Assembly (NCBI RefSeq): GCF_018070025.1
Contig: NZ_JAGPYQ010000001.1
Coordinates: forward strand, 8,246,001-8,310,000
From: Streptomyces liliiviolaceus
GTDB lineage: Bacteria > Actinomycetota > Actinomycetes > Streptomycetales > Streptomycetaceae
Direction: 5' to 3'
Length of the DNA stretch: 64,000 nucleotides
The translations under genes were made by a program, and so were the position numbers. Of the stretch, positions 1 to 64,000 are shown in pieces (position 1 is the stretch's first letter; every line of letters begins with the position of its first letter). The notes beneath the pieces are model-generated. The model worked only from the letters and a program-made list of their open reading frames with translations, was not told the origin of the DNA and ran no database searches.

Positions 1-440
1 ACCTTCAGGCCCGTCTCGAACATCTCGGTCTTCGACTCAAGCTGGTCGAACGCGGGGGCCTTGCGGTGGATGCTCCACCGGTCGCCGTCGTACGCCTCGT
101 CGGAGTTCAGAACCTCGCCGAGGGTGTTGAACACCTTGCCCTTGGTGAAGTCACCGACCGGGACGGAGATGCCCGTGCCCGTGTCGGTCACCGCGGCCTG
201 GCGGACCAGACCGTCGGTGGGCTGCATGGAGATGGTGCGGACCAGACCGTCACCCAGGTGCTGGGCGACCTCAAGGGTCAGCGTCTTCTTCTCGCCGGCG
301 TTGGCCGGGTCGGCCACCTCGACGTGAAGGGCGTTGTAGATCTCCGGCATGGCGTCGACGGGGAATTCCACGTCGACGACCGGGCCGATGACCCGGGCGA
401 CGCGGCCCGTGGCAACGGCCGTCTCAACTGTCGTCGTCAT
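1..440 (-). CDS. atpD: ATP synthase F1 beta subunit, N-terminal part (runs off window)
   Basis: Catalytic beta subunit of the F1 sector of the membrane ATP synthase. Only the first 146 or so residues lie in the window; the nucleotide-binding domain is beyond the left edge. The visible part is the N-terminal beta-barrel with the family-typical stretch [16 protein letters not shown] near residues 12-27 and TDGLVR near residue 75. The ATG at 438-440 overlaps the atpG stop by one base (TAATG), as expected for coupled translation of F1 subunits in one operon. Confidence is high because the neighbours are the other atp genes in standard order. Confidence 0.97.
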
Positions 441-1357
441 TACCTGTCACTCCCCGCGGTCGCGTCGGCCAGCGCTGCGGTGCCACCGACGATCTCGCTG
501 ATTTCCTGGGTGATTTCGGCCTGGCGGGCCGCGTTGGCAAGTCGGGAGAGTGAAGTGATCAGGTCTCCCGCGTTGTCGGTCGCCGACTTCATCGCGCGGC
601 GGGTGGCGGCGTGCTTGGAGGCAGCCGACTGGAGCAGCGCGTTGTAGATACGGCTCTCGACGTACCGCGGCAGAAGGGCGTCCAGGACGTCCTCCGCCGA
701 CGGCTCGAAGTCGTAGAGCGGAAGGATCTCGTCCTTGCTGGACGACTCCTCCGCGACCTCTTCGAGGCTGAGCGGCAGCAGACGGCTGTCCACCGCCGTC
801 TGCGTCATCATCGAGACGAACTCGGTGTAGACGATGTGGATCTCGTCCACGCCGCCCTCCGCCGTCTCCTTCTCGATGGCCTCGATCAGCGGAACGGCGA
901 CGTTCTTCGCGTCCGCGTACGAGGGCTCGTCGGTGAAGCCCGCCCACGATTCCGAGACCTTGCGCTCACGGAAGTTGTAGTGGGCGAGACCGCGGCGGCC
1001 GACGATGTACGTGTCGACCTCCTTGCCCTCGGCCACCAGACGGGCGGTCAGCTGCTCCGCCGCCTTGATGGCGTTGGAGTTGAAGGCGCCGGCCAGCCCG
1101 CGGTCGCTCGTGAGGAGCAGCACCGCGGCACGGGTGGCCGTCTCGGCCTCCGTGGTCAGCGGGTGCTTGGTGTTCGAACCGGTCCCGACCGCCGTGACCG
1201 CGCGGGTGAGCTCGGTCGCGTACGGCGTGGAGGCCCGTACCTTGCGCTGCGCCTTGACGACACGCGAGGCGGCGATCATCTCCATCGCCTTGGTGATCTT
1301 CTTGGTCGCGGTGACGGATTTGATGCGACGCTTGTAGACCCGGAGCTGGGCTCCCAT
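440..1357 (-). CDS. atpG: ATP synthase F1 gamma subunit
   Basis: Central rotor stalk subunit linking the c-ring to the alpha3beta3 head. It is 305 residues and starts [15 protein letters not shown], with the conserved N-terminal helix ([15 protein letters not shown] near residues 18-32) and the C-terminal coiled-coil partner rich in Ala/Gln (ending near [14 protein letters not shown]). It is flanked by atpA upstream (20-bp gap) and atpD downstream (1-bp overlap). Length and both terminal helices fit the actinobacterial family; nothing is unusual. Confidence 0.97.
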
Positions 1358-1377
1358 GAGTCAGGTCCCTTCCGTCG

Positions 1378-2970
1378 TCACTTGCCCGCAGCGGCAGGGG
1401 TGTCCTCGCCGAGCAGCTTGCCGTCCGACGTCTCGAACTGCTTCTTGAAGTCCGCGATCGCGTCGGCGATGGCCTGCAGGGTGTCGTCCGACATCTTGCC
1501 GCCCTCCTTGATGGAGGTCATGAGGCCCTGCTCTTTGCGGTGCAGGTACTCAAGCAGCTCCTTCTCGAAGCGGCGGATGTCGGCGACCGGGACCTCGTCC
1601 ATCTTGCCGGTGGTGCCCGCCCACACGGAGACGACCTGGTCCTCGGTGGCCATCGGCTGGTACTGAGCCTGCTTGAGCAGCTCGACCATCCGCTGACCGC
1701 GGTCCAGCTGCGACTTCGACGCGGCGTCCAGGTCGGAACCGAAGGCGGCGAACGCCTCCAGCTCACGGAACTGGGCGAGGTCCACGCGCAGTCGGCCGGA
1801 GACCTGCTTCATCGCCTTGTGCTGCGCGGAACCACCGACTCGGGAGACGGAGATACCGACGTTCAGCGCGGGGCGCTGACCGGCGTTGAAGAGGTCCGAC
1901 TCCAGGAAGCACTGGCCGTCGGTGATGGAGATGACGTTGGTCGGGATGAACGCCGAGACGTCGTTGGCCTTCGTCTCGACGATCGGCAGACCGGTCATCG
2001 AGCCCGCGCCCAGCTCGTCCGAGAGCTTCGCGCAGCGCTCAAGGAGACGGGAGTGCAGGTAGAAGACGTCACCGGGGTAGGCCTCGCGCCCCGGCGGACG
2101 GCGGAGCAGCAGGGACACGGCGCGGTAGGCGTCGGCCTGCTTCGAGAGGTCGTCGAAGATGATGAGGACGTGCTTGCCCTCGTACATCCACTGCTGGCCG
2201 ATGGCCGAGCCGGTGTACGGCGCCAGGTACTTGAAGCCGGCCGGGTCGGACGCCGGGGCGGCGACAATGGTCGTGTACTCCAGCGCGCCGGCCTCTTCGA
2301 GGGCGCCACGCACGGAGGCGATGGTCGAGCCCTTCTGACCGATGGCGACGTAGACGCAGCGGACCTGCTTCTTCGGGTCGCCGGTGCGCCAGTTGTCACG
2401 CTGGTTGATGATCGTGTCGACGGCCAGCGCGGTCTTGCCGGTCTGACGGTCGCCGATGACCAGCTGACGCTGGCCACGGCCGATCGGGGTCATGGCGTCG
2501 ACGGCCTTGTAGCCGGTCTCCATCGGCTCGTGGACCGACTTACGGGCCATGACGCCCGGTGCCTGCAGTTCGAGCGCGCGGCGTCCGGACGTCTCGATCT
2601 CGCCGAGACCGTCGATCGGGGCGCCGAGCGGGTCGACAACGCGGCCGAGGTAGCCCTCGCCGACGGCCACGGACAGGACCTCGCCGGTACGCGTGACCGG
2701 CTGTCCCTCCTCGATACCGCTGAACTCACCGAGGACGACCGCACCGATCTCGCGCTCTTCCAGGTTCAGCGCGAGACCGAGGGTGCCGTTCTCGAACTTC
2801 AGCAGTTCGTTGGCCATGGCCGAGGGCAGGCCCTCGACCTTCGCGATGCCGTCGCCGGCAAGGGTGACCGTACCGACCTCCTCGCGCGAGGCCGCGTCCG
2901 GCTTGTACGACTGGACAAAGTTCTCCAGCGCGTCCCGGATCTCCTCCGGCCGGATCGTGAGCTCCGCCAT
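1378..2970 (-). CDS. atpA: ATP synthase F1 alpha subunit
   Basis: Non-catalytic nucleotide-binding subunit of F1, 530 residues. The Walker A motif GDRQTGKT is near residue 172, and the FDDLSKQA segment and the [10 protein letters not shown] region are present. The start is placed at ATG 2970 ([16 protein letters not shown]), preceded by an AGGAG/GGGA purine stretch. The frame is open for a further 36 codons upstream, but that extension is Pro/Gly-rich with no family similarity. The gene sits between atpH and atpG in normal operon order, with about 190 bases to atpH that include a hairpin at 3070-3088. Confidence 0.97.
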
Positions 2971-3069
2971 CTGGGTTCCCTGCTCTCCTTGTTGGGCCCG
3001 AAGTTTTCTTGGGGGGTCTGGGGCTTTTTCCCTCAGCGGCTGCGCCGCGGGCCCCCAGGAATCCTCTGC

Positions 3070-3088
3070 ACGGCCCAACCAGGGCCGT
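3070..3088 (-). promoter_or_regulatory. Hairpin in the atpH-atpA gap
   Basis: A perfect 7-bp stem (ACGGCCC / GGGCCGT) with a 5-base loop lies between atpH and atpA, about 100 bases before the atpA start. There is no T-tract, so it is more likely an mRNA-processing or stability element within the operon than a terminator. Its function is inferred only. Confidence 0.35.
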
Positions 3089-3160
3089 AAGTACTGCGGT
3101 GTGCTGACTGCGGTGTACTGAACTTCCGGGTACTTCTGGTGTACGCGTATTGAATTGCCG

Positions 3161-3976
3161 CTAGCTCGCCATGCGGCGGCTGACTGCTTCCAGCCGGTCC
3201 GCGACGGAGCCGTTGATGATCTCGTCTCCGACCTGCACCCGGATCCCGCCGAGGACCTCGGGGTCCACGTCCAGGTTCAGGTGCATGGGGTGGCCGTAGA
3301 GCTTCGCGAGGGCGGCGCCGAGGCGCTGCTTCTGCACGTCGCTCAGCGGAACCGCCGAGGTGACGACGGCGACCATGCGGCTTCGGCGGTCGGCCGCGAG
3401 CTTGGACAGGGATTCGAGTCCCGACTCCAGGCTACGTCCCCGGGGCGCGGTCACAAGGCGCGTGACCAGCCGCTCGGTGACGGCGTCGGCCCGGCCGCCG
3501 AGCAGGCTGCGCAGCAGCTCGCCCTTGGCCGCGGCGGTGGCGCCACGGTCGGTGAGCGCGGCACGCAGCCCGGTGTCCGAGGCGACGATCCGGCCGAACC
3601 GGAACAGCTCGTCCTCGACGTCGTCGAGCCTGCCCAGCCGCTGCGCCGCCGTGAGGTCGGCGGTGTCGGCCAGCTCCTCGACGGAGTCGACCAGGTCGCG
3701 CGAGCGCGACCAGCGGGAGCGCACCAGACCGGCCACCAGGTCGGCGGTGGTGCCGCTGACCTGGCCGCTGAGGAGACGCCCGGCCAGCGCGGCCTTGGCC
3801 TCGCCGTCCTGCGCGGGGTCGGTGAGGACCCGGCGCAGGGACACCTCACGGTCGAGCAGCGCGGTGACGGAGGCCAGCTCGTCGGCGAGCTGCGCCGCGT
3901 CGACGGACGTGGAGTCCGTCAGCGCGTCGAGACGCTCACGTGCGGTGGCCAGCGCGTCGCGGCTCGCTCCGTTCAT
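3161..3976 (-). CDS. atpH: ATP synthase delta subunit
   Basis: Peripheral-stalk subunit connecting the b subunit to the top of F1. At 271 residues it is longer than the roughly 180-residue E. coli delta, as usual in actinobacteria, with an Ala/Leu/Arg-rich helical N-terminal part. The C-terminal domain shows the family signature around [16 protein letters not shown] and [27 protein letters not shown]. Its ATG overlaps the atpF stop by four bases (ATGA), so translation is probably coupled. Confidence 0.95.
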
Positions 3977-4527
3977 CGCGTGGCCTCGGCCTTCGAAGCG
4001 GTCTCGTCGAGACCGTCGAGGAACCGGTCGATCGTGCGGCTCTGCCGGGCGTGGTCCTCAAGGGACTCGCCGACGAGCTTGCCGGCCAGTTCGGTGGCCA
4101 GCTGGCCCACGTCCTGGCGCAGCGCGGACGCGGCGGCCTTGCGGTCGGCGGCGAGCTGCGAGTGACCGGCGGCGATGATTTCCTCACGCTGCCGCTGGCC
4201 TTCCGCGCGCATCTCGGCGATGAGCGTGGCACCCTGCTCCTGCGCCTCCTGGCGCAGACGCGCGGCCTCGTGCCGGGCCTCGGCGAGCTGGGCCTTGTAC
4301 TGCTCCAGCACGCTCTGGGCTTCGGTCTGAGCGGCCTCGGCCTTCTCGATACCGCCCTCGATGGCCTCGCGGCGCTGCTCCAGAACCTTGTTGATGTTCG
4401 GGAGCAGCTTCTTGGCGAGGAAGCCGAAGACGATGACGAAGGCGATCAGGCCGATGACCAGCTCGGGGATCGGCGGGATGAGGGGATTTTCCATCTCCTC
4501 GGCCGCGACAGTGAGCAGCTGGCTCAT
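3973..4527 (-). CDS. atpF: ATP synthase F0 subunit b
   Basis: Membrane-anchored dimeric stalk subunit, 184 residues. There is one transmembrane helix near residues 22-40 (ELVIGLIAFVIVFGFLAKKLL), followed by a long charged coiled coil (EQRREAIEGGIEKAEAAQTEA and onward) that reaches up to delta. A four-base overlap with atpH and a 44-base gap to atpE place it in the standard operon position. Length and architecture match the family. Confidence 0.96.
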   Translation of the reverse strand: MSQLLTVAAEEMENPLIPPIPELVIGLIAFVIVFGFLAKKLLPNINKVLEQRREAIEGGIEKAEAAQTEAQSVLEQYKAQLAEARHEAARLRQEAQEQGATLIAEMRAEGQRQREEIIAAGHSQLAADRKAAASALRQDVGQLATELAGKLVGESLEDHARQSRTIDRFLDGLDETASKAEATR

Positions 4528-4571
4528 ATCAGTGCCTTTCGTCTAGTGGGCGGTCTGTCGTGAATCCGACG

Positions 4572-5703
<1,132 letters not shown>

Positions 5704-5928
5704 CGCGGGCTCCTTCAGCGTGGCGCATAGGTACGGCAACCTCGTTGTGTCGGCGCGGCGCGCAGCCGCGGTTCGGCACTGGACTGGTGTAACGGATGTG
5801 AGGGCGGCTGGGGGGCATCAAGCCTCGCGATTGAGCAGGCGTCAGCTCAGATGCCCGCGCCCGCGATGCCGCAGTTGGCACCGGACGATAGCAGGGTCTT
5901 CCACGAGCACTTATCCCGGCCCTACCCC

Positions 5929-6366
5929 TCACGACGAGTGCCCTGTCTTTTCGGGCCTGTCGCCCTTCGAGGACTCGGGTTCGACGTAGAGGATCTTGGC
6001 TTTCATCTGGGCACGCGCCTGCGCGCCGATCCACGCGAGCGTGGCGGCGACGATCGAGATCGCGAAGGCCTTCGGGTTGAACAGCGTCGTGTTCTTGAAC
6101 GCGGCGACGAAGATGAACAGCAGAAGAATCTGTGCCGTGTAGAGCATCAGACCCATCGCCTGGAACAGGTGCGGAAGCGATTTGGCGGTGCGCTGCAGGA
6201 CGTACAGCCCGACACCCATGAAAAGGATCACGACCAGCGTCGCCACGACCGCCCCGACCGCCCCCTTGCCCCCCGCGACCACACCACTGACGACGGCGGC
6301 GATCGCGCCGACGGCAGCCGTGGGCACAGCGGCCTGGAGAAGGATCCGGACGTCATTGGAGGGCAT
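5929..6366 (-). CDS. atpI: AtpI-like membrane protein
   Basis: First gene of the atp operon, 145 residues, with about four hydrophobic helices (roughly residues 8-28, 33-55, 69-88 and 96-116). Members of this loosely conserved family are encoded ahead of F0 genes and help c-ring assembly or Mg uptake in other bacteria. Here the role is inferred from position and topology. About 225 bases separate it from atpB, and nearly 300 bases of non-coding sequence upstream (6367-6663) presumably hold the operon promoter. Confidence 0.85.
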   Translation of the reverse strand: MPSNDVRILLQAAVPTAAVGAIAAVVSGVVAGGKGAVGAVVATLVVILFMGVGLYVLQRTAKSLPHLFQAMGLMLYTAQILLLFIFVAAFKNTTLFNPKAFAISIVAATLAWIGAQARAQMKAKILYVEPESSKGDRPEKTGHSS

Positions 6367-6663
6367 GGCGGCAACTCCGCTTTGCTCAAGGGGGCAGGTG
6401 TCGTCATGGACGAGCGTAGTCCCGGACAGCGAGAGAACCTCACCGCCGGTGAACCGTCGTATCGCGGTCCTTCGGCTCTGTCCTGGGTTCTCGTGAACCG
6501 TATCACAAACTATTTGATGAGGTCTTTACCTGGTTGGTGTGCTCGGTGTCACACATGAGGGTGAACATGCACGTCTGTGCAGTCGAGCGACCAACTTGTC
6601 TGGTATTGGGGCGCTTTCGGAGAGCCGCCCATCGGACGGCTCTTGCGAAACTCTTACCCGGCG

Positions 6664-8046
6664 TCAGCGCGACGTCCCGGCCCCTCGCTCGTCCAGCAGA
6701 CGCGAACGGGCGCCGACGGCGGTCGCCCCGTTGACTCCTGAGACACCGACAGCGACCGGAGTACGGCGTTCCCCGTCCTGCTCCCCGTCCTCGTCCCCGC
6801 CGTGCGCGAGGTCCTCGCCGGCCTCGTCGTACGCGACCGCGGGGCCGCCCTCCGCGGGCACGTCCACGGCCTTGCGGCGGCGGTAGCGCGGCGGCACGAA
6901 CTGCTCGGCCCAGCGCGGGGCACGCGGCGTGAACCGCGGCAGCAGGAGCAGCAGCAGGCCCACCGCGCTGAGCGCCATGATGCCGAGCACGATCCACATG
7001 GCGCCCGAGTTCACCGAGTAGGCGAGGGCTCCGAAGGCGATCAGCGCCGACCAGAAGTACATGATGAGCACGGCCCGGCTGTGCGAGTGCCCGATCTCCA
7101 GCAGCCGGTGGTGCAGGTGCCCGCGGTCGGCGGCGAACGGGGACTGGCCCCGCCAGGTGCGCCGCACGATGGCGAGCACCAGGTCGGCCGCCGGCACGGC
7201 GATGATCGTCAGCGGCAGCAGCAGCGGGATGTAGACGGGCACCGTCTGGTGCACGGCCTCCTTCTCGGACCCCGCGAACAGGTTCATCGCGTCCGGGTCG
7301 ACCTGCCCGGTGATGGAGATGGCGCCGGCCGCCAGCACGAGCCCGATGAGCATCGAGCCCGAGTCGCCCATGAAGATCCGCGCGGGGTGCATGTTGTGCG
7401 GCAGGAAACCGAGACACATGCCCATCAGCAGCGCGGAGAAGAGCGTGGCGGGGGCGGCGGACTCCAGCCCGTACCCGTACCAGATGCGGTAGCCGTACAT
7501 GAAGAACGCGGCGGCGGCGATGCAGACCATGCCCGCGGCGAGGCCGTCGAGGCCGTCGGCGAAGTTCACGGCGTTGATGGTGATCACGACGAGCGCGACC
7601 GTCAGCAGAGTGCCCTGCCACTGGGTCAGCGAGACCGAGCCGACACCGGGGATGGGCAGCCACAGGATCGTCAGACCCTGCATGACCATGACGCCCGCGG
7701 CGATCATCTGGGCGCCCAGCTTGATGAGCGCGTCGATCTCGAACTTGTCGTCCAGGACGCCGATCAGCCAGATCAGGGCGGCGCCGGACAGCAGGGCCCG
7801 CGGCTCGTTGGAGTTCTCGAAGACCACGCTGAGGTTCGTCAGATGGTCCGCGACCAGCAGGCCCGCGCACAGTCCGAAGAACATCGCGATGCCGCCGAGG
7901 CGCGGGGTGGGTTCTCGGTGCACGTCACGTGCCCGGATCTCCGGCATCGCTCCGGCCACGATCGCGAACTTCCGCACCGGCCCGGTCAGCAGGTACGTCA
8001 CCGCGGCCGTGATGCAGAGCGTCAGGAGGTATTCACGCACGGGCAT
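6664..8046 (-). CDS. WecA/MraY-family glycosyl-1-phosphate transferase
   Basis: Integral membrane enzyme (460 residues, about 11 helices) expected to transfer a sugar-1-phosphate, probably GlcNAc-1-P, from a UDP-sugar to undecaprenyl phosphate, starting a cell-envelope glycopolymer. Family motifs are present: HREPTPRLGG in the first cytoplasmic loop, GVLDDKFEIDAL (the Asp pair), NAVNFADGLDGLAAG, and the His-rich DRGHLHHRLLEIGHS loop. The last ~80 residues form a charged, Pro/Gly-rich cytoplasmic tail of low complexity. It lies upstream of the atp operon on the same strand, 297 bases from atpI. The exact sugar cannot be told from sequence. Confidence 0.9.
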   Translation of the reverse strand: MPVREYLLTLCITAAVTYLLTGPVRKFAIVAGAMPEIRARDVHREPTPRLGGIAMFFGLCAGLLVADHLTNLSVVFENSNEPRALLSGAALIWLIGVLDDKFEIDALIKLGAQMIAAGVMVMQGLTILWLPIPGVGSVSLTQWQGTLLTVALVVITINAVNFADGLDGLAAGMVCIAAAAFFMYGYRIWYGYGLESAAPATLFSALLMGMCLGFLPHNMHPARIFMGDSGSMLIGLVLAAGAISITGQVDPDAMNLFAGSEKEAVHQTVPVYIPLLLPLTIIAVPAADLVLAIVRRTWRGQSPFAADRGHLHHRLLEIGHSHSRAVLIMYFWSALIAFGALAYSVNSGAMWIVLGIMALSAVGLLLLLLPRFTPRAPRWAEQFVPPRYRRRKAVDVPAEGGPAVAYDEAGEDLAHGGDEDGEQDGERRTPVAVGVSGVNGATAVGARSRLLDERGAGTSR

Positions 8047-8170
8047 TCCCCACAGGTCTCGCTGGCCATCTCAGCCCCACACCATAGCTTCGCGCGCATA
8101 CGGTTGAGGACTTCCGGGTAGAGCCGATGGTTGCACGAGTGGCTGTCACTCCAAGCCCACCCACCCCACG

Positions 8171-9421
8171 CTAGCCGGGATAAGGGGGAAATCTCCCGGT
8201 CAGGTCCCGCACTTCTTCACGTACGTGCCGGCCTGCGGACTCGTCCCGCAGCGCCGTGCCGAACAGCACCGCGACGCGGGCCATCTCCGCCTCGCCCATG
8301 CCCTGGGTGGTGACGGCGGCCGTGCCCAGGCGCAGCCCCCGTACGTCGGGACGGGGCAGCGCGCAGGTGTCGAGGACCATTCCGGCGGCGGCGAGACGGC
8401 CGCGGGCGGTACGGCCGTCGACGCCGAGCGGCGCCGGGTCGACGGTCAGCAGATGGGTGTCGGTGCCGCCGGTGACGACCGCGAGCCCCTCGGCGGCCAG
8501 GCACTGCGCCAGCACCCGCGCGTTCGCGACCACCTGATGGGCGTACGCCGTGAACGCCGGTGTTGCCGCCTCGCCGAACGCGACGGCCTTCGCGGCGACG
8601 GTGTGCATCTGCGCGCCGCCCTGCGTGAAGGGGAAGACGGCCCGGTCGACCCGGTCGGCCAGTCCGCTCCCGCACAGCAGCATCCCGCCGCGCGGCCCCC
8701 GCAGCACCTTGTGCGTGGTCGCGCACACGACGTCCGCGTACGGGACCGGGCTGGGCGCCGCTCCCCCGGCGACGAGGCCGATGGGGTGGGCGGCGTCGGC
8801 GATGAGATACGCGCCGACCTCGTCCGCCACCTCGCGGAAGGCCGCGTAGTCGATGTGCCGGGGGTAGGAGATGGATCCGCACACGATGGCCTTCGGCCGG
8901 TGGGTGCGGGCCAGCGCCCGGACCTGCTCGTGGTCGATGAGCCCGCTCTCCGGGTCGACGCCGTAGCCGACGAAGTCGAACCAGCGGCCCGAGAAGTTCG
9001 CGGGCGACCCGTGCGTGAGGTGCCCGCCGTGCGGCAGGCCCATGGCGAGGACGGTGTCCCCGGGACGCAGCAGGGCGGCGTACGCGGCCAGCACGGCCGA
9101 ACTCCCGGAGTGGGACTGCACGTTGGCGTGTTCGGCGCCGAAGAGGGCCGTGGCGCGCTGTACGGCGATCCGCTCGGCGACGTCGACCAGCTCGCAGCCG
9201 CCGTGGTGCCGGGCGCCGGGGTATCCCTCGGCGTACTTGTTGGCGAGCGGCGAGCCCAGCGCGGCCAGCACGGCGGGCGAGGTGAAGTTCTCGGCGGCGA
9301 TCAGCTGCAGCGTCGTGGTCTGCCGCGTCAGCTCCGCGAGGAGGATCTCGGCCAGCTCCGGATCCTGCCGGCCCAGCACATCGACGGACGGCGGGCCTTC
9401 GAGCGTGTGTGTGACCGGCAT
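8171..9421 (-). CDS. Serine hydroxymethyltransferase-like PLP enzyme
   Basis: Fold-type I PLP enzyme of 416 residues resembling GlyA, which interconverts serine and glycine with tetrahydrofolate. The PLP lysine is in TTHKVLRGPRGG, preceded by the cofactor Asp/His pair in LIADAAHPIGL. The substrate region ENFTSPAVLAALGSPLANKYAEGYPGARHHGGCE is well conserved. It diverges from housekeeping GlyA in the C-terminal third, so it may be a second SHMT or an aldolase-like paralogue. The head-to-tail order with the phosphatase and sua5 genes is a normal Streptomyces arrangement. Confidence 0.85.
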   Translation of the reverse strand: MPVTHTLEGPPSVDVLGRQDPELAEILLAELTRQTTTLQLIAAENFTSPAVLAALGSPLANKYAEGYPGARHHGGCELVDVAERIAVQRATALFGAEHANVQSHSGSSAVLAAYAALLRPGDTVLAMGLPHGGHLTHGSPANFSGRWFDFVGYGVDPESGLIDHEQVRALARTHRPKAIVCGSISYPRHIDYAAFREVADEVGAYLIADAAHPIGLVAGGAAPSPVPYADVVCATTHKVLRGPRGGMLLCGSGLADRVDRAVFPFTQGGAQMHTVAAKAVAFGEAATPAFTAYAHQVVANARVLAQCLAAEGLAVVTGGTDTHLLTVDPAPLGVDGRTARGRLAAAGMVLDTCALPRPDVRGLRLGTAAVTTQGMGEAEMARVAVLFGTALRDESAGRHVREEVRDLTGRFPPYPG

Positions 9422-9537
9422 GGCTGACTCCGGACCTCGGCGGGGGGATCGCTATGTCCAATGTAGGACCGAGTCCCCTGCCGCGCCCGGCGTTACGCCC
9501 GAGCACCCCCACACACCGCCCTAGCGGCCCGCCACAC

Positions 9538-10218
9538 TCACGCCCGCGCAGGCGCCCCCGTCAGCGCCGTGACCACCGGGTCCAGCGCTTGGTTGATCTC
9601 GTCGCCCACCGAGCGGAAGAACGGGAGGGGGGCGCCGTACGGGTCGTAGACCTCGTCGGCTTCCGCCGTGGGGGCCAGGAGCCACCCGCGTAGAGCCGCC
9701 GCGGCGCGGACCAGGGCACGGGCGCGTTCGACCATGCCGTCGTCCAGCGGGGGCAGGGTGGCCGGGTCTATGGCACGGACCAGGCGGGTGAACTCCTTCA
9801 GGGTGAAGGTGCGCAGGCCCGCCGAGTGGCCCATGGAGATGACCTGGGCGCGGTGGTCACGGGTCGCGGTGAGGACCAGGTCCGCCCGGATGACGTGCTC
9901 GTCCAGCAGTTCGCGGCCCACGAAGCCGGAGGCGTCCGCGCCGAAGTCCGCGAGGACCGCCTCCGCGTTGGCCTCCATGGGCGCGCCCTCGTGCCCCCAG
10001 GTACCGGCGCTCTCCACGATCAGGCCGCCCCACAGGGGGTCGCCGAGCCGGTCCGCCAGGGCATGACGGGTCAGCCGCTCGGTGATCGGCGAGCGGCACA
10101 CGTTGCCGGTGCTGACGTGGAGGATGCGAAAAGAGGAGTCGCCCGAGGCCCCGTCGCCGTAAGCCCCCGTGTACCCCGTCCCCGTACCTATGCCACGCCC
10201 CGCGTCAGGGGCTGTCAA
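9538..10218 (-). CDS. Low-molecular-weight protein-tyrosine-phosphatase homologue lacking the catalytic Cys
   Basis: 226 residues with the fold signature of the LMW-PTP family: a P-loop reading HVSTGNVCRSP (residues 34-44) and the C-terminal DPYG segment near the general acid. In active members the loop is V-C-x-G-N-x-C-R-S, where the first Cys is the nucleophile. Here that position (residue 36) is Ser, while the second Cys (41) and Arg (42) remain. This predicts loss of classical phosphatase activity, or a binding role. The start is a TTG overlapping the sua5 stop (TTGA). A Gly-rich N-terminal tail of about 29 residues precedes the domain. Confidence 0.8.
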   Translation of the reverse strand: MTAPDAGRGIGTGTGYTGAYGDGASGDSSFRILHVSTGNVCRSPITERLTRHALADRLGDPLWGGLIVESAGTWGHEGAPMEANAEAVLADFGADASGFVGRELLDEHVIRADLVLTATRDHRAQVISMGHSAGLRTFTLKEFTRLVRAIDPATLPPLDDGMVERARALVRAAAALRGWLLAPTAEADEVYDPYGAPLPFFRSVGDEINQALDPVVTALTGAPARA

Positions 10219-10862
10219 TTCGCCACCTCAAGGTCGGGTACGACCTTTCGCAGCTCCTCGGCCGACAGCGCGCCGGCCCGCAGCAGCACCGGCACCTTGC
10301 CCGTCACGTCGACGATCGACGACGGGACGATGCCGGGGGTGGGACCGCCGTCCAGGTACACGGAGACGGAGTCGCCGAGCATCTCCTGCGCGGCGTCGCA
10401 GTCCTCGGGGGACGGATGTCCGGTGAGGTTGGCGGACGAGACGGCCATCGGGCCGGTCTCGGTCAGCAGCTCGATGGCGACCGGATGCAGCGGCATGCGC
10501 ACGGCGACGGTCCCACGGGTGTCCCCGAGGTCCCACTGCAGGGACGGCTGGTGCTTGGCGACCAGGGTCAGCGCGCCCGGCCAGAAGGCGTCGACGAGCT
10601 CCCAGGCCATCTCGGAGAAGTCCGTGACCAGGCCGTGCAGCGTGTTCGGGGAGCCGATGAGGACGGGCGTGGGCATGTTCCGGCCGCGTCCCTTGGCCTC
10701 CAGCAGGTCCGCCACGGCCTCCGAGCTGAACGCGTCGGCGCCGACCCCGTACACGGTGTCGGTCGGCAGCACGACGAGCTCGCCCCGGCGCACGGCGGAC
10801 GCGGCCTCGCGCAGACCCGTCGAGCGGTCGGTCGCGTCGTTGGTGTCGTATCGCCGTGCCAT
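10215..10862 (-). CDS. Threonylcarbamoyl-AMP synthase (Sua5/YrdC/YwlC)
   Basis: Makes threonylcarbamoyl-AMP from threonine, bicarbonate and ATP, the first step of the t6A37 modification of ANN-decoding tRNAs. It is 215 residues of YrdC-type domain: LPTDTVYGVGADAF near residue 32, KGRGRNMPTPVLIG, FWPGALTLV and the SSANLTG segment. The start ATG at 10862 follows GAGGAGG at a good distance; a longer frame upstream has no ribosome site. Next to prmC, this is the usual actinobacterial order. Confidence 0.93.
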   Translation of the reverse strand: MARRYDTNDATDRSTGLREAASAVRRGELVVLPTDTVYGVGADAFSSEAVADLLEAKGRGRNMPTPVLIGSPNTLHGLVTDFSEMAWELVDAFWPGALTLVAKHQPSLQWDLGDTRGTVAVRMPLHPVAIELLTETGPMAVSSANLTGHPSPEDCDAAQEMLGDSVSVYLDGGPTPGIVPSSIVDVTGKVPVLLRAGALSAEELRKVVPDLEVAN

Positions 10863-10944
10863 CAGCAAGCCTCCTCGCACACGCGGACCCCGGTGGCCGC
10901 GCACTTAACGGTTTCCACGTCGTCCGCACGGGACATCGCCGTGG

Positions 10945-11790
10945 TCATGGCGTCGCCCTGCGGGCGGTCGCGAACCGCGGCCGGTTGTTGAGGTCCGGGT
11001 GGTCGGCCGCGTCGGCCCAGCCCCGCTCCTCGGTGAAGATCCACGGCACCTGACCGCCCTGGGTGTCGGCGTGCTCGACGACGACGACACCGCCGGGCCG
11101 CAGCAGCCGGTGCGCGGTGCGCTCCAGACCGCGGATCAGGTCGAGGCCGTCCTCCCCCGAGAACAGGGAGAGTTCGGGATCGTAGTCCCGGGCCTCCGGA
11201 GCGACGTACTCCCATTCCGTGAGCGGGATGTACGGCGGGTTGGTGATGACGAGGTCGGCCTGGCCGTCGAGGTCGGGGAAGGCGTCCAGGGCGTTGCCCT
11301 GGCGCAGGTCGACCCTGGACCCCTCGACGTTCTTGCGGGTCCACCGCAGGGCGTCCTCGGACAGCTCCACGGCGTGTACGCGCGAGCGCGGCACCTCCTG
11401 TGCGAGGGCGAGCGCGATGGCGCCCGAACCGGTGCACAGGTCCACGATCAGCGGCTCCACGACGTCCATCGCGCGGACGGCGTCTATGGCCCAGCCGACC
11501 ACGGACTCGGTCTCGGGCCGGGGCACGAACACGCCCGGCCCGACCTGGAGTTCCAGATAGCGGAAGTAGGCCCGCCCGGTGATGTGCTGGAGCGGCTCGC
11601 GGGCCTCGCGGCGCGCGATCACCTCCCAGTACCGGGCGTCGAAGTCCGCGTCCTTCACGGTGTGCAGCTCGCCCCGCTTCACACCGTGCACGAACGCGGC
11701 GAGCTCCTCGGCGTCGTTGCGCGGCGAGGGCACGCCGGCGTCGGCCAGCCGCTGGGTGGCCTGGGCCACTTCCGCGAGCAGCAGGTTCAC
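10945..11790 (-). CDS. prmC: Peptide chain release factor N5-glutamine methyltransferase
   Basis: Methylates the Gln of the GGQ motif in release factors using SAM. It is 281 residues: an N-terminal helical domain (about 1-75), then a Rossmann methyltransferase with the SAM site VDLCTGSGAIALALA and the N5-Gln signature NPPYIP. Its substrate, RF1, is encoded just upstream (prfA, 78-base gap). Assignment is firm. Confidence 0.95.
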   Translation of the reverse strand: MNLLLAEVAQATQRLADAGVPSPRNDAEELAAFVHGVKRGELHTVKDADFDARYWEVIARREAREPLQHITGRAYFRYLELQVGPGVFVPRPETESVVGWAIDAVRAMDVVEPLIVDLCTGSGAIALALAQEVPRSRVHAVELSEDALRWTRKNVEGSRVDLRQGNALDAFPDLDGQADLVITNPPYIPLTEWEYVAPEARDYDPELSLFSGEDGLDLIRGLERTAHRLLRPGGVVVVEHADTQGGQVPWIFTEERGWADAADHPDLNNRPRFATARRATP

Positions 11791-11868
11791 GCGTCCTCCG
11801 GGCTGAGCTGTTGTCCGTCGTGCGGATGTGTACTGCGACTGTCCACTGCGGCCGTGCGGGTACGCGTC

Positions 11869-12945
11869 CTAGGCCGCGGCGAGCTTGGCCGCCGAGTCGG
11901 CGTCCACGCAGGCCTGGATCATCGCGTCGAGGTCACCGTCGAGGACCTGGTCCAAGTTGTACGCCTTGAAGCCGACGCGGTGGTCCGAGATGCGGTTCTC
12001 CGGGAAGTTGTACGTACGGATCTTCTCGGAGCGGTCCACGGTACGGACCTGGCTGCGGCGGGCGTCGGCGGCGTTGCGCTCCGCCTCCTCCTGGGCCGCG
12101 GCGAGGAGCCTGGAGCGCAGGATACGCATCGCCTGCTCCTTGTTCTGCAGCTGGCTCTTCTCGTTCTGGCAGGAGGCGACGACTCCGGTGGGAATGTGCG
12201 TGATGCGCACCGCGGAGTCGGTCGTGTTGACGGACTGGCCGCCGGGTCCGGAGGAGCGGTAGACGTCGATCCGCAGGTCGTTCGCGTGGATCTCGACGTC
12301 GACCTCCTCCGCCTCGGGCGTGACCAGCACACCGGCGGCGGAGGTGTGGATACGGCCCTGCGACTCGGTCGAGGGCACCCGCTGCACGCGGTGCACCCCG
12401 CCCTCGTACTTCATCCGCGCCCAGACGCCCTGGCCGGGCTCGGTGGCGCCGTTGCCGCCCTTGGTCTTCACCGCGACCTGGACGTCCTTGTAGCCGCCCA
12501 GCTCGGACTCGGTGGAGTCGATGATCTCGGTCTTCCAGCCGACGCGCTCCGCGTACCGCAGGTACATGCGCAGCAGGTCGCCGGCGAACAGGGCCGACTC
12601 GTCGCCGCCCGCGCCCGCCTTGATCTCCAGGATGACGTCCTTGTCGTCGCTGGGGTCGCGCGGGACCAGCAGCAGCCGGAGCTTCTCGGTGAGCTCCTCG
12701 CGCTGCTTCTCCAGGTCCTTGACCTCGGCGGCGAAGTCGGGGTCGTCGGCGGCGAACTCCTTGGCCGTCTCGATGTCGTCCCCGGACCGCTTCCAGGAGC
12801 GGTACGTCGCGATGATCGGGGTCAGCTCGGCGTAGCGCTTGTTGAGCTTGCGCGCGTTGGCCTGATCGGCGTGGACCGACGGGTCAGCGAGCTTCTTCTC
12901 AAGATCGGCGTGCTCGCCGATGAGTTCCTCGACCGCCTCGAACAT
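11869..12945 (-). CDS. prfA: Peptide chain release factor 1
   Basis: Recognises UAA/UAG stops and triggers peptide release. It is 358 residues with the catalytic loop [20 protein letters not shown] containing GGQ, and the decoding region around [18 protein letters not shown]. The start ATG at 12945 ([16 protein letters not shown]) has GGAG upstream; a 20-codon longer frame is not supported. The gene lies between rpmE and prmC, so the L31, RF1 and RF1-methylase genes are consecutive. Confidence 0.96.
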
Positions 12946-13096
12946 CTCCGGCTCCAATGGACTGCCCCCGGCACCGTCACGGGTTCGGGGACGTAGGTAC
13001 GGCATGGGGGTTCGTATGGGGGTTCCCTGCTCGATCGAACCGCTCGATCGATCTGCTCGATCGCGTTCGAGAGCGAGGGGTGGGGCTGCACCGCAA

Positions 13097-13143
13097 AGCG
13101 CCGGTCCCGGCGCCCCCGGACGGAGGCACCGAAGACCGGCGCT
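13097..13143 (-). terminator. Hairpin downstream of rpmE
   Basis: A 10-bp perfect inverted repeat (AGCGCCGGTC / GACCGGCGCT) with a GC-rich 27-base loop region starts 10 bases after the rpmE stop. It lacks a T-tract, which is common for Streptomyces hairpin terminators. Confidence 0.6.
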
Positions 13144-13152
13144 GTGAGCTCG

Positions 13153-13380
13153 CTACTTCGAGTCGGCCGCGGCCTTGGCCTTGCCGAAGCGGGCCTCGAA
13201 GCGGGCCACACGGCCACCGGTGTCGAGGATCTTCTGCTTGCCCGTGTAGAACGGGTGGCACTCGGAGCAGACCTCGGCGCGGACAGTGCCGCTGGAGATC
13301 GTGCTGCGGGTGGTGAACGACGCGCCACAGGTGCAGCTGACCTGCGTCTCGACGTACTCGGGGTGGATGTCGCGCTTCAA
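13153..13380 (-). CDS. rpmE: Ribosomal protein L31, zinc-binding form
   Basis: Large-subunit protein L31, 75 residues ([20 protein letters not shown]...). The cysteines in SCTCG and VCSECH fit the Zn-binding (C+) type rather than the zinc-free paralogue induced by Zn starvation. The start is TTG at 13378-13380 with AGGAG seven bases upstream. A much longer open frame upstream is Pro/Gly-rich and rejected. The start matters because no ATG is available. Confidence 0.93.
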
Positions 13381-13544
13381 GGTGTCTCCTAGTTTCGGGA
13401 GGGCGCCGGGTCGCTGCCGCGGATTGCGGGGGCGTGAACCGGGGCCGACTGTCCAGTCTGCCAGGACTGGTGCCATCTCCCCAAACCGGGGGATGGCCGG
13501 GGGTATTCCCCAGGGCCCCTGCGGGGGTGCCGGGAGCTCGCCGC

Positions 13545-13612
13545 GGGCGGGTGCGGGACCGTCGTGGCTGGGCGCGCAGTTCCCCGCGCCCCTTGCGGGG
13601 CCGGGGCGGAGC
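13545..13612. repeat. Streptomyces-type intergenic repeat (CGTGGCTGGGCGCGCAGTTCC family)
   Basis: Between rpmE and the LCP gene lies a short stretch combining a 'gggtgcgggaccgtcgtggc' arm, 'cgcgcagttccccgcgcccc' and a GC hairpin. From memory, this wording recurs in very many intergenic regions of Streptomyces genomes. It is close to the LCP stop and may act as a terminator or mRNA 3' end. Recognition is from memory, not from a search. Confidence 0.5.
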
Positions 13613-13620
13613 ACGATCAA

Positions 13621-14706
13621 TTACTGGACGACGCCCTTGGCATCGCCGCTCGCCGTCCCCTCCGTCGCCGACTTCGGGATCGCGCGGTCGTTCTTCAGCG
13701 CGTCCCAGACCGCCGCGGCCTTGTCCTCCTCGACGAGGACACGGTTGCCGTCAGCAGGGTCGTACTGGACCGGCAGCGTGACCATGTTCATCTTCGACGA
13801 GCTGATCCCCTTGAGCCCGTTGGCGAAGGACGCCAGATCCTTGACCGAGGCCAGGTCGGAGTCCGTAGTCACCGTCTTCGTCGCGGTGTCGGCGAGGTCG
13901 TACAGCTTCTTCGGGCTGGTCAGTACGCCGACGCTCTTGACCTGCTCGACCAGCGCCTTGATGAACGCCTGCTGGAGCTGGATCCGGCCGAGGTCGGAGC
14001 CGTCGCCCACCCCGTGCCGTGTACGCACCAGGCCGAGCGACTGCTCGCCGGTCAGCCGGTGCGTGCCGGCCTTGAGGTCGAGGTGGCTCTCCTTGTCGCT
14101 GATGTCCTTGGTCGTGGTGACCTCGACACCGCCGAGTTCGTCGATCAGCTTCTGGAAGCCGCTGAAGTCGACCTCGACGTAGTGGTCCATGCGGATACCG
14201 GTCATCGACTCGACGGTCTTGACCGCGCAGGCGGCGCCGCCCGTCGAGTACGCCGAGTTGAACATGGCCAGCGACGCGGCGTCGTGCTCGACGCCCTCGC
14301 TGTCGGTGCACGCGGGCCTGGGGACGAGCGTGTCGCGCGGTATGGAGACCACGCTGGCCTTCTTGTGGCCCTCGTAGACGTGCACGACCATCGCGGTGTC
14401 CGAGCGGGCGCTGCCGTCGTCGGTGCCGCCGCCCAGGTCCTTGTTGGTGCCGGAACGCGTGTCGGAGCCGAGTACGAGGATGTCCTGCGAGCCGTTGTCG
14501 ACGTCCAGGGGCCGGTCGGTGCCGAGTGCCTGGTCGATGTCGACGCTCTTGATGTTGTCGTTCAGGTTGAAGTACACGTACCCCAGACCCGTACCGCCCA
14601 GAACGAAGACACCCGCTGCGGACCAGGCCGCGATGACGAGCGCCTTATGACGCGCGCTCCGCGGTTTACGTCGATGGCCGGATTTAGGTGTGCTCTCGGC
14701 AGGCAT
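13621..14706 (-). CDS. LytR-CpsA-Psr (LCP) family envelope protein
   Basis: Type II membrane protein of 361 residues: a basic cytoplasmic N-terminus (residues 1-22), one transmembrane helix (about 24-46) and an extracytoplasmic LCP domain. LCP enzymes attach undecaprenyl-linked glycopolymers to peptidoglycan. Family landmarks are ILVLGSDTRSG, GSARSDTAMVVHV, SIPRDTLVP, and the Arg-containing LGLVRTRHGVGDGSDLGRIQLQQAFI. The shorter C-terminal tail ends GDAKGVVQ. It stands alone between rpmE and rho, with 379 non-coding bases upstream. Confidence 0.93.
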   Translation of the reverse strand: MPAESTPKSGHRRKPRSARHKALVIAAWSAAGVFVLGGTGLGYVYFNLNDNIKSVDIDQALGTDRPLDVDNGSQDILVLGSDTRSGTNKDLGGGTDDGSARSDTAMVVHVYEGHKKASVVSIPRDTLVPRPACTDSEGVEHDAASLAMFNSAYSTGGAACAVKTVESMTGIRMDHYVEVDFSGFQKLIDELGGVEVTTTKDISDKESHLDLKAGTHRLTGEQSLGLVRTRHGVGDGSDLGRIQLQQAFIKALVEQVKSVGVLTSPKKLYDLADTATKTVTTDSDLASVKDLASFANGLKGISSSKMNMVTLPVQYDPADGNRVLVEEDKAAAVWDALKNDRAIPKSATEGTASGDAKGVVQ

Positions 14707-15085
14707 GTGCTCCTCAGTTCTCGCTGGTCGGCTCGATTACCCCCTGCGGTCAGGGTCAGGCGTGGTCATGTGCCGTGACGTCTCTGTCAGGACCCGTCTG
14801 TTCAGACGTTGAAACCGAAAAAAGGGTTGCACGACGCACTGTGACCGTACTGTGCGAACACGGACACATCGGGTGACCGATGGTGCGGGCCGCGGGCGGC
14901 TCACCTGCGCTTACGTGGGCGGACGCACCGGTTCCGCGCCACCGTGCCGACCATCACATCTGTGGCGAAGGTCTCCGGAAGTGCACGACGGTGCACACCA
15001 GTGCACGACGGGGACACAACGCGCAGGGCCGCCCCCGAGGTGACGGGGACGGCCCTGTGCGGTACCGGCTGCGCCGGCTGCGACC
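14707..15085. other. Non-coding gap between LCP gene and rho
   Basis: 379 bases with no convincing gene. It holds the rho terminator hairpin (15026-15055) and a twice-occurring GTGCACGACGG motif (14980-15012). The LCP gene promoter should lie in the left half; no clear -10/-35 pair was picked out. Confidence 0.5.
15026..15055 (-). terminator. Hairpin terminator after rho
   Basis: GGGCCG-C-CCCCG pairs with CGGGG-A-CGGCCC around a 6-base loop (AGGTGA), giving a 12-step stem with one mismatch, 30 bases after the rho stop. Very stable, with no T-run. Confidence 0.65.
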
Positions 15086-17200
15086 TCAGTCGTTGCCGTT
15101 GCCCGGCATCGGCGTCGTCTTCTGGATCTGCAGCAGGAACTCGGCGTTCGACTTCGTCTGCTTCATCTTGTCGAGCAGCAGCTCGATCGCCTGCTGCTGG
15201 TCGAGCGCGTGCAGCACGCGACGCAGCTTCCAGGTGATGGCGAGCTCGTCGCTGCCGAGCAGGATCTCTTCCTTACGCGTACCGGACGCGTCGACGTCCA
15301 CCGCCGGGAAGATGCGCTTGTCGGCGAGCTTGCGGTCGAGCTTCAGCTCCGCGTTGCCCGTGCCCTTGAACTCCTCGAAGATGACCTCGTCCATGCGCGA
15401 GCCGGTGTCGACCAGCGCGGTGGCCAGGATCGTCAGCGAACCGCCGTCCTCGATGTTGCGCGCGGCACCGAAGAAGCGCTTCGGCGGGTACAGCGCGGTC
15501 GAGTCGACACCACCGGACAGGATGCGGCCGGAGGCCGGGGCGGCGAGGTTGTACGCACGGCCCAGACGCGTGATCGAGTCGAGCAGCACGACGACGTCGT
15601 GGCCCAGCTCCACCAGACGCTTGGCACGCTCGATGGCGAGCTCGGCGACCGTGGTGTGGTCCTCGGCGGGACGGTCGAAGGTCGAGGAGATGACCTCGCC
15701 CTTCACCGACCGCTGCATGTCGGTGACCTCTTCCGGACGCTCGTCGACCAGGACGACCATCAGGTGGCACTCGGGGTTGTTGACGGTGATCGCGTTGGCG
15801 ATCGCCTGCAGGATCATGGTCTTGCCGGTCTTCGGCGGGGCCACGATCAGACCGCGCTGGCCCTTTCCGATGGGCGCGACGAGGTCGATGATGCGGGTCG
15901 TCAGCACACCCGGGTCGGTCTCCAGACGGAGCCGGTCCTGCGGGTAGAGCGGCGTCAGCTTGTTGAACTCCGGGCGTCCGCGCCCCGATTCGGGCGCCAT
16001 GCCGTTCTGCGAGTCCAGGCGGACGAGCGCGTTGAACTTCTCGCGGCGCTCGCCGTCCTTGGGCTGCCGGACGGCGCCGGTGACGTGGTCGCCCTTGCGC
16101 AGACCGTTCTTGCGGACCTGGGCCAGCGAGACGTACACGTCGTTCGGACCGGGAAGGTAGCCCGACGTACGGATGAACGCGTAGTTGTCGAGGATGTCCA
16201 GGATGCCCGCGACGGGGATCAGGACGTCGTCGTCGGCGACCTGCGGCTCGTTCGGCCCGAACTCGTCGCGGCCACGGCGGCCACGGCGGTCGCGGTAACG
16301 GCCCCGGCGGCCGCGGCGGCCACCCTCGAAGTCGTCGTCGTCCTGCGGGCCGTTGTCACGCTGACGGTCCTGGCGGTCCTGACGGCCGCCGCCCTGCTGA
16401 CGGTCCTGCCGGTCCTGGCGCTGCTGGTTGCCGCCGCCCTGGCCCTGACCGCCCTGGTTGCCCTGTCCGCCCTGCTGCTCGTCGCCCTTGCCACCACGGC
16501 GGTCGCGGTCGCGGCCCCCGCGGTCACGGTCGCCGCGCTCACCGCGGTCGCCGCGGTCACGACGGTCGCGGCGGCCCTGACGGCCGTCGGTCCCGCCGTC
16601 CGAGCCGTCGCCCTTGGCCTCGCCCTGGGACTGCGCGGACTCCTCGGTCCTGCCCTCGGTCTTCGCCTCGGCGGTGATCGTCTCGGGGCTGCCCGCCTCC
16701 GAGGTGGCACGACGCCGGCGGCGCTCGGCCGGAGCGTCGTCCCCACCGCGCTCGCCGCCCTCGCTCGCCCGCGCGGGGCCGCCGGCCGGCTGGCCGGGGA
16801 TCTCGATCTGCTGCTGGGCCACGGCCTTCTCGGCCTTGGCCTCCGCCTTCTTCTCGGCGGGAGAGACGGCCTCGTCCCCCGTACGAGCCTTCGAGGTGGC
16901 CCTGCGCTTGGGCTTCGTCTCGGTGGCGTCCCCGGCGGAGGACGCGGTCTTGGCCGCAGCACCCCCGCCGCCCTGCGCCTCCTTGATGACCTCGATCAGC
17001 TGGCTCTTGCGCATCCGCGCGGTGCCCCTGATGCCGAGGCCGGATGCGACCTGCTGCAGCTCGGCCAGCACCATGCCCTCAAGGCCGGTACCGCGGCGCC
17101 GACGGGAGCCGGCACCGGTGGCAGGCGCGGAGGCGTCCGTGGCGGGCGCGGCAGCGGTCTCCTCGACACGTGCGCCCATCAGATCGGTGGTGTCGCTCAC
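15086..17200 (-). CDS. rho: Transcription termination factor Rho
   Basis: RNA-dependent hexameric ATPase/translocase ending transcription. It is 704 residues against about 419 in E. coli. The N-terminal Rho_N helical motif ([28 protein letters not shown]) is followed by a roughly 220-residue insert rich in Arg, Gly, Asp and Gln (many RDRRDRG and GGNQQ runs), then the RNA-binding cold-shock-like domain ([27 protein letters not shown]) and the ATPase core. Walker A is [11 protein letters not shown] near residue 453, and [18 protein letters not shown] and the [11 protein letters not shown] region follow. The low-complexity insert is typical of actinobacterial Rho and probably adds RNA contacts. 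Confidence 0.96.
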
Positions 17201-17585
17201 GAAGGGTCCTTCCCTGGAGCGGACGTCGGCCTGTCTGGCTCGGCGACCGGTTGTGCTGTCCGACAGTGGTCCGTCATGTGTGGACCGTGCCGGGGCGGTG
17301 GTCCGCCCAAAGGCGGAGGGAATTTCTGGGATGACGTTTCCCGGGGCCGCGGACTTGAGGTTCTGTGTCCATCGGCTCGTTCACGCCGGTTCCGGAGCGT
17401 ACTCAGCACCGCTCAGCGCCTAGCACCCAATGCATGGCACAAAGCGATTTGGGGGGCTCCCGGAAGAATGATTGTCCCGGACGGGGACGTGAAGCACCTC
17501 GCCATGGTGGGGTCGGGTGCAGACTTGAGGTTAACACTACCGGATCCAACAAACATTCCCCCTCTCGAAATCCGGCAACCGAGTG
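17201..17585. other. Rho leader and thrB-rho intergenic region
   Basis: 385 bases without an assigned gene. On the minus strand a TAGTGT hexamer (17534-17539) could be the -10 of rho. A possible 30-codon leader frame (17413-17505) lies between it and the rho start. Neither is proven. Confidence 0.35.
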
Positions 17586-18503
17586 TCACGGAGCAAGCGG
17601 CAGCACGCTCGCTCCCGTGGCGTCGAGGCCCAGCCGGTTGGCCGCCCAGCCCTCTCCCGCCAGTTGTGCGACCTTGTCGGCCGCGGCCTCGTCGGCGAGC
17701 GCGAGCACGGTGGGCCCGGCACCCGAGATGACCGCGGGGATCCCGTCCGCCCGCAGCCGCTCCACCAGCGCGGCGCTCTCCGGCATGGCCGGCGCGCGGT
17801 ACTCCTGGTGCAGTCGGTCCTCGGTGGCGGGCAGCAGCAGCTCGGGGCGCCTGGTGAGGGCCTCGACGAGCAGTGCGGCGCGGCCCGCGTTGGTGGCGGC
17901 GTCGACGTGCGGGACGGTACGCGGAAGGAGTCCGCGGGCGGTCTCCGTCAGTACGGCCTTGCCGGGTACGAAAACCACCGGAACGATGGAATCGGCGGGT
18001 TCCATCCTGATGGCGCGCGCCGCCCCGTTCTCCAGCCAGGACAAGGTGAATCCGCCGAGCAGACAGGCCGCGACGTTGTCGGGGTGACCCTCGATCTCGG
18101 TGGCGAGCTCCAGGAGCGCGGTGTCGTCGAGCTTGCTGTCGCCGCCTATGGTCACCGCGCGTGCGGCGACGATGCCGGCGCAGATCGCGGCGGACGAGGA
18201 GCCGAGGCCGCGGCCGTGCGGGATGCGGTTGGCGCAGACGATCTCAAGACCGCGGGGCTGTCCGCCCAGCAGGTCGAAGGCGGTGCGCAGGGACCGTACG
18301 AGGAGGTGGCGCTCGTCGCGCGGCAGCGTCTCGCTGCCCTCACCCGCGATGTCGATGTGCAGGCCGGAATCGGCCACGCGGACGACCACGTCGTCGTACA
18401 GCCCCAGTGACAGGCCGAGGGCGTCGAAGCCCGGGCCGAGGTTGGCACTGGTGGCGGGGACGCGCACCCGGACGGCGGCGGCGCGGAACGCTGGACCGGC
18501 CAT
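17586..18503 (-). CDS. thrB: Homoserine kinase
   Basis: GHMP-family kinase phosphorylating homoserine, the penultimate step of threonine synthesis. It is 305 residues, with N-terminal VPATSANLGPGFDALGLSL and the ATP loop PHGRGLGSSSAAICAGI (near residue 88). The start ATG at 18503 gives MAGPAFRAAAVRVRVPATS; AAGGAG lies 12 bases upstream, somewhat far. It belongs to the hom-thrC-thrB cluster, though 267 bases separate it from thrC, so it may have its own promoter. Confidence 0.95.
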   Translation of the reverse strand: MAGPAFRAAAVRVRVPATSANLGPGFDALGLSLGLYDDVVVRVADSGLHIDIAGEGSETLPRDERHLLVRSLRTAFDLLGGQPRGLEIVCANRIPHGRGLGSSSAAICAGIVAARAVTIGGDSKLDDTALLELATEIEGHPDNVAACLLGGFTLSWLENGAARAIRMEPADSIVPVVFVPGKAVLTETARGLLPRTVPHVDAATNAGRAALLVEALTRRPELLLPATEDRLHQEYRAPAMPESAALVERLRADGIPAVISGAGPTVLALADEAAADKVAQLAGEGWAANRLGLDATGASVLPLAP

Positions 18504-18770
18504 CGCTCGATGACTCTCCTTGAGCTTGAGCTGCGAGATTTTCGAAATCCTGCGAGACGTACGGAGAATGCGGAAGACCCGGAGGCCGCAGGGGCGGCGC
18601 GGCACCGCGGCATATGCGGCGGGCGGGTTCGGTACAGCTTATCGAAGGAAGGTTCAGTGGCGACATAGGGCGCACAGGAGGCGCACGATGCGTGTCGTAA
18701 GCCCGCATGTGCACCCCCTGCCGGATGCCTCTTCCCGTGCCCCGTCGGGCACGTGTGCCGGGTGGTGCGG

Positions 18771-19829
18771 CTACGCCAGGCCCAGGCGCTCGGCGGCCGT
18801 GGCGGCGTCGACCGGGACCGTGACGGGCTGCGGGGCGCCCGCGACGGCCCAGTCGGGGTCCTTGAGGCCGTTTCCGGTCACCGTGCAGACGATGCGCTGT
18901 CCCGGGTCGACCTTGCCCTGCTCGGCGGCCTTGAGCAGACCGGCGACGGAAGCCGCGGAGGCCGGCTCGACGAAAACGCCCTCCTGCGCGGCCAACAGCC
19001 GGTAGGCGCGCAGGATCTCACGGTCCGTCACCTCGTCGATGAAGCCGCCCGACTCGTCCCGCGCGGCGAGCGCGTACTGCCACGAGGCCGGGTTGCCGAT
19101 GCGGATCGCGGTGGCGATCGTCGAGGGGTCCTTGACGACCTCGCCGCGCACGATGGGCGCGGACCCGGACGCCTGGAAGCCCCACATGCGCGGCGTCCGC
19201 GCGGCGACCTTGTCGGCGGCGTACTCGGTGTACCCCTTCCAGTACGCGGTGATGTTGCCCGCGTTGCCCACCGGGAGGACATGGATGTCCGGGGCGTCGC
19301 CGAGCATGTCCACGATCTCGAACGCCGCGGTCTTCTGCCCCTCGATCCGCACCGGGTTCACCGAATTGACCAGCGCCACCGGGTAGTTGTCGGAGAGGTT
19401 GCGCGCCAGGGTGAGGCAGTCGTCGAAGTTGCCGTCGACCTGGAGGATCTTCGCGCCGTGCACGAGGGCCTGGCCCATCTTGCCGAGCGCGATCTTGCCC
19501 TGCGGCACGAGGACGGCGCAGACCATCCCGGCGCGTACGGCGTAGGCGGCCGCGGAGGCAGACGTGTTGCCCGTGGAGGCACAGATGACGGCCTTCGCGC
19601 CTTCCTCCTTGGCCCGGGTGATGGCCATGGTCATGCCGCGGTCCTTGAAGGACCCGGTGGGGTTGGCACCCTCGACCTTGAGGTGGACCTCGCAGCCCGT
19701 GCGCTCGGAGAGCACCTGCGCAGGCACGAGCGGTGTACCGCCCTCACGCAGCGAGACGACCTGCGTGGTGTCGGACACCGGCAGCCGGTCCCGGTACTCC
19801 TCGATGATTCCGCGCCACTGGTGGGTCAT
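18771..19829 (-). CDS. thrC: Threonine synthase
   Basis: PLP-dependent beta/gamma-replacement enzyme converting O-phosphohomoserine to threonine. It is 352 residues, with the PLP lysine in [11 protein letters not shown] (near residue 61), [14 protein letters not shown] for the phosphate site, and the Gly loop [14 protein letters not shown]. It follows hom after only 6 bases, so the two are co-transcribed. Confidence 0.96.
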
Positions 19830-19835
19830 TGCTCG

Positions 19836-21137
19836 TTACTCTCCTTCAACCCGCATGATGCTGGCGACACCACGCACGGTGTCGAGGTTGCGCAGCGCCT
19901 CCACGGTCCCGGTGAGGGACGCGTCGGACGCGCGATGGGTGACGACCACGAGGGAGGCATCGCCGCCTCCGTCCTGCCGCCCCTGCTGGCGAACCGTATC
20001 GATCGACACGCCGTGTTCGGCGAACACGGTCGCCACCTGGGCGAGAACGCCCGGTTTGTCGGCCACATCGAGGCTGATGTGGTAGCGGGTCACGACCTCG
20101 CCCATGGGCGACACCGGCAGCTGGGTGTACGCCGAGTCGCCGGGCCCGGTCGCGCCGCTGAGCTTGTTGCGACAGACGGCGACGAGGTCCCCGAGGACGG
20201 CGGACGCGGTCGGCGCGCCTCCGGCTCCCGGCCCGTAGAACATGAGCTGCCCGGCGGCGTCGGACTCGACGAACACGGCGTTGTAGGCGCCGCGCACGGA
20301 GGCCAGCGGGTGGGTCAGCGGGATCATGGCGGGGTGCACCCGCGCGGTGACCGATCCCCCGTCGGCGGCCCGCTCGCAGATGGCGAGCAGCTTGATGGTG
20401 CAGCCCATCGCCTTCGCGGAGGCGAAGTCGGCGGCGGTGACCTCGATCATGCCCTCGCGGTACACGTCGTCGAGGCGTACGCGCGTGTGGAAGGCGATCC
20501 CGGCGAGGATGGCGGCCTTGGCGGCGGCGTCGAAGCCCTCGACGTCGGCGGTGGGGTCGGCTTCCGCGAACCCGAGGGCGGTGGCCTCGTCGAGTGCTTC
20601 CTGGTAGCCGGCGCCCGTCGAGTCCATCTTGTCGAGGATGAAGTTGGTGGTGCCGTTGACGATGCCCAGCACGCGGTTGACCTTGTCGCCGGCGAGGGAC
20701 TCGCGCAGCGGCCGGATCAGCGGGATGGCGCCGGCGACGGCGGCCTCGTAGTAGAGGTCCGCGTCGTGGTCGTCGGCCGCCGCGTGCAGCGCGGCGCCGT
20801 CCTGCGCGAGGAGCGCCTTGTTGGCGGAGACCACGGACGCGCCGTGCTCGAAGGCGGTGGTGATGAGGGAGCGGGCCGGTTCGATACCGCCGATGACCTC
20901 GACGACCACGTCGATGTCACCCCGTTTGACCAGGGCGGTCGCGTCGGTGGTGACCAGGGCGGGGTCGATGCCCTCGCGCACCTTGGAGGGCCGGCGCACG
21001 GCCACACCGGCCAGTTCGACGGGGGCTCCGATGCGCGCGGCGAGGTCGTCGGCGTGCGTCGTCATGATGCGCGCCACCTCTGAGCCGACTACCCCACAGC
21101 CCAGCAGCGCCACCTTCAGCGGACGCGTACGCATCAT
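19836..21137 (-). CDS. hom: Homoserine dehydrogenase
   Basis: NAD(P)H-dependent reduction of aspartate semialdehyde to homoserine, feeding threonine and methionine. It is 433 residues: the nucleotide-binding LLGCGVVGSEVARIM near residue 10, the catalytic domain with GIVNGTTNFILDKM and AFHTRVRLDDVYREGM, and a C-terminal ACT domain (TRYHISLDVADKPGVLAQVATVFAEHGVSIDTV) for feedback control by threonine. Two adjacent ATGs (21137, 21134) follow a GAGG; either is possible. Confidence 0.95.
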   Translation of the reverse strand: MMRTRPLKVALLGCGVVGSEVARIMTTHADDLAARIGAPVELAGVAVRRPSKVREGIDPALVTTDATALVKRGDIDVVVEVIGGIEPARSLITTAFEHGASVVSANKALLAQDGAALHAAADDHDADLYYEAAVAGAIPLIRPLRESLAGDKVNRVLGIVNGTTNFILDKMDSTGAGYQEALDEATALGFAEADPTADVEGFDAAAKAAILAGIAFHTRVRLDDVYREGMIEVTAADFASAKAMGCTIKLLAICERAADGGSVTARVHPAMIPLTHPLASVRGAYNAVFVESDAAGQLMFYGPGAGGAPTASAVLGDLVAVCRNKLSGATGPGDSAYTQLPVSPMGEVVTRYHISLDVADKPGVLAQVATVFAEHGVSIDTVRQQGRQDGGGDASLVVVTHRASDASLTGTVEALRNLDTVRGVASIMRVEGE

Positions 21138-21320
21138 CCGACCTCGTTTCCTCATACCGTCACGGTGGGACCAGTCTCACTCACCGGACGGGGGTTTCTA
21201 CCCTTCGTCCGGATCGTGAGATGTCGATTTCATTTACGCGAGGCCGGAAAACAGGAGATCTTCCGTCCTGGCACGTCCGTCCATGTCAGCAGACATGGAG
21301 CCGGCAGACACCCGGGTCGG

Positions 21321-21357
21321 CCGACATCGGTCAGCCGACATCGGTCAGCCGACATCG
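21321..21357. repeat. 14-bp tandem repeat over the lysA stop codon
   Basis: CCGACATCGGTCAG occurs 2.6 times head to tail (21321-21334, 21335-21348, then 9 bases). The middle unit contains the lysA stop (21345-21347), so slippage could have copied the stop region without changing the protein. Confidence 0.7.
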
Positions 21358-22736
21358 AGGCGAAGAAGGTCCTCCTCGGTCTCGCGGCGGACGATGACCC
21401 TGGCCTCGCCGTCGCGGACCGCGACGACGGGCGGACGCAGGGCGTGGTTGTAGTTGCTCGCCATCGAGCGGCAGTACGCGCCGGTCGCCGGCACCGCGAT
21501 GAGATCGCCGGGCGCGAGGTCGGACGGCAGGAAAGCGTCCTTCACCACGATGTCCCCGCTCTCGCAGTGCTTGCCGACCACGCGGACGAGCATGGGCTCG
21601 GCATCGCTCGTACGGGAGACGAGGGCGACGCTGTACTCGGCGTCGTACAACGCGGTACGGATGTTGTCGGACATGCCGCCGTCGACGGAGACGTACGTAC
21701 GCAGTCCTTCGAGGGGCTTGACGGTGCCGACCTCGTACAGGGTGAAGGCGGTCGGTCCGACGATGGCGCGTCCGGGCTCGACGGAGATCCGGGGAGTCCG
21801 CAGCTTCGCGGCCTCGCACTCCCGGGTCACGATCTCGCCGAGGGCCTTGGCGATCTCATGGGGCTCGCGGGGGTCGTCGTCGCTGGTGTAGGCGATGCCG
21901 AGGCCGCCGCCGAGGTCGATCTCGGGCAGTTCGACACCGTGCTCGTCGCGGACCTGGGCGAGCAGGGAGACGACACGGCGGGCGGCCACCTCGAAACCGG
22001 CCATGTCGAAGATCTGCGACCCGATGTGGGAGTGGATGCCGATCAGTTCGAGGCCGTCGAGGGTGAGCGCACGCCGTACGGCCTCGGCGGCCTGTCCGTC
22101 CGCGAGCGCGATCCCGAACTTCTGGTCCTCGTGCGCGGTGGCGATGAACTCGTGCGTGTGGGCCTCGACGCCGACGGTGACGCGGATCTGCACGCGCTGC
22201 CGCTTGCCGAGGCTCTGCGCGATGTGCGCGACCCGCACGATCTCCTGGAAGGAGTCGAGGACGATACGCCCGACGCCGACCTCGATGGCCTTGGTGATCT
22301 CCGCCACGGACTTGTTGTTGCCGTGGAAGGCGATGCGGTCGGCGGGCATCCCGGCGGAGAGGGCGGTGGTCAGCTCGCCCCCGGAGCACACGTCGAGATT
22401 GAGCCCCTCCTCGTGCAGCCAGCGCACGACGGCACGCGAGAGGAACGCCTTCCCCGCGTAGAACACGTCGGCGTCGTGCCCGAAGGCGGTGCGCCAGGCG
22501 CGTGCCCGTGCCCGGAAGTCGGTCTCGTCGACGAAGTAGGCGGGCGTGCCGAACTCCTCGGCGAGCGAGGCCACATCGATCCCGCCGACGCTGACCGAAC
22601 CGCTCGCGGTACGCGTCACGGTCTGCGCCCAGACCTTGGGGTCGAGGACGTTGAGGTCGGCCGCCGGGGCGGTGTAGTGCCCCTCGGGCAGGACATCGGC
22701 GTGGCGGGGCCCGGCGGGGTGTGCGGATCGGCTCAT
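21345..22736 (-). CDS. lysA: Diaminopimelate decarboxylase
   Basis: PLP enzyme (fold type III) making L-lysine from meso-DAP. It is 463 residues with the PLP lysine in VFYAGKAFLSRAVV, FHGNNKSVAEI, the His in HSHIGSQIFDM, and the EPGRAIVGP phosphate-binding loop followed by the CESGDI dimer-face Cys. It lies upstream of hom by 207 bases, consistent with an aspartate-family gene cluster. Confidence 0.95.
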   Translation of the reverse strand: MSRSAHPAGPRHADVLPEGHYTAPAADLNVLDPKVWAQTVTRTASGSVSVGGIDVASLAEEFGTPAYFVDETDFRARARAWRTAFGHDADVFYAGKAFLSRAVVRWLHEEGLNLDVCSGGELTTALSAGMPADRIAFHGNNKSVAEITKAIEVGVGRIVLDSFQEIVRVAHIAQSLGKRQRVQIRVTVGVEAHTHEFIATAHEDQKFGIALADGQAAEAVRRALTLDGLELIGIHSHIGSQIFDMAGFEVAARRVVSLLAQVRDEHGVELPEIDLGGGLGIAYTSDDDPREPHEIAKALGEIVTRECEAAKLRTPRISVEPGRAIVGPTAFTLYEVGTVKPLEGLRTYVSVDGGMSDNIRTALYDAEYSVALVSRTSDAEPMLVRVVGKHCESGDIVVKDAFLPSDLAPGDLIAVPATGAYCRSMASNYNHALRPPVVAVRDGEARVIVRRETEEDLLRLDVG

Positions 22737-22849
22737 GTCTTTTGGGCTTCCTAGAAGATCTCGGATCGAATCGAATCAGACGGGATCAGACCGGATCAAA
22801 GCAATGAGATCAGATCAGGTCAGGTCAGGTCTGTTCAGCTCAGCTCAGC

Positions 22850-24004
22850 TCAGAGATGTGTCGGTGCGTCGATGCCGAGCAGGGACAGGCCGCCGGCCAG
22901 CACCGTCCCGGCGGCTTCGGCGAGCGCGAGCCGGGAACGGTGGGCGGCCGAGGGTTTCTCGTCCCCCAGCGGGAGCACGGTGTGCTGGAAGGCGAGCAGC
23001 GCGTCGGCGACGGTGACGAGATGCCGCGCGACCCGGTCGGGCGCGCGGTGGCGCGCTGCGGCGGCGAGGGCGTGGGGGTAGGCGTCGAGGGCGTCGAGGA
23101 GAGGGCCGGGAACACTGACGTGGTCCCCGGGAACGGCGGCGAATCCGAGGGCGGCGGCGTTGCGGCCGAGGGCCTTCGCGCGGGCGTACGCGTACCGGAC
23201 GCGGAAGAGGGGGTTGCTCTCCCGCTGGACGAGGTGCTCGTCGGTGATGCGGGGGTGATCGTGGGCCGCGGGATGGAGCAGCGCCCAGCGGCCGGCGTCA
23301 CGGCCGAGGGGGGTGGGGTCCTGGCCGGCGGGCACGGGGAGGAGATCGACTTCGAGGGGCGCGGACGTGGGCGCAGGCGCTTCGGGCGGGCCTTGGGCGG
23401 CCTCGACGGTGACGCCGAGGGTGCGGGCCCAGGCGGGGTCGAGCGCGTCCTCCGCGGCCTCCACGACCTCCGCGGCCTCGCAGGAGGCGGAAACGGCACC
23501 GGCGGTACGGGCGGTACAGGCGGTACAGGTGGTACAGGTGGTACAGGTGGTTCGGACGAGGACGCCCCGGGACCGCAGAATCCGGGCGAGGACCTGCCCG
23601 GTGACGGCGGCGCGCACTTCGCTGCAGGGGTAACGCAGCTGGACGACCTGCCCGGTAGGCCCGTCGACGTACCCGTACCGCTCGCGGCGCCGCAGAATCT
23701 CGGCGACGAGGGCGGCCTCCCGGCCCTTGAGGGTGATGTTGAGGAACCCGGGCCCGGTGATGTCGACGCGCGCGACGCCCGCCACTCCACTCAGGTGGGG
23801 CCGCAGGATCTCGGCGACCTCCTTCGGCGGCCGACCGGCGGGACGGGCCAGCTGGAGGGCGACATTGGTGGCGTAATCGCCACGCCCGCCGGGCCCGGGC
23901 GGCACGACCTGGGCGCGCTCCGGAACGGCCACGACCAGCTCACCGTCGTCCACGGCACGGCGCACGGCGCGCACCACGGTGCTGGAGAGCTCGACGGGGG
24001 TCAC
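22850..24004 (-). CDS. nrtL: ArgS-related anticodon-binding protein without catalytic core
   Basis: 384 residues that keep the N-terminal additional domain of arginyl-tRNA synthetase (GDYATNVALQLARPAGRPPKEVAEIL...GPGFLNI) and the C-terminal DALR anticodon-binding helices (NPLFRVRYAYARAKALGRNA to the end). The HIGH/KMSK catalytic Rossmann fold is absent, so it cannot charge tRNA. The name nrtL for this Streptomyces family is from memory. A tripeptide repeat (CTT/CTA, residues about 152-168) is encoded by six 9-bp units at 23501-23554. It starts 113 bases upstream of lysA. Confidence 0.82.
   Translation of the reverse strand: MTPVELSSTVVRAVRRAVDDGELVVAVPERAQVVPPGPGGRGDYATNVALQLARPAGRPPKEVAEILRPHLSGVAGVARVDITGPGFLNITLKGREAALVAEILRRRERYGYVDGPTGQVVQLRYPCSEVRAAVTGQVLARILRSRGVLVRTTCTTCTTCTACTARTAGAVSASCEAAEVVEAAEDALDPAWARTLGVTVEAAQGPPEAPAPTSAPLEVDLLPVPAGQDPTPLGRDAGRWALLHPAAHDHPRITDEHLVQRESNPLFRVRYAYARAKALGRNAAALGFAAVPGDHVSVPGPLLDALDAYPHALAAAARHRAPDRVARHLVTVADALLAFQHTVLPLGDEKPSAAHRSRLALAEAAGTVLAGGLSLLGIDAPTHL
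23501..23554. repeat. Six-unit 9-bp minisatellite inside nrtL
   Basis: GGYGGTACR units (GGCGGTACG, two GGCGGTACA, two GGTGGTACA, GGTGGTTCG) run without gaps. In frame they add three residues per unit (Cys/Arg-Thr-Thr/Ala), so copy-number change would not break the gene. Confidence 0.9.
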
Positions 24005-24094
24005 GGGGCAAGCGTAGGGGAGGAGGGGGGTGGGTAGGCGAATGGGTTTGGGCGAAGGTCCGGCATATGGACGCTTGCCTTCTCAGCGTGCTGC

Positions 24095-24601
24095 TCAGCT
24101 GCCGGTACGGCCGGCACGCTCGGGCCCGCCGGGCCCGTACAGACTCTCGGCACTGTCGAACGACGAACCAGTCCCGCTGCCGGAGGCCCCGCCGACACCG
24201 CTGTCGGCGGTCTCCCGCCGTTCCCGCCGCCGCTCCCGCAACTGTCGTACGAGGCGGACCAGGTCCGTGGGCTCGAAGGGCTTGGAGAGGAAGGCGTCGA
24301 CGCCGACGTCGAGGCCGCTCTCGACCTCGTACTGGGTGCAGGCGCTGATGATGGCGAGCGGGAGGTCACGGGTACGCGGATCGGCCCGGAGCCGGGCGGC
24401 GGTACGCAGCCCGTCGAGCCGGGGCATGACCACGTCGAGGGTGACGACATCGGGGCGCACCTGGTGGATGACGTCCAGGCACTCGACACCGTCAGCCGCG
24501 GTCACGACCTCGAAACCCTCCAGTTCGAGGTTGACCCTGATCAGCTGCCGGATGACCTTGTTGTCGTCCACAACAAGCACCCGACCCGACGCGCCTGGCA
24601 C
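24095..24601 (-). CDS. Single-domain response regulator
   Basis: 168 residues: one receiver domain (VLVVDDNKVIRQLIRVNLELEGFEVV at the start) with the acidic pair, the phospho-acceptor Asp in PDVVTLDVVMPRLDG, the switch Ser in ISACTQ and the Lys in FLSKPFEPTDL. A Ser/Gly-rich tail of about 35 residues follows, with no DNA-binding output domain. It probably acts through protein contacts. The start is a GTG at 24601 without a clear ribosome site, so the message could be leaderless. The reading frame continues upstream across the tRNA gene, which is spurious. Confidence 0.88.
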   Translation of the reverse strand: MPGASGRVLVVDDNKVIRQLIRVNLELEGFEVVTAADGVECLDVIHQVRPDVVTLDVVMPRLDGLRTAARLRADPRTRDLPLAIISACTQYEVESGLDVGVDAFLSKPFEPTDLVRLVRQLRERRRERRETADSGVGGASGSGTGSSFDSAESLYGPGGPERAGRTGS

Positions 24602-24758
24602 AACTTGAGAGTAGGTCGGCGCGCGGGTTCGCGTCCGGCTTTTCCCTACTTCCACCCCACGCGGGGGATGCCGGGCCGCGGCCCGGCGTCGCACCCGCCC
24701 CGACTCCAACCAAGATCCAACGAACCCCGGACACCGCCTCCCCACCCCCCGAAATCCG

Positions 24759-24789
24759 TTCATGAACACCCGGAGAGAGCTGGTAGTGT
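24759..24789 (+). promoter_or_regulatory. Possible promoter of tRNA-Arg
   Basis: TTCATG and TAGTGT hexamers spaced 19 bases lie 33 bases ahead of the mature tRNA. The fit to the housekeeping sigma consensus is loose. Confidence 0.35.
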
Positions 24790-24822
24790 TCAACCCGTCG
24801 CCGCAACCACAGCGCCCGACAC

Positions 24823-24894
24823 GCCCCCGTAGCTCAGGGGATAGAGCAACGGCCTCCGGAGCCGTGTGCGCAGGTTCGAATCCTGCCGGGGGCA
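24823..24894 (+). tRNA. tRNA-Arg(CCG)
   Basis: The cloverleaf folds by eye: acceptor GCCCCCG/CGGGGGC with discriminator A, D-arm GCTC...GAGC, anticodon stem ACGGC/GCCGT with loop CTCCGGA (anticodon CCG, reading CGG Arg codons), T-arm GCAGG-TTCGAAT-CCTGC. CCA is not encoded. The 3' 41 bases are the left half-site of the integrated element, which restores an intact tRNA gene. Confidence 0.96.
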
Positions 24895-24895
24895 C
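24854..24895. other. attL core of the integrative element
   Basis: 42 bases from the anticodon loop through the 3' end of tRNA-Arg, identical to 47627-47668. The preceding base differs (C versus G) and the following base differs (C versus A), so the limits are exact. Confidence 0.92.
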
Positions 24896-24952
24896 CTTGT
24901 ATTAGGTGCCTAAAGACCCCGCCATCAGCGGTTTCGCTGAGGACGGGGTCTT
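24891..24952 (+). terminator. Two hairpins directly after tRNA-Arg
   Basis: Hairpin I is GGCACC/GGTGCC (24891-24910). Hairpin II has outer stem AAGACCCCG/CGGGGTCTT and inner stem TCAGCG/CGCTGA with loop GTTT (24913-24952). Together they would end the tRNA transcript and separate it from the convergent int gene. The same pair follows attR at 47664-47725. Confidence 0.75.
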
Positions 24953-25154
24953 CGCGTATCTACAGACGTGTGCAGGCAGGTGCCGCCGAAAGCAGCCGTT
25001 TGCCAGTGATCACGTAATGACGACGTAATGACCTTGGCGACCCTTCTTGCAGGTCAATGGCCCTTTGCCGCCCCCTTGAGCGTAGCTTTCCGACACACCT
25101 CCGACACGACGAAAGCCCCGGATCACTCCGGGGCTCGCGTGAGGGGCCTGTCGG

Positions 25155-26543
25155 TCAGTGTTCGGTGTCGACCCCCTCCCCCAGACCCTTCAGGATCCGG
25201 TCGTTCATCTCCTGCTCCTGGCCGTCGATGCACTTGGCGTAGATCTTCAGCAGGACGTCGACCGAGTGACCGGCACGCGCCGCGACTTCCGGGGCGGGTA
25301 CGCCGGAGTTGAGCCACTGGGAGACGCCCGCGTGACGCAGGTCGTACGGACGGAAGGCCAGAACCGACGACACCTGGTGCGGTACGAGCGCCAGCTCCCG
25401 AGCCTGCTTCCACGCCCGGGAGTACGACGAGGCCGCGATCACGTTTCCTCGTTCGCTGGAGAACAGCCGGCCATCAGTGGCTGTACCGAACTCCTTCAGG
25501 TGCTCACGCAGCAGTGCCACCAGCGGAGGCGGTATCGGCACGATGCGCACTTCGCCGCGCGCTCGCTGCTTCAGGCCGCGCCGGTCATGAGCCTCGCCGG
25601 AGTCTGTCCACGCCTTCCCAGCCGTGGGACGGGTCTCCGTCAGCTCGATCCGACCCCAGCCGGATGCCGGAAGCGTGCAGTCGGAACGGCGGAGTCCCAG
25701 CGCCTCGCCCGGCCGCATGGCCGCGTAGTACAGGCACCCGAAGAACGCCTTCAGCCGCCGCCCGCTCGCACGGTCGTAGCCGCCGACGTAGGTGAGGGCG
25801 GTCAGCAGTTCCCGAGCCTGCCGAGGGTTGACCACCACCCGACGGTCAACTTCCTGCACCGCACTCTTGCCCCGCTTACGCCGCACCCGACTCAGCGGGT
25901 TGGAGGGCAGGTGTTCCAACTCCACAGCGTATTCCAGCGTGTTGAAGGCGACCGCCCTGCGCCGACGATACGTCTGGGTTGCCGCGGGCTTGCCGTCCAG
26001 CCTCCGGCCCAACCCGTCGATCAGCTCATGCACTCGGCCGATCTCCTGCAACTCCCCGACAGGAAGCGAGGCCTTTTCGATCCACCGAACGGCTGCCGCG
26101 ATCTCCTCTGGCCGCTCCCGCTCCCTACGAGGAACCGGCAGAACATACGAGCGCAGCGCCCGCCGCAGCACCTCGGGAGTGGGTCGCCCTCTCCCCGGCT
26201 TCACGAGGAGGGGAACGACCGTCGCCAAGGCATCAGTCATGCTGTCCCGTTGCTTCGCTGACGCTTCCGCCCAGCGCGCTTCCACGTACCTCCGCGCCAG
26301 GTCGAGAAACGACAGCGCTGCCTTCCCTCCGCGAAGCGAGTCGGGCAGACCGGTGACTGTGTCGAACGGTTCGCCCTTGTCAGCGGCACGGAGGAGCTTG
26401 GCCCGGAAGCGGTCCGCGAGCGCCTTTGTCTTGTGCGACTCGTGGAACGGCTCACCGTCCACGGACCAGCGAACGAGGTAGGTCGGTTTCTTGGCGGAGC
26501 GGTTGATACTCAGTTTCCAGATCACAACCTTGTACGACTTCAC
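25155..26543 (-). CDS. int: Tyrosine-recombinase integrase
   Basis: Site-specific recombinase expected to integrate and excise the element at the tRNA-Arg 3' end; 462 residues. Residues 1-55 are an arm-type DNA-binding start, 75-215 a core-binding helical part, and 230-462 the catalytic domain. Active-site residues are Arg277 (YYAAMRPGEAL), Arg403 in RPYDLRHAG (the usual first His of HxxR is Tyr400, common in actinobacterial integrases), His426 (ARAGHSVDV) and nucleophile Tyr435 (LLKIYAKCI). It lies 260 bases from attL. A truncated relative with about 85% similar residues is at 47925. Confidence 0.93.
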   Translation of the reverse strand: MKSYKVVIWKLSINRSAKKPTYLVRWSVDGEPFHESHKTKALADRFRAKLLRAADKGEPFDTVTGLPDSLRGGKAALSFLDLARRYVEARWAEASAKQRDSMTDALATVVPLLVKPGRGRPTPEVLRRALRSYVLPVPRRERERPEEIAAAVRWIEKASLPVGELQEIGRVHELIDGLGRRLDGKPAATQTYRRRRAVAFNTLEYAVELEHLPSNPLSRVRRKRGKSAVQEVDRRVVVNPRQARELLTALTYVGGYDRASGRRLKAFFGCLYYAAMRPGEALGLRRSDCTLPASGWGRIELTETRPTAGKAWTDSGEAHDRRGLKQRARGEVRIVPIPPPLVALLREHLKEFGTATDGRLFSSERGNVIAASSYSRAWKQARELALVPHQVSSVLAFRPYDLRHAGVSQWLNSGVPAPEVAARAGHSVDVLLKIYAKCIDGQEQEMNDRILKGLGEGVDTEH

Positions 26544-26743
26544 GACGCGGCCCCCTCCGCACGCTTGTCCAACCAGTCGTTGAGCACGTCTCGCCGGACC
26601 CGTAACTCGCCGTTGGGCAACCGGATGCAGCGCGGGGCGATGCGCAGCTCCCGCCAGCGGTAGAAGGTGCGCCGGGAGATCCCGCCCAGTTCGTCGAGCA
26701 CCTGCCGCACGGTGAGCAGTTCGGCCGGCTTCTCACGCGCCAT
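26540..26743 (-). CDS. xis: Excisionase-like helix-turn-helix protein
   Basis: 67-residue winged-helix protein (LLTVRQVLDELGGISRRTFYRWRELRIAPRCIRLPNGELRVRRDVLNDWLDKR), the pattern of AlpA/Xis directionality factors that bend att DNA during excision. Its stop overlaps the int start by four bases (ATGA), and its start overlaps the rep end by 11 bases. An in-frame GTG three codons upstream could also serve as start. Gene order rep-xis-int is diagnostic for pSAM2-like elements. Confidence 0.88.
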   Translation of the reverse strand: MAREKPAELLTVRQVLDELGGISRRTFYRWRELRIAPRCIRLPNGELRVRRDVLNDWLDKRAEGAAS

Positions 26744-28094
26744 GAGGATCACCGCTCTCCCGCACCGACACGGCCAGGAGCGCGGCCTCCGGCGAGTAGC
26801 CGCGCCCGGCGTAGCGCCACTGGCTGACCGTGACGGTTGGCCGTTCGCCGATACCGAGAGCCGTCCTCTGTTCCTCCGCACGGTGATCTGCACGGGCTCG
26901 ACGGAGTGCGGTCAGGGTGGTGGAGTAGCGGCGTGACTTGGTGGAGAAGTGGCCGCCGTAGCCGAGCATGTGCGCCCAGCGTCGTAAGCCGAGAGGTTCG
27001 AACGGGGGCAGGCCGCCGAGCCACCAGCAGGTGCTGATCAGGCGGAGTACGTGGGCCCGTACCGGCAGCATGACCAGGTCCCGCGCGTGGTGAACCCGGC
27101 CGTCCACCGCGCCGGCGGACTCCGCTCCCTTGGCCGCGTACTTGGCGATGTAGCCCGCGACAGCAGCCGAGGCCAGCCGTTCCCCCGCACCGAACGCCGC
27201 GATGGGGCGCACGTCGACCTGTTCACCGAACCTCAGCACCCGAGGACCGACGACCTCCGCGCCGGGAGCGACGAGCCGCACCCGCACGACGACCGTCCGC
27301 ACGGCCTCCGCCAGGAGGCTCGTCGTCGCCCAGCCAGGCGGGACCGAGGCCGGTCCGTCCGGGCCATCGAGGCGGATTACGGCATGGAAGTGGACCAAGC
27401 CGCGCCGCTGATACTCGGCAACCTTCGCGTACGACAACCTCACAGCCTCGCTGATCTCCGTACGGGACAGCCCGACCCTCCGGGCGATCTCGCGGCGCAG
27501 CTCCAGCCCGAAGCGGTGCCAGAGTTGCCCGGCGTGCGCCTGCCAGAGCACGGCCCCGGCGTAGTCGTAGCAGCGCGGGCAGAGCGGTTCACCGAGCCGG
27601 GAATCGTCAGCTGTATGCCGCTCATGGCAGCCGCCCGGCGAACCGTGTCGGCAGCACTCCCCCGGCCTCCTCGGACGGCAGGCTCGTACCTGTCCGTCGC
27701 GTTCACGACGAGTGTGGACAGGGCCGAAGCCGGGAGCCGTCAGGGTGGCGAAAACCCGAGGGTGCCCGCTCACGTCCTCCGTGACGTTCTTGCCGCCAAC
27801 AAGTCCGGCCCGGATCAGCTGATACGTGTCTGCTCGGTAGAGCCGGGAGCAGGTCGGGCAGACAGTCGCTCGCCGGTTACCGCACGCCGTCAGCAGCCGA
27901 CCCCCGTAGACGTCCGACTCGTACGAGAACAGTGCCTCGCCGGTAGTCGTGTCGAAGACGGTTGCTCCGCCGACCAGGTGAATCGGGTTGGTGCAGCCGC
28001 CGAGGCGGACGATGTTCCGTCGCCAGACCGCGAAGTCGGGCTCCGACGCCCTGGCGACCAGGGCGTCAAGGTTCTTCGGGAGAAGTGCGGTCAT
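26733..28094 (-). CDS. repSA: RepSA-type rolling-circle replication initiator
   Basis: 453 residues. Features of actinobacterial element Rep proteins are two Cys pairs (CPTC at 79-82, CPRC at 172-175), the HUH-like metal site HFHAVI (235-237) in GLVHFHAVIRLDGPDGP, and the Tyr/Lys motif YIAKYAAKG near 315-323 that would provide the nicking Tyr. It would nick the element's double-strand origin after excision. It overlaps both neighbours by a few bases (operon). Rep function is by family resemblance; no origin was recognised nearby. Confidence 0.88.
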   Translation of the reverse strand: MTALLPKNLDALVARASEPDFAVWRRNIVRLGGCTNPIHLVGGATVFDTTTGEALFSYESDVYGGRLLTACGNRRATVCPTCSRLYRADTYQLIRAGLVGGKNVTEDVSGHPRVFATLTAPGFGPVHTRRERDGQVRACRPRRPGECCRHGSPGGCHERHTADDSRLGEPLCPRCYDYAGAVLWQAHAGQLWHRFGLELRREIARRVGLSRTEISEAVRLSYAKVAEYQRRGLVHFHAVIRLDGPDGPASVPPGWATTSLLAEAVRTVVVRVRLVAPGAEVVGPRVLRFGEQVDVRPIAAFGAGERLASAAVAGYIAKYAAKGAESAGAVDGRVHHARDLVMLPVRAHVLRLISTCWWLGGLPPFEPLGLRRWAHMLGYGGHFSTKSRRYSTTLTALRRARADHRAEEQRTALGIGERPTVTVSQWRYAGRGYSPEAALLAVSVRESGDPHGA

Positions 28095-28342
28095 CGCCGA
28101 TCACCGCCCCCGAACGCCTGCCACATCACGGCAGTGATCCCCTGCGGTCGAGTCTTGGCGCTGAACCTGAGTGTCGGATCGGTGAGCCAGAGTGCGGCGG
28201 CATGCGCCGGGCACAGGTGTTGCTCGAAGCCGTCGAGCCCGACGAGGACGATCTGTTCCCGTCCTACGCAGGTCGGCCGTTCCTTCTCCCTCAACTCGCA
28301 GTCCGGGTGAGGGGATTTGCGCGAACGATGCGCGGTGGACAA
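28091..28342 (-). CDS. Small Cys/His protein upstream of repSA, function unknown
   Basis: 83 residues when started at TTG 28342, which has AAAGGAG ten bases upstream. An ATG nine codons earlier (28369) and a still longer frame exist without a good ribosome site. It contains Cys at ..PDCEL.., ..PTCVG.. and ..HLCPAHAAALW.., which could bind a metal. The stop overlaps the repSA ATG (ATGA). Small genes between tra and rep are usual in such elements; no function is recognised. Confidence 0.65.
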   Translation of the reverse strand: MSTAHRSRKSPHPDCELREKERPTCVGREQIVLVGLDGFEQHLCPAHAAALWLTDPTLRFSAKTRPQGITAVMWQAFGGGDRR

Positions 28343-28446
28343 AGTGTGAGTGCTCCTTTCACTGCTCATGTGGCGGATGGAGTGGGTTCCTGACGGGGTC
28401 GGGTTTGGCGACTTCGCGCCCCGTCGGGAGCCCGTCGTACGGGCGG

Positions 28447-28611
28447 TCACTGCCACTCCTCGGGCGGCACCCCAACGGCGTCGACCAGAACGGGCACGGA
28501 CGCGTGCCGCGGTAAGAGGACCGAAGGATTAGCGGTCGGGAAGTCGACCAGCTCCCGCAGGCCGGCCAGGGAGGCGGCGCGGTCACCGGAGCGGATGACG
28601 TAGTCGGACAC
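28447..28611 (-). CDS. 54-residue hypothetical protein of the element
   Basis: GTG start at 28611 preceded by AAAGGG at seven bases. The protein reads MSDYVIRSGDRAASLAGLRELVDF and ends with an acidic PPEEWQ. Its codon GC3 pattern fits a real Streptomyces gene in this frame only over these 54 codons, while the long open frame upstream of the start is a shadow of tra. It lies between the small membrane protein and the Cys/His protein genes. Function unknown. Confidence 0.6.
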   Translation of the reverse strand: MSDYVIRSGDRAASLAGLRELVDFPTANPSVLLPRHASVPVLVDAVGVPPEEWQ

Positions 28612-28643
28612 GGGAGATCCCTTTCTCGGATCAGCGGGTTTGT

Positions 28644-28838
28644 TCAGAAGCGGAGTTGGCCGAGGAAGCCGTTCACGCCGTCGAGGAGCGTTTGGACGAA
28701 CGGCGCGGCCACGGTCCGGGAGAGCAGGAAGCCGAAGGTTCCGCAGATCAGCGCATCGGCCCACCGCAGATAGCGGATGCGCAGGAGGAACCAGATCAGC
28801 AGGCCGAGCAGCAGCACGGCGGACATGGACACCAGCAC
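28644..28838 (-). CDS. Small membrane protein, Spd/transfer-associated type
   Basis: 64 residues with two hydrophobic helices (about 3-20 and 27-45) separated by an Arg-rich turn. GTG start with AAGGGG seven bases upstream. It sits 12 bases after tra. In pSAM2-type elements small hydrophobic spd products help intramycelial spreading; that role is inferred from position and size. Confidence 0.65.
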   Translation of the reverse strand: MLVSMSAVLLLGLLIWFLLRIRYLRWADALICGTFGFLLSRTVAAPFVQTLLDGVNGFLGQLRF

Positions 28839-28850
28839 GACAGGCCCCTT

Positions 28851-30173
28851 TCACGACGCTTCGACGTGCAGCTCGGAGAGCACGGGGGTCAGGTGCGCGT
28901 ACTCGGCTGCGACGGCTTCCGCCTCCACCTCCGTGATCAGGTGCGACCGGGCGCGTTCCCAGCCGTCGCCGGAGGCGAGAACGGCTGTGCCGGCCTGTTC
29001 GGGGGTGATGGCCTGCGCCGCCTTGAGCGCGTCGGGGTTGAGGTCGCCGAGCGCCATCTCTGCCGTACCGGGGTCGGCCACTCGGTGACACACCCGGCCG
29101 CCGAGCTGTGCTCGCAGGGCGGTGACACCGGGTCCCAGGTCGGAACCGACACGTTGACCGGCGACGACGAGGAAGACTCCGAGGGCCGCGCCAAGCTGAG
29201 CGAGACGGATCAGCGCCGTACCGGCCGCCTGCGCTTCGTCCTTCTCGTTCCGGCTGGAGACGAGGAAGAGTTCCGCGATCTCGTCGACGATCACGACGAC
29301 AGGGACCGGACGCTCCTTGTCGGGTAGGCCCCAGATATTGCGGACGCGAGCCGCCCGGCAGACGGTCATGCGGTCGAGGGTGAGGTCTACGAGTGCGGTG
29401 AGCAGTTGGACCGCCTGCTCCCTGTTGGTCGCGAGGGCGGACAGCCGCGGTTCGTAGAGGGACAGTTCCATGCCGCCCTTGCAGTCGATGCCGACCAGCG
29501 CGACGGGCTGCGGAGCGAGGCCCGCCACGAGTGCGTTGATGAGCGTCGACTTGCCGGAACGGGTGGCTCCGACGATCAGCCAGTGCGGTATGCGCCGCAG
29601 ATCGAGCACCCACGCGGTACCGGTCTCCAACACGCCCACCGCTACGCGGAGCAGACGACCGGGCCCGCGCTGCTTCGGCACCCGAGGAGCCGCCAACGGA
29701 TCGCACACCGAGGCGGCGACGCGCACGGTCCCCGGCTTCCAGGAGGTCACGCGCACCGCGTGAACCTGCCAGTCCTCCGCCATGGCAGGAGCCGCCTTGA
29801 CGAAGTCCTCGGGCACCTGCCCCGGTAACAGCCGTACCAGCAGCCAGAACCCGCCGGCGGTCGGCCGTACGAGACCGCGCCGGGGCACACGCGGCTGAGG
29901 CGGAGGTGCCCCGTTGCCGACGAGCCCGGACACCACGGTCAGTGCCGGCCGACGGCTGACAGCCAGTCCGCACCCGGCCATCAGAGCTCGCCAGGTGTAC
30001 ATCACCCGGAGGGCGGTGGCCGGGAAGCCGAGTAACAGCCACCAGGCCAACGGGTAGCGGCGGCGCAGGACCGGGCCTGTGATGAACAGGCCCGACACCA
30101 GCACTGTGGCCACCAGTAGAACCCAACTCGGCCAGGTTTCCCGGCCCGAGGACGCGGAAGCCAGGATCATCAC
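28851..30173 (-). CDS. FtsK/SpoIIIE-like conjugal DNA translocase (TraSA type)
   Basis: 440 residues: two N-terminal membrane helices (about 16-34 and 42-60), a linker, then a RecA-like motor with Walker A VGATRSGKST (202-210) and Walker B PVVVIVDEIAE (291-301). Streptomyces elements use a single such protein to pump double-stranded DNA between hyphae. The ATGA overlap with the gene upstream indicates one leftward transfer-replication operon driven from the 30.52-30.66 kb region and repressed by the divergent GntR protein. Confidence 0.92.
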   Translation of the reverse strand: MMILASASSGRETWPSWVLLVATVLVSGLFITGPVLRRRYPLAWWLLLGFPATALRVMYTWRALMAGCGLAVSRRPALTVVSGLVGNGAPPPQPRVPRRGLVRPTAGGFWLLVRLLPGQVPEDFVKAAPAMAEDWQVHAVRVTSWKPGTVRVAASVCDPLAAPRVPKQRGPGRLLRVAVGVLETGTAWVLDLRRIPHWLIVGATRSGKSTLINALVAGLAPQPVALVGIDCKGGMELSLYEPRLSALATNREQAVQLLTALVDLTLDRMTVCRAARVRNIWGLPDKERPVPVVVIVDEIAELFLVSSRNEKDEAQAAGTALIRLAQLGAALGVFLVVAGQRVGSDLGPGVTALRAQLGGRVCHRVADPGTAEMALGDLNPDALKAAQAITPEQAGTAVLASGDGWERARSHLITEVEAEAVAAEYAHLTPVLSELHVEAS

Positions 30174-30517
30174 TGTGCAGCCCCCTTCCCCGCCGAAGTG
30201 GGAGCGCTCAGGGGCCGTATCTCCGCGGCACGGAAGGCGACGCCGTGCCGCCCGTCGTTCTCCCAGGGAGTGGCGACCAGGTCCCGCACGGCCACCGGCA
30301 TACCGAGCTGAATGCCGACCGGCTCCCCGGCGACGCTCACGTTCACGACGTCCGCGGAACCTCCCGCCATCAGGCAGAGGCCGACTTGGTACACGGTCTT
30401 CCCGGTCTCACGGTCAACGCGAAGCTGACCGGTCTCACGGTTGGCAACCCGCGGAGCAGGGGGAACGGCACAGATGATCCCCGTGAACTTCGCGGTGTCG
30501 ATCGGAAGGCTTGCCAC
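30170..30517 (-). CDS. First gene of the transfer-replication operon, conserved element protein of unknown function
   Basis: 115 residues starting at GTG 30517 with GAGGAG ten bases upstream. It is mostly beta-strand-like (FTGIICAVPPAPRVANRETGQLRVDRETGKTVYQVGLCLMAG...), possibly an OB-like fold, with a Ser/Ala-rich end. It holds the position where pSAM2 encodes a replication activator, but I cannot establish homology. A fragment of a second copy exists at 49230-49299 in the decayed element. Confidence 0.7.
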   Translation of the reverse strand: MASLPIDTAKFTGIICAVPPAPRVANRETGQLRVDRETGKTVYQVGLCLMAGGSADVVNVSVAGEPVGIQLGMPVAVRDLVATPWENDGRHGVAFRAAEIRPLSAPTSAGKGAAQ

Positions 30518-30542
30518 TGTTCGGATCTCCTCATCTCTGGCA

Positions 30543-30563
30543 CCCGAAGGCCAACCCTTCGGG
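30543..30563 (-). promoter_or_regulatory. Leader hairpin of the leftward operon
   Basis: CCCGAAGG / CCTTCGGG stem of 8 bp with a 5-base loop, between the operators and the GTG start at 30517. It would be in the 5' leader; an attenuating or stabilising role is only a guess. Confidence 0.45.
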
Positions 30564-30573
30564 CTGCTATACC

Positions 30574-30588
30574 ACCCGTACTACGGGT
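30574..30588. promoter_or_regulatory. KorSA-type operator 1
   Basis: Perfect odd palindrome ACCCGTA-C-TACGGGT in the divergent promoter region, with its twin centred 34 bp away. GntR-family repressors bind such 15-bp palindromes; the gene for one starts 130 bases to the right. Confidence 0.75.
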
Positions 30589-30607
30589 GACGAGAACAAG
30601 AGTGACC

Positions 30608-30622
30608 ACCCGTAGTACGGGT
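30608..30622. promoter_or_regulatory. KorSA-type operator 2
   Basis: Perfect odd palindrome ACCCGTA-G-TACGGGT, the same arms as operator 1 with the reverse centre base. Spacing of about three helical turns suggests cooperative binding of two dimers. Confidence 0.75.
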
Positions 30623-30720
30623 TGTCAACCGTCTAGTGATGAGCGAAGCTGTTCACGACCGTGGACAAGCTGTCTACGGAAACGCACAACCGCAGAGGTC
30701 ACGGCCACGGAGGGCCCCAC

Positions 30721-31461
30721 ATGCCGCCGAAGAACACGCAGCCGAAGTACCGGCAGATCGCCGACTACCTGCGCGAAGGCATCCTGAACGGCACCTACCC
30801 GGCCGGCCAACCGCTCCCGTCCGAGGAGTCGTTGGCGAAGCAGTTCGGGGTGACGCGCCCAACGGTGCGCCAAGGACTCACAGAACTCCGGGCGTCGGGT
30901 CTAGTCGAGGCCATCATGGGCCGCGGTACGTTCGCCCGCTCCCCCCACGGCCGCCCCAGCCACACACGCCCGCGCGGCGTACGCCGGACCACGGACGGCC
31001 GCTACGCCGAAGCCGACGGCCTCCGCTGGACGGACGCCGAGCCCCCCGTAGCCACCCGCACCGACGCCCCGTTGGCCCTGGCGGATCTGCTCCGCATCCC
31101 GCCGGGCGAGCCGATGTTCACGTACGACGCCCTACAGACCGCGGACCAGGGCCACTTGCGCCAGCTCCACCGGACGTACGTGCCGTTCTCGGTGCTTCTC
31201 GACACTATGTACGAGGAGGAGGCCCCGCCGCCGGCACCGGACCTCTACAACGCGCTCGCCGAGCTGGGCCACGAACTCCACTTCACGGAGTACATCCGCA
31301 CACGCATGCCCTTGCCGGACCAGGCTCAGGCCCTCCGGCTCTCGGACGGAGTTCCGCTTCTACACGTCCTCCGAGTGACGCTCACGGAGACAGATAATCC
31401 CTTGGCATTGGAGGAGTTCCACTTGCCGGGCGATGAGTTGGAGCTCTCGTTCAGGCTGTAG
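30721..31461 (+). CDS. GntR-family repressor of the element (KorSA-like)
   Basis: 246 residues from ATG 30721 (GGAGG seven bases upstream); a GTG 20 codons earlier is less likely. N-terminal winged helix-turn-helix (KYRQIADYLREGILNGTYPAGQPLPSEESLAKQFGVTRPTVRQGLTELRASGLVEAIMGRGTFARS), then a UTRA-type ligand domain ending EEFHLPGDELELSFRL. By analogy with pSAM2 KorSA it should repress the divergent operon through the two palindromes at 30574 and 30608. A ruined second copy lies at 49507-50182. Confidence 0.9.
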   Translation: MPPKNTQPKYRQIADYLREGILNGTYPAGQPLPSEESLAKQFGVTRPTVRQGLTELRASGLVEAIMGRGTFARSPHGRPSHTRPRGVRRTTDGRYAEADGLRWTDAEPPVATRTDAPLALADLLRIPPGEPMFTYDALQTADQGHLRQLHRTYVPFSVLLDTMYEEEAPPPAPDLYNALAELGHELHFTEYIRTRMPLPDQAQALRLSDGVPLLHVLRVTLTETDNPLALEEFHLPGDELELSFRL

Positions 31462-31526
31462 CGAGCTGCAGCTGGCTCAGACTTTCTCTACATCATCAAG
31501 GCGGCTCGCTCCGCTCCCCGCACGCG

Positions 31527-31547
31527 GCCCGGCCCCCGGCCGGGCCT
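31527..31547 (+). terminator. Hairpin terminator after the GntR gene
   Basis: GGCCCGGCC / GGCCGGGCC, a 9-bp stem with a 3-base loop, 66 bases after the stop. No T-tract. Confidence 0.6.
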
Positions 31548-31682
31548 GCGCTCCTGTCTCCGCCCCGCTCCAGCCCGGCCGGCGCCCGCGCCGCGAAAGG
31601 ATGCAGCCGCATGCCGTAGGGAGGGGCACATCGTGGCTGGGGCTCGTCAGCGCGGTAACAAACGACCAAGACACACTTGGAC

Positions 31683-32108
31683 TCATCCCTGGCTATACGT
31701 GAGCTCGCGAGAACCAGGGTCGCCGAAATCCGGAGAAGGCATCAGAAGCGCGTTACCAACGTGAGTCTTATCTTGTTTCTTTCCGCCGTCTTTGGAGTCA
31801 ATTATGACCGTAATAAAAGCTACAGCCAGGACGACAGATACAACCAGCGAAGCTGCACCCACAAACACTTGCCTCACATGGTAAGTAGGCGGGTAATAAC
31901 TTCCCCGCGGAGACAGCCAGAGCCTGCTTGACTTCACCAAAGTGATGCCGGATGCAACAATTCCGGCGGCAGACAGAAAGCCCACCAGAAGGATTCCGGC
32001 GAGAAAGTTGGCCTTAAATCCGGCGAAACCGAGGATGCTCAAGATATCTGCAGCAAGCGCGACAATAATTAGATACCAACCTGCTGCCCTTTGGCTTGAA
32101 TCAGTCAC
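31683..32108 (-). CDS. Multi-helix membrane protein, third gene of the GTPase operon
   Basis: 141 residues; GTG start at 32108. Four hydrophobic stretches (about 12-27, 34-56, 84-103 with a short preceding segment) and a polar C-terminal tail with KDGGKKQDK. It begins four bases after the stop of the gene before it. Base composition here is close to 50% GC against about 70% in the core genes, pointing to acquisition from elsewhere. I recognise no family. It is probably an effector or anchor for the GTPase, by operon position only. Confidence 0.65.
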   Translation of the reverse strand: MTDSSQRAAGWYLIIVALAADILSILGFAGFKANFLAGILLVGFLSAAGIVASGITLVKSSRLWLSPRGSYYPPTYHVRQVFVGAASLVVSVVLAVAFITVIIDSKDGGKKQDKTHVGNALLMPSPDFGDPGSRELTYSQG

Positions 32109-32111
32109 ACT

Positions 32112-32630
32112 TCACCGCCCACCAAAATTGCGAGGACGGTCAATCAACGGAAAGGCGGACAGGCGCAATTTCGTGACTTCTAGTCTGAAATAGCTCCAGT
32201 CTTCCCTCTCTGCAACATCTAGCATCGTCTCGGCCACCATGGAGGCGATTTGTGTAGCAAGGCGCATCGGATACTCATCCTCCAGTTCGCGCCGATCCCT
32301 AAGGAGGGAGATGACCGAGGTGACGATTACGCTTACAGAGACAACTACAGGCGTGATAGTAGCGAAAACCCTGCTGCCAGTGTTCGAGAAGGTGATTAGT
32401 TCCGCTACAGCAACCAATGAGGCGGCCAGCGAAAAAACTGTTCCCGCGATTACTGAGAGCGTAGCGAACGTCCGGTTGTTCTCATGCCGCTTGCGCTCCT
32501 CCGCCTGAGCCAGAAGATGTTCAGCGGAGCGAAGTGCACGCTCTAGCTCCTCACCGTCACTCAGATTCCACCTAGCCGCACGGCTGTCACCGACCCGCCG
32601 GGCCGCTCCGTCCCCTTGACGCCTATTCAT
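32112..32630 (-). CDS. Coiled-coil/two-helix membrane protein, second gene of the GTPase operon
   Basis: 172 residues from ATG 32630, which has GGAGGA upstream and overlaps the GTPase stop by eight bases (ATGAATAG), so translation is coupled. A charged helical N-terminal part (EELERALRSAEHLLAQAEERKRHENNR) is followed by two hydrophobic helices (about residues 55-78 and 88-109), then a cytoplasmic amphipathic tail. An alternative ATG lies eight codons earlier. The family is not recognised. Codon use is AT-richer than the host's. Confidence 0.68.
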   Translation of the reverse strand: MNRRQGDGAARRVGDSRAARWNLSDGEELERALRSAEHLLAQAEERKRHENNRTFATLSVIAGTVFSLAASLVAVAELITFSNTGSRVFATITPVVVSVSVIVTSVISLLRDRRELEDEYPMRLATQIASMVAETMLDVAEREDWSYFRLEVTKLRLSAFPLIDRPRNFGGR

Positions 32631-33483
32631 TCCACAGTCCTCCGAGGGTATCAATCAGACATCGCAGCGAGGAGTTGCACTGAGAATTTGTCAATTGACT
32701 TGCCGCATTGAAAGACCCACGGGAAGAATGGAATTCATACGATTTTGCTTTGGCGGCAATCGGAAGAGTATGATACTGCAGGGAAATCGCTCCCAGGTCA
32801 CCTAAAAGCTCTTGCGCCCTGAGGCCGAATTCGCTATCGGGGCCAATTTGGTAATATCTTCGCGCGTCATCAACTTCCCCCCAGTACAGATCGACCTTAT
32901 TTGCCAGCACAAGTAGCCACTTTGGTTGATACTCTGCCGGAGCTAACATTCTCTTTTTTGTGATTGCTTTGCAGACTTCGTCGAAGCTGGCCAACTCGTG
33001 CCTCTTGTTGCGGGCACGCAGCGTTTGCAGGTCAAACGGGTCCAGCGCGCTCGCAACTACGTCTGAATTACTCCAGATGTGATCATATCCATTACATGCA
33101 ACGAACACCACTCCTTCGAGAAGGGTCGATTCGCCGAACATCAGATTCATTGCATAATCGCGATCCTTACTCACTTGCCCGGGGATAGTGGTTACTGAAT
33201 GAGCCTTCTTGTTCCGTCGAATAATATAGCCATCGTCTGTACTTACGCTCATCCCCGGCCCAGCGGGCCGCCTTGTTATTTGGGACCAGATCTCCGTCTT
33301 GCCCGCCCCGGAGTTTCCTGTAATCACGATTGGTGCCCCCCTTCGAAAAGAAAAGCGTTGAGACTGTAGGTCTAGATTATCTGGCGAACTTGCGTTTACC
33401 CTCGCCACGGCCTGCGGCCAACTCACCATGAACTGATGATATCCGGGAGCGTAGATCAACAACCCCTGTTCAGAGGTGGTCAT
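32623..33483 (-). CDS. Ras-like P-loop GTPase, first gene of a membrane-protein operon
   Basis: 286 residues. G1 is GNSGAGKT (56-63). The G3 position reads TTIPGQ (98-103), where the usual Asp of DxxG is replaced, as in MglA-like GTPases. G4 is ANKVDLYW (NKVD 195-198). The N-terminal 50 residues and the C-terminal 60 are not part of the G domain. The start at ATG 33483 has only a weak AGG nearby. It is tightly linked to two membrane proteins downstream. Composition is about 50% GC, unlike the core genes. A membrane-associated switch is likely; a defence role is speculation. Confidence 0.75.
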   Translation of the reverse strand: MTTSEQGLLIYAPGYHQFMVSWPQAVARVNASSPDNLDLQSQRFSFRRGAPIVITGNSGAGKTEIWSQITRRPAGPGMSVSTDDGYIIRRNKKAHSVTTIPGQVSKDRDYAMNLMFGESTLLEGVVFVACNGYDHIWSNSDVVASALDPFDLQTLRARNKRHELASFDEVCKAITKKRMLAPAEYQPKWLLVLANKVDLYWGEVDDARRYYQIGPDSEFGLRAQELLGDLGAISLQYHTLPIAAKAKSYEFHSSRGSFNAASQLTNSQCNSSLRCLIDTLGGLWNE

Positions 33484-34535
33484 CCTGATAGTTGTTCCCG
33501 AAGGTGGGCCACAGGTTGACAACTGCCGAGTGGAGAGTTGAACGGTGGGTGCCCCTCGTGCCCCTGCGCGGCAGCCCGCCGGAGTCACGGGACGTGATGC
33601 GGCTCGGCAGCATCAGAGCCGTTTGGCGCACAGTCGTATGGGCCGTGACCAATACGTGCCCGGCCGGACGGGCCCATCGCGAACACCAGACAGTCCCGCG
33701 GCTGGACACAACAATGGCCTCTGAACAACACTGCAGGTCAGAGACTGTTCACACTGCTCTCAGCGCGGAGGCGGTGTGCTATGTACCACGGTGGCATCGT
33801 TGCTACGACAGCTTTCAGGATTGCTCAGTCTCCATTGGAGAGACGGGTTGGGCGAGGAGGTTTGGTGCAGATCGAGCGTGAACCACGGGGAAAACCATGG
33901 AACCAGTTGACCACCCACCAGGTGCCTGCGCCGTCCACTCCAGTACGTACGCGCCGCACGCCTCGACCGCCACGAAGTCCTCCGGCGCCGCAGTCACGGG
34001 TCGGCCGTCGCGGGTTGCCCTGGTAGACGGTATTGACGGCGTGGCTAAGCCCCGGTGCGGGTGCAGCGAGACACACGCGTGCGTGGTCCTTCGGCGCACC
34101 CGCCGTCGTGGCTGACTGTCGTCGGCTGAGGTTCGGACGGGGCGCATAGAGGGCGCCGGCCGTCAGTCAGGTGCAGCGACGCTGAGCCGTTTCTGTGCCG
34201 TCCAAGGCCGCTCACCAGTGGCCAATGACAACCAACGACAACCACGAGGCGCACGATCTCACCGCCCCTGAACAGCAAAAACCCAGCTCACCAAGATCCC
34301 CGGCAAGACCCAGGGCAAGAAGACAGCTCATGACTCGCCTATAGCGATTCCATCGTCCGTGGTCGCACGGTGCAAGACGGCTGGGTGAGGGATTTCAGGT
34401 TCGTGCGGTGCGTGATGGTGTCTGCGTGCCAGCATGGTCGGTCCGGAGGTTGGTGGCTGGCTCTTCTCGGGGGTGCTTTGTTGTGCAGGCTGCTTTGCGG
34501 TGGCTAGCAGCGGTGCCGCTTGATTCTTAACCAGC
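33484..34535. other. 1-kb region without a convincing gene
   Basis: Open frames on both strands are short or of shadow quality. One minus-strand stretch (about 33815-34100) has a protein-like run (EDFVAVEACGAYVLEWTAQ), which may be a gene remnant. The right part contains repeat copy A (34198-34322). No RNA gene is recognised. Confidence 0.4.
34198..34322. repeat. Direct repeat copy A of a ~125-bp sequence
   Basis: About 80% identical to 40341-40469 in the same orientation. The last 45 bases are nearly exact, including the block from AAAACCCAGCTCACC through GGGCAAGAAG. A short degenerate third copy is at 39525-39560. The two long copies bracket 6 kb of cargo. Confidence 0.8.
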
Positions 34536-34536
34536 G

Positions 34537-34566
34537 AAAAATGAGCGGTCGCACAGCGACCGTTCA
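34537..34566 (-). terminator. Intrinsic terminator with U-tract
   Basis: On the minus strand TGAACGGTCGC-TGT-GCGACCGCTCA is followed by TTTTT: an 11-step stem, 3-base loop and T-run, 53 bases after the stop of the gene at 34619. A textbook factor-independent terminator, rare in Streptomyces DNA, which supports a foreign origin for the two-gene operon. Confidence 0.8.
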
Positions 34567-34618
34567 GCGCGTTGCCGACTCGACCCCTTCCTGACTCCGC
34601 TCGGCCGTGGGATCTACT

Positions 34619-35209
34619 TCACAGCCACGGGTCTTTACCCGGCGGCAGCTCGTTCTCGTCATCAGGGTCCGTACGGGCGAGGTTCAGTAGCCATATGTCG
34701 GGCCCCTCCATCACGTTGCTGGTCAGCATCGCGGTAATGGGAAGGTGCGGCAGGGGGACCCGAACGCGCATGTATGTCTTCCGTCCGTCATCGTCCATCT
34801 CTCGGAACCAATCGTACAGTTCCCTGTCGATGGGTATGCGAAAATACCATTCGATGGCATTGAAGGCATGAAGCACCTTTGCATGTCGCTTTTCAAGATC
34901 TATCGATATGCTCCACGGCGCTATCGTTGGTTCGCATGACCTGCGGTGCCAGCGATATCCGCGCTTACGGGGTGGAGACGTAGATAATTCGACCACGACT
35001 ATGCCGACCTGTTCCAGGTACAGCGGTGTTGCCCCTTCATTCTTCAGCGTCACCGTAAGGTCGATCTCGTTACCCATAGTCCTGTATTTACACTGCACGA
35101 TCATGCGGGGTCGGGCGCGTCGATAGTTTTTCAACGTGATCGCAGCGTTGACGGTGGTTGCTAATCCGGCACCCAAGGCAATACCACGAGCCCACCAGTC
35201 AGCCGCCAT
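34619..35209 (-). CDS. Membrane-anchored protein, second of a paralogous pair
   Basis: 196 residues with one N-terminal helix (GIALGAGLATTVNAAITLKNY), then YRRARPRMIVQCKYRTMGNEIDLTVTLKNEGATPLYLEQVGIVVVEL, a beta-rich segment reminiscent of an Ig-like or sandwich domain, and an acidic end. The ATG follows the upstream stop by two bases with GGAGG as ribosome site. The upstream protein has the same layout (helix, then YRRGGPRLKLTVDY...VQNRSAAVVEVERVYL), so the pair arose by duplication. Function unknown. Confidence 0.7.
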   Translation of the reverse strand: MAADWWARGIALGAGLATTVNAAITLKNYRRARPRMIVQCKYRTMGNEIDLTVTLKNEGATPLYLEQVGIVVVELSTSPPRKRGYRWHRRSCEPTIAPWSISIDLEKRHAKVLHAFNAIEWYFRIPIDRELYDWFREMDDDGRKTYMRVRVPLPHLPITAMLTSNVMEGPDIWLLNLARTDPDDENELPPGKDPWL

Positions 35210-35211
35210 GC

Positions 35212-35850
35212 CTACTCCGCCTCCCCCTCTAGCTCCCGCAGAGCGTCATCCAGGGTGGCTGGAAGCCTACGCCCGCGCACCGCCTCGTTGAGCCGAGTCA
35301 TGTCCTGGTGAACACCTCCGTTGTAGCGCTTCGTTGTGAGGTAGAGCATGGGACGGCTGTGCGCTTCAAGTCCATTGGTAAGCATGGCCTCAACGCGAAA
35401 TGCCAGAAGCCGGGCCATCCACTTGTCGGGGCGTGCCATCACAGTGAAGCCCTCATTGAGGACCCATCGTGCGCCCCCAAATGCGGGGATCGTCCGCTTG
35501 TCCTCCCCTTCCAGGAGGGTCACGATGCCAAGCCCCGTGAAGCGCCAAAGCTGCATAAAATAGGCACGGCGGCCCATGAACGTGGCAGCTAGCGGTGGCA
35601 TAACGGGGCGGAGGTAGACCCTTTCTACCTCTACGACCGCTGCACTCCGGTTCTGTACGTGTACGTGGAGGTACCCCCGCCATGTGGTCTCGTCTGACGG
35701 ATCGAGGTCCCCGTGGCGCGAGGAGTAGTCCACGGTTAGCTTGAGACGGGGGCCCCCGCGCCGGTACGTGGCTGCGGACACCAGCATGTTGGCAGCGGTA
35801 AAGCAGGCACTCAGGGACGCCACGAGGATGGCGATGACGGGTAGCGACAT
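35212..35850 (-). CDS. Membrane-anchored protein, first of a paralogous pair
   Basis: 212 residues: an N-terminal membrane helix (about 4-25), then TYRRGGPRLKLTVDYSSRHGDLDP and a beta-rich domain with VHVQNRSAAVVEVERVYLRP, and a helical Arg/Glu-rich C-terminus (RGRRLPATLDDALRELEGE). It is related in layout and in the YRRxxPR motif to the next gene. The two form an operon closed by the terminator at 34537. No enzyme motif is visible. Confidence 0.7.
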   Translation of the reverse strand: MSLPVIAILVASLSACFTAANMLVSAATYRRGGPRLKLTVDYSSRHGDLDPSDETTWRGYLHVHVQNRSAAVVEVERVYLRPVMPPLAATFMGRRAYFMQLWRFTGLGIVTLLEGEDKRTIPAFGGARWVLNEGFTVMARPDKWMARLLAFRVEAMLTNGLEAHSRPMLYLTTKRYNGGVHQDMTRLNEAVRGRRLPATLDDALRELEGEAE

Positions 35851-36134
35851 GAACGCAGGATGCCCAACCCGCCATGTGCGGCATGCCGGATTTGAGGAAG
35901 TTCAGCGGTAGTTGTGGTGGGGGTGGCGTGCGCCGCCATCGGTTCCTGAAGGGCGAGGACCAGCGGCCGGCTCAGACCGCGGTGGACGCGGGAGCGTCCC
36001 GGAGCTGGGCTCCCGAGGTGTCTGTCGTACGCTCGATCTTCGCCCACGCTCCACGGTGTGGGGGACCGAGCGGGGGTTCCGGCCACACGTGGGGCGTGGC
36101 CGGGACTTATCCGCGGTGCATGGGTGCGGTGGGG

Positions 36135-36380
36135 CTACTTGCCGTTGTCGCCCTCGTCGTCCTTCCGCTCCTGGTGCGTGTGGTCCGGATTGGGCAACGG
36201 CTTCTTGGGGTTAGGGTCCGGCGCAGGCGGGGGCGGCTTCGGGCGCCCTACTGCGGCATCCCCCCGCACGTTGCGCCGTACCTGAAACACCCTCACGGCC
36301 TGGTCGACCGCTTGGGATGTGATGACCGCTGCGATGGCGAGAGCCGTCGACACCGGTACGACCCACTCAGGCATGTTCAT
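36135..36380 (-). CDS. Small single-helix membrane protein, paralogue 1
   Basis: 81 residues (MNMPEWVVPVSTALAIAAVITSQAVDQAVRVFQ...). One N-terminal transmembrane helix, a basic middle, a Pro-rich linker (PKPPPPAPDPNPKK) and a charged tail DHTHQERKDDEGDNGK. AAAGG lies about 12 bases upstream. Similar proteins are at 38039 and 41492. Paralogue 2 even shares the tail pattern HTxQExKxD and the upstream leader. Unknown function. Confidence 0.6.
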   Translation of the reverse strand: MNMPEWVVPVSTALAIAAVITSQAVDQAVRVFQVRRNVRGDAAVGRPKPPPPAPDPNPKKPLPNPDHTHQERKDDEGDNGK

Positions 36381-37018
36381 GTGCTGTTGCTGCCTTTCGC
36401 TCGCATTTTGGGCACCCCGAACCGCGCCCGCAGCGGGCATCGGTAGTGGGGGCTGGTCGCGGACCGCGTCGGAGTGGCGGTCGCGACCTCGATGGGATTT
36501 CCCACCGTTTGATCATCTTGTTGGTGATTGCTGGTATTTGTGGACCCTTCGGAGTATTTGGTTCCTCGTATGGGAATACGAAGGATTCACGGGCGCAGTT
36601 TCATCACGCACCCGAATTGGCGGCGAGAGATTTTCTGGTGAAGTGGCTGCACATAGAAAGGCGCAGTGCAGCACGGCATGATCCGTCTGGTTCCCACGGG
36701 GGTCAGGGGTAACGCGGCTATGTCGGACCCTCCTGTGAGTCTCCGCGTGGTGGTGCTGCTGAGCCGTTCCCACGTACCTAGTGCAATGCAATCCGAATTG
36801 TTTCGGCGTGCTCATGGACGGGTCACGTACGGGTCAAGGATAGGTCAAGGGCCGTTCGGCATCTGGGGTTCCATGAGTCGTCTTCAATACATACTGCTGC
36901 GTCGTTGGCCACGGCGGAAAACGGTGGTCGAATTGTGTACAGAAATTGCATCAGGTCAGAGCTGAGCAGGAGGGCCGCGCCGTGCGGGCAGGAGGAGGAT
37001 TCCGCTGGTCAGGCAGGG
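36381..37018. other. Non-coding, partly AT-rich spacer
   Basis: No supported gene. The left 80 bases are the leader of paralogue 1 and resemble the leader of the gene at 38039. From 36495 to 36660 the sequence is AT-richer than its surroundings. The segment ends at the box array that starts at 37019. Confidence 0.4.
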
Positions 37019-37273
37019 TGTGGATATGTGGTTGAGGTCCACAGTCCACACCCAAAAAGCGTGGACCAGGTGTGGACCGAGGTCCACACTTGGGGGATCT
37101 AGCGCGGTTGACGAGAGGTAAAGCTCCACACTTATGTGTTTTTTATCGAAAGCGCTCTGACCTGGGAAAATACATAAAAATAATGTTAAATGCTCTAAGG
37201 GAAATGTACGCAAGAGCGCCACAGGATCAATGTGGACCTGGTCCACAGGTCCACAGTCCACAGTTGGTCCACA
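37019..37273. repeat. Array of GTCCACA boxes flanking an AT-rich core (DnaA-box-like; candidate origin or operator)
   Basis: Nine exact copies of GTCCACA or its complement (37037, 37044, 37071, 37082, 37231, 37241, 37249, 37256, 37267) plus three one-base variants (37019, 37060, 37124) in 255 bases. They form two clusters around a low-GC stretch (37131-37210). Two pairs form near-perfect palindromes: TGTGGACC-GA-GGTCCACA (37071-37088) and TGTGGACC-T-GGTCCACA (37231-37247). The Streptomyces DnaA box consensus is TTGTCCACA, so DnaA binding is plausible, though position 2 is G or A here. It could instead be a regulator or partition site. Confidence 0.75.
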
Positions 37274-37511
37274 TCCGGGGCACTTCCTCGCGGGTTATCC
37301 CCTGCGGTAATGCCGCGCGGAAGTGTGGGTCATATGAACTCAGTCTCATGCGGGTCCAGGACGTTCGAGATCAGGGTTCCGCCAAGCCAAGCCGGTTTGG
37401 CTCCGCTCACGCGCGGGCGTTTCCGAAATCGGCTTGGAGGTCTTGCCTTCCTTTACCTTCTACGCTGATTGCGGCCCGGCGAACCCGGCCTGACACGTCA
37501 AGGAGCAGCGC

Positions 37512-38038
37512 CGTGCGTGACCAGGGGTGTTGGCTGTCAGCGTGGTGACGTCGAGGGAGGAACGCGGGCGGTGACTCCCGCTCGCCGTTGCTGGTCATGC
37601 CGACTGCTGGAAACACCCGACGCTCGGACCTTAGAGGAGAGAGCCCGCGTGGAGGGCGCCCAAGGTAATGAACTCCCCGAGCGTTGGAGCCTGTTGCCCG
37701 GTCCCGTCGCGTGTTTCCGCAGGTGGGGACACGGGGTGACCTCCCGTCGAGCCGCTGGGTGGGCAGAGGCGTACCGCAGTGAGTGCAGGCCAGGGGTTCG
37801 AGGGTCAGGGCTCCGGGGTGGGGCCGGAGCATGGGGTGGATCACGGGTCGCCCCAGTGGTGCAGGGGCGAGGTGGGTGGCGAGGTGTGGATTCGGGGGTG
37901 CCGGATGGTCGTGCGTCGCGCCGAGAGGTGAGCCGGCGAGGGCTTTCGTGGGCCCGTGGGGAGGAGCGCGATGGTTCCTCCCTGAAGGGAGAGTCGGCGT
38001 ACGACCGGAGGTTGGATAAGACAAGCTTTGAGTGCCCA
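37512..38038 (+). pseudogene. Probable 5' part of a group II intron with truncated reverse transcriptase
   Basis: The stretch starts GTGCG, the bacterial group II 5' consensus, and continues with structured GC-rich RNA-like sequence (for example GGAACGCGGGCGGTGACTCCC, CAAGGTAATGAACT). It ends in a frame reading GESAYDRRLDKTSFECP (about 37988-38038), resembling the N-terminus of intron-encoded reverse transcriptases. Then it stops abruptly; the RT domains and the 3' intron end are missing. Recognition is from memory and moderate; no covariance model was run. Confidence 0.4.
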
Positions 38039-38359
38039 TCAGGCCGACCAGCACTCTGGCCTGTTGGGACTTAGACGTCGAGGTCGTAGGCGAGCACGGT
38101 AGGAGTACCTGTTCTCCTCGGCCTGGTGCGGAGGTTTGGCCGGCTCCCCCTCGTGCTCCTGGTCACCCTTCTGTTCCTGGCGCGTGTGGGCGGAGTCCAC
38201 AGGCGGGGGCGTCTCCTTTCCTCGGAAGCTTCGGTACTTGTCCCGCACCTTTTCGGCGCTGTCGAGTAGTTTGACCGCCGCGTCCCCTGCCTGAGACCCG
38301 ACGATTTTTACTCCGCCGATGGCAGCTATCGCCACCACCGCCCACTCACCTACGCTCAT
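38039..38359 (-). CDS. Small single-helix membrane protein, paralogue 2
   Basis: 106 residues (MSVGEWAVVAIAAIGGVKIVGSQAGDAAVKLL...). One membrane helix, a charged helical stretch (SAEKVRDKYRSF), PPPVDSAHTRQEQKGDQEHEGE, and then an Arg-rich end that may be read-through into the joined intron remnant. The start ATG 38359 and about 80 upstream bases match those of paralogue 1 (AAAGGCAGC leader, CACCCCGA block). Function unknown. Confidence 0.6.
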   Translation of the reverse strand: MSVGEWAVVAIAAIGGVKIVGSQAGDAAVKLLDSAEKVRDKYRSFRGKETPPPVDSAHTRQEQKGDQEHEGEPAKPPHQAEENRYSYRARLRPRRLSPNRPECWSA

Positions 38360-38540
38360 GTGCTGTGCTGCCTTTCGTTTCGATTTCGAGCACCCCGATG
38401 AAGCCCGCAACGGGGCGTTTCTGATGCGGAGTTGGTCGCCGTCCATCCCGCACCCTAGAGGGGCATGGCGACCGGATACTGGGCCGAGATATAAACGCGA
38501 TGGCGGACATCTAGGAGCACACATGATGACTAGCGTCTTG

Positions 38541-38918
38541 TCACGCGCGGGTCCGTGATGCCTTGGGTGCCATTCGTGGAAAGCCGCTGGCCAGCGCTCT
38601 GTGTAATGCCACCCAACTCTCGTAGTCCTCAGTCTGCACAGGCCCTGGAACGAGAGTGGGTTCGAAGTTCCGGAGGATCGCGGCGGAACTTTCGTATCCG
38701 AGATACGTCGCGAAATCCTGTGTGACCCACGTGCGGAAGGGCGCCCGCAGGTTGGTGACAGACACGTCGACGGTGCCAGCCTCGATGCGAATCACCTTTG
38801 AGGGTGACCAGTTGGTCTTGGCCGCTGCTTAGTACTGCTTCAACCCCGCAGCCTCCCTCGCCTTCTTGAGGCGGTCACGCAGTCGTGCACGCTGGAATCC
38901 GGGCTCTTCCTGTGGCAC
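38541..38918 (-). pseudogene. Broken XRE/DUF5753 regulator
   Basis: From GTG 38918 the frame reads MPQEEPGFQRARLRDRLKKAREAAGLKQY, then a TAA stop at 38829-38831. It continues in the same frame with AAAKTNWSPSKVIRIEAGTVDVSVTNLRA and a short DUF5753 start (LGYESSAAILRNFEPTLVPGPVQTEDY). The rest of the roughly 270-residue regulator is gone. The complete relative in this window is at 54610. Confidence 0.75.
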
Positions 38919-39601
38919 CGAGGTCTCCGTCCTGCCGCAGTTGCGATGTCTGTTGGAAGGCTAACGGCCTCAATGCCGCCAGGCACACCGCTTACGGCTG
39001 CTCGGCGGATGGTGAGGGCGCCGAGCAACTCGCCGTCGTGCCGAAGTGCCTTACGAACCAACTACGCTTTCCCCGAGAGGTAGTTGGCTGCTCGTCCGAA
39101 CGCGAAGGACCCTCTTCTTCGGGGGAGATATATCCTCCATAGCGGTATGTCTGTTATAGCGGGGTACCGCTTCTAGCCATGTCGCAGACGGCCAGGCAGC
39201 AGACATCACCCTGTCTCTTTGCGAGTACGCCGGTTGACGGGTCATGGACGCTGGCCGGATGCGCGGGGAACGTGCGCGCTTCCCGAGAGCTGAGCGTCCA
39301 TCGGGCCACCCAACCTGACATCACCAGTTGACATCAACGACGGCGTACACAGGCAACCTTGGACAGTCCCGCATGGCGCAGCCGTACCCGCAGAAGGGCT
39401 CCGTGGAGGCTGCTCGATCGAACTCCTAAAGCGGTGGTCAAGGGGCCTGTGCCCTTCGCATGCCAGGTCCGGCGGGAAGCCGCGGGTAACACCGGCACTC
39501 GCAGCAAATGTGTTGCCACCCCCAGAACAGCGAAAACGCAGGTCACCAGGATTCCCGCACTGGGGAGGGTGTGGGGCCGAGGTAGTGCCGTTGGCCGAAG
39601 G
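38919..39601. other. Non-coding region with a small inverted repeat
   Basis: No gene supported in 680 bases. At 39141-39171 AGCGGTA and TACCGCT form a 7-bp inverted repeat with 17 bases between, and ATAGCGG occurs twice (39140, 39157), which could be an operator. A degenerate third copy of the 125-bp repeat is at 39525-39560. Confidence 0.4.
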
Positions 39602-40177
39602 TCAAAAGGCCAGATCGAGGTAGCTCTGCACTACAAGCCCGAAAGCAACGAAGAAGAAGCCAATCGTCTGCTCCCGCAAACCACGAATCGTTGCCCGCTT
39701 CGACTCCTCATCGCGAGCGGTGAGACGAGCCTCGAGGTCGTTGCCGATCTTCCGGTCTTCCTGTTCTCGTGCTTTCGTCTCTCGCCCTAGGTCGTACTGC
39801 ACGTCCTGGGCCAGTGTGAAGACACGATTCAGGCGTTCCTCGACCGCGGCCTTGAAGGCGTCGGCGTCCTGTGCGGGGTCAGGCAAGGGCCCGAACGTGA
39901 CGATGCCCCGAGCGCTTCCCGCGAAGTTGATCTCCATTGCCGCGCCGAGGCCATGAACCACTGTCGGTCGTGGGCGTCCGAGGAGGCGACGGCAGAGTCT
40001 TTTGAAGCCGGTCCAAAGTCGTCGGACTACTCCAAGCACGGTCGCCAGAACAGTGGCGAAGAAACGTTCGCCCGGAGCTGCGACGTCTCTGAACGTGTTG
40101 GACAGGCCAACGGCCGCCATAACCAGACCGCCAACCTGCATCGCGATGCTGATAAGCGTCAGCGCAGTCTTGAACAC
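39602..40177 (-). CDS. Membrane protein with cytoplasmic coiled coil
   Basis: 191 residues: a hydrophobic N-terminal helix (about 8-26), possibly a second (38-54), a basic stretch (RRLWTGFKRLCRRLLGRPRP), a soluble part, a coiled coil (EERLNRVFTLAQDVQYDLGRETKAREQEDRKIGNDLEARLTARDEESKR) and a C-terminal hydrophobic helix (IGFFFVAFGLVVQSYLDLAF). Composition is host-like. No family recognised. Confidence 0.68.
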   Translation of the reverse strand: MFKTALTLISIAMQVGGLVMAAVGLSNTFRDVAAPGERFFATVLATVLGVVRRLWTGFKRLCRRLLGRPRPTVVHGLGAAMEINFAGSARGIVTFGPLPDPAQDADAFKAAVEERLNRVFTLAQDVQYDLGRETKAREQEDRKIGNDLEARLTARDEESKRATIRGLREQTIGFFFVAFGLVVQSYLDLAF

Positions 40178-40637
40178 CTAGCCATCATCGATCTTGCACG
40201 ATGATCAAATGTGCTGATCGCGCAAACTGCCCTCCTGCCTGCGGCGGCACGCTCGCCGAGCGCGGGCAGGCCGCTGCTGCCGACGGGGCTGGAAGGTCTC
40301 GGCCGCCAGCCGAGCGCGCCGAAGCTGGGCCGCCCCTGGGCCGTCCGAGGTCGCTCGACAGCGGCCAAGGACGACCAACGACGACCACCAGACGCGCGAG
40401 CCCACCGCTTCTGAGCAGGGAAAACCCAGCTCACCAAGATCCCCGGCAACACCCAGGGCAAGAAGAAGTAGAATTCATGATCGCGCTCCTCGTCCCTGCA
40501 CATAACTCGGATGAGAGGCGCTTTCATGCTGAGGGCCCTCTTGGATCACTGTGTCTCGGCCCCGATCTCGCGGCCGGAGTTCATGAACGCATGCCCTTTA
40601 TCGGCAGGAGCGACCGGGTGCCCCCTGCCCGTAGCTG
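40178..40637. other. Gap holding repeat copy B
   Basis: 460 bases with no supported gene. The middle is repeat copy B (40341-40469). The left part is GC-rich; no promoter is recognised. Confidence 0.4.
40341..40469. repeat. Direct repeat copy B of a ~125-bp sequence
   Basis: Partner of copy A at 34198-34322, same orientation and about 80% identical, with a near-exact 45-base right end. It marks the right edge of the 6-kb block of cargo genes. Confidence 0.8.
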
Positions 40638-41153
40638 TCAGGAGTGAGGGAGTCGCCACAGATGGGACTGCGCTCGGGCTTGAGGCGGCGGCATCGTGCG
40701 CACCAGGTGATAGAGGTTCTCAAAGTACTCTTGCCAGCGATTTGGATCTGGAAGAGCGTTCTGTGCCCGCTTGGCTCGCTCCACCCGTACCAGCGGCTCC
40801 ATGCGTTCCCACACCGAGATCACGGATCCACCGAGGTAGCCGGAAACGGGTTCGATGTCGACAACACCGTGTGTGACCAGAGCACCCAGGTTGTCGTAAA
40901 ACCAGGCCAGTTCACGTATCAGATTCCGCTCGGCCTCCGGCAGCCCCTCCATTCCGGCGGCCAAATCCCATTCTGGCAGCTGCTCGAACACGACCTCCCG
41001 GGCCCTGGCCAGGCGCATGCTGCGATGTTCGCGGAAGAGATCTACCAGAACCGGCAGCGTGTTCGTATGTTCCGCCAGCCGCAGCTGCCGAACGGACACG
41101 AGGACGGAGACACCCAGCGCCATCACCGATACCACCAAAGCCGCAATCTCCAC
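40638..41153 (-). CDS. DUF4760-like membrane-anchored protein
   Basis: 171 residues from GTG 41153 (GGGGGA seven bases upstream); the frame stays open to 41228. One N-terminal membrane helix (EIAALVVSVMALGVSVLVSVRQL), then LPVLVDLFREHRSMRLARAREVVFEQLPEWD, ELAWFYDNLGALVTHGVVDIEPVSGYLGGSVISVWERMEPLVRVER. The pattern of FREHRS / YDNLGxLV / GVVD / W matches the DUF4760 type as I remember it. Function unknown; such proteins are common in accessory islands. Confidence 0.65.
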   Translation of the reverse strand: MEIAALVVSVMALGVSVLVSVRQLRLAEHTNTLPVLVDLFREHRSMRLARAREVVFEQLPEWDLAAGMEGLPEAERNLIRELAWFYDNLGALVTHGVVDIEPVSGYLGGSVISVWERMEPLVRVERAKRAQNALPDPNRWQEYFENLYHLVRTMPPPQARAQSHLWRLPHS

Positions 41154-41211
41154 CGAGTCCCCCGATTCCCACCGTTTGGCCTTCCGTTCCCTGCCCACGA
41201 CGCGAGCAACC

Positions 41212-41403
41212 TCAAATGCCGGGGCCAAGCAGGCGGCCTCTAATAACCGCCCCGGCCGTAACCACCAGGTCGTAGGGCCGGATTACAGGGCCGTCGCAGG
41301 CGCGACAGGCGTGCCAGAACCGTGCCAGGTCGTATGGAGAACCATGGGGAACATCGGATACCAACTCGGTAACCGTCTCGCGAACAGGCACTCTTAGCCG
41401 CAA
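41212..41403 (-). CDS. Possible short protein with a CRAC motif
   Basis: 63 residues from a TTG at 41403 (RLRVPVRETVTELVSDVPHGSPYDLARFWHACRACDGPVIRPYDLVV). The wording is protein-like, but there is no convincing ribosome site and no known family. It may be a remnant of a larger gene. Listed because nothing else explains the stretch. Confidence 0.3.
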   Translation of the reverse strand: MRLRVPVRETVTELVSDVPHGSPYDLARFWHACRACDGPVIRPYDLVVTAGAVIRGRLLGPGI

Positions 41404-41491
41404 GTCAGTGAGAGAGACGAGGCCAAAGCATATGAGCCTCCCAAACTTAGAGCCTGTCAGCCGGCGGTGGGACGAGACCCAGGCGGGTGCT

Positions 41492-41743
41492 TCACTGATT
41501 TTTGGACGCGTCAGTGCCGGGTGCCTCGCTCTGAGCCTTAGGTGACAGTTCGCCAGCTGCTGATGTACCGCCCTTGGGCAAGGTAACGGGTCCCCTGAGC
41601 TCAGCCCGGACCGAGCGGATGGCTCGGACTGCTTTGATGACCTTCACCGCAACGACGGGGACTTGGTCAAGAGCGTGGCTGAGCGCGAAGACTGCGCTCG
41701 TGATGACGCCTACAGCAACGACAGCCCAACCAGCGATTTCCAT
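41492..41743 (-). CDS. Small single-helix membrane protein, paralogue 3
   Basis: 83 residues (MEIAGWAVVAVGVITSAVFALSHALDQVPVVAVKVIKAVRAIRSVRAEL...). It resembles the proteins at 36135 and 38039 in the Trp-Ala/Val-Val start, one helix, and a basic amphipathic segment; the tail is different (Ser/Ala/Pro-rich). GGTGG lies six bases upstream of ATG 41743. Function unknown. Confidence 0.55.
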   Translation of the reverse strand: MEIAGWAVVAVGVITSAVFALSHALDQVPVVAVKVIKAVRAIRSVRAELRGPVTLPKGGTSAAGELSPKAQSEAPGTDASKNQ

Positions 41744-42252
41744 CTGACCACCGAGCCTTCGCGAGGAACGATCACAGAACCAAGGCTCAGACGAAAAGCA
41801 GACCGCCAAACAGCAGTGCTACGTTCCATCGTCGCCTCCCCCCCGATGGCCCTGCGTCAGCTCTGACTCGTCAGATGACGCTGGACGCCGCAGTCACCCA
41901 TGTGGACTACGTATTGCGACTATACCCGCGTATACTCGATCAAATCAGCGGAAGCAACGAAGAGTTGACGGTTGGAGGCGCGCGTAGCGGAGCCCGCTCA
42001 CGGATCAAGATCAGTGTCACGAAACATTGGTCCGATCAATGTCGAGGCCTCGACGCTGTCCGTCTCGGTATCTGTCTCATCCCCGTTCAAGGCCGTTCAG
42101 ATGAGACCAGGATTCGGGCAGTTCGTGAGCGGGCCGCCCATAACACAGGTGAACGCCCCCGCACGCACCCAGCCACCCCATCACCACAGCTGGAAACCGT
42201 GTTGGTCTTCACGGCAACGCCGGCCCACGACACCGCCAGTCGCGGCAGTTAG
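41744..42252. other. Gap of about 500 bases without a supported gene
   Basis: Short open frames only. The leader of paralogue 3 occupies the first ~100 bases. An AT-richer stretch with repeated GTAT/CGTATAC words (41909-41940) may hold a promoter. Confidence 0.35.
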
Positions 42253-42309
42253 GTTGAGGGCGTAAACGAGGAAGCGATCACCATCAAGCTCACGCGCGAT
42301 CAAGCGTTC

Positions 42310-42603
42310 GTGCTGTCGGACTGGCTCTACCACGTCATGTTCCAGTCCGACGACCTTGAAGGGATCGTGCCCAACCGAGCCGTCTGGTCGCCCATCTATG
42401 CGATCTCCGGAACGCTGGACAAGACGCTGAGCGAGATCTTCATGCCCGACGACGGCCCACGCCTTGAAGCGGCCAAGGAGCGTCTCCGCGTCAAGTCGTA
42501 CGGGGGAGCCGACGACACCAGGCCCGGCAACGACGCACCACAAGCGCACCAGATAGAGCGGGGAACAGCGGGGAATCACGGCGAAAGCAACCACGGCCGA
42601 TGA
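42310..42603 (+). CDS. Conserved-looking small protein, start uncertain
   Basis: From GTG 42310 the protein is 97 residues (MLSDWLYHVMFQSDDLEGIVPNRAVWSPIYAISGTLDKTLSEIFMPDDGPRLEAAKERL...). Residues that look native extend upstream in frame to 42253 (EEAITIKLTRDQAFV), but no ATG, GTG or TTG exists there. Either a rare ATC/ATT start is used (GAGGAAG lies just before an ATC) or the 5' end is lost. The C-terminal 30 residues look like read-through. Possibly a decaying gene. Confidence 0.5.
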   Translation: MLSDWLYHVMFQSDDLEGIVPNRAVWSPIYAISGTLDKTLSEIFMPDDGPRLEAAKERLRVKSYGGADDTRPGNDAPQAHQIERGTAGNHGESNHGR

Positions 42604-42887
42604 GACCCGGTACCAGGCGAACGCCCAGTTCAGCAGCCGTACCCGCCCTGAATGCCCGCAGCTTCCCAATCTGAGAGTCTTTGGAAAGAGAATCACTTCG
42701 GAGTATTTTCCCCGCGTTCCTGTCATTGTGGCTCATTCTGGTCTGAGGAACTTGGAGAGCTCTGCAGCTTAGGCAGGTCGCACTCCTGCGTTGTGCATGA
42801 GTGCGCTCCTGACGCGCCCTACCTCCACGCGCTAACTTGCGTCGCCGAGCAGGAATGAAAACACCGGGCGCATCCTCAGGAGTAGCG

Positions 42888-43430
42888 ATGGCAGAGATCG
42901 ATCAAGATGATCATGCGGGTGCTCTTGCTGAATATTCTGCGCTCAGAAATGAGATTACTACCAGAATCAGTTTGCAACATCAAGTTCTAGCCCTTCACGT
43001 GACCGCTGTAAGCGTTGTCTTCTCTGTGGCGTTGGCCGGAAGATCTCGCTGGCCAGTTCTTTTGATCATTTCTTTCATCTCTTACGCTTCCAGCGAGATC
43101 CTGGCATCCCTCTTTCGCACTATTGAAGGCATAGCGAAGTATATCGACGAGGAACTGAGTCAAAGGGTTGCTGGTGGTCTAGGGTGGGAATCGTGGCTAG
43201 TGCAGCATAAACCTGCTAGCGAAACAGCTAGACTGACGCATCCTTACTACCTGTTGTTCCCTGGAATATCTATCGTCTCCTTAGTCGCCATCGGCGCCTA
43301 TGCATGGTCCAGTTCGCCAGATGGCCGCCAAAGCGCTTCTTTCTGGACCATAATCTCTGCCTGGCCGCTGGCGGCAGTATTCGCCGCATTGTCCTTTCGG
43401 GCTGTTCGAAGGCTACGTGCGCCGTTCTGA
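42888..43430 (+). CDS. Four-helix membrane protein of lower GC content
   Basis: 180 residues from ATG 42888 (AGGAG five bases upstream). N-terminal EYSALRNEITTRISLQHQVLALHVTAVSVVFSVAL, helices at about 33-50, 55-77, 123-142 and 151-170, and a soluble loop with EGIAKYIDEELSQRVAGGLGWESWL. The EYxALRxEI...Q...L start plus GLGWE recalls a widespread family of unnamed membrane proteins. It stands alone and its GC content is near 50%. Possibly another defence or sensing component, which is inference. Confidence 0.7.
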   Translation: MAEIDQDDHAGALAEYSALRNEITTRISLQHQVLALHVTAVSVVFSVALAGRSRWPVLLIISFISYASSEILASLFRTIEGIAKYIDEELSQRVAGGLGWESWLVQHKPASETARLTHPYYLLFPGISIVSLVAIGAYAWSSSPDGRQSASFWTIISAWPLAAVFAALSFRAVRRLRAPF

Positions 43431-43695
43431 CTGATGCCCTCAAGACAGCGTTCGAACGCTGTCGCTTATAAGTCCCCCTTCGTCCCTCATGCCTATCGGT
43501 CTGCCGTTCGTCCGGGCTGCGGCGCTGGGGCGCCGGTCCCGGCCGAGCGGCAGACCGCAGCGATACGGGGACCGAGGGCAGCGAAGGGCCCCGCACATCA
43601 TCCGTCGGGGGAACGGTGACGTACGGGGCTTGGGCAGCCGGTTGCGGGAGCAGGCTCGTACCGCAGCTGGCCGAAGCTTCTCGGGTCGACCTGGG

Positions 43696-44013
43696 TCAGG
43701 CAACCGACGAGTCGTGTCGGGCGTTCCTCGCCTCTTGCATCATCGTCTCCGCCTGCGCCGCAAGGCCCGACAGAATCAGTTCCGCCAGCATCACGGCTGC
43801 TTCAGGGCGAACGTTGCCGAGGCGTACCAGGCCCTCGCCCGAAACGTTCACGTCTGCCGTGAGGTCGGGGAAGTCCGGCTCCAGGCCCAGAGCGGTGAGT
43901 TGCGCGGCCAATACGCCGGCGCTGCGTCGAGCTTGTGCCCAGCCCCGCACGTAGGGCACGCCGGGCATCAGGTTCTCGGCTCGTTTGGCGACGACGCCCC
44001 GTCGGTCGGTCAT
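43696..44013 (-). CDS. Small soluble protein, paralogue of the next gene
   Basis: 105 residues from ATG 44013 (GGAAGG ten bases upstream). The core LGLEPDFPDLTADVNVSGEGLVRLGNVRPEAAVMLAELILSGL parallels AGLEKDFPYLRAEMNAFGQGLVELGRVSPATAERLAELLRLAL in the gene at 44018. The two are tandem duplicates in one operon four bases apart. Function unknown. Confidence 0.68.
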   Translation of the reverse strand: MTDRRGVVAKRAENLMPGVPYVRGWAQARRSAGVLAAQLTALGLEPDFPDLTADVNVSGEGLVRLGNVRPEAAVMLAELILSGLAAQAETMMQEARNARHDSSVA

Positions 44014-44017
44014 CACG

Positions 44018-44329
44018 TCAGTCCCTTCCTGATCGGTGTTCCGGAGGTTCGGCCCCGCTCTCTTCCAGTCGTCGCAGTCCCGCAGCGAGCGCCAGGCGCA
44101 GCAGTTCTGCCAGGCGCTCCGCGGTGGCCGGTGAGACACGGCCAAGCTCGACCAGGCCCTGACCGAACGCATTCATTTCGGCGCGCAGGTAAGGGAAGTC
44201 CTTTTCCAGGCCGGCAGCCAGCAGAGCATCCCGGAGGGCCGTCGTGGCGTTGCGTGTGGTGTACCAGTCGTCGCTGTCCAGAGGCGACCAGGTGGCAGCG
44301 TCGTGCCGGTGAGTGGCGTCATTTCCCAT
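44018..44329 (-). CDS. Small soluble protein, paralogue of the preceding gene
   Basis: 103 residues from ATG 44329, with a purine-rich GAGGGGG about 13 bases upstream and an 11-base overlap with the gene at 44319. N-terminal half ATWSPLDSDDWYTTRNATTALRDALLAAG, C-terminal half homologous to the gene at 43696. Part of a three-gene operon reading left from 44879. Confidence 0.68.
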   Translation of the reverse strand: MGNDATHRHDAATWSPLDSDDWYTTRNATTALRDALLAAGLEKDFPYLRAEMNAFGQGLVELGRVSPATAERLAELLRLALAAGLRRLEESGAEPPEHRSGRD

Positions 44330-44879
44330 CGGGCCGGTCCCCCTCGAAAGTAGAGAGCGCGAGGGCAGCCGCGGACGGGTAGCGCGCGCCGTACCTGTCC
44401 ACACGAGAGAGCAGTTCGGCAGAGGCAACCAGCATGGTGGCCAGGGCGACCGGACGCAGCGGGTTGGCGATGGGCCGCCGAGTTGGAGCACGGAGCCACT
44501 GATAGCGGTCACCACTCATAGGCATGGGCCCCGGGACGACGACCACAGAGCCGTCTCCCAGGTAGCGGTATGCCGGTGGGGCACCCTCCTCCTGCACCAG
44601 GTGTTGGGTGAACATCTCCTCGCTGTGCGAGCCGAGGAAGAAGCCGACTCGCTGCGCCTTGCGGTCGAGCACGGCAGGCCCGAACGGCAGACCTCTGCGG
44701 AGGAGTTGGTCGAAGGTCTCCATACCGACCCGCTGCTCGACCGTCACCGTGTCGAAGAGACGGCCAGCTGCCAACACGTACGGTGCGCGAGGATTGCTCG
44801 CCCAAGCCATCCTGCATTCGACCGGATCATCTGCCGCCGCGGAGAGCCATTCGACGCCTCTCGTGGTCATCCTCTGCAC
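44319..44879 (-). CDS. Conserved Streptomyces protein, 'primase/polymerase'-labelled family
   Basis: 186 residues from GTG 44879 with GAGGTGA upstream. Conserved blocks are WLSAAADDPVECRMAWASNPRAPYVL, VTVEQRVGMETFDQLLRRGLPFGPAV, GFFLGSHSEEMFTQHL, GDGSVVVVPGPMPMSGDRYQWLRAP and PLRPVALATMLVASAELL. In Streptomyces genomes this family is often labelled bifunctional DNA primase/polymerase, but I see no catalytic Asp triad here and would not assume activity. It is divergent from an XRE regulator, and the shared control region holds an 18-bp perfect inverted repeat. Confidence 0.7.
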   Translation of the reverse strand: MQRMTTRGVEWLSAAADDPVECRMAWASNPRAPYVLAAGRLFDTVTVEQRVGMETFDQLLRRGLPFGPAVLDRKAQRVGFFLGSHSEEMFTQHLVQEEGAPPAYRYLGDGSVVVVPGPMPMSGDRYQWLRAPTRRPIANPLRPVALATMLVASAELLSRVDRYGARYPSAAALALSTFEGDRPDGK

Positions 44880-44973
44880 GTCATCTCACCTCGGTCTGAC
44901 TCGGTCACGGCCGCGATGCCGTCCTGTGTCCAGACTCGGGGCTGGGCCCCCGGCCAGGGCAGATGACGAGAGG

Positions 44974-45018
44974 TGACGGGGGATGACGCGTCACGCGAGG
45001 ACGCGTCATCCCCCGTCA
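44974..45018. promoter_or_regulatory. 18-bp perfect inverted repeat between divergent genes
   Basis: TGACGGGGGATGACGCGT and its exact reverse complement, 9-base centre (CACGCGAGG), in the 263-base space between the genes at 44879 (minus) and 45143 (plus). Candidate operator for the XRE regulator or a bidirectional transcription block. A related ATGACG word also precedes it (44963). Confidence 0.75.
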
Positions 45019-45142
45019 GGGCGCAACCACTGCCTATCTGGGCTTACTTGGGGCGCTCGGTAGCGAACCGCGCGTACATTCAGACGTGGATCCACAGAGT
45101 CACTGACCTCAGCAGTCCCACCAGTGCACGCGCAGGGAGGGA

Positions 45143-46531
45143 ATGGTCACGTCTTCCATGCAGCCGACCAGCATCCGCTTACGGCAGGTCCGTACGGACA
45201 GAGGTTGGAGTCAGCCGCGGTTGGTACGTGAGTTGCGGCAGGTCGCTGCTCGACGCGGGCACCAGCTTCCGGCGGACACCAGTGTGAAACGCCGTATCGC
45301 AAGCTGGGAGAACGGCCACAGCGTCCCGGACGACTTCTATGGTCCGTTGCTGTGCGAGGTGTTCGGACTCAGCGCCGCCGAACTCGGACTGACCCACGGG
45401 AGCGGACGGGATACGTCGCTCATGGATGTCACCTATCCGGCCAGCCCCGACGACGCGATCGAAGCGGTCGGCCAGCTGTGGCGTGCTGATCTCAATCGAT
45501 ACGAGCCGCTTTTGCAGGCTGAGCCGTCCGGGCCCGCGTGGAGCGAAGCGTCCCTCCGGTGGCTGGTTGCACCGGACCCGGCGATTCCCAGGCAGCGCAA
45601 GGACGGAATCCGGGTCGGTCTCGGAGACGTGGCAGCGATCAAGACCACCGCGGACATGTTCGCCGAACTGGACGACCGGTTCGGCGGCGACCACGCTCGG
45701 CACGCGGCCATCCAGTACCTCAGCACCGAAGTGGTGCCGCTTCTGCGCGGGCAGTACACCGAGCAGGTCGGTCGGGCCTTGTTCTCCACCGTGGCGGAGG
45801 CGACGCTCCTCGCCGGTTGGATGTCGTACGACGCCTGCCGTCATGGCTTGGCGCAGCGGTACTTTCTCCAGGCTCTCCGGCTGGCCCAGGACGCCAACGA
45901 CCGCCGGCTCGCCGGAAGCATCCTGTCGGCCATGAGTCATCAGGCAACGTTCCTCGGTCGCTACACGGAGGCCGCCACGCTCGCTCGGGCTGCGCTCATG
46001 GGGATCTCCCCTGTGGCAACCCCGACGCTGCGCGCGCAGTTCCATGCCATGGAGGCTCGTGCCCTCGCTCGAACCGGCGACGTGCGCGCCTGCGAGGCAG
46101 CGCTGAACGCGGCCACGAAGGCACTGGAGAGCCGCAACAGCGATGACGAGCCAGAGTGGATCAGCTACTTCGACGAAGCCGAGCTCGCCGCCGAGGCCGC
46201 TCACTGCTTCCGTGACGTCGACAGTGCCCGTCAGGCCGTCGCCCACGCGGAGAACGCCATGAGCGGCAGCCACGTACGGAGCGACTTTTTCGCGACCATG
46301 GTCCTGGCCGACGCGCACCTACGAGCCGGAGACGTCGAGGAAGCGTGCCGTATGGCGCTGGACGCGCTCGATTTGGGAGAGCAGCTGAAGTCCGCGCGAT
46401 GCGTCAGTTATCTCGCCGAGTTCCGGCAGAACCTCGTAACGGCTGGCCAGAGCGCCGAGGTGCACATCTTTACCGAGCAAGTCAGAGACCACAGACTGTG
46501 GGTCGCTTCCGGCGATCACGCCACTGTCTGA
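45143..46531 (+). CDS. XRE-family regulator with TPR-like repeats
   Basis: 462 residues, ATG 45143 after AGGGAGGG. N-terminal helix-turn-helix (SIRLRQVRTDRGWSQPRLVRELRQVAARRGHQLPADTSVKRRIASWENGHSVPDDFYGPLLCEVFGLSAAELG), then an all-helical region of tetratricopeptide type from about residue 180 to the end. Such proteins in actinomycetes usually read out peptide or protein signals. It lies rightward of the inverted repeat and close to the phosphotransferase gene, which faces it. It is probably local regulator of this block. Confidence 0.82.
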   Translation: MVTSSMQPTSIRLRQVRTDRGWSQPRLVRELRQVAARRGHQLPADTSVKRRIASWENGHSVPDDFYGPLLCEVFGLSAAELGLTHGSGRDTSLMDVTYPASPDDAIEAVGQLWRADLNRYEPLLQAEPSGPAWSEASLRWLVAPDPAIPRQRKDGIRVGLGDVAAIKTTADMFAELDDRFGGDHARHAAIQYLSTEVVPLLRGQYTEQVGRALFSTVAEATLLAGWMSYDACRHGLAQRYFLQALRLAQDANDRRLAGSILSAMSHQATFLGRYTEAATLARAALMGISPVATPTLRAQFHAMEARALARTGDVRACEAALNAATKALESRNSDDEPEWISYFDEAELAAEAAHCFRDVDSARQAVAHAENAMSGSHVRSDFFATMVLADAHLRAGDVEEACRMALDALDLGEQLKSARCVSYLAEFRQNLVTAGQSAEVHIFTEQVRDHRLWVASGDHATV

Positions 46532-46559
46532 GGACGCTACGAGCGCGCAGACCCGTCGC

Positions 46560-47489
46560 TCAGAATGCGTTCCACTCGTCTCGTCCCTCCCCCGTGCGGA
46601 GAGACCGGACCCGTCGGGCGAACTCCGCGGCGGACCGCTCGTTAGCCGTGACCTGGTGACCGAGCCAGACAACCATCATCAGCTCACGCAGATCAGCCAG
46701 CGTCTCGTACCCCGGCCAGTTCATCAGGTCGAAGCCGTAGCGGTGGACGAACTCCGCGTACTCCGCCTTCGAATGCCAGCCGTAACGGTCGTAGTAGATC
46801 GCCGTCAGGATCAGGTCCCATTCGCGCGGGGCGAGCGTGAAGCCGTCCAGGTCGATGAAGACCGCGTGACCGTCGCTGTGGCGGAGGAGGTTCCCGATGT
46901 TGGCGTCCCCGTGGATCATCCCGAAGGGGAGCACGAAGTCCAGGCGGTCGTAGTCCTTGGCGAGCTTGGCCGCTCGTTCCTCCAAGAACTGCCGATCCTC
47001 CCCCGCGACGCCATCCAGTCCTTCGAGGGACGTCGCCAGTTTGGCCAGCGGATCGAAGTACGGCAGGCCCAGCGATTGCGGCTCTTCGAGCCAGTGCAGG
47101 CGGCGCAGCAGATCGGCCAGCTCGCCGATGGTGGCGTACTCCACGTTCTCCTGGACGCTCTCCCAGAAGGTCACGACCAGGCCGCCGACAACGAGCGGCT
47201 GAGCGATCTGTGCCGGCACTCGTGTGGCCGGGAAGTCCTCCGACTCCAGCCAGCGGGCCGCCTTCACCGCTCGGTCCATCTCCGCCAGGACCGACGGGTC
47301 ACGCGCGATGCGGACGATGATCGGTAACGACGCCAGGCGGTAGACCGCGTTCGATCCGAGCCGCAGCAACTCGGCGCCGACGGAGTCGAGTCCGGCCGTC
47401 GTGCACGCCTCCCGGAGGACGGGCGCCAGACCCTCCGCAGTGAACTCCGTGCCGCCGCCGTCCGGTCCCCCGCCGCTGCCCGAGATCAT
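46560..47489 (-). CDS. Phosphotransferase of the aminoglycoside/choline kinase fold
   Basis: 309 residues. Catalytic loop FGMIHGDANIGNLLRHSDG (HGDxxxxN), metal-binding Asp in AVFIDLDGFTLAPREWDL, and an ATP-site segment LRLGSNAVYRLASLPIIVRIAR with the Arg where APH enzymes have Lys. The fold covers antibiotic, choline, homoserine and protein kinases, so substrate is unknown; resistance should not be assumed. It is convergent with the XRE-TPR gene and is the last gene before attR. Confidence 0.82.
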   Translation of the reverse strand: MISGSGGGPDGGGTEFTAEGLAPVLREACTTAGLDSVGAELLRLGSNAVYRLASLPIIVRIARDPSVLAEMDRAVKAARWLESEDFPATRVPAQIAQPLVVGGLVVTFWESVQENVEYATIGELADLLRRLHWLEEPQSLGLPYFDPLAKLATSLEGLDGVAGEDRQFLEERAAKLAKDYDRLDFVLPFGMIHGDANIGNLLRHSDGHAVFIDLDGFTLAPREWDLILTAIYYDRYGWHSKAEYAEFVHRYGFDLMNWPGYETLADLRELMMVVWLGHQVTANERSAAEFARRVRSLRTGEGRDEWNAF

Positions 47490-47626
47490 GCTCCGACGAT
47501 ACGGGCCCGACCGACCGCCTGACAGGTCGCCCGCGTAATAGGGACGTGATGATGTTGCTCAGCATCCGCGCGGGAGGACCCTCCGCCGCTGGTCAGACGC
47601 CCTGTCGTCCCCCGTTCTCATCTGGG

Positions 47627-47668
47627 CTCCGGAGCCGTGTGCGCAGGTTCGAATCCTGCCGGGGGCAC
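47627..47668. other. attR core, also left end of the second element
   Basis: 42 bases identical to attL. The flanking sequence to its right is again element-type: hairpins at 47664-47684 and 47686-47725, then int. This means a second element sits directly behind, and this site was once its left attachment site. Confidence 0.9.
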
Positions 47669-47725
47669 ACTGTGTAAGTGTGCCCAAGACCCCGCCATCA
47701 GCGGTTTTGCTGAGGACGGGGTCTT
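47664..47725 (+). terminator. Hairpin pair after attR
   Basis: GGCACAC/GTGTGCC (47664-47684) and AAGACCCCG/CGGGGTCTT with inner TCAGC/GCTGA (47686-47725). Same layout as after attL; the first stem carries compensating base changes. Confidence 0.7.
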
Positions 47726-47924
47726 CGCGTGTCTGGGGGCGTGTGCAGGCGGAGGCCGCCGAAAGCAGGCGTTTGCCAGTGATCACGTTGTAATAGCGTG
47801 TTGATCTATCTGCGCGACGCCGCACGTCAGGGGATGTTTTCGCGCCTGCCTAGCGTCGCCGTGCAGGCATGACGAAAGCCCCGGATCTCTCCAGGGCTCA
47901 CGTCCATCGGTCCTGCGGACCGTT

Positions 47925-49031
47925 TCACTTTCCGGTGTCGTCCTCCTCCCCCAGGCTCTTCAAGATCCGGTCGTTCATCTCGTGCTCCTGGCCGTCGATG
48001 CACTTCGCGTAGATCTTGAGCAGCACGTCGACCGAGTGACCCGCACGAGCGGCCACGTCCGGTGCCGGAACTCCGGAGTTCAGCCACTGCGAGACGCCCG
48101 CATGCCGAAGGTCGTACGGCCGGAAGGCGAGCACGGACGAGACCTGTTCCGGCATGAGCGCCAGCTCTCGCGTCTGCTTCCACACGCGCGAGTACGACGA
48201 CGCGGCTACGACGTAGCCCCGCTCGCTGGCGAAGAGCCGGCCGTCCTTCGCCGTACCGAACTCCTTCAGGTGCTCCCGAAGCAACCGGACGAGGGGTGGC
48301 GGTATCGGCACGATGCGCACCTCGCCCTCCGCTCGCTGCTTCAGGCCCCTTCTGTCATGCGCTTCACCGGAGTCCGTCCATGCCTTGCCTGCCGTCGGAC
48401 GCGTTTCGGCCAGCTCGATACGACCCCAGCCTTTCGCCGGAAGAGTGCAGTCCGAGCGACGGAGACCCAGTGCCTCACCGGGCCGCATGGCCGCGTAGTA
48501 CAGGCAGCCGAAGAACGCCCGCAGCCGTCGACCACTCGCCCGCTCGTAGCCACCCACGTACGTCACCGCCGCCAGCAGCTCGCGCGCCTGCCGAGGATTG
48601 ACGACCACTCGGCGGTCAACCTCCTGCACAGGCCGTTTCCCGCGCTTGCGCCGTACTCGGCTCAGCGGGTTCGAGGGCAACAGCTCCAACTCAACTGCGT
48701 ACTCCAGTGCGTTGAACACCACCGCCCGACGCCGCCGGTACGTCTGCGTAGCCGCAGGTTTGCCGTCCAGCTTCCGCCCGAGACCGTCGATCAGCCCATG
48801 TACCCGAACAATCTCCTGCAACTCGGCCACCGGAAGCGACGCCCGCTCGATCCACCGCATTGCGGCCAAGATCTCATCCGGCCGGTCCCTGTCCCGCTGC
48901 TTCGCGGATGCCTCCGCCCACCTGGCATCGACGTATCCGACCGTCAACTCCAGGAACGAGAGCGCCGCCTTGCCGCCGCGCAGTGAGTTGGGTAGTCCAG
49001 ACACCGTGTTGTCGAAGGGCTCTCCCTTGTC
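47925..49031 (-). pseudogene. Integrase of the second element, internally deleted and N-terminally fused to rep
   Basis: 359 codons remain open from 49004. Against the intact integrase, about 41 residues are missing in frame after ASAKQRD (intact residues 101-141), and the first ~55 residues are replaced by rep sequence at the junction near 49031. The catalytic domain is complete (MRPGEAL Arg, RPYDLRH, GHSVDV, KIYAKC Tyr). It is probably unable to bind arm sites, but a shortened protein from an internal start is possible. Confidence 0.85.
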
Positions 49032-49225
49032 TTGTCCACAGCTTGGCGACGCAGCCCGCGACAGCAGCCGAAGTCAACCTCTTCCCCGCACCGTCTCCGC
49101 CAAGAGGCCCGTGGTCGTCCAGCCAGGTGGAACCAAGGTCGGTCCGTCCGGCCCATCGAGGCGGATCACAGCATGGAAGTGGACCAGGCCGCTCCGCTGA
49201 TACTCAGCCGCCTTCGGGACTGACC
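49032..49225 (-). pseudogene. Two joined fragments of repSA in the second element
   Basis: One piece matches the metal-site region (AAEYQRSGLVHFHAVIRLDGPDGPTLVPPGW, about 49110-49220). The other matches ..SAAVAGCVAK.. (intact SAAVAGYIAK, about 49041-49080). The parts between and outside are deleted, and the right piece runs directly into the int fragment. Confidence 0.8.
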
Positions 49226-49229
49226 GACT

Positions 49230-49299
49230 TCGATCCCCAACCCGCGAAGCGTGAAGTACGGCGCAGATGATCATCAGTATCGATCGGAAGGCTTGCCAC
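49230..49299 (-). pseudogene. 5' remnant of the operon's first gene in the second element
   Basis: GTG at 49297-49299 followed by MASLPIDT and, after a small deletion/frameshift, IICAV-HASRV, matching the first ~28 codons of the 115-residue protein encoded at 30170-30517. The rest is lost to the junction with rep. Confidence 0.75.
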
Positions 49300-49354
49300 T
49301 GCTCTGAAACTCCTCGTCCCTGGCACTCCGAAGACTGATCCCTTATGCTGCTAA

Positions 49355-49410
49355 ACCATCCAATGTACGGGCAACCAGAGTCCGGTATGGCGACCTGTAG
49401 TACGAGTTGG
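49355..49410. promoter_or_regulatory. Mutated operator pair of the second element
   Basis: CCATCCAATGTACGGGCAA and CGACCTGTAGTACGAGTTGG align with the two 15-bp palindromes at 30574 and 30608, each with several changes that break the symmetry. Spacing is kept. Confidence 0.65.
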
Positions 49411-49506
49411 CAACCGACTTGCAATGGAGAACACCGTCCAAGGAAGTGGTCAACCTGCGCACCTTCTTGGGTAGCCGAGAAACGAACAGCCACGGAGAGC
49501 CTTTAC

Positions 49507-50182
49507 ACGCGACCGTGGAACAGGCAGCCGAAGTACCGGCAGATCGCCGACCACCTGCGCAACGAATCCTGAACGGTGCTCTCACGGCTGGACAACCGCT
49601 GACTCCTGAGGAGCCGTTGACGAAGCACATCAGCGTGACGCGTCCTGCAACCCGTCAAGGCCTCGCAGAGCTACGCGCATCCGGTCTGGTCGAGGCGATC
49701 ATAAGTCGAGGCACGTTCACCCGTTCGCCTCAGAGCCGTTCGCGCCTCAAGCGCCCGAAGGGCGGACGCCTGGCCGCCGATGGCCGCTACGTGGAAGCCA
49801 ACGACACCCGTTGGACGAAGACCAAGCCAGCGGTAGCCATCCGCACGAACGCTCCCTTGGCGTTGGCGGATCCGCTCCGCATCCCGCCCGGCAAGCCGAT
49901 CCTCACGTGTGACGCGTTACAGACCGCCGACCACGGCCACATCACCCAATTCCACCGCACGTACATGCCGTTCTCCTTGTACCTGGGCGGCACCAGGTAC
50001 AAGGAGAAGGCACCGCGCCAACGCCTATGCTCTACGTGGCACTGGCCGTGTTGGGCAACGAACTTCATTTCACCGAGTACGTCTGCGCCCTCATGCCACT
50101 ACCAAACCCAGGCCCAGGTCCTCCCGCCGGCCCGGAAGAGGTCCACCTTCCTTGCGAAGATCTTGAACTGCCACTGCGGCTG
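49507..50182 (+). pseudogene. GntR/KorSA-like repressor of the second element, inactivated
   Basis: The start codon position reads ACG (49507-49509) where the intact gene has ATG. A one-base deletion after CGCAACG (about 49564) shifts the frame, a second shift follows KEKAPRQR (about 50020), the section before the last ~15 residues is shortened, and the TAG stop is gone. Between these lesions similarity is high (SVTRPATRQGLAELRASGLVEAIISRGTF; ELHFTEYVCALMPLP). Confidence 0.88.
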
Positions 50183-50346
50183 CCCCCCCACGCCACAAGG
50201 CGGCTCGCCTCCGCTTCGGCACGCGCACCGACCAAGCTCCGACTACCGCCCGACCTGAATAATTCAAGCCAGCACTCGCCCCAAGAGCTCCGTCCGAGTG
50301 ATACAACTTTTCTTGGTGATGAGCAGTGAACGCCCAGGAGGCGAAC

Positions 50347-52068
50347 GTGACAAGCGGACTCGATGATCGCCCCAGCGCAACTATGTTCACGGTGGAGAAT
50401 CTCGTGAACATGGCCCGGTCGGGAGAAATCCGAATTCCCCACTTCCAGCGCGACTTCCGTTGGCAGCGTCAAGATGTCGTACGGCTCTTCGACAGTATTG
50501 TTCGCGGATACCCGGTCGGCTCCCTCTTGCTATGGCGACGACCGGCACCAGCTCAGGTTCTGAAGCTTGGATCATTGGAGATCCAAGCTCCCGCTGTAAG
50601 TGCGGCGAGGTGGGTCGTCGATGGGCAGCAACGCATCACAAGCCTTGCCAGCGCACTAATTCCCGACGCGAGCAGGGATCCACGTTTCGCCCTCGCATAT
50701 AACCTGCGTGACCAGGAGTTTGTGCCTACTCCGGCCGAAGAAGAACCACTCATTGTGCCACTTCCCGTGTTGTTCAACCTGACCCGAGTACTGCAGTGGT
50801 TTCAGAAATATCCTGAGACATTGGAGTACGTCGATCGCGCGAACAACATCACACAGACTTTGCGGCAGTTTCAAATCCCAGCATACGAGGTGAGCCAGAA
50901 TGACGTGAAGGTTCTGCAAGATATCTTCGACCGGATGAATAACTACGGAAAGCGACTAAGCCGGGCTGAGATCTTCTCAGCGCTTTTCGCTGACGATGAA
51001 GGTATCAAAAATCGCCTCACGTTCGACAAGATCGCAGAACATCTCGACGAGGATTTGGGATTCGGGACAGTAGACAACGATACCGTTCTCATGGCCATGC
51101 TTGCCCGTCGCGGCCCCGACGTAAAAAGGGAAATCCGAAATGAGTTTGGTGGCGAAGAGGGAGGATCACGCGGGAACCATCTCGGGCGCGCCATCATTGA
51201 TTTTCCCGATGAAGCACGCGACACTGCGTATCAACTCGGCGAGGCAGCAATGCGCCGAGCAATCGCTTTCCTTCAAGAAGAAGCGGGGGTTCCGCATGTC
51301 GGCATGCTCCCCTACCGCCATTTGCTCGTAGTCCTCACCCGACTCTTTGCGCACCACCCAAGCCCTGATTCAAGAAGCATCCGCCTACTCCGGCGCTGGT
51401 TTTGGCGAGCGGCAGTGGTCGGTCCTGAGGTTTTCAAGGGAAGCACCACCGGAGCAGTGCGGTTCCTGGTTTTTGCCGTTAAACCAAATGACCTCACCGG
51501 GTCAATCCAAGAACTGCTAAGCCTTGTTGACTACCCAAAAACACCACCCCCTGATCTGCGACGCTTCCGAAGCAATGAAGCGGCCACGAAGATAGTGCTA
51601 TGTTCATGGTGGGCGAACATGCCCCGCTCTCTCGATGACGGAAATCCATTCGACCGAGAGGACCTTTCTGAAGTCCTCCTAGATCGGCCTACTGCGCTAG
51701 ATGCCGTTCGCTACATTGTCCCAAGAAGTACAATCCCGCATGAATACCGCCTCTGGGCAGCCAATAGAGCGTTGGTACCTGTCATGGAAGCCAATGTGGC
51801 ATCCATCGAGCCACTCGTGACACAGCGCCCCTTGAAGCTCTCCGAGGCTGCTTGGCAGGCCGCCTTGGCATCTCATCTAATCTCTTCAAACATGGCCTCC
51901 TTGATTACAGAAGGACGGACAGTCGACTTCCTCAAGGCACGCCAAGCAGAGCTCCAATCGCAATTGACTTCGTTCCTTGAGCGTATGTGTGAGTGGAACT
52001 TCGAAAATACACCATCACTCACCTCGCTCTTGGTTGAGGACCTAGCAGAGGATGTTGGACGTGCGTGA
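50347..52068 (+). CDS. DUF262-domain protein (ParB-like NTPase/nuclease type), no HNH domain
   Basis: 573 residues from GTG 50347, which has AGGAGG six bases upstream; a GTG seven codons earlier lacks one. DUF262 motifs: IPHFQRDFRW (30-39), LFDSIVRGYPVGSLLLW (47-63), VVDGQQRITSL (90-100) with the DGQQR signature, and IFDRMNNYGKRLSRAEIFSAL near 200. GmrSD-type restriction proteins join DUF262 to a DUF1524 HNH domain; here the C-terminal 350 residues show no such motif. It overlaps the HipA gene by 17 bases. GC content is clearly below the core genes. Confidence 0.85.
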   Translation: MTSGLDDRPSATMFTVENLVNMARSGEIRIPHFQRDFRWQRQDVVRLFDSIVRGYPVGSLLLWRRPAPAQVLKLGSLEIQAPAVSAARWVVDGQQRITSLASALIPDASRDPRFALAYNLRDQEFVPTPAEEEPLIVPLPVLFNLTRVLQWFQKYPETLEYVDRANNITQTLRQFQIPAYEVSQNDVKVLQDIFDRMNNYGKRLSRAEIFSALFADDEGIKNRLTFDKIAEHLDEDLGFGTVDNDTVLMAMLARRGPDVKREIRNEFGGEEGGSRGNHLGRAIIDFPDEARDTAYQLGEAAMRRAIAFLQEEAGVPHVGMLPYRHLLVVLTRLFAHHPSPDSRSIRLLRRWFWRAAVVGPEVFKGSTTGAVRFLVFAVKPNDLTGSIQELLSLVDYPKTPPPDLRRFRSNEAATKIVLCSWWANMPRSLDDGNPFDREDLSEVLLDRPTALDAVRYIVPRSTIPHEYRLWAANRALVPVMEANVASIEPLVTQRPLKLSEAAWQAALASHLISSNMASLITEGRTVDFLKARQAELQSQLTSFLERMCEWNFENTPSLTSLLVEDLAEDVGRA

Positions 52069-53302
52069 AGTGCAGCACGCAGTCTGGCTAAGGAGCCGTC
52101 ACGTTGGAGTTTTGCACCAACGCGGCGACCACACTCGCTTGACTTTCGACGTATCCTACCGCGACGACCCTGAGCGGCCCGTCTTGGGCCTGTATTTCGA
52201 AGAAACTGTTCTGGCGGCACAATCATCAGCACTCAGAATTCCCCCATGGTTTTCGAATCTACTTCCCGAAGGTCGGGTGCGCGATTGGGTCGCGGAAGAT
52301 CGAGGAGTCTCGGTTGACCGAGAGATGGAGCTCCTCGCCCACGTCGGACGAGATCTCCCTGGAGCCGTACGGATCCTGCCTACAGGGCTTCAGCCCGGCG
52401 GAGACTCGATTACTTGGGAACACTCGGACAACCAGGAACTACTCCACCAACTGTCAGACTCGGAGAGCCATCCCGGGTGGAGGATTTCTCTTGCCGGCGT
52501 GCAACTGAAGTTCGCCATGCTTTCCAAGGATGACCGCCTGACCATTCCAGGGTTTGGAGAAGGAAGCGACTGGATTGTCAAGTTGCCTGACAGACAGTTC
52601 AGCATGCTGCCACAAAATGAGTTCGCGATGATGACACTGGCACGCAAGGCCGGAGTTGACGTTCCCGATATCAAGTTGGTACATCGCGATCAGTTGTCGG
52701 GGCTTCCATCTAATGTATGGCCTGGAGAGGAAGAGCTGGCCTACGCTGTCAAAAGATTTGACCGAGGGCCTAACCGAGAACTAATTCACATTGAGGACCT
52801 CGCTCAGGTCAGAAATTTCTATCCTCGCGACAAGTATCGTGGAAACTTCGAAACTATCGCATCACTGACCTACAGACAGCACGACATTCGCGCGTTGCGA
52901 GAATTTGCTCGCAGAATGACCTTTATTATTCTTACGAGTAACGGCGACGCACACCTGAAGAATTGGTCATTGATCTATCGCGACGAACGCATTCCAACAC
53001 TTTCTCCAGCTTACGATTTGGTATCGACAGACATCTACAGGGCCGGTGATGACCAGGAGGATCTGGGGCTCAAATTTGGCGGGAGCAAGCACTTTGATCG
53101 TGTCTCCCTAGCAACTTTCCGGAGGTTGGAAAGCCGCCTGAATGCTACCGGGGCAAACCTGACCGACTTCGTTAAGGAGACGGTAGAACTAGTTAGAGAA
53201 AATTGGCCTGTCGTGGCAGAATCTCTAACGCTCCCACGAGGTTTGACACAGTATCTTGGTAGAACAATCGAAGCACGCAGCAAAACACTGCTGAAATCTT
53301 GA
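52052..53302 (+). CDS. HipA-like serine/threonine kinase
   Basis: 416 residues. HipA-family marks: N-terminal VWLRSRHVGVLHQRGDHTRLTFDVSYRDDP, FSNLLPEGRVRDWVAED (68-83), SLAGVQLKFAML (146-157), ATP-site Lys in DWIVKLPD, catalytic loop SNGDAHLKNWSLIY (Asp299, Asn304) and metal-binding SPAYDLVST (Asp322). HipA toxins phosphorylate tRNA synthetases and are normally silenced by HipB. No HipB-like HTH gene is adjacent; the partner instead is the DUF262 gene overlapping by 17 bases. ATG 52052 or GTG 52061 may be the start. Confidence 0.88.
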   Translation: MLDVREVQHAVWLRSRHVGVLHQRGDHTRLTFDVSYRDDPERPVLGLYFEETVLAAQSSALRIPPWFSNLLPEGRVRDWVAEDRGVSVDREMELLAHVGRDLPGAVRILPTGLQPGGDSITWEHSDNQELLHQLSDSESHPGWRISLAGVQLKFAMLSKDDRLTIPGFGEGSDWIVKLPDRQFSMLPQNEFAMMTLARKAGVDVPDIKLVHRDQLSGLPSNVWPGEEELAYAVKRFDRGPNRELIHIEDLAQVRNFYPRDKYRGNFETIASLTYRQHDIRALREFARRMTFIILTSNGDAHLKNWSLIYRDERIPTLSPAYDLVSTDIYRAGDDQEDLGLKFGGSKHFDRVSLATFRRLESRLNATGANLTDFVKETVELVRENWPVVAESLTLPRGLTQYLGRTIEARSKTLLKS

Positions 53303-53396
53303 CTGATTGGCCTTCGGGACTTATTCAGGATAACGTCACAATGCCACAGCCCTGTTAGGGAATGCGGCAAGCCTCAGCCGATCACCCAGTTCAGCA

Positions 53397-53702
53397 CTAG
53401 AATCGACAAAAGTCGCGGCTCCCCCTGACCCCTCTTGATTTCGGGGATGAGGTCGAGCCCTGCCTGAAGCGCGTCGTCAACTCGGGTTCGCTGTAGGCGC
53501 GGATGCTGCCGGCGTCCGTCTTGATGACGTCGGCGAATGGGTGGAGGTCCGTTGTCGTGGCAGTATCCATGGCGCGGGCGCGATCAGCCTCGAAGCTCTC
53601 GGCGTAAAGCCCCCGTCCGTCCCGCAGCTCGGCGCGGATGTCGGCCACAGTCCCGAGGTGCGGAAGTGATCCGTGCGGTGGCTCGGCGTGCTGCGCACTC
53701 AT
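53397..53702 (-). CDS. Small DUF6247-like protein with altered C-terminus
   Basis: 101 residues from ATG 53702 (GAGG just upstream; open frame continues to 53750). N-terminal part GTVADIRAELRDGRGLYAESFEADRARAMDTATTTDLHPFADVI resembles small Streptomyces proteins of the DUF6247 kind. The final 25 residues (GSTSSPKSRGVRGSRDFCRF) look out of frame, so the 3' end may have been cut when the DUF262-HipA segment arrived. Confidence 0.5.
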   Translation of the reverse strand: MSAQHAEPPHGSLPHLGTVADIRAELRDGRGLYAESFEADRARAMDTATTTDLHPFADVIKTDAGSIRAYSEPELTTRFRQGSTSSPKSRGVRGSRDFCRF

Positions 53703-53780
53703 GAGTCCTCTTCGGGCCTGGTACTCGCTTATGGCCGTAGTAGTGGTCATGGGGCGGTCACGAGCTGGATGACCTCACAC

Positions 53781-53936
53781 TCATACATCCGCTGAGTCCT
53801 CCTTGCGTTGCCGGACGGTCAGGAGTTCGGTTGCCTGCACGCGTAGCACCAGGCCCTCGTCCAGGCTCAGCACTACCGCGAGGTCATCGCCGCCATAGTG
53901 TTCGCGTCGGTGCGCTGACGACCACGCGCCACTCAC
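53781..53936 (-). CDS. Overlapping 51-residue protein
   Basis: GTG 53936 with AAGG six bases upstream; reads MSGAWSSAHRREHYGGDDLAVVLSLDEGLVLRVQATELLTVRQRKEDSADV. The first 53 bases overlap the end of the ATPase gene in another frame, while the remaining protein has no competing frame. The sequence looks native (alternating hydrophobic strand pattern). Function unknown. Confidence 0.5.
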   Translation of the reverse strand: MSGAWSSAHRREHYGGDDLAVVLSLDEGLVLRVQATELLTVRQRKEDSADV

Positions 53937-54423
53937 CCCGCACCTTCACCAGCTGGTCCGGGCGCACCATGGCCGCCGCGGTCTCCCGTTCGACGGGCTC
54001 GGCGACGATGTCCGGCGCCTTCAACTCGGCCCATACCGTTTTTCCGGGACCGGCCTCGTGTTCCTCGACGCCCCAGCGGTGAGCCAGCGCCTCCACCAGG
54101 AGTAGCCCGCGCCCGCCGGTTTCGTCGTCGCTGGGCGTGCGCACTTCGGGCCGACCCTCGCACTCGTCGCTGACCTCCAGTCTCAGCAGGCCGTCCGCCG
54201 TTGATCTCGCGATCCGGACGCCGACCTGTCGGTCGCTCGGTGCGTGGGCTCGCAGCGCGTTGGTCACCAGCTCGGAGAGCAGCAACTCCGCGACGTCCAG
54301 CACGTCTTGGCCGACTCCCCATGCACCGAGCACGGCGTGTGCCAGCGCTCGCGTTCTAGGGACGCTGCGACGACAGTGGGGCAGCTGGAAGGTGACTTCG
54401 TTCGAGGCTGGGCTCCCTGTCAT
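53884..54423 (-). CDS. HATPase-domain protein (anti-sigma-factor kinase-like)
   Basis: 179 residues from ATG 54423 (GGGAG five bases upstream). GHKL ATP-binding fold: N box ELLLSELVTNALRAHAP, LRLEVSDECEGRP, and G box GGRGLLLVEALAHRWGVEE, then WAELKAP. In Streptomyces these RsbW-like proteins often sit next to an XRE(DUF5753)-DUF397 pair, as here (divergent gene at 54610). A regulatory function via ATP binding is expected; target unknown. Confidence 0.85.
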   Translation of the reverse strand: MTGSPASNEVTFQLPHCRRSVPRTRALAHAVLGAWGVGQDVLDVAELLLSELVTNALRAHAPSDRQVGVRIARSTADGLLRLEVSDECEGRPEVRTPSDDETGGRGLLLVEALAHRWGVEEHEAGPGKTVWAELKAPDIVAEPVERETAAAMVRPDQLVKVRGEWRVVVSAPTRTLWRR

Positions 54424-54609
54424 GGCACTCCCTGATGATCGGTGGGCGGCGATCTCGTCCCCGCGCTGCGGCAGCAGTTGCTGGTTCACCGAGGCAGGCA
54501 TTCCGCAGCATATGTATTGGCGCAACGTTGCATGGAGCTTGTTAGTCTCGCTTCACCCCTTCGAGTAACTTCGCGGACTGACCGCCTGGCCTCTGGTAGG
54601 AGTCGCCCC

Positions 54610-55482
54610 ATGCCTACTGTCAAACCGTCCACCGTGCTCGGACGCCAACTCGGCGACGAACTGCGCAAGTTCCGTGAGGCCTCGGGCGTGTCCATGGCGG
54701 ACGCAGCGGAGCTTCTCGACTGCACCAAGGGAAAGATCAGCCGGATGGAGAACGGGCACGTTCCCGTCCGCGCTCCGGATCTGAACGCACTCATGCAGGC
54801 GTACCAAGTCCAGGACCTTGAGGCTCGCGCGCGTCTCAGCGCCATGGCGCAACGCGCCAACCGGCGTCGCCGTGAGGGATGGTGGCACCCCTACGACGCA
54901 GTTCTAGGAGATTCGTACAGGGATCAGATCGAACTGGAAGCCATTTGCGACAGCGTCCGAACATACGAGGTGCAACTGATCCCCGGACTGCTTCAGACCG
55001 CTGCCTACGGGCGGGCGGTGACAGTCGCCTCGCGGGCTTGGCAGACGCCTGAGGAGATCGACCAGTTCGTCGAGGTCCGGCTCGCCCGGCAGCGACGGCT
55101 CACCGACGAGGACCCCATGTCGCTCTGGGCGGTGCTGTCCGAAGGAGTCCTGCGCCAGCATGTGGGCGGCCCGGCGGTGATGCGTGCGCAACTGGAGCAC
55201 CTTGTCGCCATGGCGGAGCAGCCCAACATCACCGTCCAGGTTCTGCCGTTCGCGCGTGGCGCCCACTCGGGTATGTTCGGCCCCTATCTGCTGCTGAGCT
55301 TCCCTCAGGTGACGTCGCTCGACCTTGTATTGACGGAGACCCCGACCGGCAACATCTGGGTGGAGCGCGAACCGGCAGTCGCCCATTACCGCACCCTCTT
55401 CGACGACGCCCGCACCACAGCGCTGCCTCCCACGGAATCGCGCACGCTGATCCGCCGCATCGCCAAGGAGTATCAAGCATGA
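54610..55482 (+). CDS. XRE-family regulator with DUF5753 domain
   Basis: 290 residues from ATG 54610 (AGGAG seven bases upstream). Helix-turn-helix LGDELRKFREASGVSMADAAELLDCTKGKISRMENGHVPVRAPDLNALMQAY (14-65), then DUF5753 (YEVQLIPGLLQTAAYGRAVTVASRAW ... LSEGVLRQHVGGPAVMRAQLEHL ... ITVQVLPFARGAHSGMFGPYLLLSF). Its stop overlaps the DUF397 start (ATGA). Such pairs are abundant in Streptomyces and behave like regulator/antagonist modules. Confidence 0.92.
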   Translation: MPTVKPSTVLGRQLGDELRKFREASGVSMADAAELLDCTKGKISRMENGHVPVRAPDLNALMQAYQVQDLEARARLSAMAQRANRRRREGWWHPYDAVLGDSYRDQIELEAICDSVRTYEVQLIPGLLQTAAYGRAVTVASRAWQTPEEIDQFVEVRLARQRRLTDEDPMSLWAVLSEGVLRQHVGGPAVMRAQLEHLVAMAEQPNITVQVLPFARGAHSGMFGPYLLLSFPQVTSLDLVLTETPTGNIWVEREPAVAHYRTLFDDARTTALPPTESRTLIRRIAKEYQA

Positions 55483-55694
55483 GCCAGGACCACCACATAC
55501 AGCCCGTACCCGTACCCGTACTCGCCGAAGCCGTATGGCGTGCCAGTAGCTACAGCGGCGGCCAAGGCAACTGCGTCGAGGTCGCCGGCAACCTCACCCC
55601 CCTCATACCCGTCCGCGACAGCAAGCGCCCCACCGGCCCTGTACTCGCCTTCTCCCGCAACGCCTGGACCACCTTCCTCGATCACCTGCGCTGA
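55479..55694 (+). CDS. DUF397 protein
   Basis: 71 residues with the full family pattern WRASSYSGGQGNCVEVAG, IPVRDSKRPTGPVLAFSRNAWTTFLDHLR. Translationally coupled to the XRE gene. DUF397 proteins (such as Scr1-like) bind and modulate the neighbouring XRE protein. Confidence 0.92.
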   Translation: MSQDHHIQPVPVPVLAEAVWRASSYSGGQGNCVEVAGNLTPLIPVRDSKRPTGPVLAFSRNAWTTFLDHLR

Positions 55695-55839
55695 ACCGGC
55701 GGTGGCTGCAGGACCGGCGGTGTCTGGATGTTCGGTCGACCCAAATCCACCCGAGTGCAAAATTTACCTAGCGCAATGATTGCCTTGTGCTTCTCGTACG
55801 TACCTCCTGGCGACCGGGTCGTTCAGCTCAGGAGGCAGC

Positions 55840-56592
55840 ATGCGTGTCACGCAACGCACCGCAGGGACCGTATTCGTGATCGGTGGGCTGGGCGTGACGC
55901 TTGCCGCGCTCGCCTATCCGGCTCTCGTCGGGGTGGAGACCACCACGACCAGCCAGGACCGGATCATCGCCAACACCCGGTACGGGCCCCTGACCGAGGC
56001 CGATCGCGATTTTGTCGTCAAGGTGCGGGCCGCGGGGCTCTGGGAGCATCCGCTGGGGCTGATGGCCATGGAGCGCGGGACCACGCCCGCCATGAAGGAG
56101 GCCGGGAAGCATCTCGTCGCCGGGCACTCCGGGCTCGACGAGATGTGTCGGAAGATCGCGCCCGAGCTGGGCGTCACCCTGCCCAACCAGGCCAGCCCGC
56201 AGCAACAGCAGTTCGTGGCCACCGTGGACGGGAGCACCGGGCAGCAGTTCGACACGACCGCCGTCAACATCATGCGCGTCACGCACGGGCAGATCTTCCC
56301 CGTCATCGCGAAGATCCGTGCCAACACCAAGAACACCATGGTCCGTGAGCTCGCCGACCTGGCCAACGACACCGTCCTCGACCACATCACGGTGTTGGAG
56401 AAGACCGACCTCGTCAACTACGACCAGGTCAACTTCCAGCAGACCAGCCCGCCCAAGCTCCCCAAGGCCGAGTTGACCCCGCCCGCCCCGCAGCCCGGTT
56501 CGCCCGTCCTCGTCCTCAACAGGCCGGAGGGGTTGGATGTGAATACGACCTCGCCGACACCCACCCCGACTCCGACGCCCGCCGTGGGATGA
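55840..56592 (+). CDS. DUF4142 membrane-anchored protein
   Basis: 250 residues from ATG 55840 (AGGAGG five bases upstream). An uncleaved-looking N-terminal helix (about 9-30), then the helical DUF4142 domain (LTEADRDFVVKVRAAGLWEHPLGLMAMERGTTPAMKEAGKHLVAGHSGLDEMCRKIAPELGVTLP) with the repeated His/Glu helices. The tail is Pro/Thr-rich (TPTPTPTP). Probably extracytoplasmic; role unknown. Confidence 0.85.
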   Translation: MRVTQRTAGTVFVIGGLGVTLAALAYPALVGVETTTTSQDRIIANTRYGPLTEADRDFVVKVRAAGLWEHPLGLMAMERGTTPAMKEAGKHLVAGHSGLDEMCRKIAPELGVTLPNQASPQQQQFVATVDGSTGQQFDTTAVNIMRVTHGQIFPVIAKIRANTKNTMVRELADLANDTVLDHITVLEKTDLVNYDQVNFQQTSPPKLPKAELTPPAPQPGSPVLVLNRPEGLDVNTTSPTPTPTPTPAVG

Positions 56593-56603
56593 GCGACAGC
56601 CGG

Positions 56604-57305
56604 CTATCCGTCGTGGCCCGTCTGCGGGTCCACCCAGCCCAGCGGGTGCGGCACACCGTCCTCCGCGTCGCCCACGTCCGGGACCGGGGGCTCACCGCCC
56701 GCCTCGTTGAAGGCGGTCAACGCCTCGACTATCGCCGTCCGTTGGGCCGGGGTGAGGCGTTCCACGATCGTGGCGATCTCCGCGCGCCGGCGGGCCGTGA
56801 CGTCCTCGACCGTGCGCCGCCCCTCCTCCGTGAGCCGGAGCAGGGTCTCGCGGCGGTTGCCGGGGTTGGTCTGCCGGTCGGCGAGTCCGGCGGTGATGAG
56901 CCGGTCGACCATGCGCATGGCCGTGGACGGCGCGACCTGGAGCAGCTCGGCGAGCGTGACCAGCTTGGTGGCGCCGCGCGTGGACAGCACGACCAGCATC
57001 CGGACCTGCGGCAGGGTCACCCGTTCCTCGACCTCGGCGAGCGAACGGGCCGAGACCGCGACCAGTACGCGCGAGGCGGTCAGCACCGCCCGGGTCACCG
57101 CGTCGACGTCGTCATCGACGCCCACATCGGTGGCGCCCGCATCGGTGACGCCCACATCGGTGACGCCCGCGCCGGCAATGGCCCCGCCGGCGGCAGCCGT
57201 GTTCTCCACCGCCACTTCACTTACGTCTACGTCGTCCATGACGTCCAGGTCCTCCGTGACGTCGACGTCATCTGTGGCTCCGACAGGGGTCTCGTGCTCC
57301 GGCAT
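56604..57305 (-). CDS. MarR-family regulator with acidic N-terminal extension
   Basis: 233 residues. The first ~70 are an unusual acidic, Val/Asp-rich repeat (DVDVTEDLDVMDDVDVSEV..., GVTDVGVTDAGATDVGVDDDVD). Then a winged-helix MarR domain (LPQVRMLVVLSTRGATKLVTLAELLQVAPSTAMRMVDRLITAGLADRQTNPGNRRETLLRLTEEGRRTV) and a C-terminal dimer helix. Convergent with the DUF4142 gene. Confidence 0.88.
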   Translation of the reverse strand: MPEHETPVGATDDVDVTEDLDVMDDVDVSEVAVENTAAAGGAIAGAGVTDVGVTDAGATDVGVDDDVDAVTRAVLTASRVLVAVSARSLAEVEERVTLPQVRMLVVLSTRGATKLVTLAELLQVAPSTAMRMVDRLITAGLADRQTNPGNRRETLLRLTEEGRRTVEDVTARRRAEIATIVERLTPAQRTAIVEALTAFNEAGGEPPVPDVGDAEDGVPHPLGWVDPQTGHDG

Positions 57306-57410
57306 GTGTCCTTTCTATCCCGCCGAAGTGCCTGCCCACTCACCTGATCCACACAGATTTTCCTCGTCCGTGACCCGTGTAAGCACGCAACGGCTCAACG
57401 ACTGAATGGC

Positions 57411-58484
57411 TCAACGGGTCGGCGCCGGGCCCGTACTTCTGCGCACGATCAGTTCGACCGGCACCACCCGGCCCAGTTCCGGCTCCGGCGGCCCGTCCAG
57501 TTGGGACAGGAGCAGCCGCAGGGAACGCGTACCGATCTCGGGGAAGTCGGTACGGACCGTCGTCAGCGGGGGAAGCAGATGCGCGGCCTCGGGGATGTCG
57601 TCGTACCCGACCACACTCACGTCGTCCGGCACCCGGCGGCCCGACTCGTGCAGGGCGCGGAGCACGCCGAGCGCCATCTGGTCGTTGGAGGCGAAGATCG
57701 CGGTGACGTCGGGGTCGTCGGCCAGCCTGCGGCCCAGTTCGTAGCCCGAGTCGGCACTCCAGTCGCCGACGAGGGGTTCGTGGACCGCCGCCCCCGCCGC
57801 CTTCAGCGTGGCCCGCCACGCCTCCACCCTGCGGTCCGCCGACAGCCAGCCCGTGGGGCCCGCGATGTGCCGGACCGTCGCGTGGCCGAAGTCCAGCAGG
57901 TGCTCGGTCGCCTTGCGGGCGCCCGCCCGGTTGTCGGCCGTGACGAAGGACGCGTCCTTGCCGAGGTCGTTCTCCAGGACCATCAGCGGGGTGTCGAGCC
58001 GCGCCTCCGCCAGCGCCCTGCCCACCCAGCGCTGCGGGGCGATGGCGATCACACCGTCCGCGCCCTCGGCCGACAGGGTGTCCACGGCCCGTACGACGGT
58101 GGCCCGGTCCGCCGTGTCGAGCGCGATGGAGCTGACCAGGTAACCCGCGTCCTGGGCCGCGCTGTTGATCGCCGTCAGGATGGAGGCCGGGCCGTAACGG
58201 GCCGCGTCGAAGGAGATCACGCCCAGCATGCGGGTACGGCCGCTGGCCAGCGAGCGCGCGCTGCGGCTCGGGCGGTAGCCGAGGGTCCGCATGGCCGTCA
58301 GGACCACCTCACGGGTCTCGGGACGAACGGCCGGGTTGTCGTTCAGTACCCGGGACACCGTCTGCTTGGAGACACCGGCCAGCCGCGCCACGTCGTCCAT
58401 CACCGGCCGCGCCCCCGCGAAGTTGCGCCGGCTGCGCCCCTTGGGGGGACCGGTCGGCACATCGTCACCGGCACTTCGGGTCAT
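57411..58484 (-). CDS. LacI-family transcriptional repressor
   Basis: 357 residues. HTH and hinge: MDDVARLAGVSKQTVSRVLNDNPAVRPETREVVLTAMRTLGYRPSRSARSLASGRT (29-84), then the periplasmic-binding-protein-like sensor (MLGVISFDAARYGPASILTAINSAAQDAGY ... AIFASNDQMALGVLRALHESGRRVPDDVSVVGYDDIPEAAHLLPPLTTVRTDFPEIG). It lies just downstream of two family-35 glycosidase genes and is the likely regulator of galactoside use. Confidence 0.93.
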   Translation of the reverse strand: MTRSAGDDVPTGPPKGRSRRNFAGARPVMDDVARLAGVSKQTVSRVLNDNPAVRPETREVVLTAMRTLGYRPSRSARSLASGRTRMLGVISFDAARYGPASILTAINSAAQDAGYLVSSIALDTADRATVVRAVDTLSAEGADGVIAIAPQRWVGRALAEARLDTPLMVLENDLGKDASFVTADNRAGARKATEHLLDFGHATVRHIAGPTGWLSADRRVEAWRATLKAAGAAVHEPLVGDWSADSGYELGRRLADDPDVTAIFASNDQMALGVLRALHESGRRVPDDVSVVGYDDIPEAAHLLPPLTTVRTDFPEIGTRSLRLLLSQLDGPPEPELGRVVPVELIVRRSTGPAPTR

Positions 58485-58597
58485 TGCGGGTGATGCCCTT
58501 CGAGGTACGGAGACGGAGGTAGGGGGACGACAGAGGTAGAGGTAACGGAGGTAGAGGTAGAGGGACGGAAGGTACAGGTCCGTCCGGCGGTCGGGGG

Positions 58598-58633
58598 CCC
58601 GCCCGGTCGGCCCAGGATAGGCCGCCGGGCGGG
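58598..58633 (-). terminator. Hairpin after the glycosidase genes
   Basis: CCCGCCCGG..GGCC / GGCC.CCGGGCGGG stem with a 7-base loop, 33 bases after the glycosidase stop and ahead of the LacI gene. A run of GTAGAGG-type short repeats lies beside it (58515-58560). Confidence 0.65.
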
Positions 58634-58665
58634 AGGGCGGCCCGGCAGCCCGGCCCCGCCCCGCT

Positions 58666-61143
58666 CTACCCGGCCTCCCTCACCTCCCCCGCCTCACCGA
58701 TCGCCCACGTACGGGTCATCACCCACTCGACCCGCCCGACCGTCGCCGCGGCCGCCTCCGCTGCGGACACGTCCGCCACGTACACCCGCGCCTCCGTCGC
58801 CCTCGGCAGCACCCGCAGCCGCAGGCCCTCCCCCCGGAGGTCGAACGCCGGAAGCCGGTCGAGGGCGATGTCCCAGGCCCGCCCCGCGTGGAACTGGTCC
58901 GCCACGAGCCTGTCGCCCACGTACGCGCGGGCCACGTCACCGGACCAGTGGACGCGCAGCAGGGTTCCGGTGAGCGGGAGTCCGTCGGGGACAGAGATGG
59001 CGTACTCGGCGGCGGTCGTGTCGTAGTGCTCGTCGGCGGGGGCACTCGCCCGGCCCTGCACGCCGGTCACGGGTTCGGGCGCCGGCCCGGCGGCACGCAC
59101 CAGCTCGGCCCGCCCGACGCGCAGTCCGCCTCCCCCGCTCTCTCCCCCGAACCGCGGGTCCCGGCCGTCCCCCGTCAGGTGATACCGCGTGAACACCCCG
59201 TCCTCCGACTCCCGCACGCTCCCGCCCGTGACGACCGGCGGCCGTCCCGGCGCCGGCAGTACGGCCAGCGAAACGTCACCGGCCGGGCTGTGCACCCGTA
59301 CCTCGCCCTCCCCGCCCCGCGCATGCTCGTCGAAGACGACACCGGCACCTGTACAGGCATCTGCACCTGCCGCGCAGAGCACCAGCCGCTCCGCTCCCCA
59401 GGCGACCCCCTTGTAGGCGGTACGGGCCGTCCTCGCGTCCAGGACCAGGAGGCCGACCCGTTCGCCGTCCGCCGTGTCCACCTCCACCAGAGCGTCGGTG
59501 CCGGGCCGCAGCCCCGTGACCAGCACGCGGTCGTCGAGGGTGACGCTCTGCCCGAAGGGCGTCCGAACCGACCTCAACGTACGCGCGGCCAGGGCGAGTT
59601 CGACAGGGATGCCGTCCGCGGCCGCCAGCACCAGGACCGTACGGCCGTCGGCGTCGACCGTGCACACCGGCTGCGCCGTCGCCCAGTCCAGCCGCAGGCC
59701 TGCCACGTCCAGGCGCAGCGGCCAGCAGAAGTACGCGCCCGTCGGGACCGTGACCGGTGTGCTCGGGAGGGTGAGCGCGGGTCCCGCCGGGAACTCGACG
59801 GTGAACGAGGTGTCCGGGTGGTCCGGCAACTCCTCATGCGGCTGGTGGTTGTTGACGAAGAGGAAGCCGGAGTCCTCCGAGGCCCGGACCGCCCAGCGCA
59901 GGGTGTCCCGGTCGTCCCGCCCCGTCGGCTGCCGTGCCGGCAGGAAGGACTCCATCGGTGCGATCAGGCCGCCGAAGTCTCCCAACAGCAGGTGCTGCAG
60001 GCGCAGTTCGTCGTACGAGGGCCGGTACTGGCCGTACTCCCCGAGCGGGGCCTGGAAGTCGTACGTGCGGACGGGGAGGTCGTTGGGGTAGCCCGTCGCG
60101 TGGGACTCCTGGAGGGTCGTCAGCTCGCCCGCGGGATTCGTACCGCCGTGGAACATGTAGTAGCCCTGCCACACGGAACCGCAGCCGATCTTCGTGAGGC
60201 CGAGCGCTCCGACGTCGGCGGCGCCGACCCGGGGGCGGCGGTGGTACGAGACCGCCATGCCGCCGCCCAACTCGCAGGTGGCCCAGGGGAATCGACTCTC
60301 CGTGGCCGTCGGTTCGGTACCGCGTACCGTCGTCGTCGGGCGCAGATCGGCGCCGATGCCCTCGTCGTCGCGCTGGTGGGTGAAGAAGAAGTGGGTGCGG
60401 CAGGTGTCGGGCCAGCCGCCGTCGGCCTCGGTCCAGAAGGTCTCGGGGTAGCCGCCGTACAGCGGGAGCAGTTCGTCGGGCGGGAGTCGCACGCCTCCCC
60501 ACGCCGTCGACGTCCACAGCGGGGCGCTCAGCCCGGCCGCCTGCGCCATGCGTTTCAGCGTGAGCAGGTGGCCCGGCCGGTCGTACAGCTCGTTCTCGAT
60601 CTGGATCGCGACGACGGGGCCGCCGTGCGCGCGGTCGAGTCCGCTCAGCTGCGCCGCGACGGCCTCGTACCAGGTGCGTACGGGTGCCAGGTACGCCGGA
60701 TCGTCGGTGCGCGGGGTGCAGGCCCCGGCGAGAAGCCAGTCGGGTAAGCCGCCGTTGCGGACCTCCGCGTGGGACCAGGGGCCGATGCGCGGGACGAAGT
60801 CCAGGCCGTGGCGGGCGCAGAGGCCGGCGAAGCGCCGCAGGTTCCGGTCGCCGTCGAAGCGGATCCGGCCCTCGACCTCCTCGTGGTGGATCCAGATGAC
60901 GTAGCTGGCGACGGCCGTCACCCCGCCCGCCTTCATCTTCAGCAGCTCCTCCTCCCACTCCGCCGCCGGGTAGCGGGTGTAGTGGAACTCGCCGGAGACC
61001 GGGAACCAGGGGCGCCCGCCGCGGGTGAGGAAGCGGCTGGTGACCTCGATCGGGTCGGGGACTCCGGGGGCGTCGGCGAAAGGGAGGTGGCCGGTGAGGG
61101 GTGGCGCGGCCGGCGTGGACACCTTCAGGCGGAGCGGCGGCAT
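58666..61143 (-). CDS. Family GH35-like beta-galactosidase (825 residues)
   Basis: Secretion signal absent, so cytoplasmic or non-classical. TIM barrel from about residue 45: SGEFHYTRYPAAEWEEELLKMKAGGVTAVASYVIWIHHEEVEGRIRFDG, acid/base Glu in AIQIENELYD, nucleophile Glu in WATCELGGGM, then GYYMFHGGTNPAGE. Beta-sandwich domains fill the C-terminal half. It starts at ATG 61143 (TGATG overlap with the stop upstream; a GTG one codon earlier is possible). It is coupled to a second, shorter GH35 gene, suggesting cleavage of a beta-galactoside by two enzymes. Confidence 0.9.
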   Translation of the reverse strand: MPPLRLKVSTPAAPPLTGHLPFADAPGVPDPIEVTSRFLTRGGRPWFPVSGEFHYTRYPAAEWEEELLKMKAGGVTAVASYVIWIHHEEVEGRIRFDGDRNLRRFAGLCARHGLDFVPRIGPWSHAEVRNGGLPDWLLAGACTPRTDDPAYLAPVRTWYEAVAAQLSGLDRAHGGPVVAIQIENELYDRPGHLLTLKRMAQAAGLSAPLWTSTAWGGVRLPPDELLPLYGGYPETFWTEADGGWPDTCRTHFFFTHQRDDEGIGADLRPTTTVRGTEPTATESRFPWATCELGGGMAVSYHRRPRVGAADVGALGLTKIGCGSVWQGYYMFHGGTNPAGELTTLQESHATGYPNDLPVRTYDFQAPLGEYGQYRPSYDELRLQHLLLGDFGGLIAPMESFLPARQPTGRDDRDTLRWAVRASEDSGFLFVNNHQPHEELPDHPDTSFTVEFPAGPALTLPSTPVTVPTGAYFCWPLRLDVAGLRLDWATAQPVCTVDADGRTVLVLAAADGIPVELALAARTLRSVRTPFGQSVTLDDRVLVTGLRPGTDALVEVDTADGERVGLLVLDARTARTAYKGVAWGAERLVLCAAGADACTGAGVVFDEHARGGEGEVRVHSPAGDVSLAVLPAPGRPPVVTGGSVRESEDGVFTRYHLTGDGRDPRFGGESGGGGLRVGRAELVRAAGPAPEPVTGVQGRASAPADEHYDTTAAEYAISVPDGLPLTGTLLRVHWSGDVARAYVGDRLVADQFHAGRAWDIALDRLPAFDLRGEGLRLRVLPRATEARVYVADVSAAEAAAATVGRVEWVMTRTWAIGEAGEVREAG

Positions 61144-62909
61144 CACGGGTTCACCGGGCCGAGGTCGGGGGTGTCGGTGAGGTGGACGCGCGGTTCGGTC
61201 GTGGCCTGCAGTTCCAGCAGGACGACGTCGTTGGTGCCGGGGCGCAGGACGGGCGCGGGCACGTACAGCGTGCGCTGCGGGCCGCGATTCCAGTAGCGGC
61301 CGAGGTGGAAGCCGTTGATCCAGGCCTGGCCCTTGGTCCAGCCGGGCAGGGAGAGGAAGGTGTCGGCGGGCGCCCCGACCTCGAACGTGCCGCGGTGGAA
61401 GGCGGGTCCGGCGTCGGACGGCGAATCGACGGCCGGAGCGAAGGGAACCGCACCCACCGTGTCCAGGGCCAGGGGGTGGCAGTCCCAGCCGTGCAGGGCG
61501 GTGCCGTCGAAGGTGACGGGTCCGAGCAGTCCCTTGGGCGCGCCGATGCGCGGTCCGTAGTTGACCCCGCCCATGTTCTCGACGAGCACGTCCAGCGTGG
61601 CACCGGCCCGCGGAACGCGCACGGGCAGGGCCTCTTCGTGCCGTTCCCGTTCCAGTACGCCGACGGGGGCGCCGTCCACGAAGACCTGGGCGCGGTCACC
61701 GACCCCGCCCGCGAAGCGCAGGACACCGTCGCCGCCCGCGGGAACCGTGGTGCGGTAGAGGACGTACCCGGCCCGCAGTCCCAGCTCCTCCATGGTCACC
61801 GGACCGGCGTCGACGCGTACCGGCTTGGCGAGGACGCTCGCATGCGGCAGCAGCGACGCGCGATCATCCAACTCGACGACGATGGGCGGCAGTTTGGGAC
61901 CCGGCGCCGGGGCGGGCTCGTCGGGGACCGGGGCGTGACGGGAGATGACCTCGCGGAAGGCGTGGTACTTCGGACCCGGGTCGCCGGACTCGGTGAGGGC
62001 CGCGTCGTAGTCGTACGAGGTCACGATGGGCGCGTACGCGTGGTCGTGGTTGGCGCCGTTCGTGAAGCCGAAGTTGGTGCCGCCGTGGAACATGTAGATG
62101 TTGACCGAGGCGCCCGCGGAGAGGAGCCGGTCGAGGTCGGCGGCGGCGTCGGCCGCGTCGCGCACATGGTGCGGTTCGCCCCAGTGGTCGAACCAGCCGA
62201 TCCAGAACTCCGCGCACATCAGCGGCCCTTCGGGCTGATGCGCGCGCAACTGATCGAGGGACTCGGTGATCCGGCTGCCGAAGGTGCCGGTCGTGAGGAC
62301 GCCGGGGAGGCTACCGGCCGCCAGGTGCTCCGGGTCGGCCTGGTCGCAGGTGAACAGCAGCTCCTCGACGCCCCGGGCACGGAAGGACGCGGCGAGGTGT
62401 TCCAGATACGCGCGGTCGTCGCCGTACGCCCCGTACTCGTTCTCCACCTGGACGGCGATCACCGGGCCGCCGTTCGCGGCCAGCCGGGGCAGGAGCGGGG
62501 GCAGCAGCAGGTCGAGATAGCGGTCGAGCGCGTCGGTGAAGCGAGGGTCGCTGGTACGCAGCCGGATGTCGGTGTCCGTGGTGAGCCAGGAGGGCAGGCC
62601 GCCGCCGTCCCACTCGGCGCAGATGTACGGGCCCGGGCGCAGCAGGACGTGCAGGCCTTCGTCCTGGGCCAGCCGCAGATAGCGGGGCAGGTCGAGGATG
62701 CCGTCGAGGACGAGGGTGCCGGGTTCGGGCTGGTGGAGGTTCCACGGGACGTACGTCTCCACCGTGTTGAGGCCCATCAGCCGGGCCTTGCGGAGCCGGT
62801 CGGCCCACTGGTCGGGGTGGATGCGGAAGTAGTGCATGGCACCGGAGATGATCCGGAACGGCTCTCCATGGAGCCGGAATTCGTCGGAGGACGTACTCAG
62901 AACAGTCAT
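61143..62909 (-). CDS. Family GH35 beta-galactosidase (588 residues)
   Basis: Canonical GH35: ISGAMHYFRIHPDQWADRLRKARLMGLNTVETYVPWNLHQPEPG near the N-terminus, acid/base Glu in AVQVENEYGAYGDD, nucleophile Glu in MCAEFWIGWFDHWGEPHH, MFHGGTNFGFTNGAN. C-terminal jelly-roll with LPGWTKGQAWINGFHLGRYWNRGPQ. No signal peptide, so it acts on imported sugar. First of two glycosidase genes, followed after four bases of overlap. An MFS gene lies upstream (121 bases). Confidence 0.94.
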   Translation of the reverse strand: MTVLSTSSDEFRLHGEPFRIISGAMHYFRIHPDQWADRLRKARLMGLNTVETYVPWNLHQPEPGTLVLDGILDLPRYLRLAQDEGLHVLLRPGPYICAEWDGGGLPSWLTTDTDIRLRTSDPRFTDALDRYLDLLLPPLLPRLAANGGPVIAVQVENEYGAYGDDRAYLEHLAASFRARGVEELLFTCDQADPEHLAAGSLPGVLTTGTFGSRITESLDQLRAHQPEGPLMCAEFWIGWFDHWGEPHHVRDAADAAADLDRLLSAGASVNIYMFHGGTNFGFTNGANHDHAYAPIVTSYDYDAALTESGDPGPKYHAFREVISRHAPVPDEPAPAPGPKLPPIVVELDDRASLLPHASVLAKPVRVDAGPVTMEELGLRAGYVLYRTTVPAGGDGVLRFAGGVGDRAQVFVDGAPVGVLERERHEEALPVRVPRAGATLDVLVENMGGVNYGPRIGAPKGLLGPVTFDGTALHGWDCHPLALDTVGAVPFAPAVDSPSDAGPAFHRGTFEVGAPADTFLSLPGWTKGQAWINGFHLGRYWNRGPQRTLYVPAPVLRPGTNDVVLLELQATTEPRVHLTDTPDLGPVNP

Positions 62910-63030
62910 CAGGATGCTGCTTCCCTTCGGCTCGGACGGGGGATCGGTACGGGGACTGGGTCAGTGGTCGATGTGGCGGCTTCGGTGGCCGATGCGACGG
63001 CGGCTTCAGCGATCGATGGGGTGGAGGTCC

Positions 63031-64000
63031 TCAGCGGCCGGCCGTCGCCGGGCGCGTGGCGCGGACCAGCCAGAGCGTGGCGGCCAGGCACAGGGCCGAG
63101 ACCGCGCCCAGCAGGAGCGGGACGGCACGGACCCCGGACCACTCGATGGCCTTGCCGAGCGCGGGTCCGGCGACGACTCCGCCGGCCATGGACGCGGCGA
63201 TGACCAGCGCGCCGGCTCTGCGGGCCCGCGGGGCGGCCCGGTTGAGCCAGGGCAGGCCGGTGGGGAAGATCGGCGCGATGAACAGGCCGACTCCCGCGTA
63301 CGCATAGGGGGCGAGGCCCGGGATCGTGGCCAGCAGCAGGCAGACCGTCATGCCGGCGCACGAGACGATGACGATCGACTGGGCGGAGTGGCGCAGCGCG
63401 AGCGGTGCCGCGAGGAAGCGGCCGACGGTCATCATCAGCCAGTACACGGAGGTGGCGGTGGCCGCGGCCCCGGCGCCGTACCCGACCGCCTCCAGGTGGG
63501 TGGGCTCCCAGCCGCCGACGCCCGCCTCGATGCCCACGTGCAGCACGTACAGGGTGACGAACATGGCGAGCACCGACCCCAGACTGCGGCCGAGAACGGA
63601 CGGCCCACCGGGCGCTCGCTCCCCCTCCCCCGGCTGCGGCGCATGCTCGCGCACACCCCTGAGGCACAGCAGCAGCGGCAGATTGACGACGGCGAAGACG
63701 AGGAAGACGACCGGATAGTGCTCGGCGCCGACCGCGCCGATCACGGCCGGTCCGAGGATCGCGCCCACGCCGAAGTGCGCGTTGAGGATGTTGAGCATGG
63801 CGGTCGAACGGTGGCCGAAGCCGACGGCGAACAGCTGGTTGAGCCCGTAGTCGACACCGCCGAAACCGAGCCCCGCGAGCAGGGCCGAGGCCAGCGCGAC
63901 GGGCCAGTCCGGCGCGAGCGCGAAGCCTGCCGCGCCGAGGGCCATCAGCAGGTACGAGGCCCCGAGGATCTGCCGGTTGCCGAGCCGGCCGTACAGCCGG
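63031..64000 (-). CDS. MFS transporter, C-terminal part (start beyond window)
   Basis: At least 323 residues with about nine visible membrane helices. The frame is open to the right edge (RLYGRLGNRQILGASYLLMALGAAGFAL...). The RLYGRLGNRQ piece is the cytoplasmic loop between helices 2 and 3 of a 12-helix MFS protein. Mid-loop REHAPQPGEGERAPGGPS separates the halves. Same strand as the glycosidases, so it may import their sugar; substrate unknown. Confidence 0.85.
   Translation of the reverse strand, partial: RLYGRLGNRQILGASYLLMALGAAGFALAPDWPVALASALLAGLGFGGVDYGLNQLFAVGFGHRSTAMLNILNAHFGVGAILGPAVIGAVGAEHYPVVFLVFAVVNLPLLLCLRGVREHAPQPGEGERAPGGPSVLGRSLGSVLAMFVTLYVLHVGIEAGVGGWEPTHLEAVGYGAGAAATATSVYWLMMTVGRFLAAPLALRHSAQSIVIVSCAGMTVCLLLATIPGLAPYAYAGVGLFIAPIFPTGLPWLNRAAPRARRAGALVIAASMAGGVVAGPALGKAIEWSGVRAVPLLLGAVSALCLAATLWLVRATRPATAGR

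What the first reader, a model, noticed from the sequence alone, without database searches (positions are those of the whole stretch)
37019..37273. Dense GTCCACA box array around an AT-rich core in a rolling-circle element
Nine exact GTCCACA/TGTGGAC heptamers and three near matches sit in 255 bases in a GC-rich genome, where less than one would be expected by chance. They form two mirrored clusters (direct pair plus palindrome on the left, palindrome plus direct pair on the right) flanking an 80-base AT-rich stretch. The core matches the last seven bases of the Streptomyces DnaA box TTGTCCACA, and the layout resembles a theta origin or DnaA sink. That is unexpected in an element that carries a rolling-circle Rep. 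The palindromes TGTGGACC-N1-2-GGTCCACA could equally be operator or partition sites.
Basis: partly seen in the sequence, partly recalled or inferred. Interest (0 to 1): 0.72.

Follow-up and report, generated by a model that had tools for sequence, protein, structure and literature searches.

The report
Stray phage replication origin in Streptomyces
A mobile element in a Streptomyces chromosome carries what looks like the replication start site of a bacterial virus, without the viral gene that normally uses it, in a slot where sister elements often keep antiviral genes; it may be a natural decoy against that virus.

Summary
The array is real: nine exact and three near GTCCACA boxes in two clusters around a 142-bp AT-enriched core, far beyond chance. 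It lies in the cargo of a RepSA-type integrative and conjugative element (AICE) with a 42-bp att repeat. It is not AICE machinery: it was not found in the stretches fetched from 19 relatives with RepSA 72-98% identical, three of them cut short. Its best match (74% over 227 columns) is a box array beside a 773-aa primase-helicase gene in a Streptomyces prunicolor phage locus. In 11 of 14 loci fetched by primase homology alone, the strongest heptamer cluster lies within 22 bp of, or just overlaps, that gene's 3' end; boxes differ by lineage. So this is a phage-type origin, orphaned: no such primase was found in the host genome. DnaA is unlikely to be its reader. In relatives the same slot holds restriction, TIR, Lamassu and similar genes, so a natural phage-origin decoy, or a phage-triggered replicon, is my preferred, inferred role; a passive relic is close behind. 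Nothing was tested at the bench.

The parts
24854..24895 (+). attL: 3' part of tRNA-Arg(ccg), left end of the AICE
   Evidence: 42-bp exact direct repeat with 47627-47668; tRNA 24823-24896
25155..26543 (-). Tyrosine integrase of the AICE
   Evidence: Pfam Phage_integrase 3.8e-11
26733..28094 (-). RepSA rolling-circle initiator of the AICE
   Evidence: Pfam RepSA 1.6e-156
28851..30173 (-). FtsK/SpoIIIE-type translocase (TraB-like)
   Evidence: Pfam FtsK_SpoIIIE 4.4e-29
30661..31461 (+). GntR/UTRA regulator, last left-hand backbone gene
   Evidence: Pfam GntR 2.6e-20, UTRA 7.1e-12; found in 18 of 19 relatives
31500..43600 (.). Variable cargo slot of the AICE (approximate limits); holds the array
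   Evidence: None of the 11 slot proteins tested (31683-43430) matched in 19 relatives; right-hand backbone found in 15 of 19
37019..37088 (.). Left box cluster: exact boxes 37037+, 37044+, 37071-, 37082+; near boxes 37019-, 37060-
37089..37230 (.). AT-enriched core (44% GC; 28% in 60 bp from 37131), presumed unwinding region; holds one more near box at 37124
   Evidence: aligned to the S. prunicolor core
37155..37164 (+). CTCTGACCTG inside the core, shared with the S. prunicolor core and with L285; a common Streptomyces word, so not specific
37231..37273 (.). Right box cluster: 37231-, 37241+, 37249+, 37256+, 37267+
   Evidence: 38 of 40 aligned columns identical to S. prunicolor at 37230-37269
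43696..47489 (.). Right-hand AICE backbone (43696-44172-, 44018-44515-, 45143-46531+, APH-like 46560-47489-)
   Evidence: found in 15 of 19 relatives; APH Pfam 5.3e-18
47627..47668 (+). attR, right end of the AICE
   Evidence: 42-bp repeat of the tRNA-Arg 3' part

Best explanation
The array is a replication origin of the kind found beside primase-helicase genes of actinobacterial phages: initiator boxes in two clusters around an AT-rich unwinding region. Here it is an orphan: a copy carried without its initiator in the cargo slot of a RepSA-type AICE. Shown: architecture, homology to an array in a phage locus, no such primase found in the host genome, not found in sister AICEs, and a slot that often holds defence-type genes in sisters. 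That these phage arrays are origins is inferred from position and architecture. Also inferred: when a phage with a matching primase-helicase enters, its initiator (probably through a C-terminal winged helix) binds the AICE boxes. That either wastes the initiator, as in laboratory 'phage-encoded resistance', or fires replication of the AICE at the phage's expense. I think the decoy/titration role is the likelier of the two.
For: Homology: blastn 74.4% over 227 columns, E 6e-33, to the S. prunicolor array; there the primase-helicase gene 5432-7753 starts about 0.47 kb from the array, with a 59-aa ORF between. Position rule: in 11 of 14 loci fetched by primase homology alone the top heptamer cluster lies 1-22 bp from, or just overlaps, the gene's 3' end and spans 170-256 bp (in L283 and L287 it ties in count with a second cluster elsewhere). 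A second S. prunicolor primase locus has seven GTCCGAC-type boxes too. In 17 of 19 arrays laid out, two box groups flank a gap of 105-164 bp; in 9 of 19 both inner edges carry an inverted pair, the window included. Six array-selected viral contigs (L201 and L204 share one array) have it 7-27 bp from a gene of one protein cluster, four of the six matched by PHROGs to DNA polymerase/primase. Boxes kept: 71 of 77 box positions identical against 111 of 162 spacer positions, p 3.6e-5; 8 of 9 exact boxes intact in the homologue. Orphan: no match in the host genome to the L204 or the S. prunicolor primase, all candidates scored. Slot: PADLOC names a family in 8 of 9 relatives scanned with hand-picked ORFs. 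The primase-helicase model ends in a helix-helix-strand-strand unit, residues 727-766, pLDDT 81-89; its best PDB matches are MCM helicases at low TM-scores of about 0.25.
Against: No binding, replication or phage assay exists. 3 of 14 primase loci fail the top-cluster test: Catdawg, L289, and L285 (only 4 GTCCAAC boxes). L290 and L291 have a 74-bp gap that is not AT-rich (62-69% GC). The S. prunicolor array is upstream, not 3', of its primase. Of 23 array loci compared, 6 are linked to this primase cluster and 4 to an AAA_25 helicase, but 6 lie near a terminase-like gene and 3 share a RusA-like gene, so the heptamer is not tied to primases. Only one carrier AICE is known. PADLOC gave one weak hit (SLATT-type, 5e-4) among ten window proteins, eight of them from the slot. 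Conserved boxes could reflect recent capture rather than function. The empty host-genome searches carry the tool's warning that an empty answer alone proves little, though the same S. prunicolor query did match 15 other genomes.
Confidence: 0.5

Rival explanations
1. Passive relic: the same phage origin, left behind by a phage or prophage that once recombined with the AICE slot, with no present role.
For: About 1.6 kb around the array shows little coding signal, small ORFs not excluded; a single carrier known; recent capture would explain intact boxes.
Against: Similarity to the phage locus stops at the array edges, with only trace hits elsewhere in the AICE; boxes are better kept than spacers.
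Confidence: 0.28
2. Helper-dependent replicon: the AICE uses the phage primase-helicase to replicate (and perhaps be packaged) during infection, as a satellite-like trick.
For: Complete two-cluster architecture with core; satellites Mulchroom and MiniFlayer lack obvious replicases (PMC10690885, abstract and passages).
Against: No capsid, terminase or packaging family was found among the AICE proteins scanned; the AICE has its own RepSA and transfer genes; satellites such as PLE and PICMI bring their own initiator or primase (PMC7145576, PMC10803314, passages). The confidence is for this as distinct from titration.
Confidence: 0.12
3. DnaA-box array: a theta origin or DnaA sink using host DnaA.
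For: The heptamer equals the last seven bases of the DnaA box TTGTCCACA (recalled); boxes beyond the host's own dnaA domain are degenerate too.
Against: 0 of 9 boxes have TT in front; same-position relatives use boxes unlike DnaA boxes; RepSA relatives do without it.
Confidence: 0.05
4. Phage packaging (pac) site or terminase-binding array captured by the AICE.
For: Six environmental viral contigs have GTCCACA arrays 0.6-1.3 kb from genes of one cluster, of which L187's is a large terminase by PHROGs.
Against: In the closest homologue the primase gene is the nearer (about 0.47 kb); a sub-threshold small-terminase-type gene lies about 2 kb and the large terminase about 3 kb away; the primase rule fits an origin better.
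Confidence: 0.04
5. Transfer (clt/TRS) or GntR-operator site of the AICE itself.
For: Repeat arrays occur in clt loci of Streptomyces plasmids (recalled).
Against: Not found in the stretches of 19 relatives with TraB 75-99% identical, 18 of which have a similar GntR.
Confidence: 0.01

Closest known systems
Array of the Streptomyces prunicolor NBRC 13075 phage locus (L263; IMGVR_UViG_2565956830_000003)
   Same: Same GTCCACA boxes, same two-cluster layout, homologous core
   Different: There it sits by its own primase-helicase gene among phage genes; here no primase, different flanks, in an AICE
Primase-adjacent box arrays of actinophages (Gordonia phage Tarzan, prophiGD05-1, phiGD17-1, Streptomyces loci L282-L291)
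   Same: Two box groups around a gap, in most just 3' of the primase gene
   Different: Box sequences differ (GTCCACG, CCTCCAC, GTGTCAG, GTCCCCC and others)
pRN1 plasmid origin (PMC4234260, abstract and passages read)
   Same: Putative origin 3' of a primase-helicase gene; still works when moved to another part of the plasmid
   Different: A 100-nt stem-loop rather than a box array; archaeal plasmid
Phage-encoded resistance (PER) in Lactococcus (passage in PMC8965321; original paper not held)
   Same: A cloned phage origin interferes with that phage
   Different: PER is reported there for cloned elements; here the situation would be natural
Lambda ori inhibition phenotype (PMC3349717, abstract read)
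   Same: Iterons of a phage origin on a plasmid are needed to block that phage's early replication
   Different: Lambda needs oop transcription as well; plasmid-based experiment
pSAM2-type AICEs
   Same: Integrase, HTH_17 protein, RepSA, FtsK-type translocase, GntR, att site in a tRNA gene
   Different: Array not found in 19 relatives

Membership tests
Primase-adjacent box origin of actinophages (defined here) | Two box groups around a 105-164 bp AT-enriched gap | tested here: met
   142 bp, 44% GC
Primase-adjacent box origin of actinophages (defined here) | Sequence homology to an array beside a primase-helicase | tested here: met
Primase-adjacent box origin of actinophages (defined here) | Primase-helicase gene next to it | tested here: not met
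   none found in the host genome; hence 'orphan', not a full replicon
Primase-adjacent box origin of actinophages (defined here) | Initiates replication with the initiator | not testable with these tools
   needs a bench assay; not shown for the phage arrays either
DnaA origin or DnaA sink | TTGTCCACA-type boxes | tested here: not met
   0 of 9 have TT in front; caveat that beyond the host dnaA domain it is 1 of 7
DnaA origin or DnaA sink | DnaA binding | not testable with these tools
   -
AICE (pSAM2 type) | tRNA att repeat, integrase, RepSA, FtsK-type Tra | tested here: met
PER / phage-origin decoy | Phage-type origin on non-phage DNA without its initiator | tested here: met
PER / phage-origin decoy | Interference with the phage | not testable with these tools
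Phage satellite | Packaging or capsid-redirecting genes | tested here: not met
   no such Pfam family among the AICE ORFs scanned; many had no family at all and small ORFs are unresolved
TraB clt site | Present with the same TraB in relatives | tested here: not met
   not found in stretches of 19 relatives with TraB 75-99% identical, three cut short
Partition site | ParB-like gene nearby | tested here: not met
   none among proteins scanned by Pfam

The most novel reading that the evidence does not exclude
A conjugative element carries a natural, protein-free antiviral device: a copy of a phage replication origin that captures or misfires the incoming phage's primase-helicase initiator, kept in the same swappable slot where sister elements keep restriction, TIR and Lamassu genes. 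Variable boxes in phages would then partly reflect escape from such decoys.
Probability: 0.33. Interest if true: 0.87.

Novelty: new variant of a known kind. Interest (0 to 1): 0.64.

Why it matters
Origin decoys that block phages are known from cloned fragments; a natural one on a mobile element would be a DNA-only immune part that gene-based defence finders cannot see. The work also points to a simple rule for finding candidate origins of many actinophages: look just past the primase-helicase gene for two box groups around a gap of about 105-164 bp, with boxes that differ by lineage. That makes initiator-box specificity in these phages directly testable.

Tried and rejected
Searches that gave nothing: DNA of the array against plasmids and phages, Rfam (only the tRNA), two neighbour proteins against plasmids, primase against PDB sequences. 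The palindrome alone in 295 genomes: 6 other genomes had it, against 5 for the reversed control, so it is chance outside this genome.

Satellite-phage lead: the S. prunicolor phage portal is 34% identical to that of satellite Mulchroom, but Mulchroom and MiniFlayer have only 2 and 3 scattered GTCCACA copies, no GTCCACA cluster shows among the top clusters of helper MulchMansion (MindFlayer was not examined), and the S. prunicolor locus has its own primase; dropped.

CTCTGACCTG as an origin-specific core motif: three copies in the window against 0.18 expected, but followed by an AT run it occurs in 263 of 295 Streptomyces genomes, some copies in terminator-like settings; rejected as specific. 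L295 and L297 as 'more orphan origins': the L295 array is not AT-rich (52% GC at best) and its ORFs looked to me like those of a conjugative element, by eye; not used as evidence.

Dropped or partial rows: the adjacency count uses 14 loci: 10 of the 15 matching genomes (G058, G069, G086, G178, G202 not fetched at length) and 4 of 171 phage records (40 listed). The shared-gene analysis used the window and 23 hand-picked loci of 258 held. The genus DNA search scored only about 2 candidates per genome, and its 10 other hits were 28-45 bp pieces outside the boxes. AICE relatives: 19 of the 22 nearest full or near-full RepSA hits were fetched, on one side of RepSA only; L366, L370 and L378 were cut at 11.2, 9.2 and 3.8 kb by contig ends. 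Slot proteins from 11 of 15 bounded slots were scanned, ORFs chosen by eye as likely defence genes, so the defence share is an upper view.

Full report
Between 37019 and 37273 there are nine exact and three one-mismatch GTCCACA boxes, in two clusters around a 142-bp gap of 44% GC with a 60-bp minimum of 28% GC. In 400 simulated 64-kb sequences with the local flank composition, no 255-bp window held more than three. The region folds unusually well as single-stranded DNA (z -5.9), as expected from its inverted boxes.

The host element is a RepSA-type AICE. A 42-bp stretch of tRNA-Arg at 24854-24895 recurs at 47627-47668. Inside are an integrase, an HTH_17 protein, RepSA (E 1.6e-156), an FtsK-type translocase and a GntR/UTRA regulator. 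The array sits about 9 kb from RepSA in a stretch of about 1.6 kb with little coding signal, small ORFs not excluded.

The array is not AICE machinery. RepSA hits occur in 260 of 295 genomes of the genus. I fetched up to 19.9 kb on one side of RepSA from 19 of the 22 nearest full or near-full hits; three stretches were cut at 3.8-11.2 kb by contig ends. All 19 have a TraB match (75-99% identical), 18 a GntR match, 15 the right-hand block 43696-47489. In none did the array or its flank (blastn, E 1e-3), either of two primases, or any of eleven window slot proteins (31683-43430) match (tblastn, E 1e-4). Between the two conserved blocks lies a slot whose contents change.

Where the array comes from. 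A 16-base pattern from the array gave six viral contigs; one, L021, has 11 boxes in the same layout. It is a 25-kb phage contig with terminase, portal, scaffold, capsid and Lsr2-like genes and further large ORFs. The same locus is in Streptomyces prunicolor NBRC 13075 (L263), the only hit of a 23-base pattern in the genome collection (records near the window's own genome may be left out there). The two arrays align along their length, core included, at 74.4% over 227 columns, E 6e-33, with only trace hits elsewhere in the AICE. Box positions are 71 of 77 identical, spacers 111 of 162 (Fisher p 3.6e-5). In S. prunicolor a 773-aa primase-helicase gene starts about 0.47 kb from the array; no other box cluster lies at its 3' end.

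The general rule. Among 23 hand-picked array loci compared, six viral contigs have the array 7-27 bp from a gene of one protein cluster; four of these were matched by PHROGs to DNA polymerase/primase families, and two of the six (L201, L204) carry the same array. Four more have it 16-52 bp from an AAA_25 protein. Against this, six lie near a terminase-like cluster and three share a RusA-like gene, one of which overlaps its array. Because those were chosen by the array, I then took 14 loci chosen by primase homology alone: ten Streptomyces loci and four named actinophages. In 11 of 14 the strongest heptamer cluster of the 7-9 kb locus lies 1-22 bp from, or just overlaps, the 3' end of the primase gene and spans 170-256 bp; in L283 and L287 it ties in count with an unrelated cluster. 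The heptamer differs by lineage: GTCCCCC, GTGTCCT, GTGTACC, GTTCCAA, GTGCCAT, GTCCACG, CCTCCAC, GTGTCAG. In 17 of the 19 arrays laid out the two box groups flank a gap of 105-164 bp; in 9 of 19 both inner edges carry an inverted pair; L290 and L291 differ, with a 74-bp gap that is not AT-rich. Exceptions to the position rule are Catdawg and L289 (no array found) and L285 (four GTCCAAC boxes, not the top cluster).

The likely initiator. The AlphaFold model of the S. prunicolor protein (mean pLDDT 62.6; N-terminal part poor) is mostly confident from residue 341 and ends in a helix-helix-strand-strand unit at 727-766, pLDDT 81-89, that I read as a winged helix. Foldseek's best PDB matches are MCM helicase subunits, E from 3.6e-8 but TM-scores only about 0.25. 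Pfam gives only a sub-threshold DUF3987 hit for this protein, and a clear Prim-Pol domain in two relatives. That this protein binds the boxes is inference. A precedent for a putative origin 3' of a primase-helicase gene is plasmid pRN1 (PMC4234260, abstract and passages).

Orphan status. The window's genome has no match at E 1e-3 to the S. prunicolor primase-helicase (all 16 candidates scored; the same query matched 15 of 295 genus genomes) nor to the L204 primase (all 19 scored). So whatever reads these boxes most likely comes from outside, from an infecting or newly resident phage.

The slot. I scanned hand-picked large ORFs from 11 of the 15 bounded slots. PADLOC named a family in 8 of 9 relatives tested: TIR effector, STAND_TPR, type II methyltransferase, type I restriction-modification, HNH effector (first 110 residues only), Lamassu LmuB, and two partial restriction hits. 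Pfam gave NACHT, GmrSD and reverse transcriptase domains in three slots not named by PADLOC or not tested with it. Ten window proteins, eight from the slot, gave one weak SLATT-type hit (5e-4). So the slot looks like a defence hotspot in relatives, and the array sits in it, but the link to defence in this AICE is by position.

Mechanism. Phage origins on other DNA are known to hurt the phage: PER in Lactococcus (a passage in PMC8965321; the original paper is not held) and the lambda iteron inhibition phenotype (PMC3349717 abstract). I therefore prefer a decoy, with phage-triggered AICE replication second and a passive relic as the main non-functional alternative. Known satellites bring their own initiator or primase (PLE, PICMI; passages). 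Four literature searches for origins next to phage primases, decoys or satellites, and two on AICEs with phage or defence, listed no paper that by title or start of abstract describes a natural phage-origin decoy on an AICE; the library holds open-licence papers only and lists were capped.

Limits. One carrier is known; the genus DNA search scored about two candidates per genome; the recent-capture relic cannot be excluded; that the phage arrays are origins rests on position and architecture; and the terminase-linked GTCCACA arrays keep a packaging-site reading alive at low weight.

Noticed in passing
window 31500-43600 and loci L362-L380: AICEs of this RepSA lineage share a swappable slot between the GntR gene and a four-gene right block; in relatives it holds type I RM, TIR, STAND, Lamassu, GmrSD, reverse transcriptase and similar genes.
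   Followed up: partly
295 Streptomyces genomes; window 33734-, 36952-, 37155+: CTCTGACCTG followed by an AT run occurs in 263 of 295 genomes while the reversed pattern was seen only a few times; some copies form terminator-like inverted pairs, others do not. Unexplained.
   Followed up: partly
window 47925-53302: A second integrase gene lies right after attR, followed by GntR-like, GmrSD-type restriction and HipA-like genes: probably a tandem element.
   Followed up: no
L187, L196, L251, L229, L069, L088: Environmental viral contigs with 9-12 GTCCACA boxes near a terminase-like gene cluster (PHROGs match tested for L187; P22-type portal in L196), layout different from the primase group.
   Followed up: partly
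L200, L227, L247, L139: GTCCACA arrays 16-52 bp from an AAA_25 primase/helicase-like gene, a second gene family with the same position rule.
   Followed up: partly
window 36135-36440, 38039-38524, 41492-41809: Three small proteins with alike hydrophobic stretches, by eye, scattered through the slot.
   Followed up: no
window about 34200-34330 and 40350-40470: A diverged repeat of about 110 bp, by eye, on both sides of the array region.
   Followed up: no
L062 about 11810 (Mulchroom) and L061 about 12248 (MiniFlayer): Dense CACGACA and GGACAGAC-type repeats inside a gene of each satellite phage, possibly their own origins.
   Followed up: no
L265 (S. prunicolor, second primase locus) 1094-1263: Seven GGTCCGACA-type boxes near a second primase homologue, open frame 918 aa.
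   Followed up: partly
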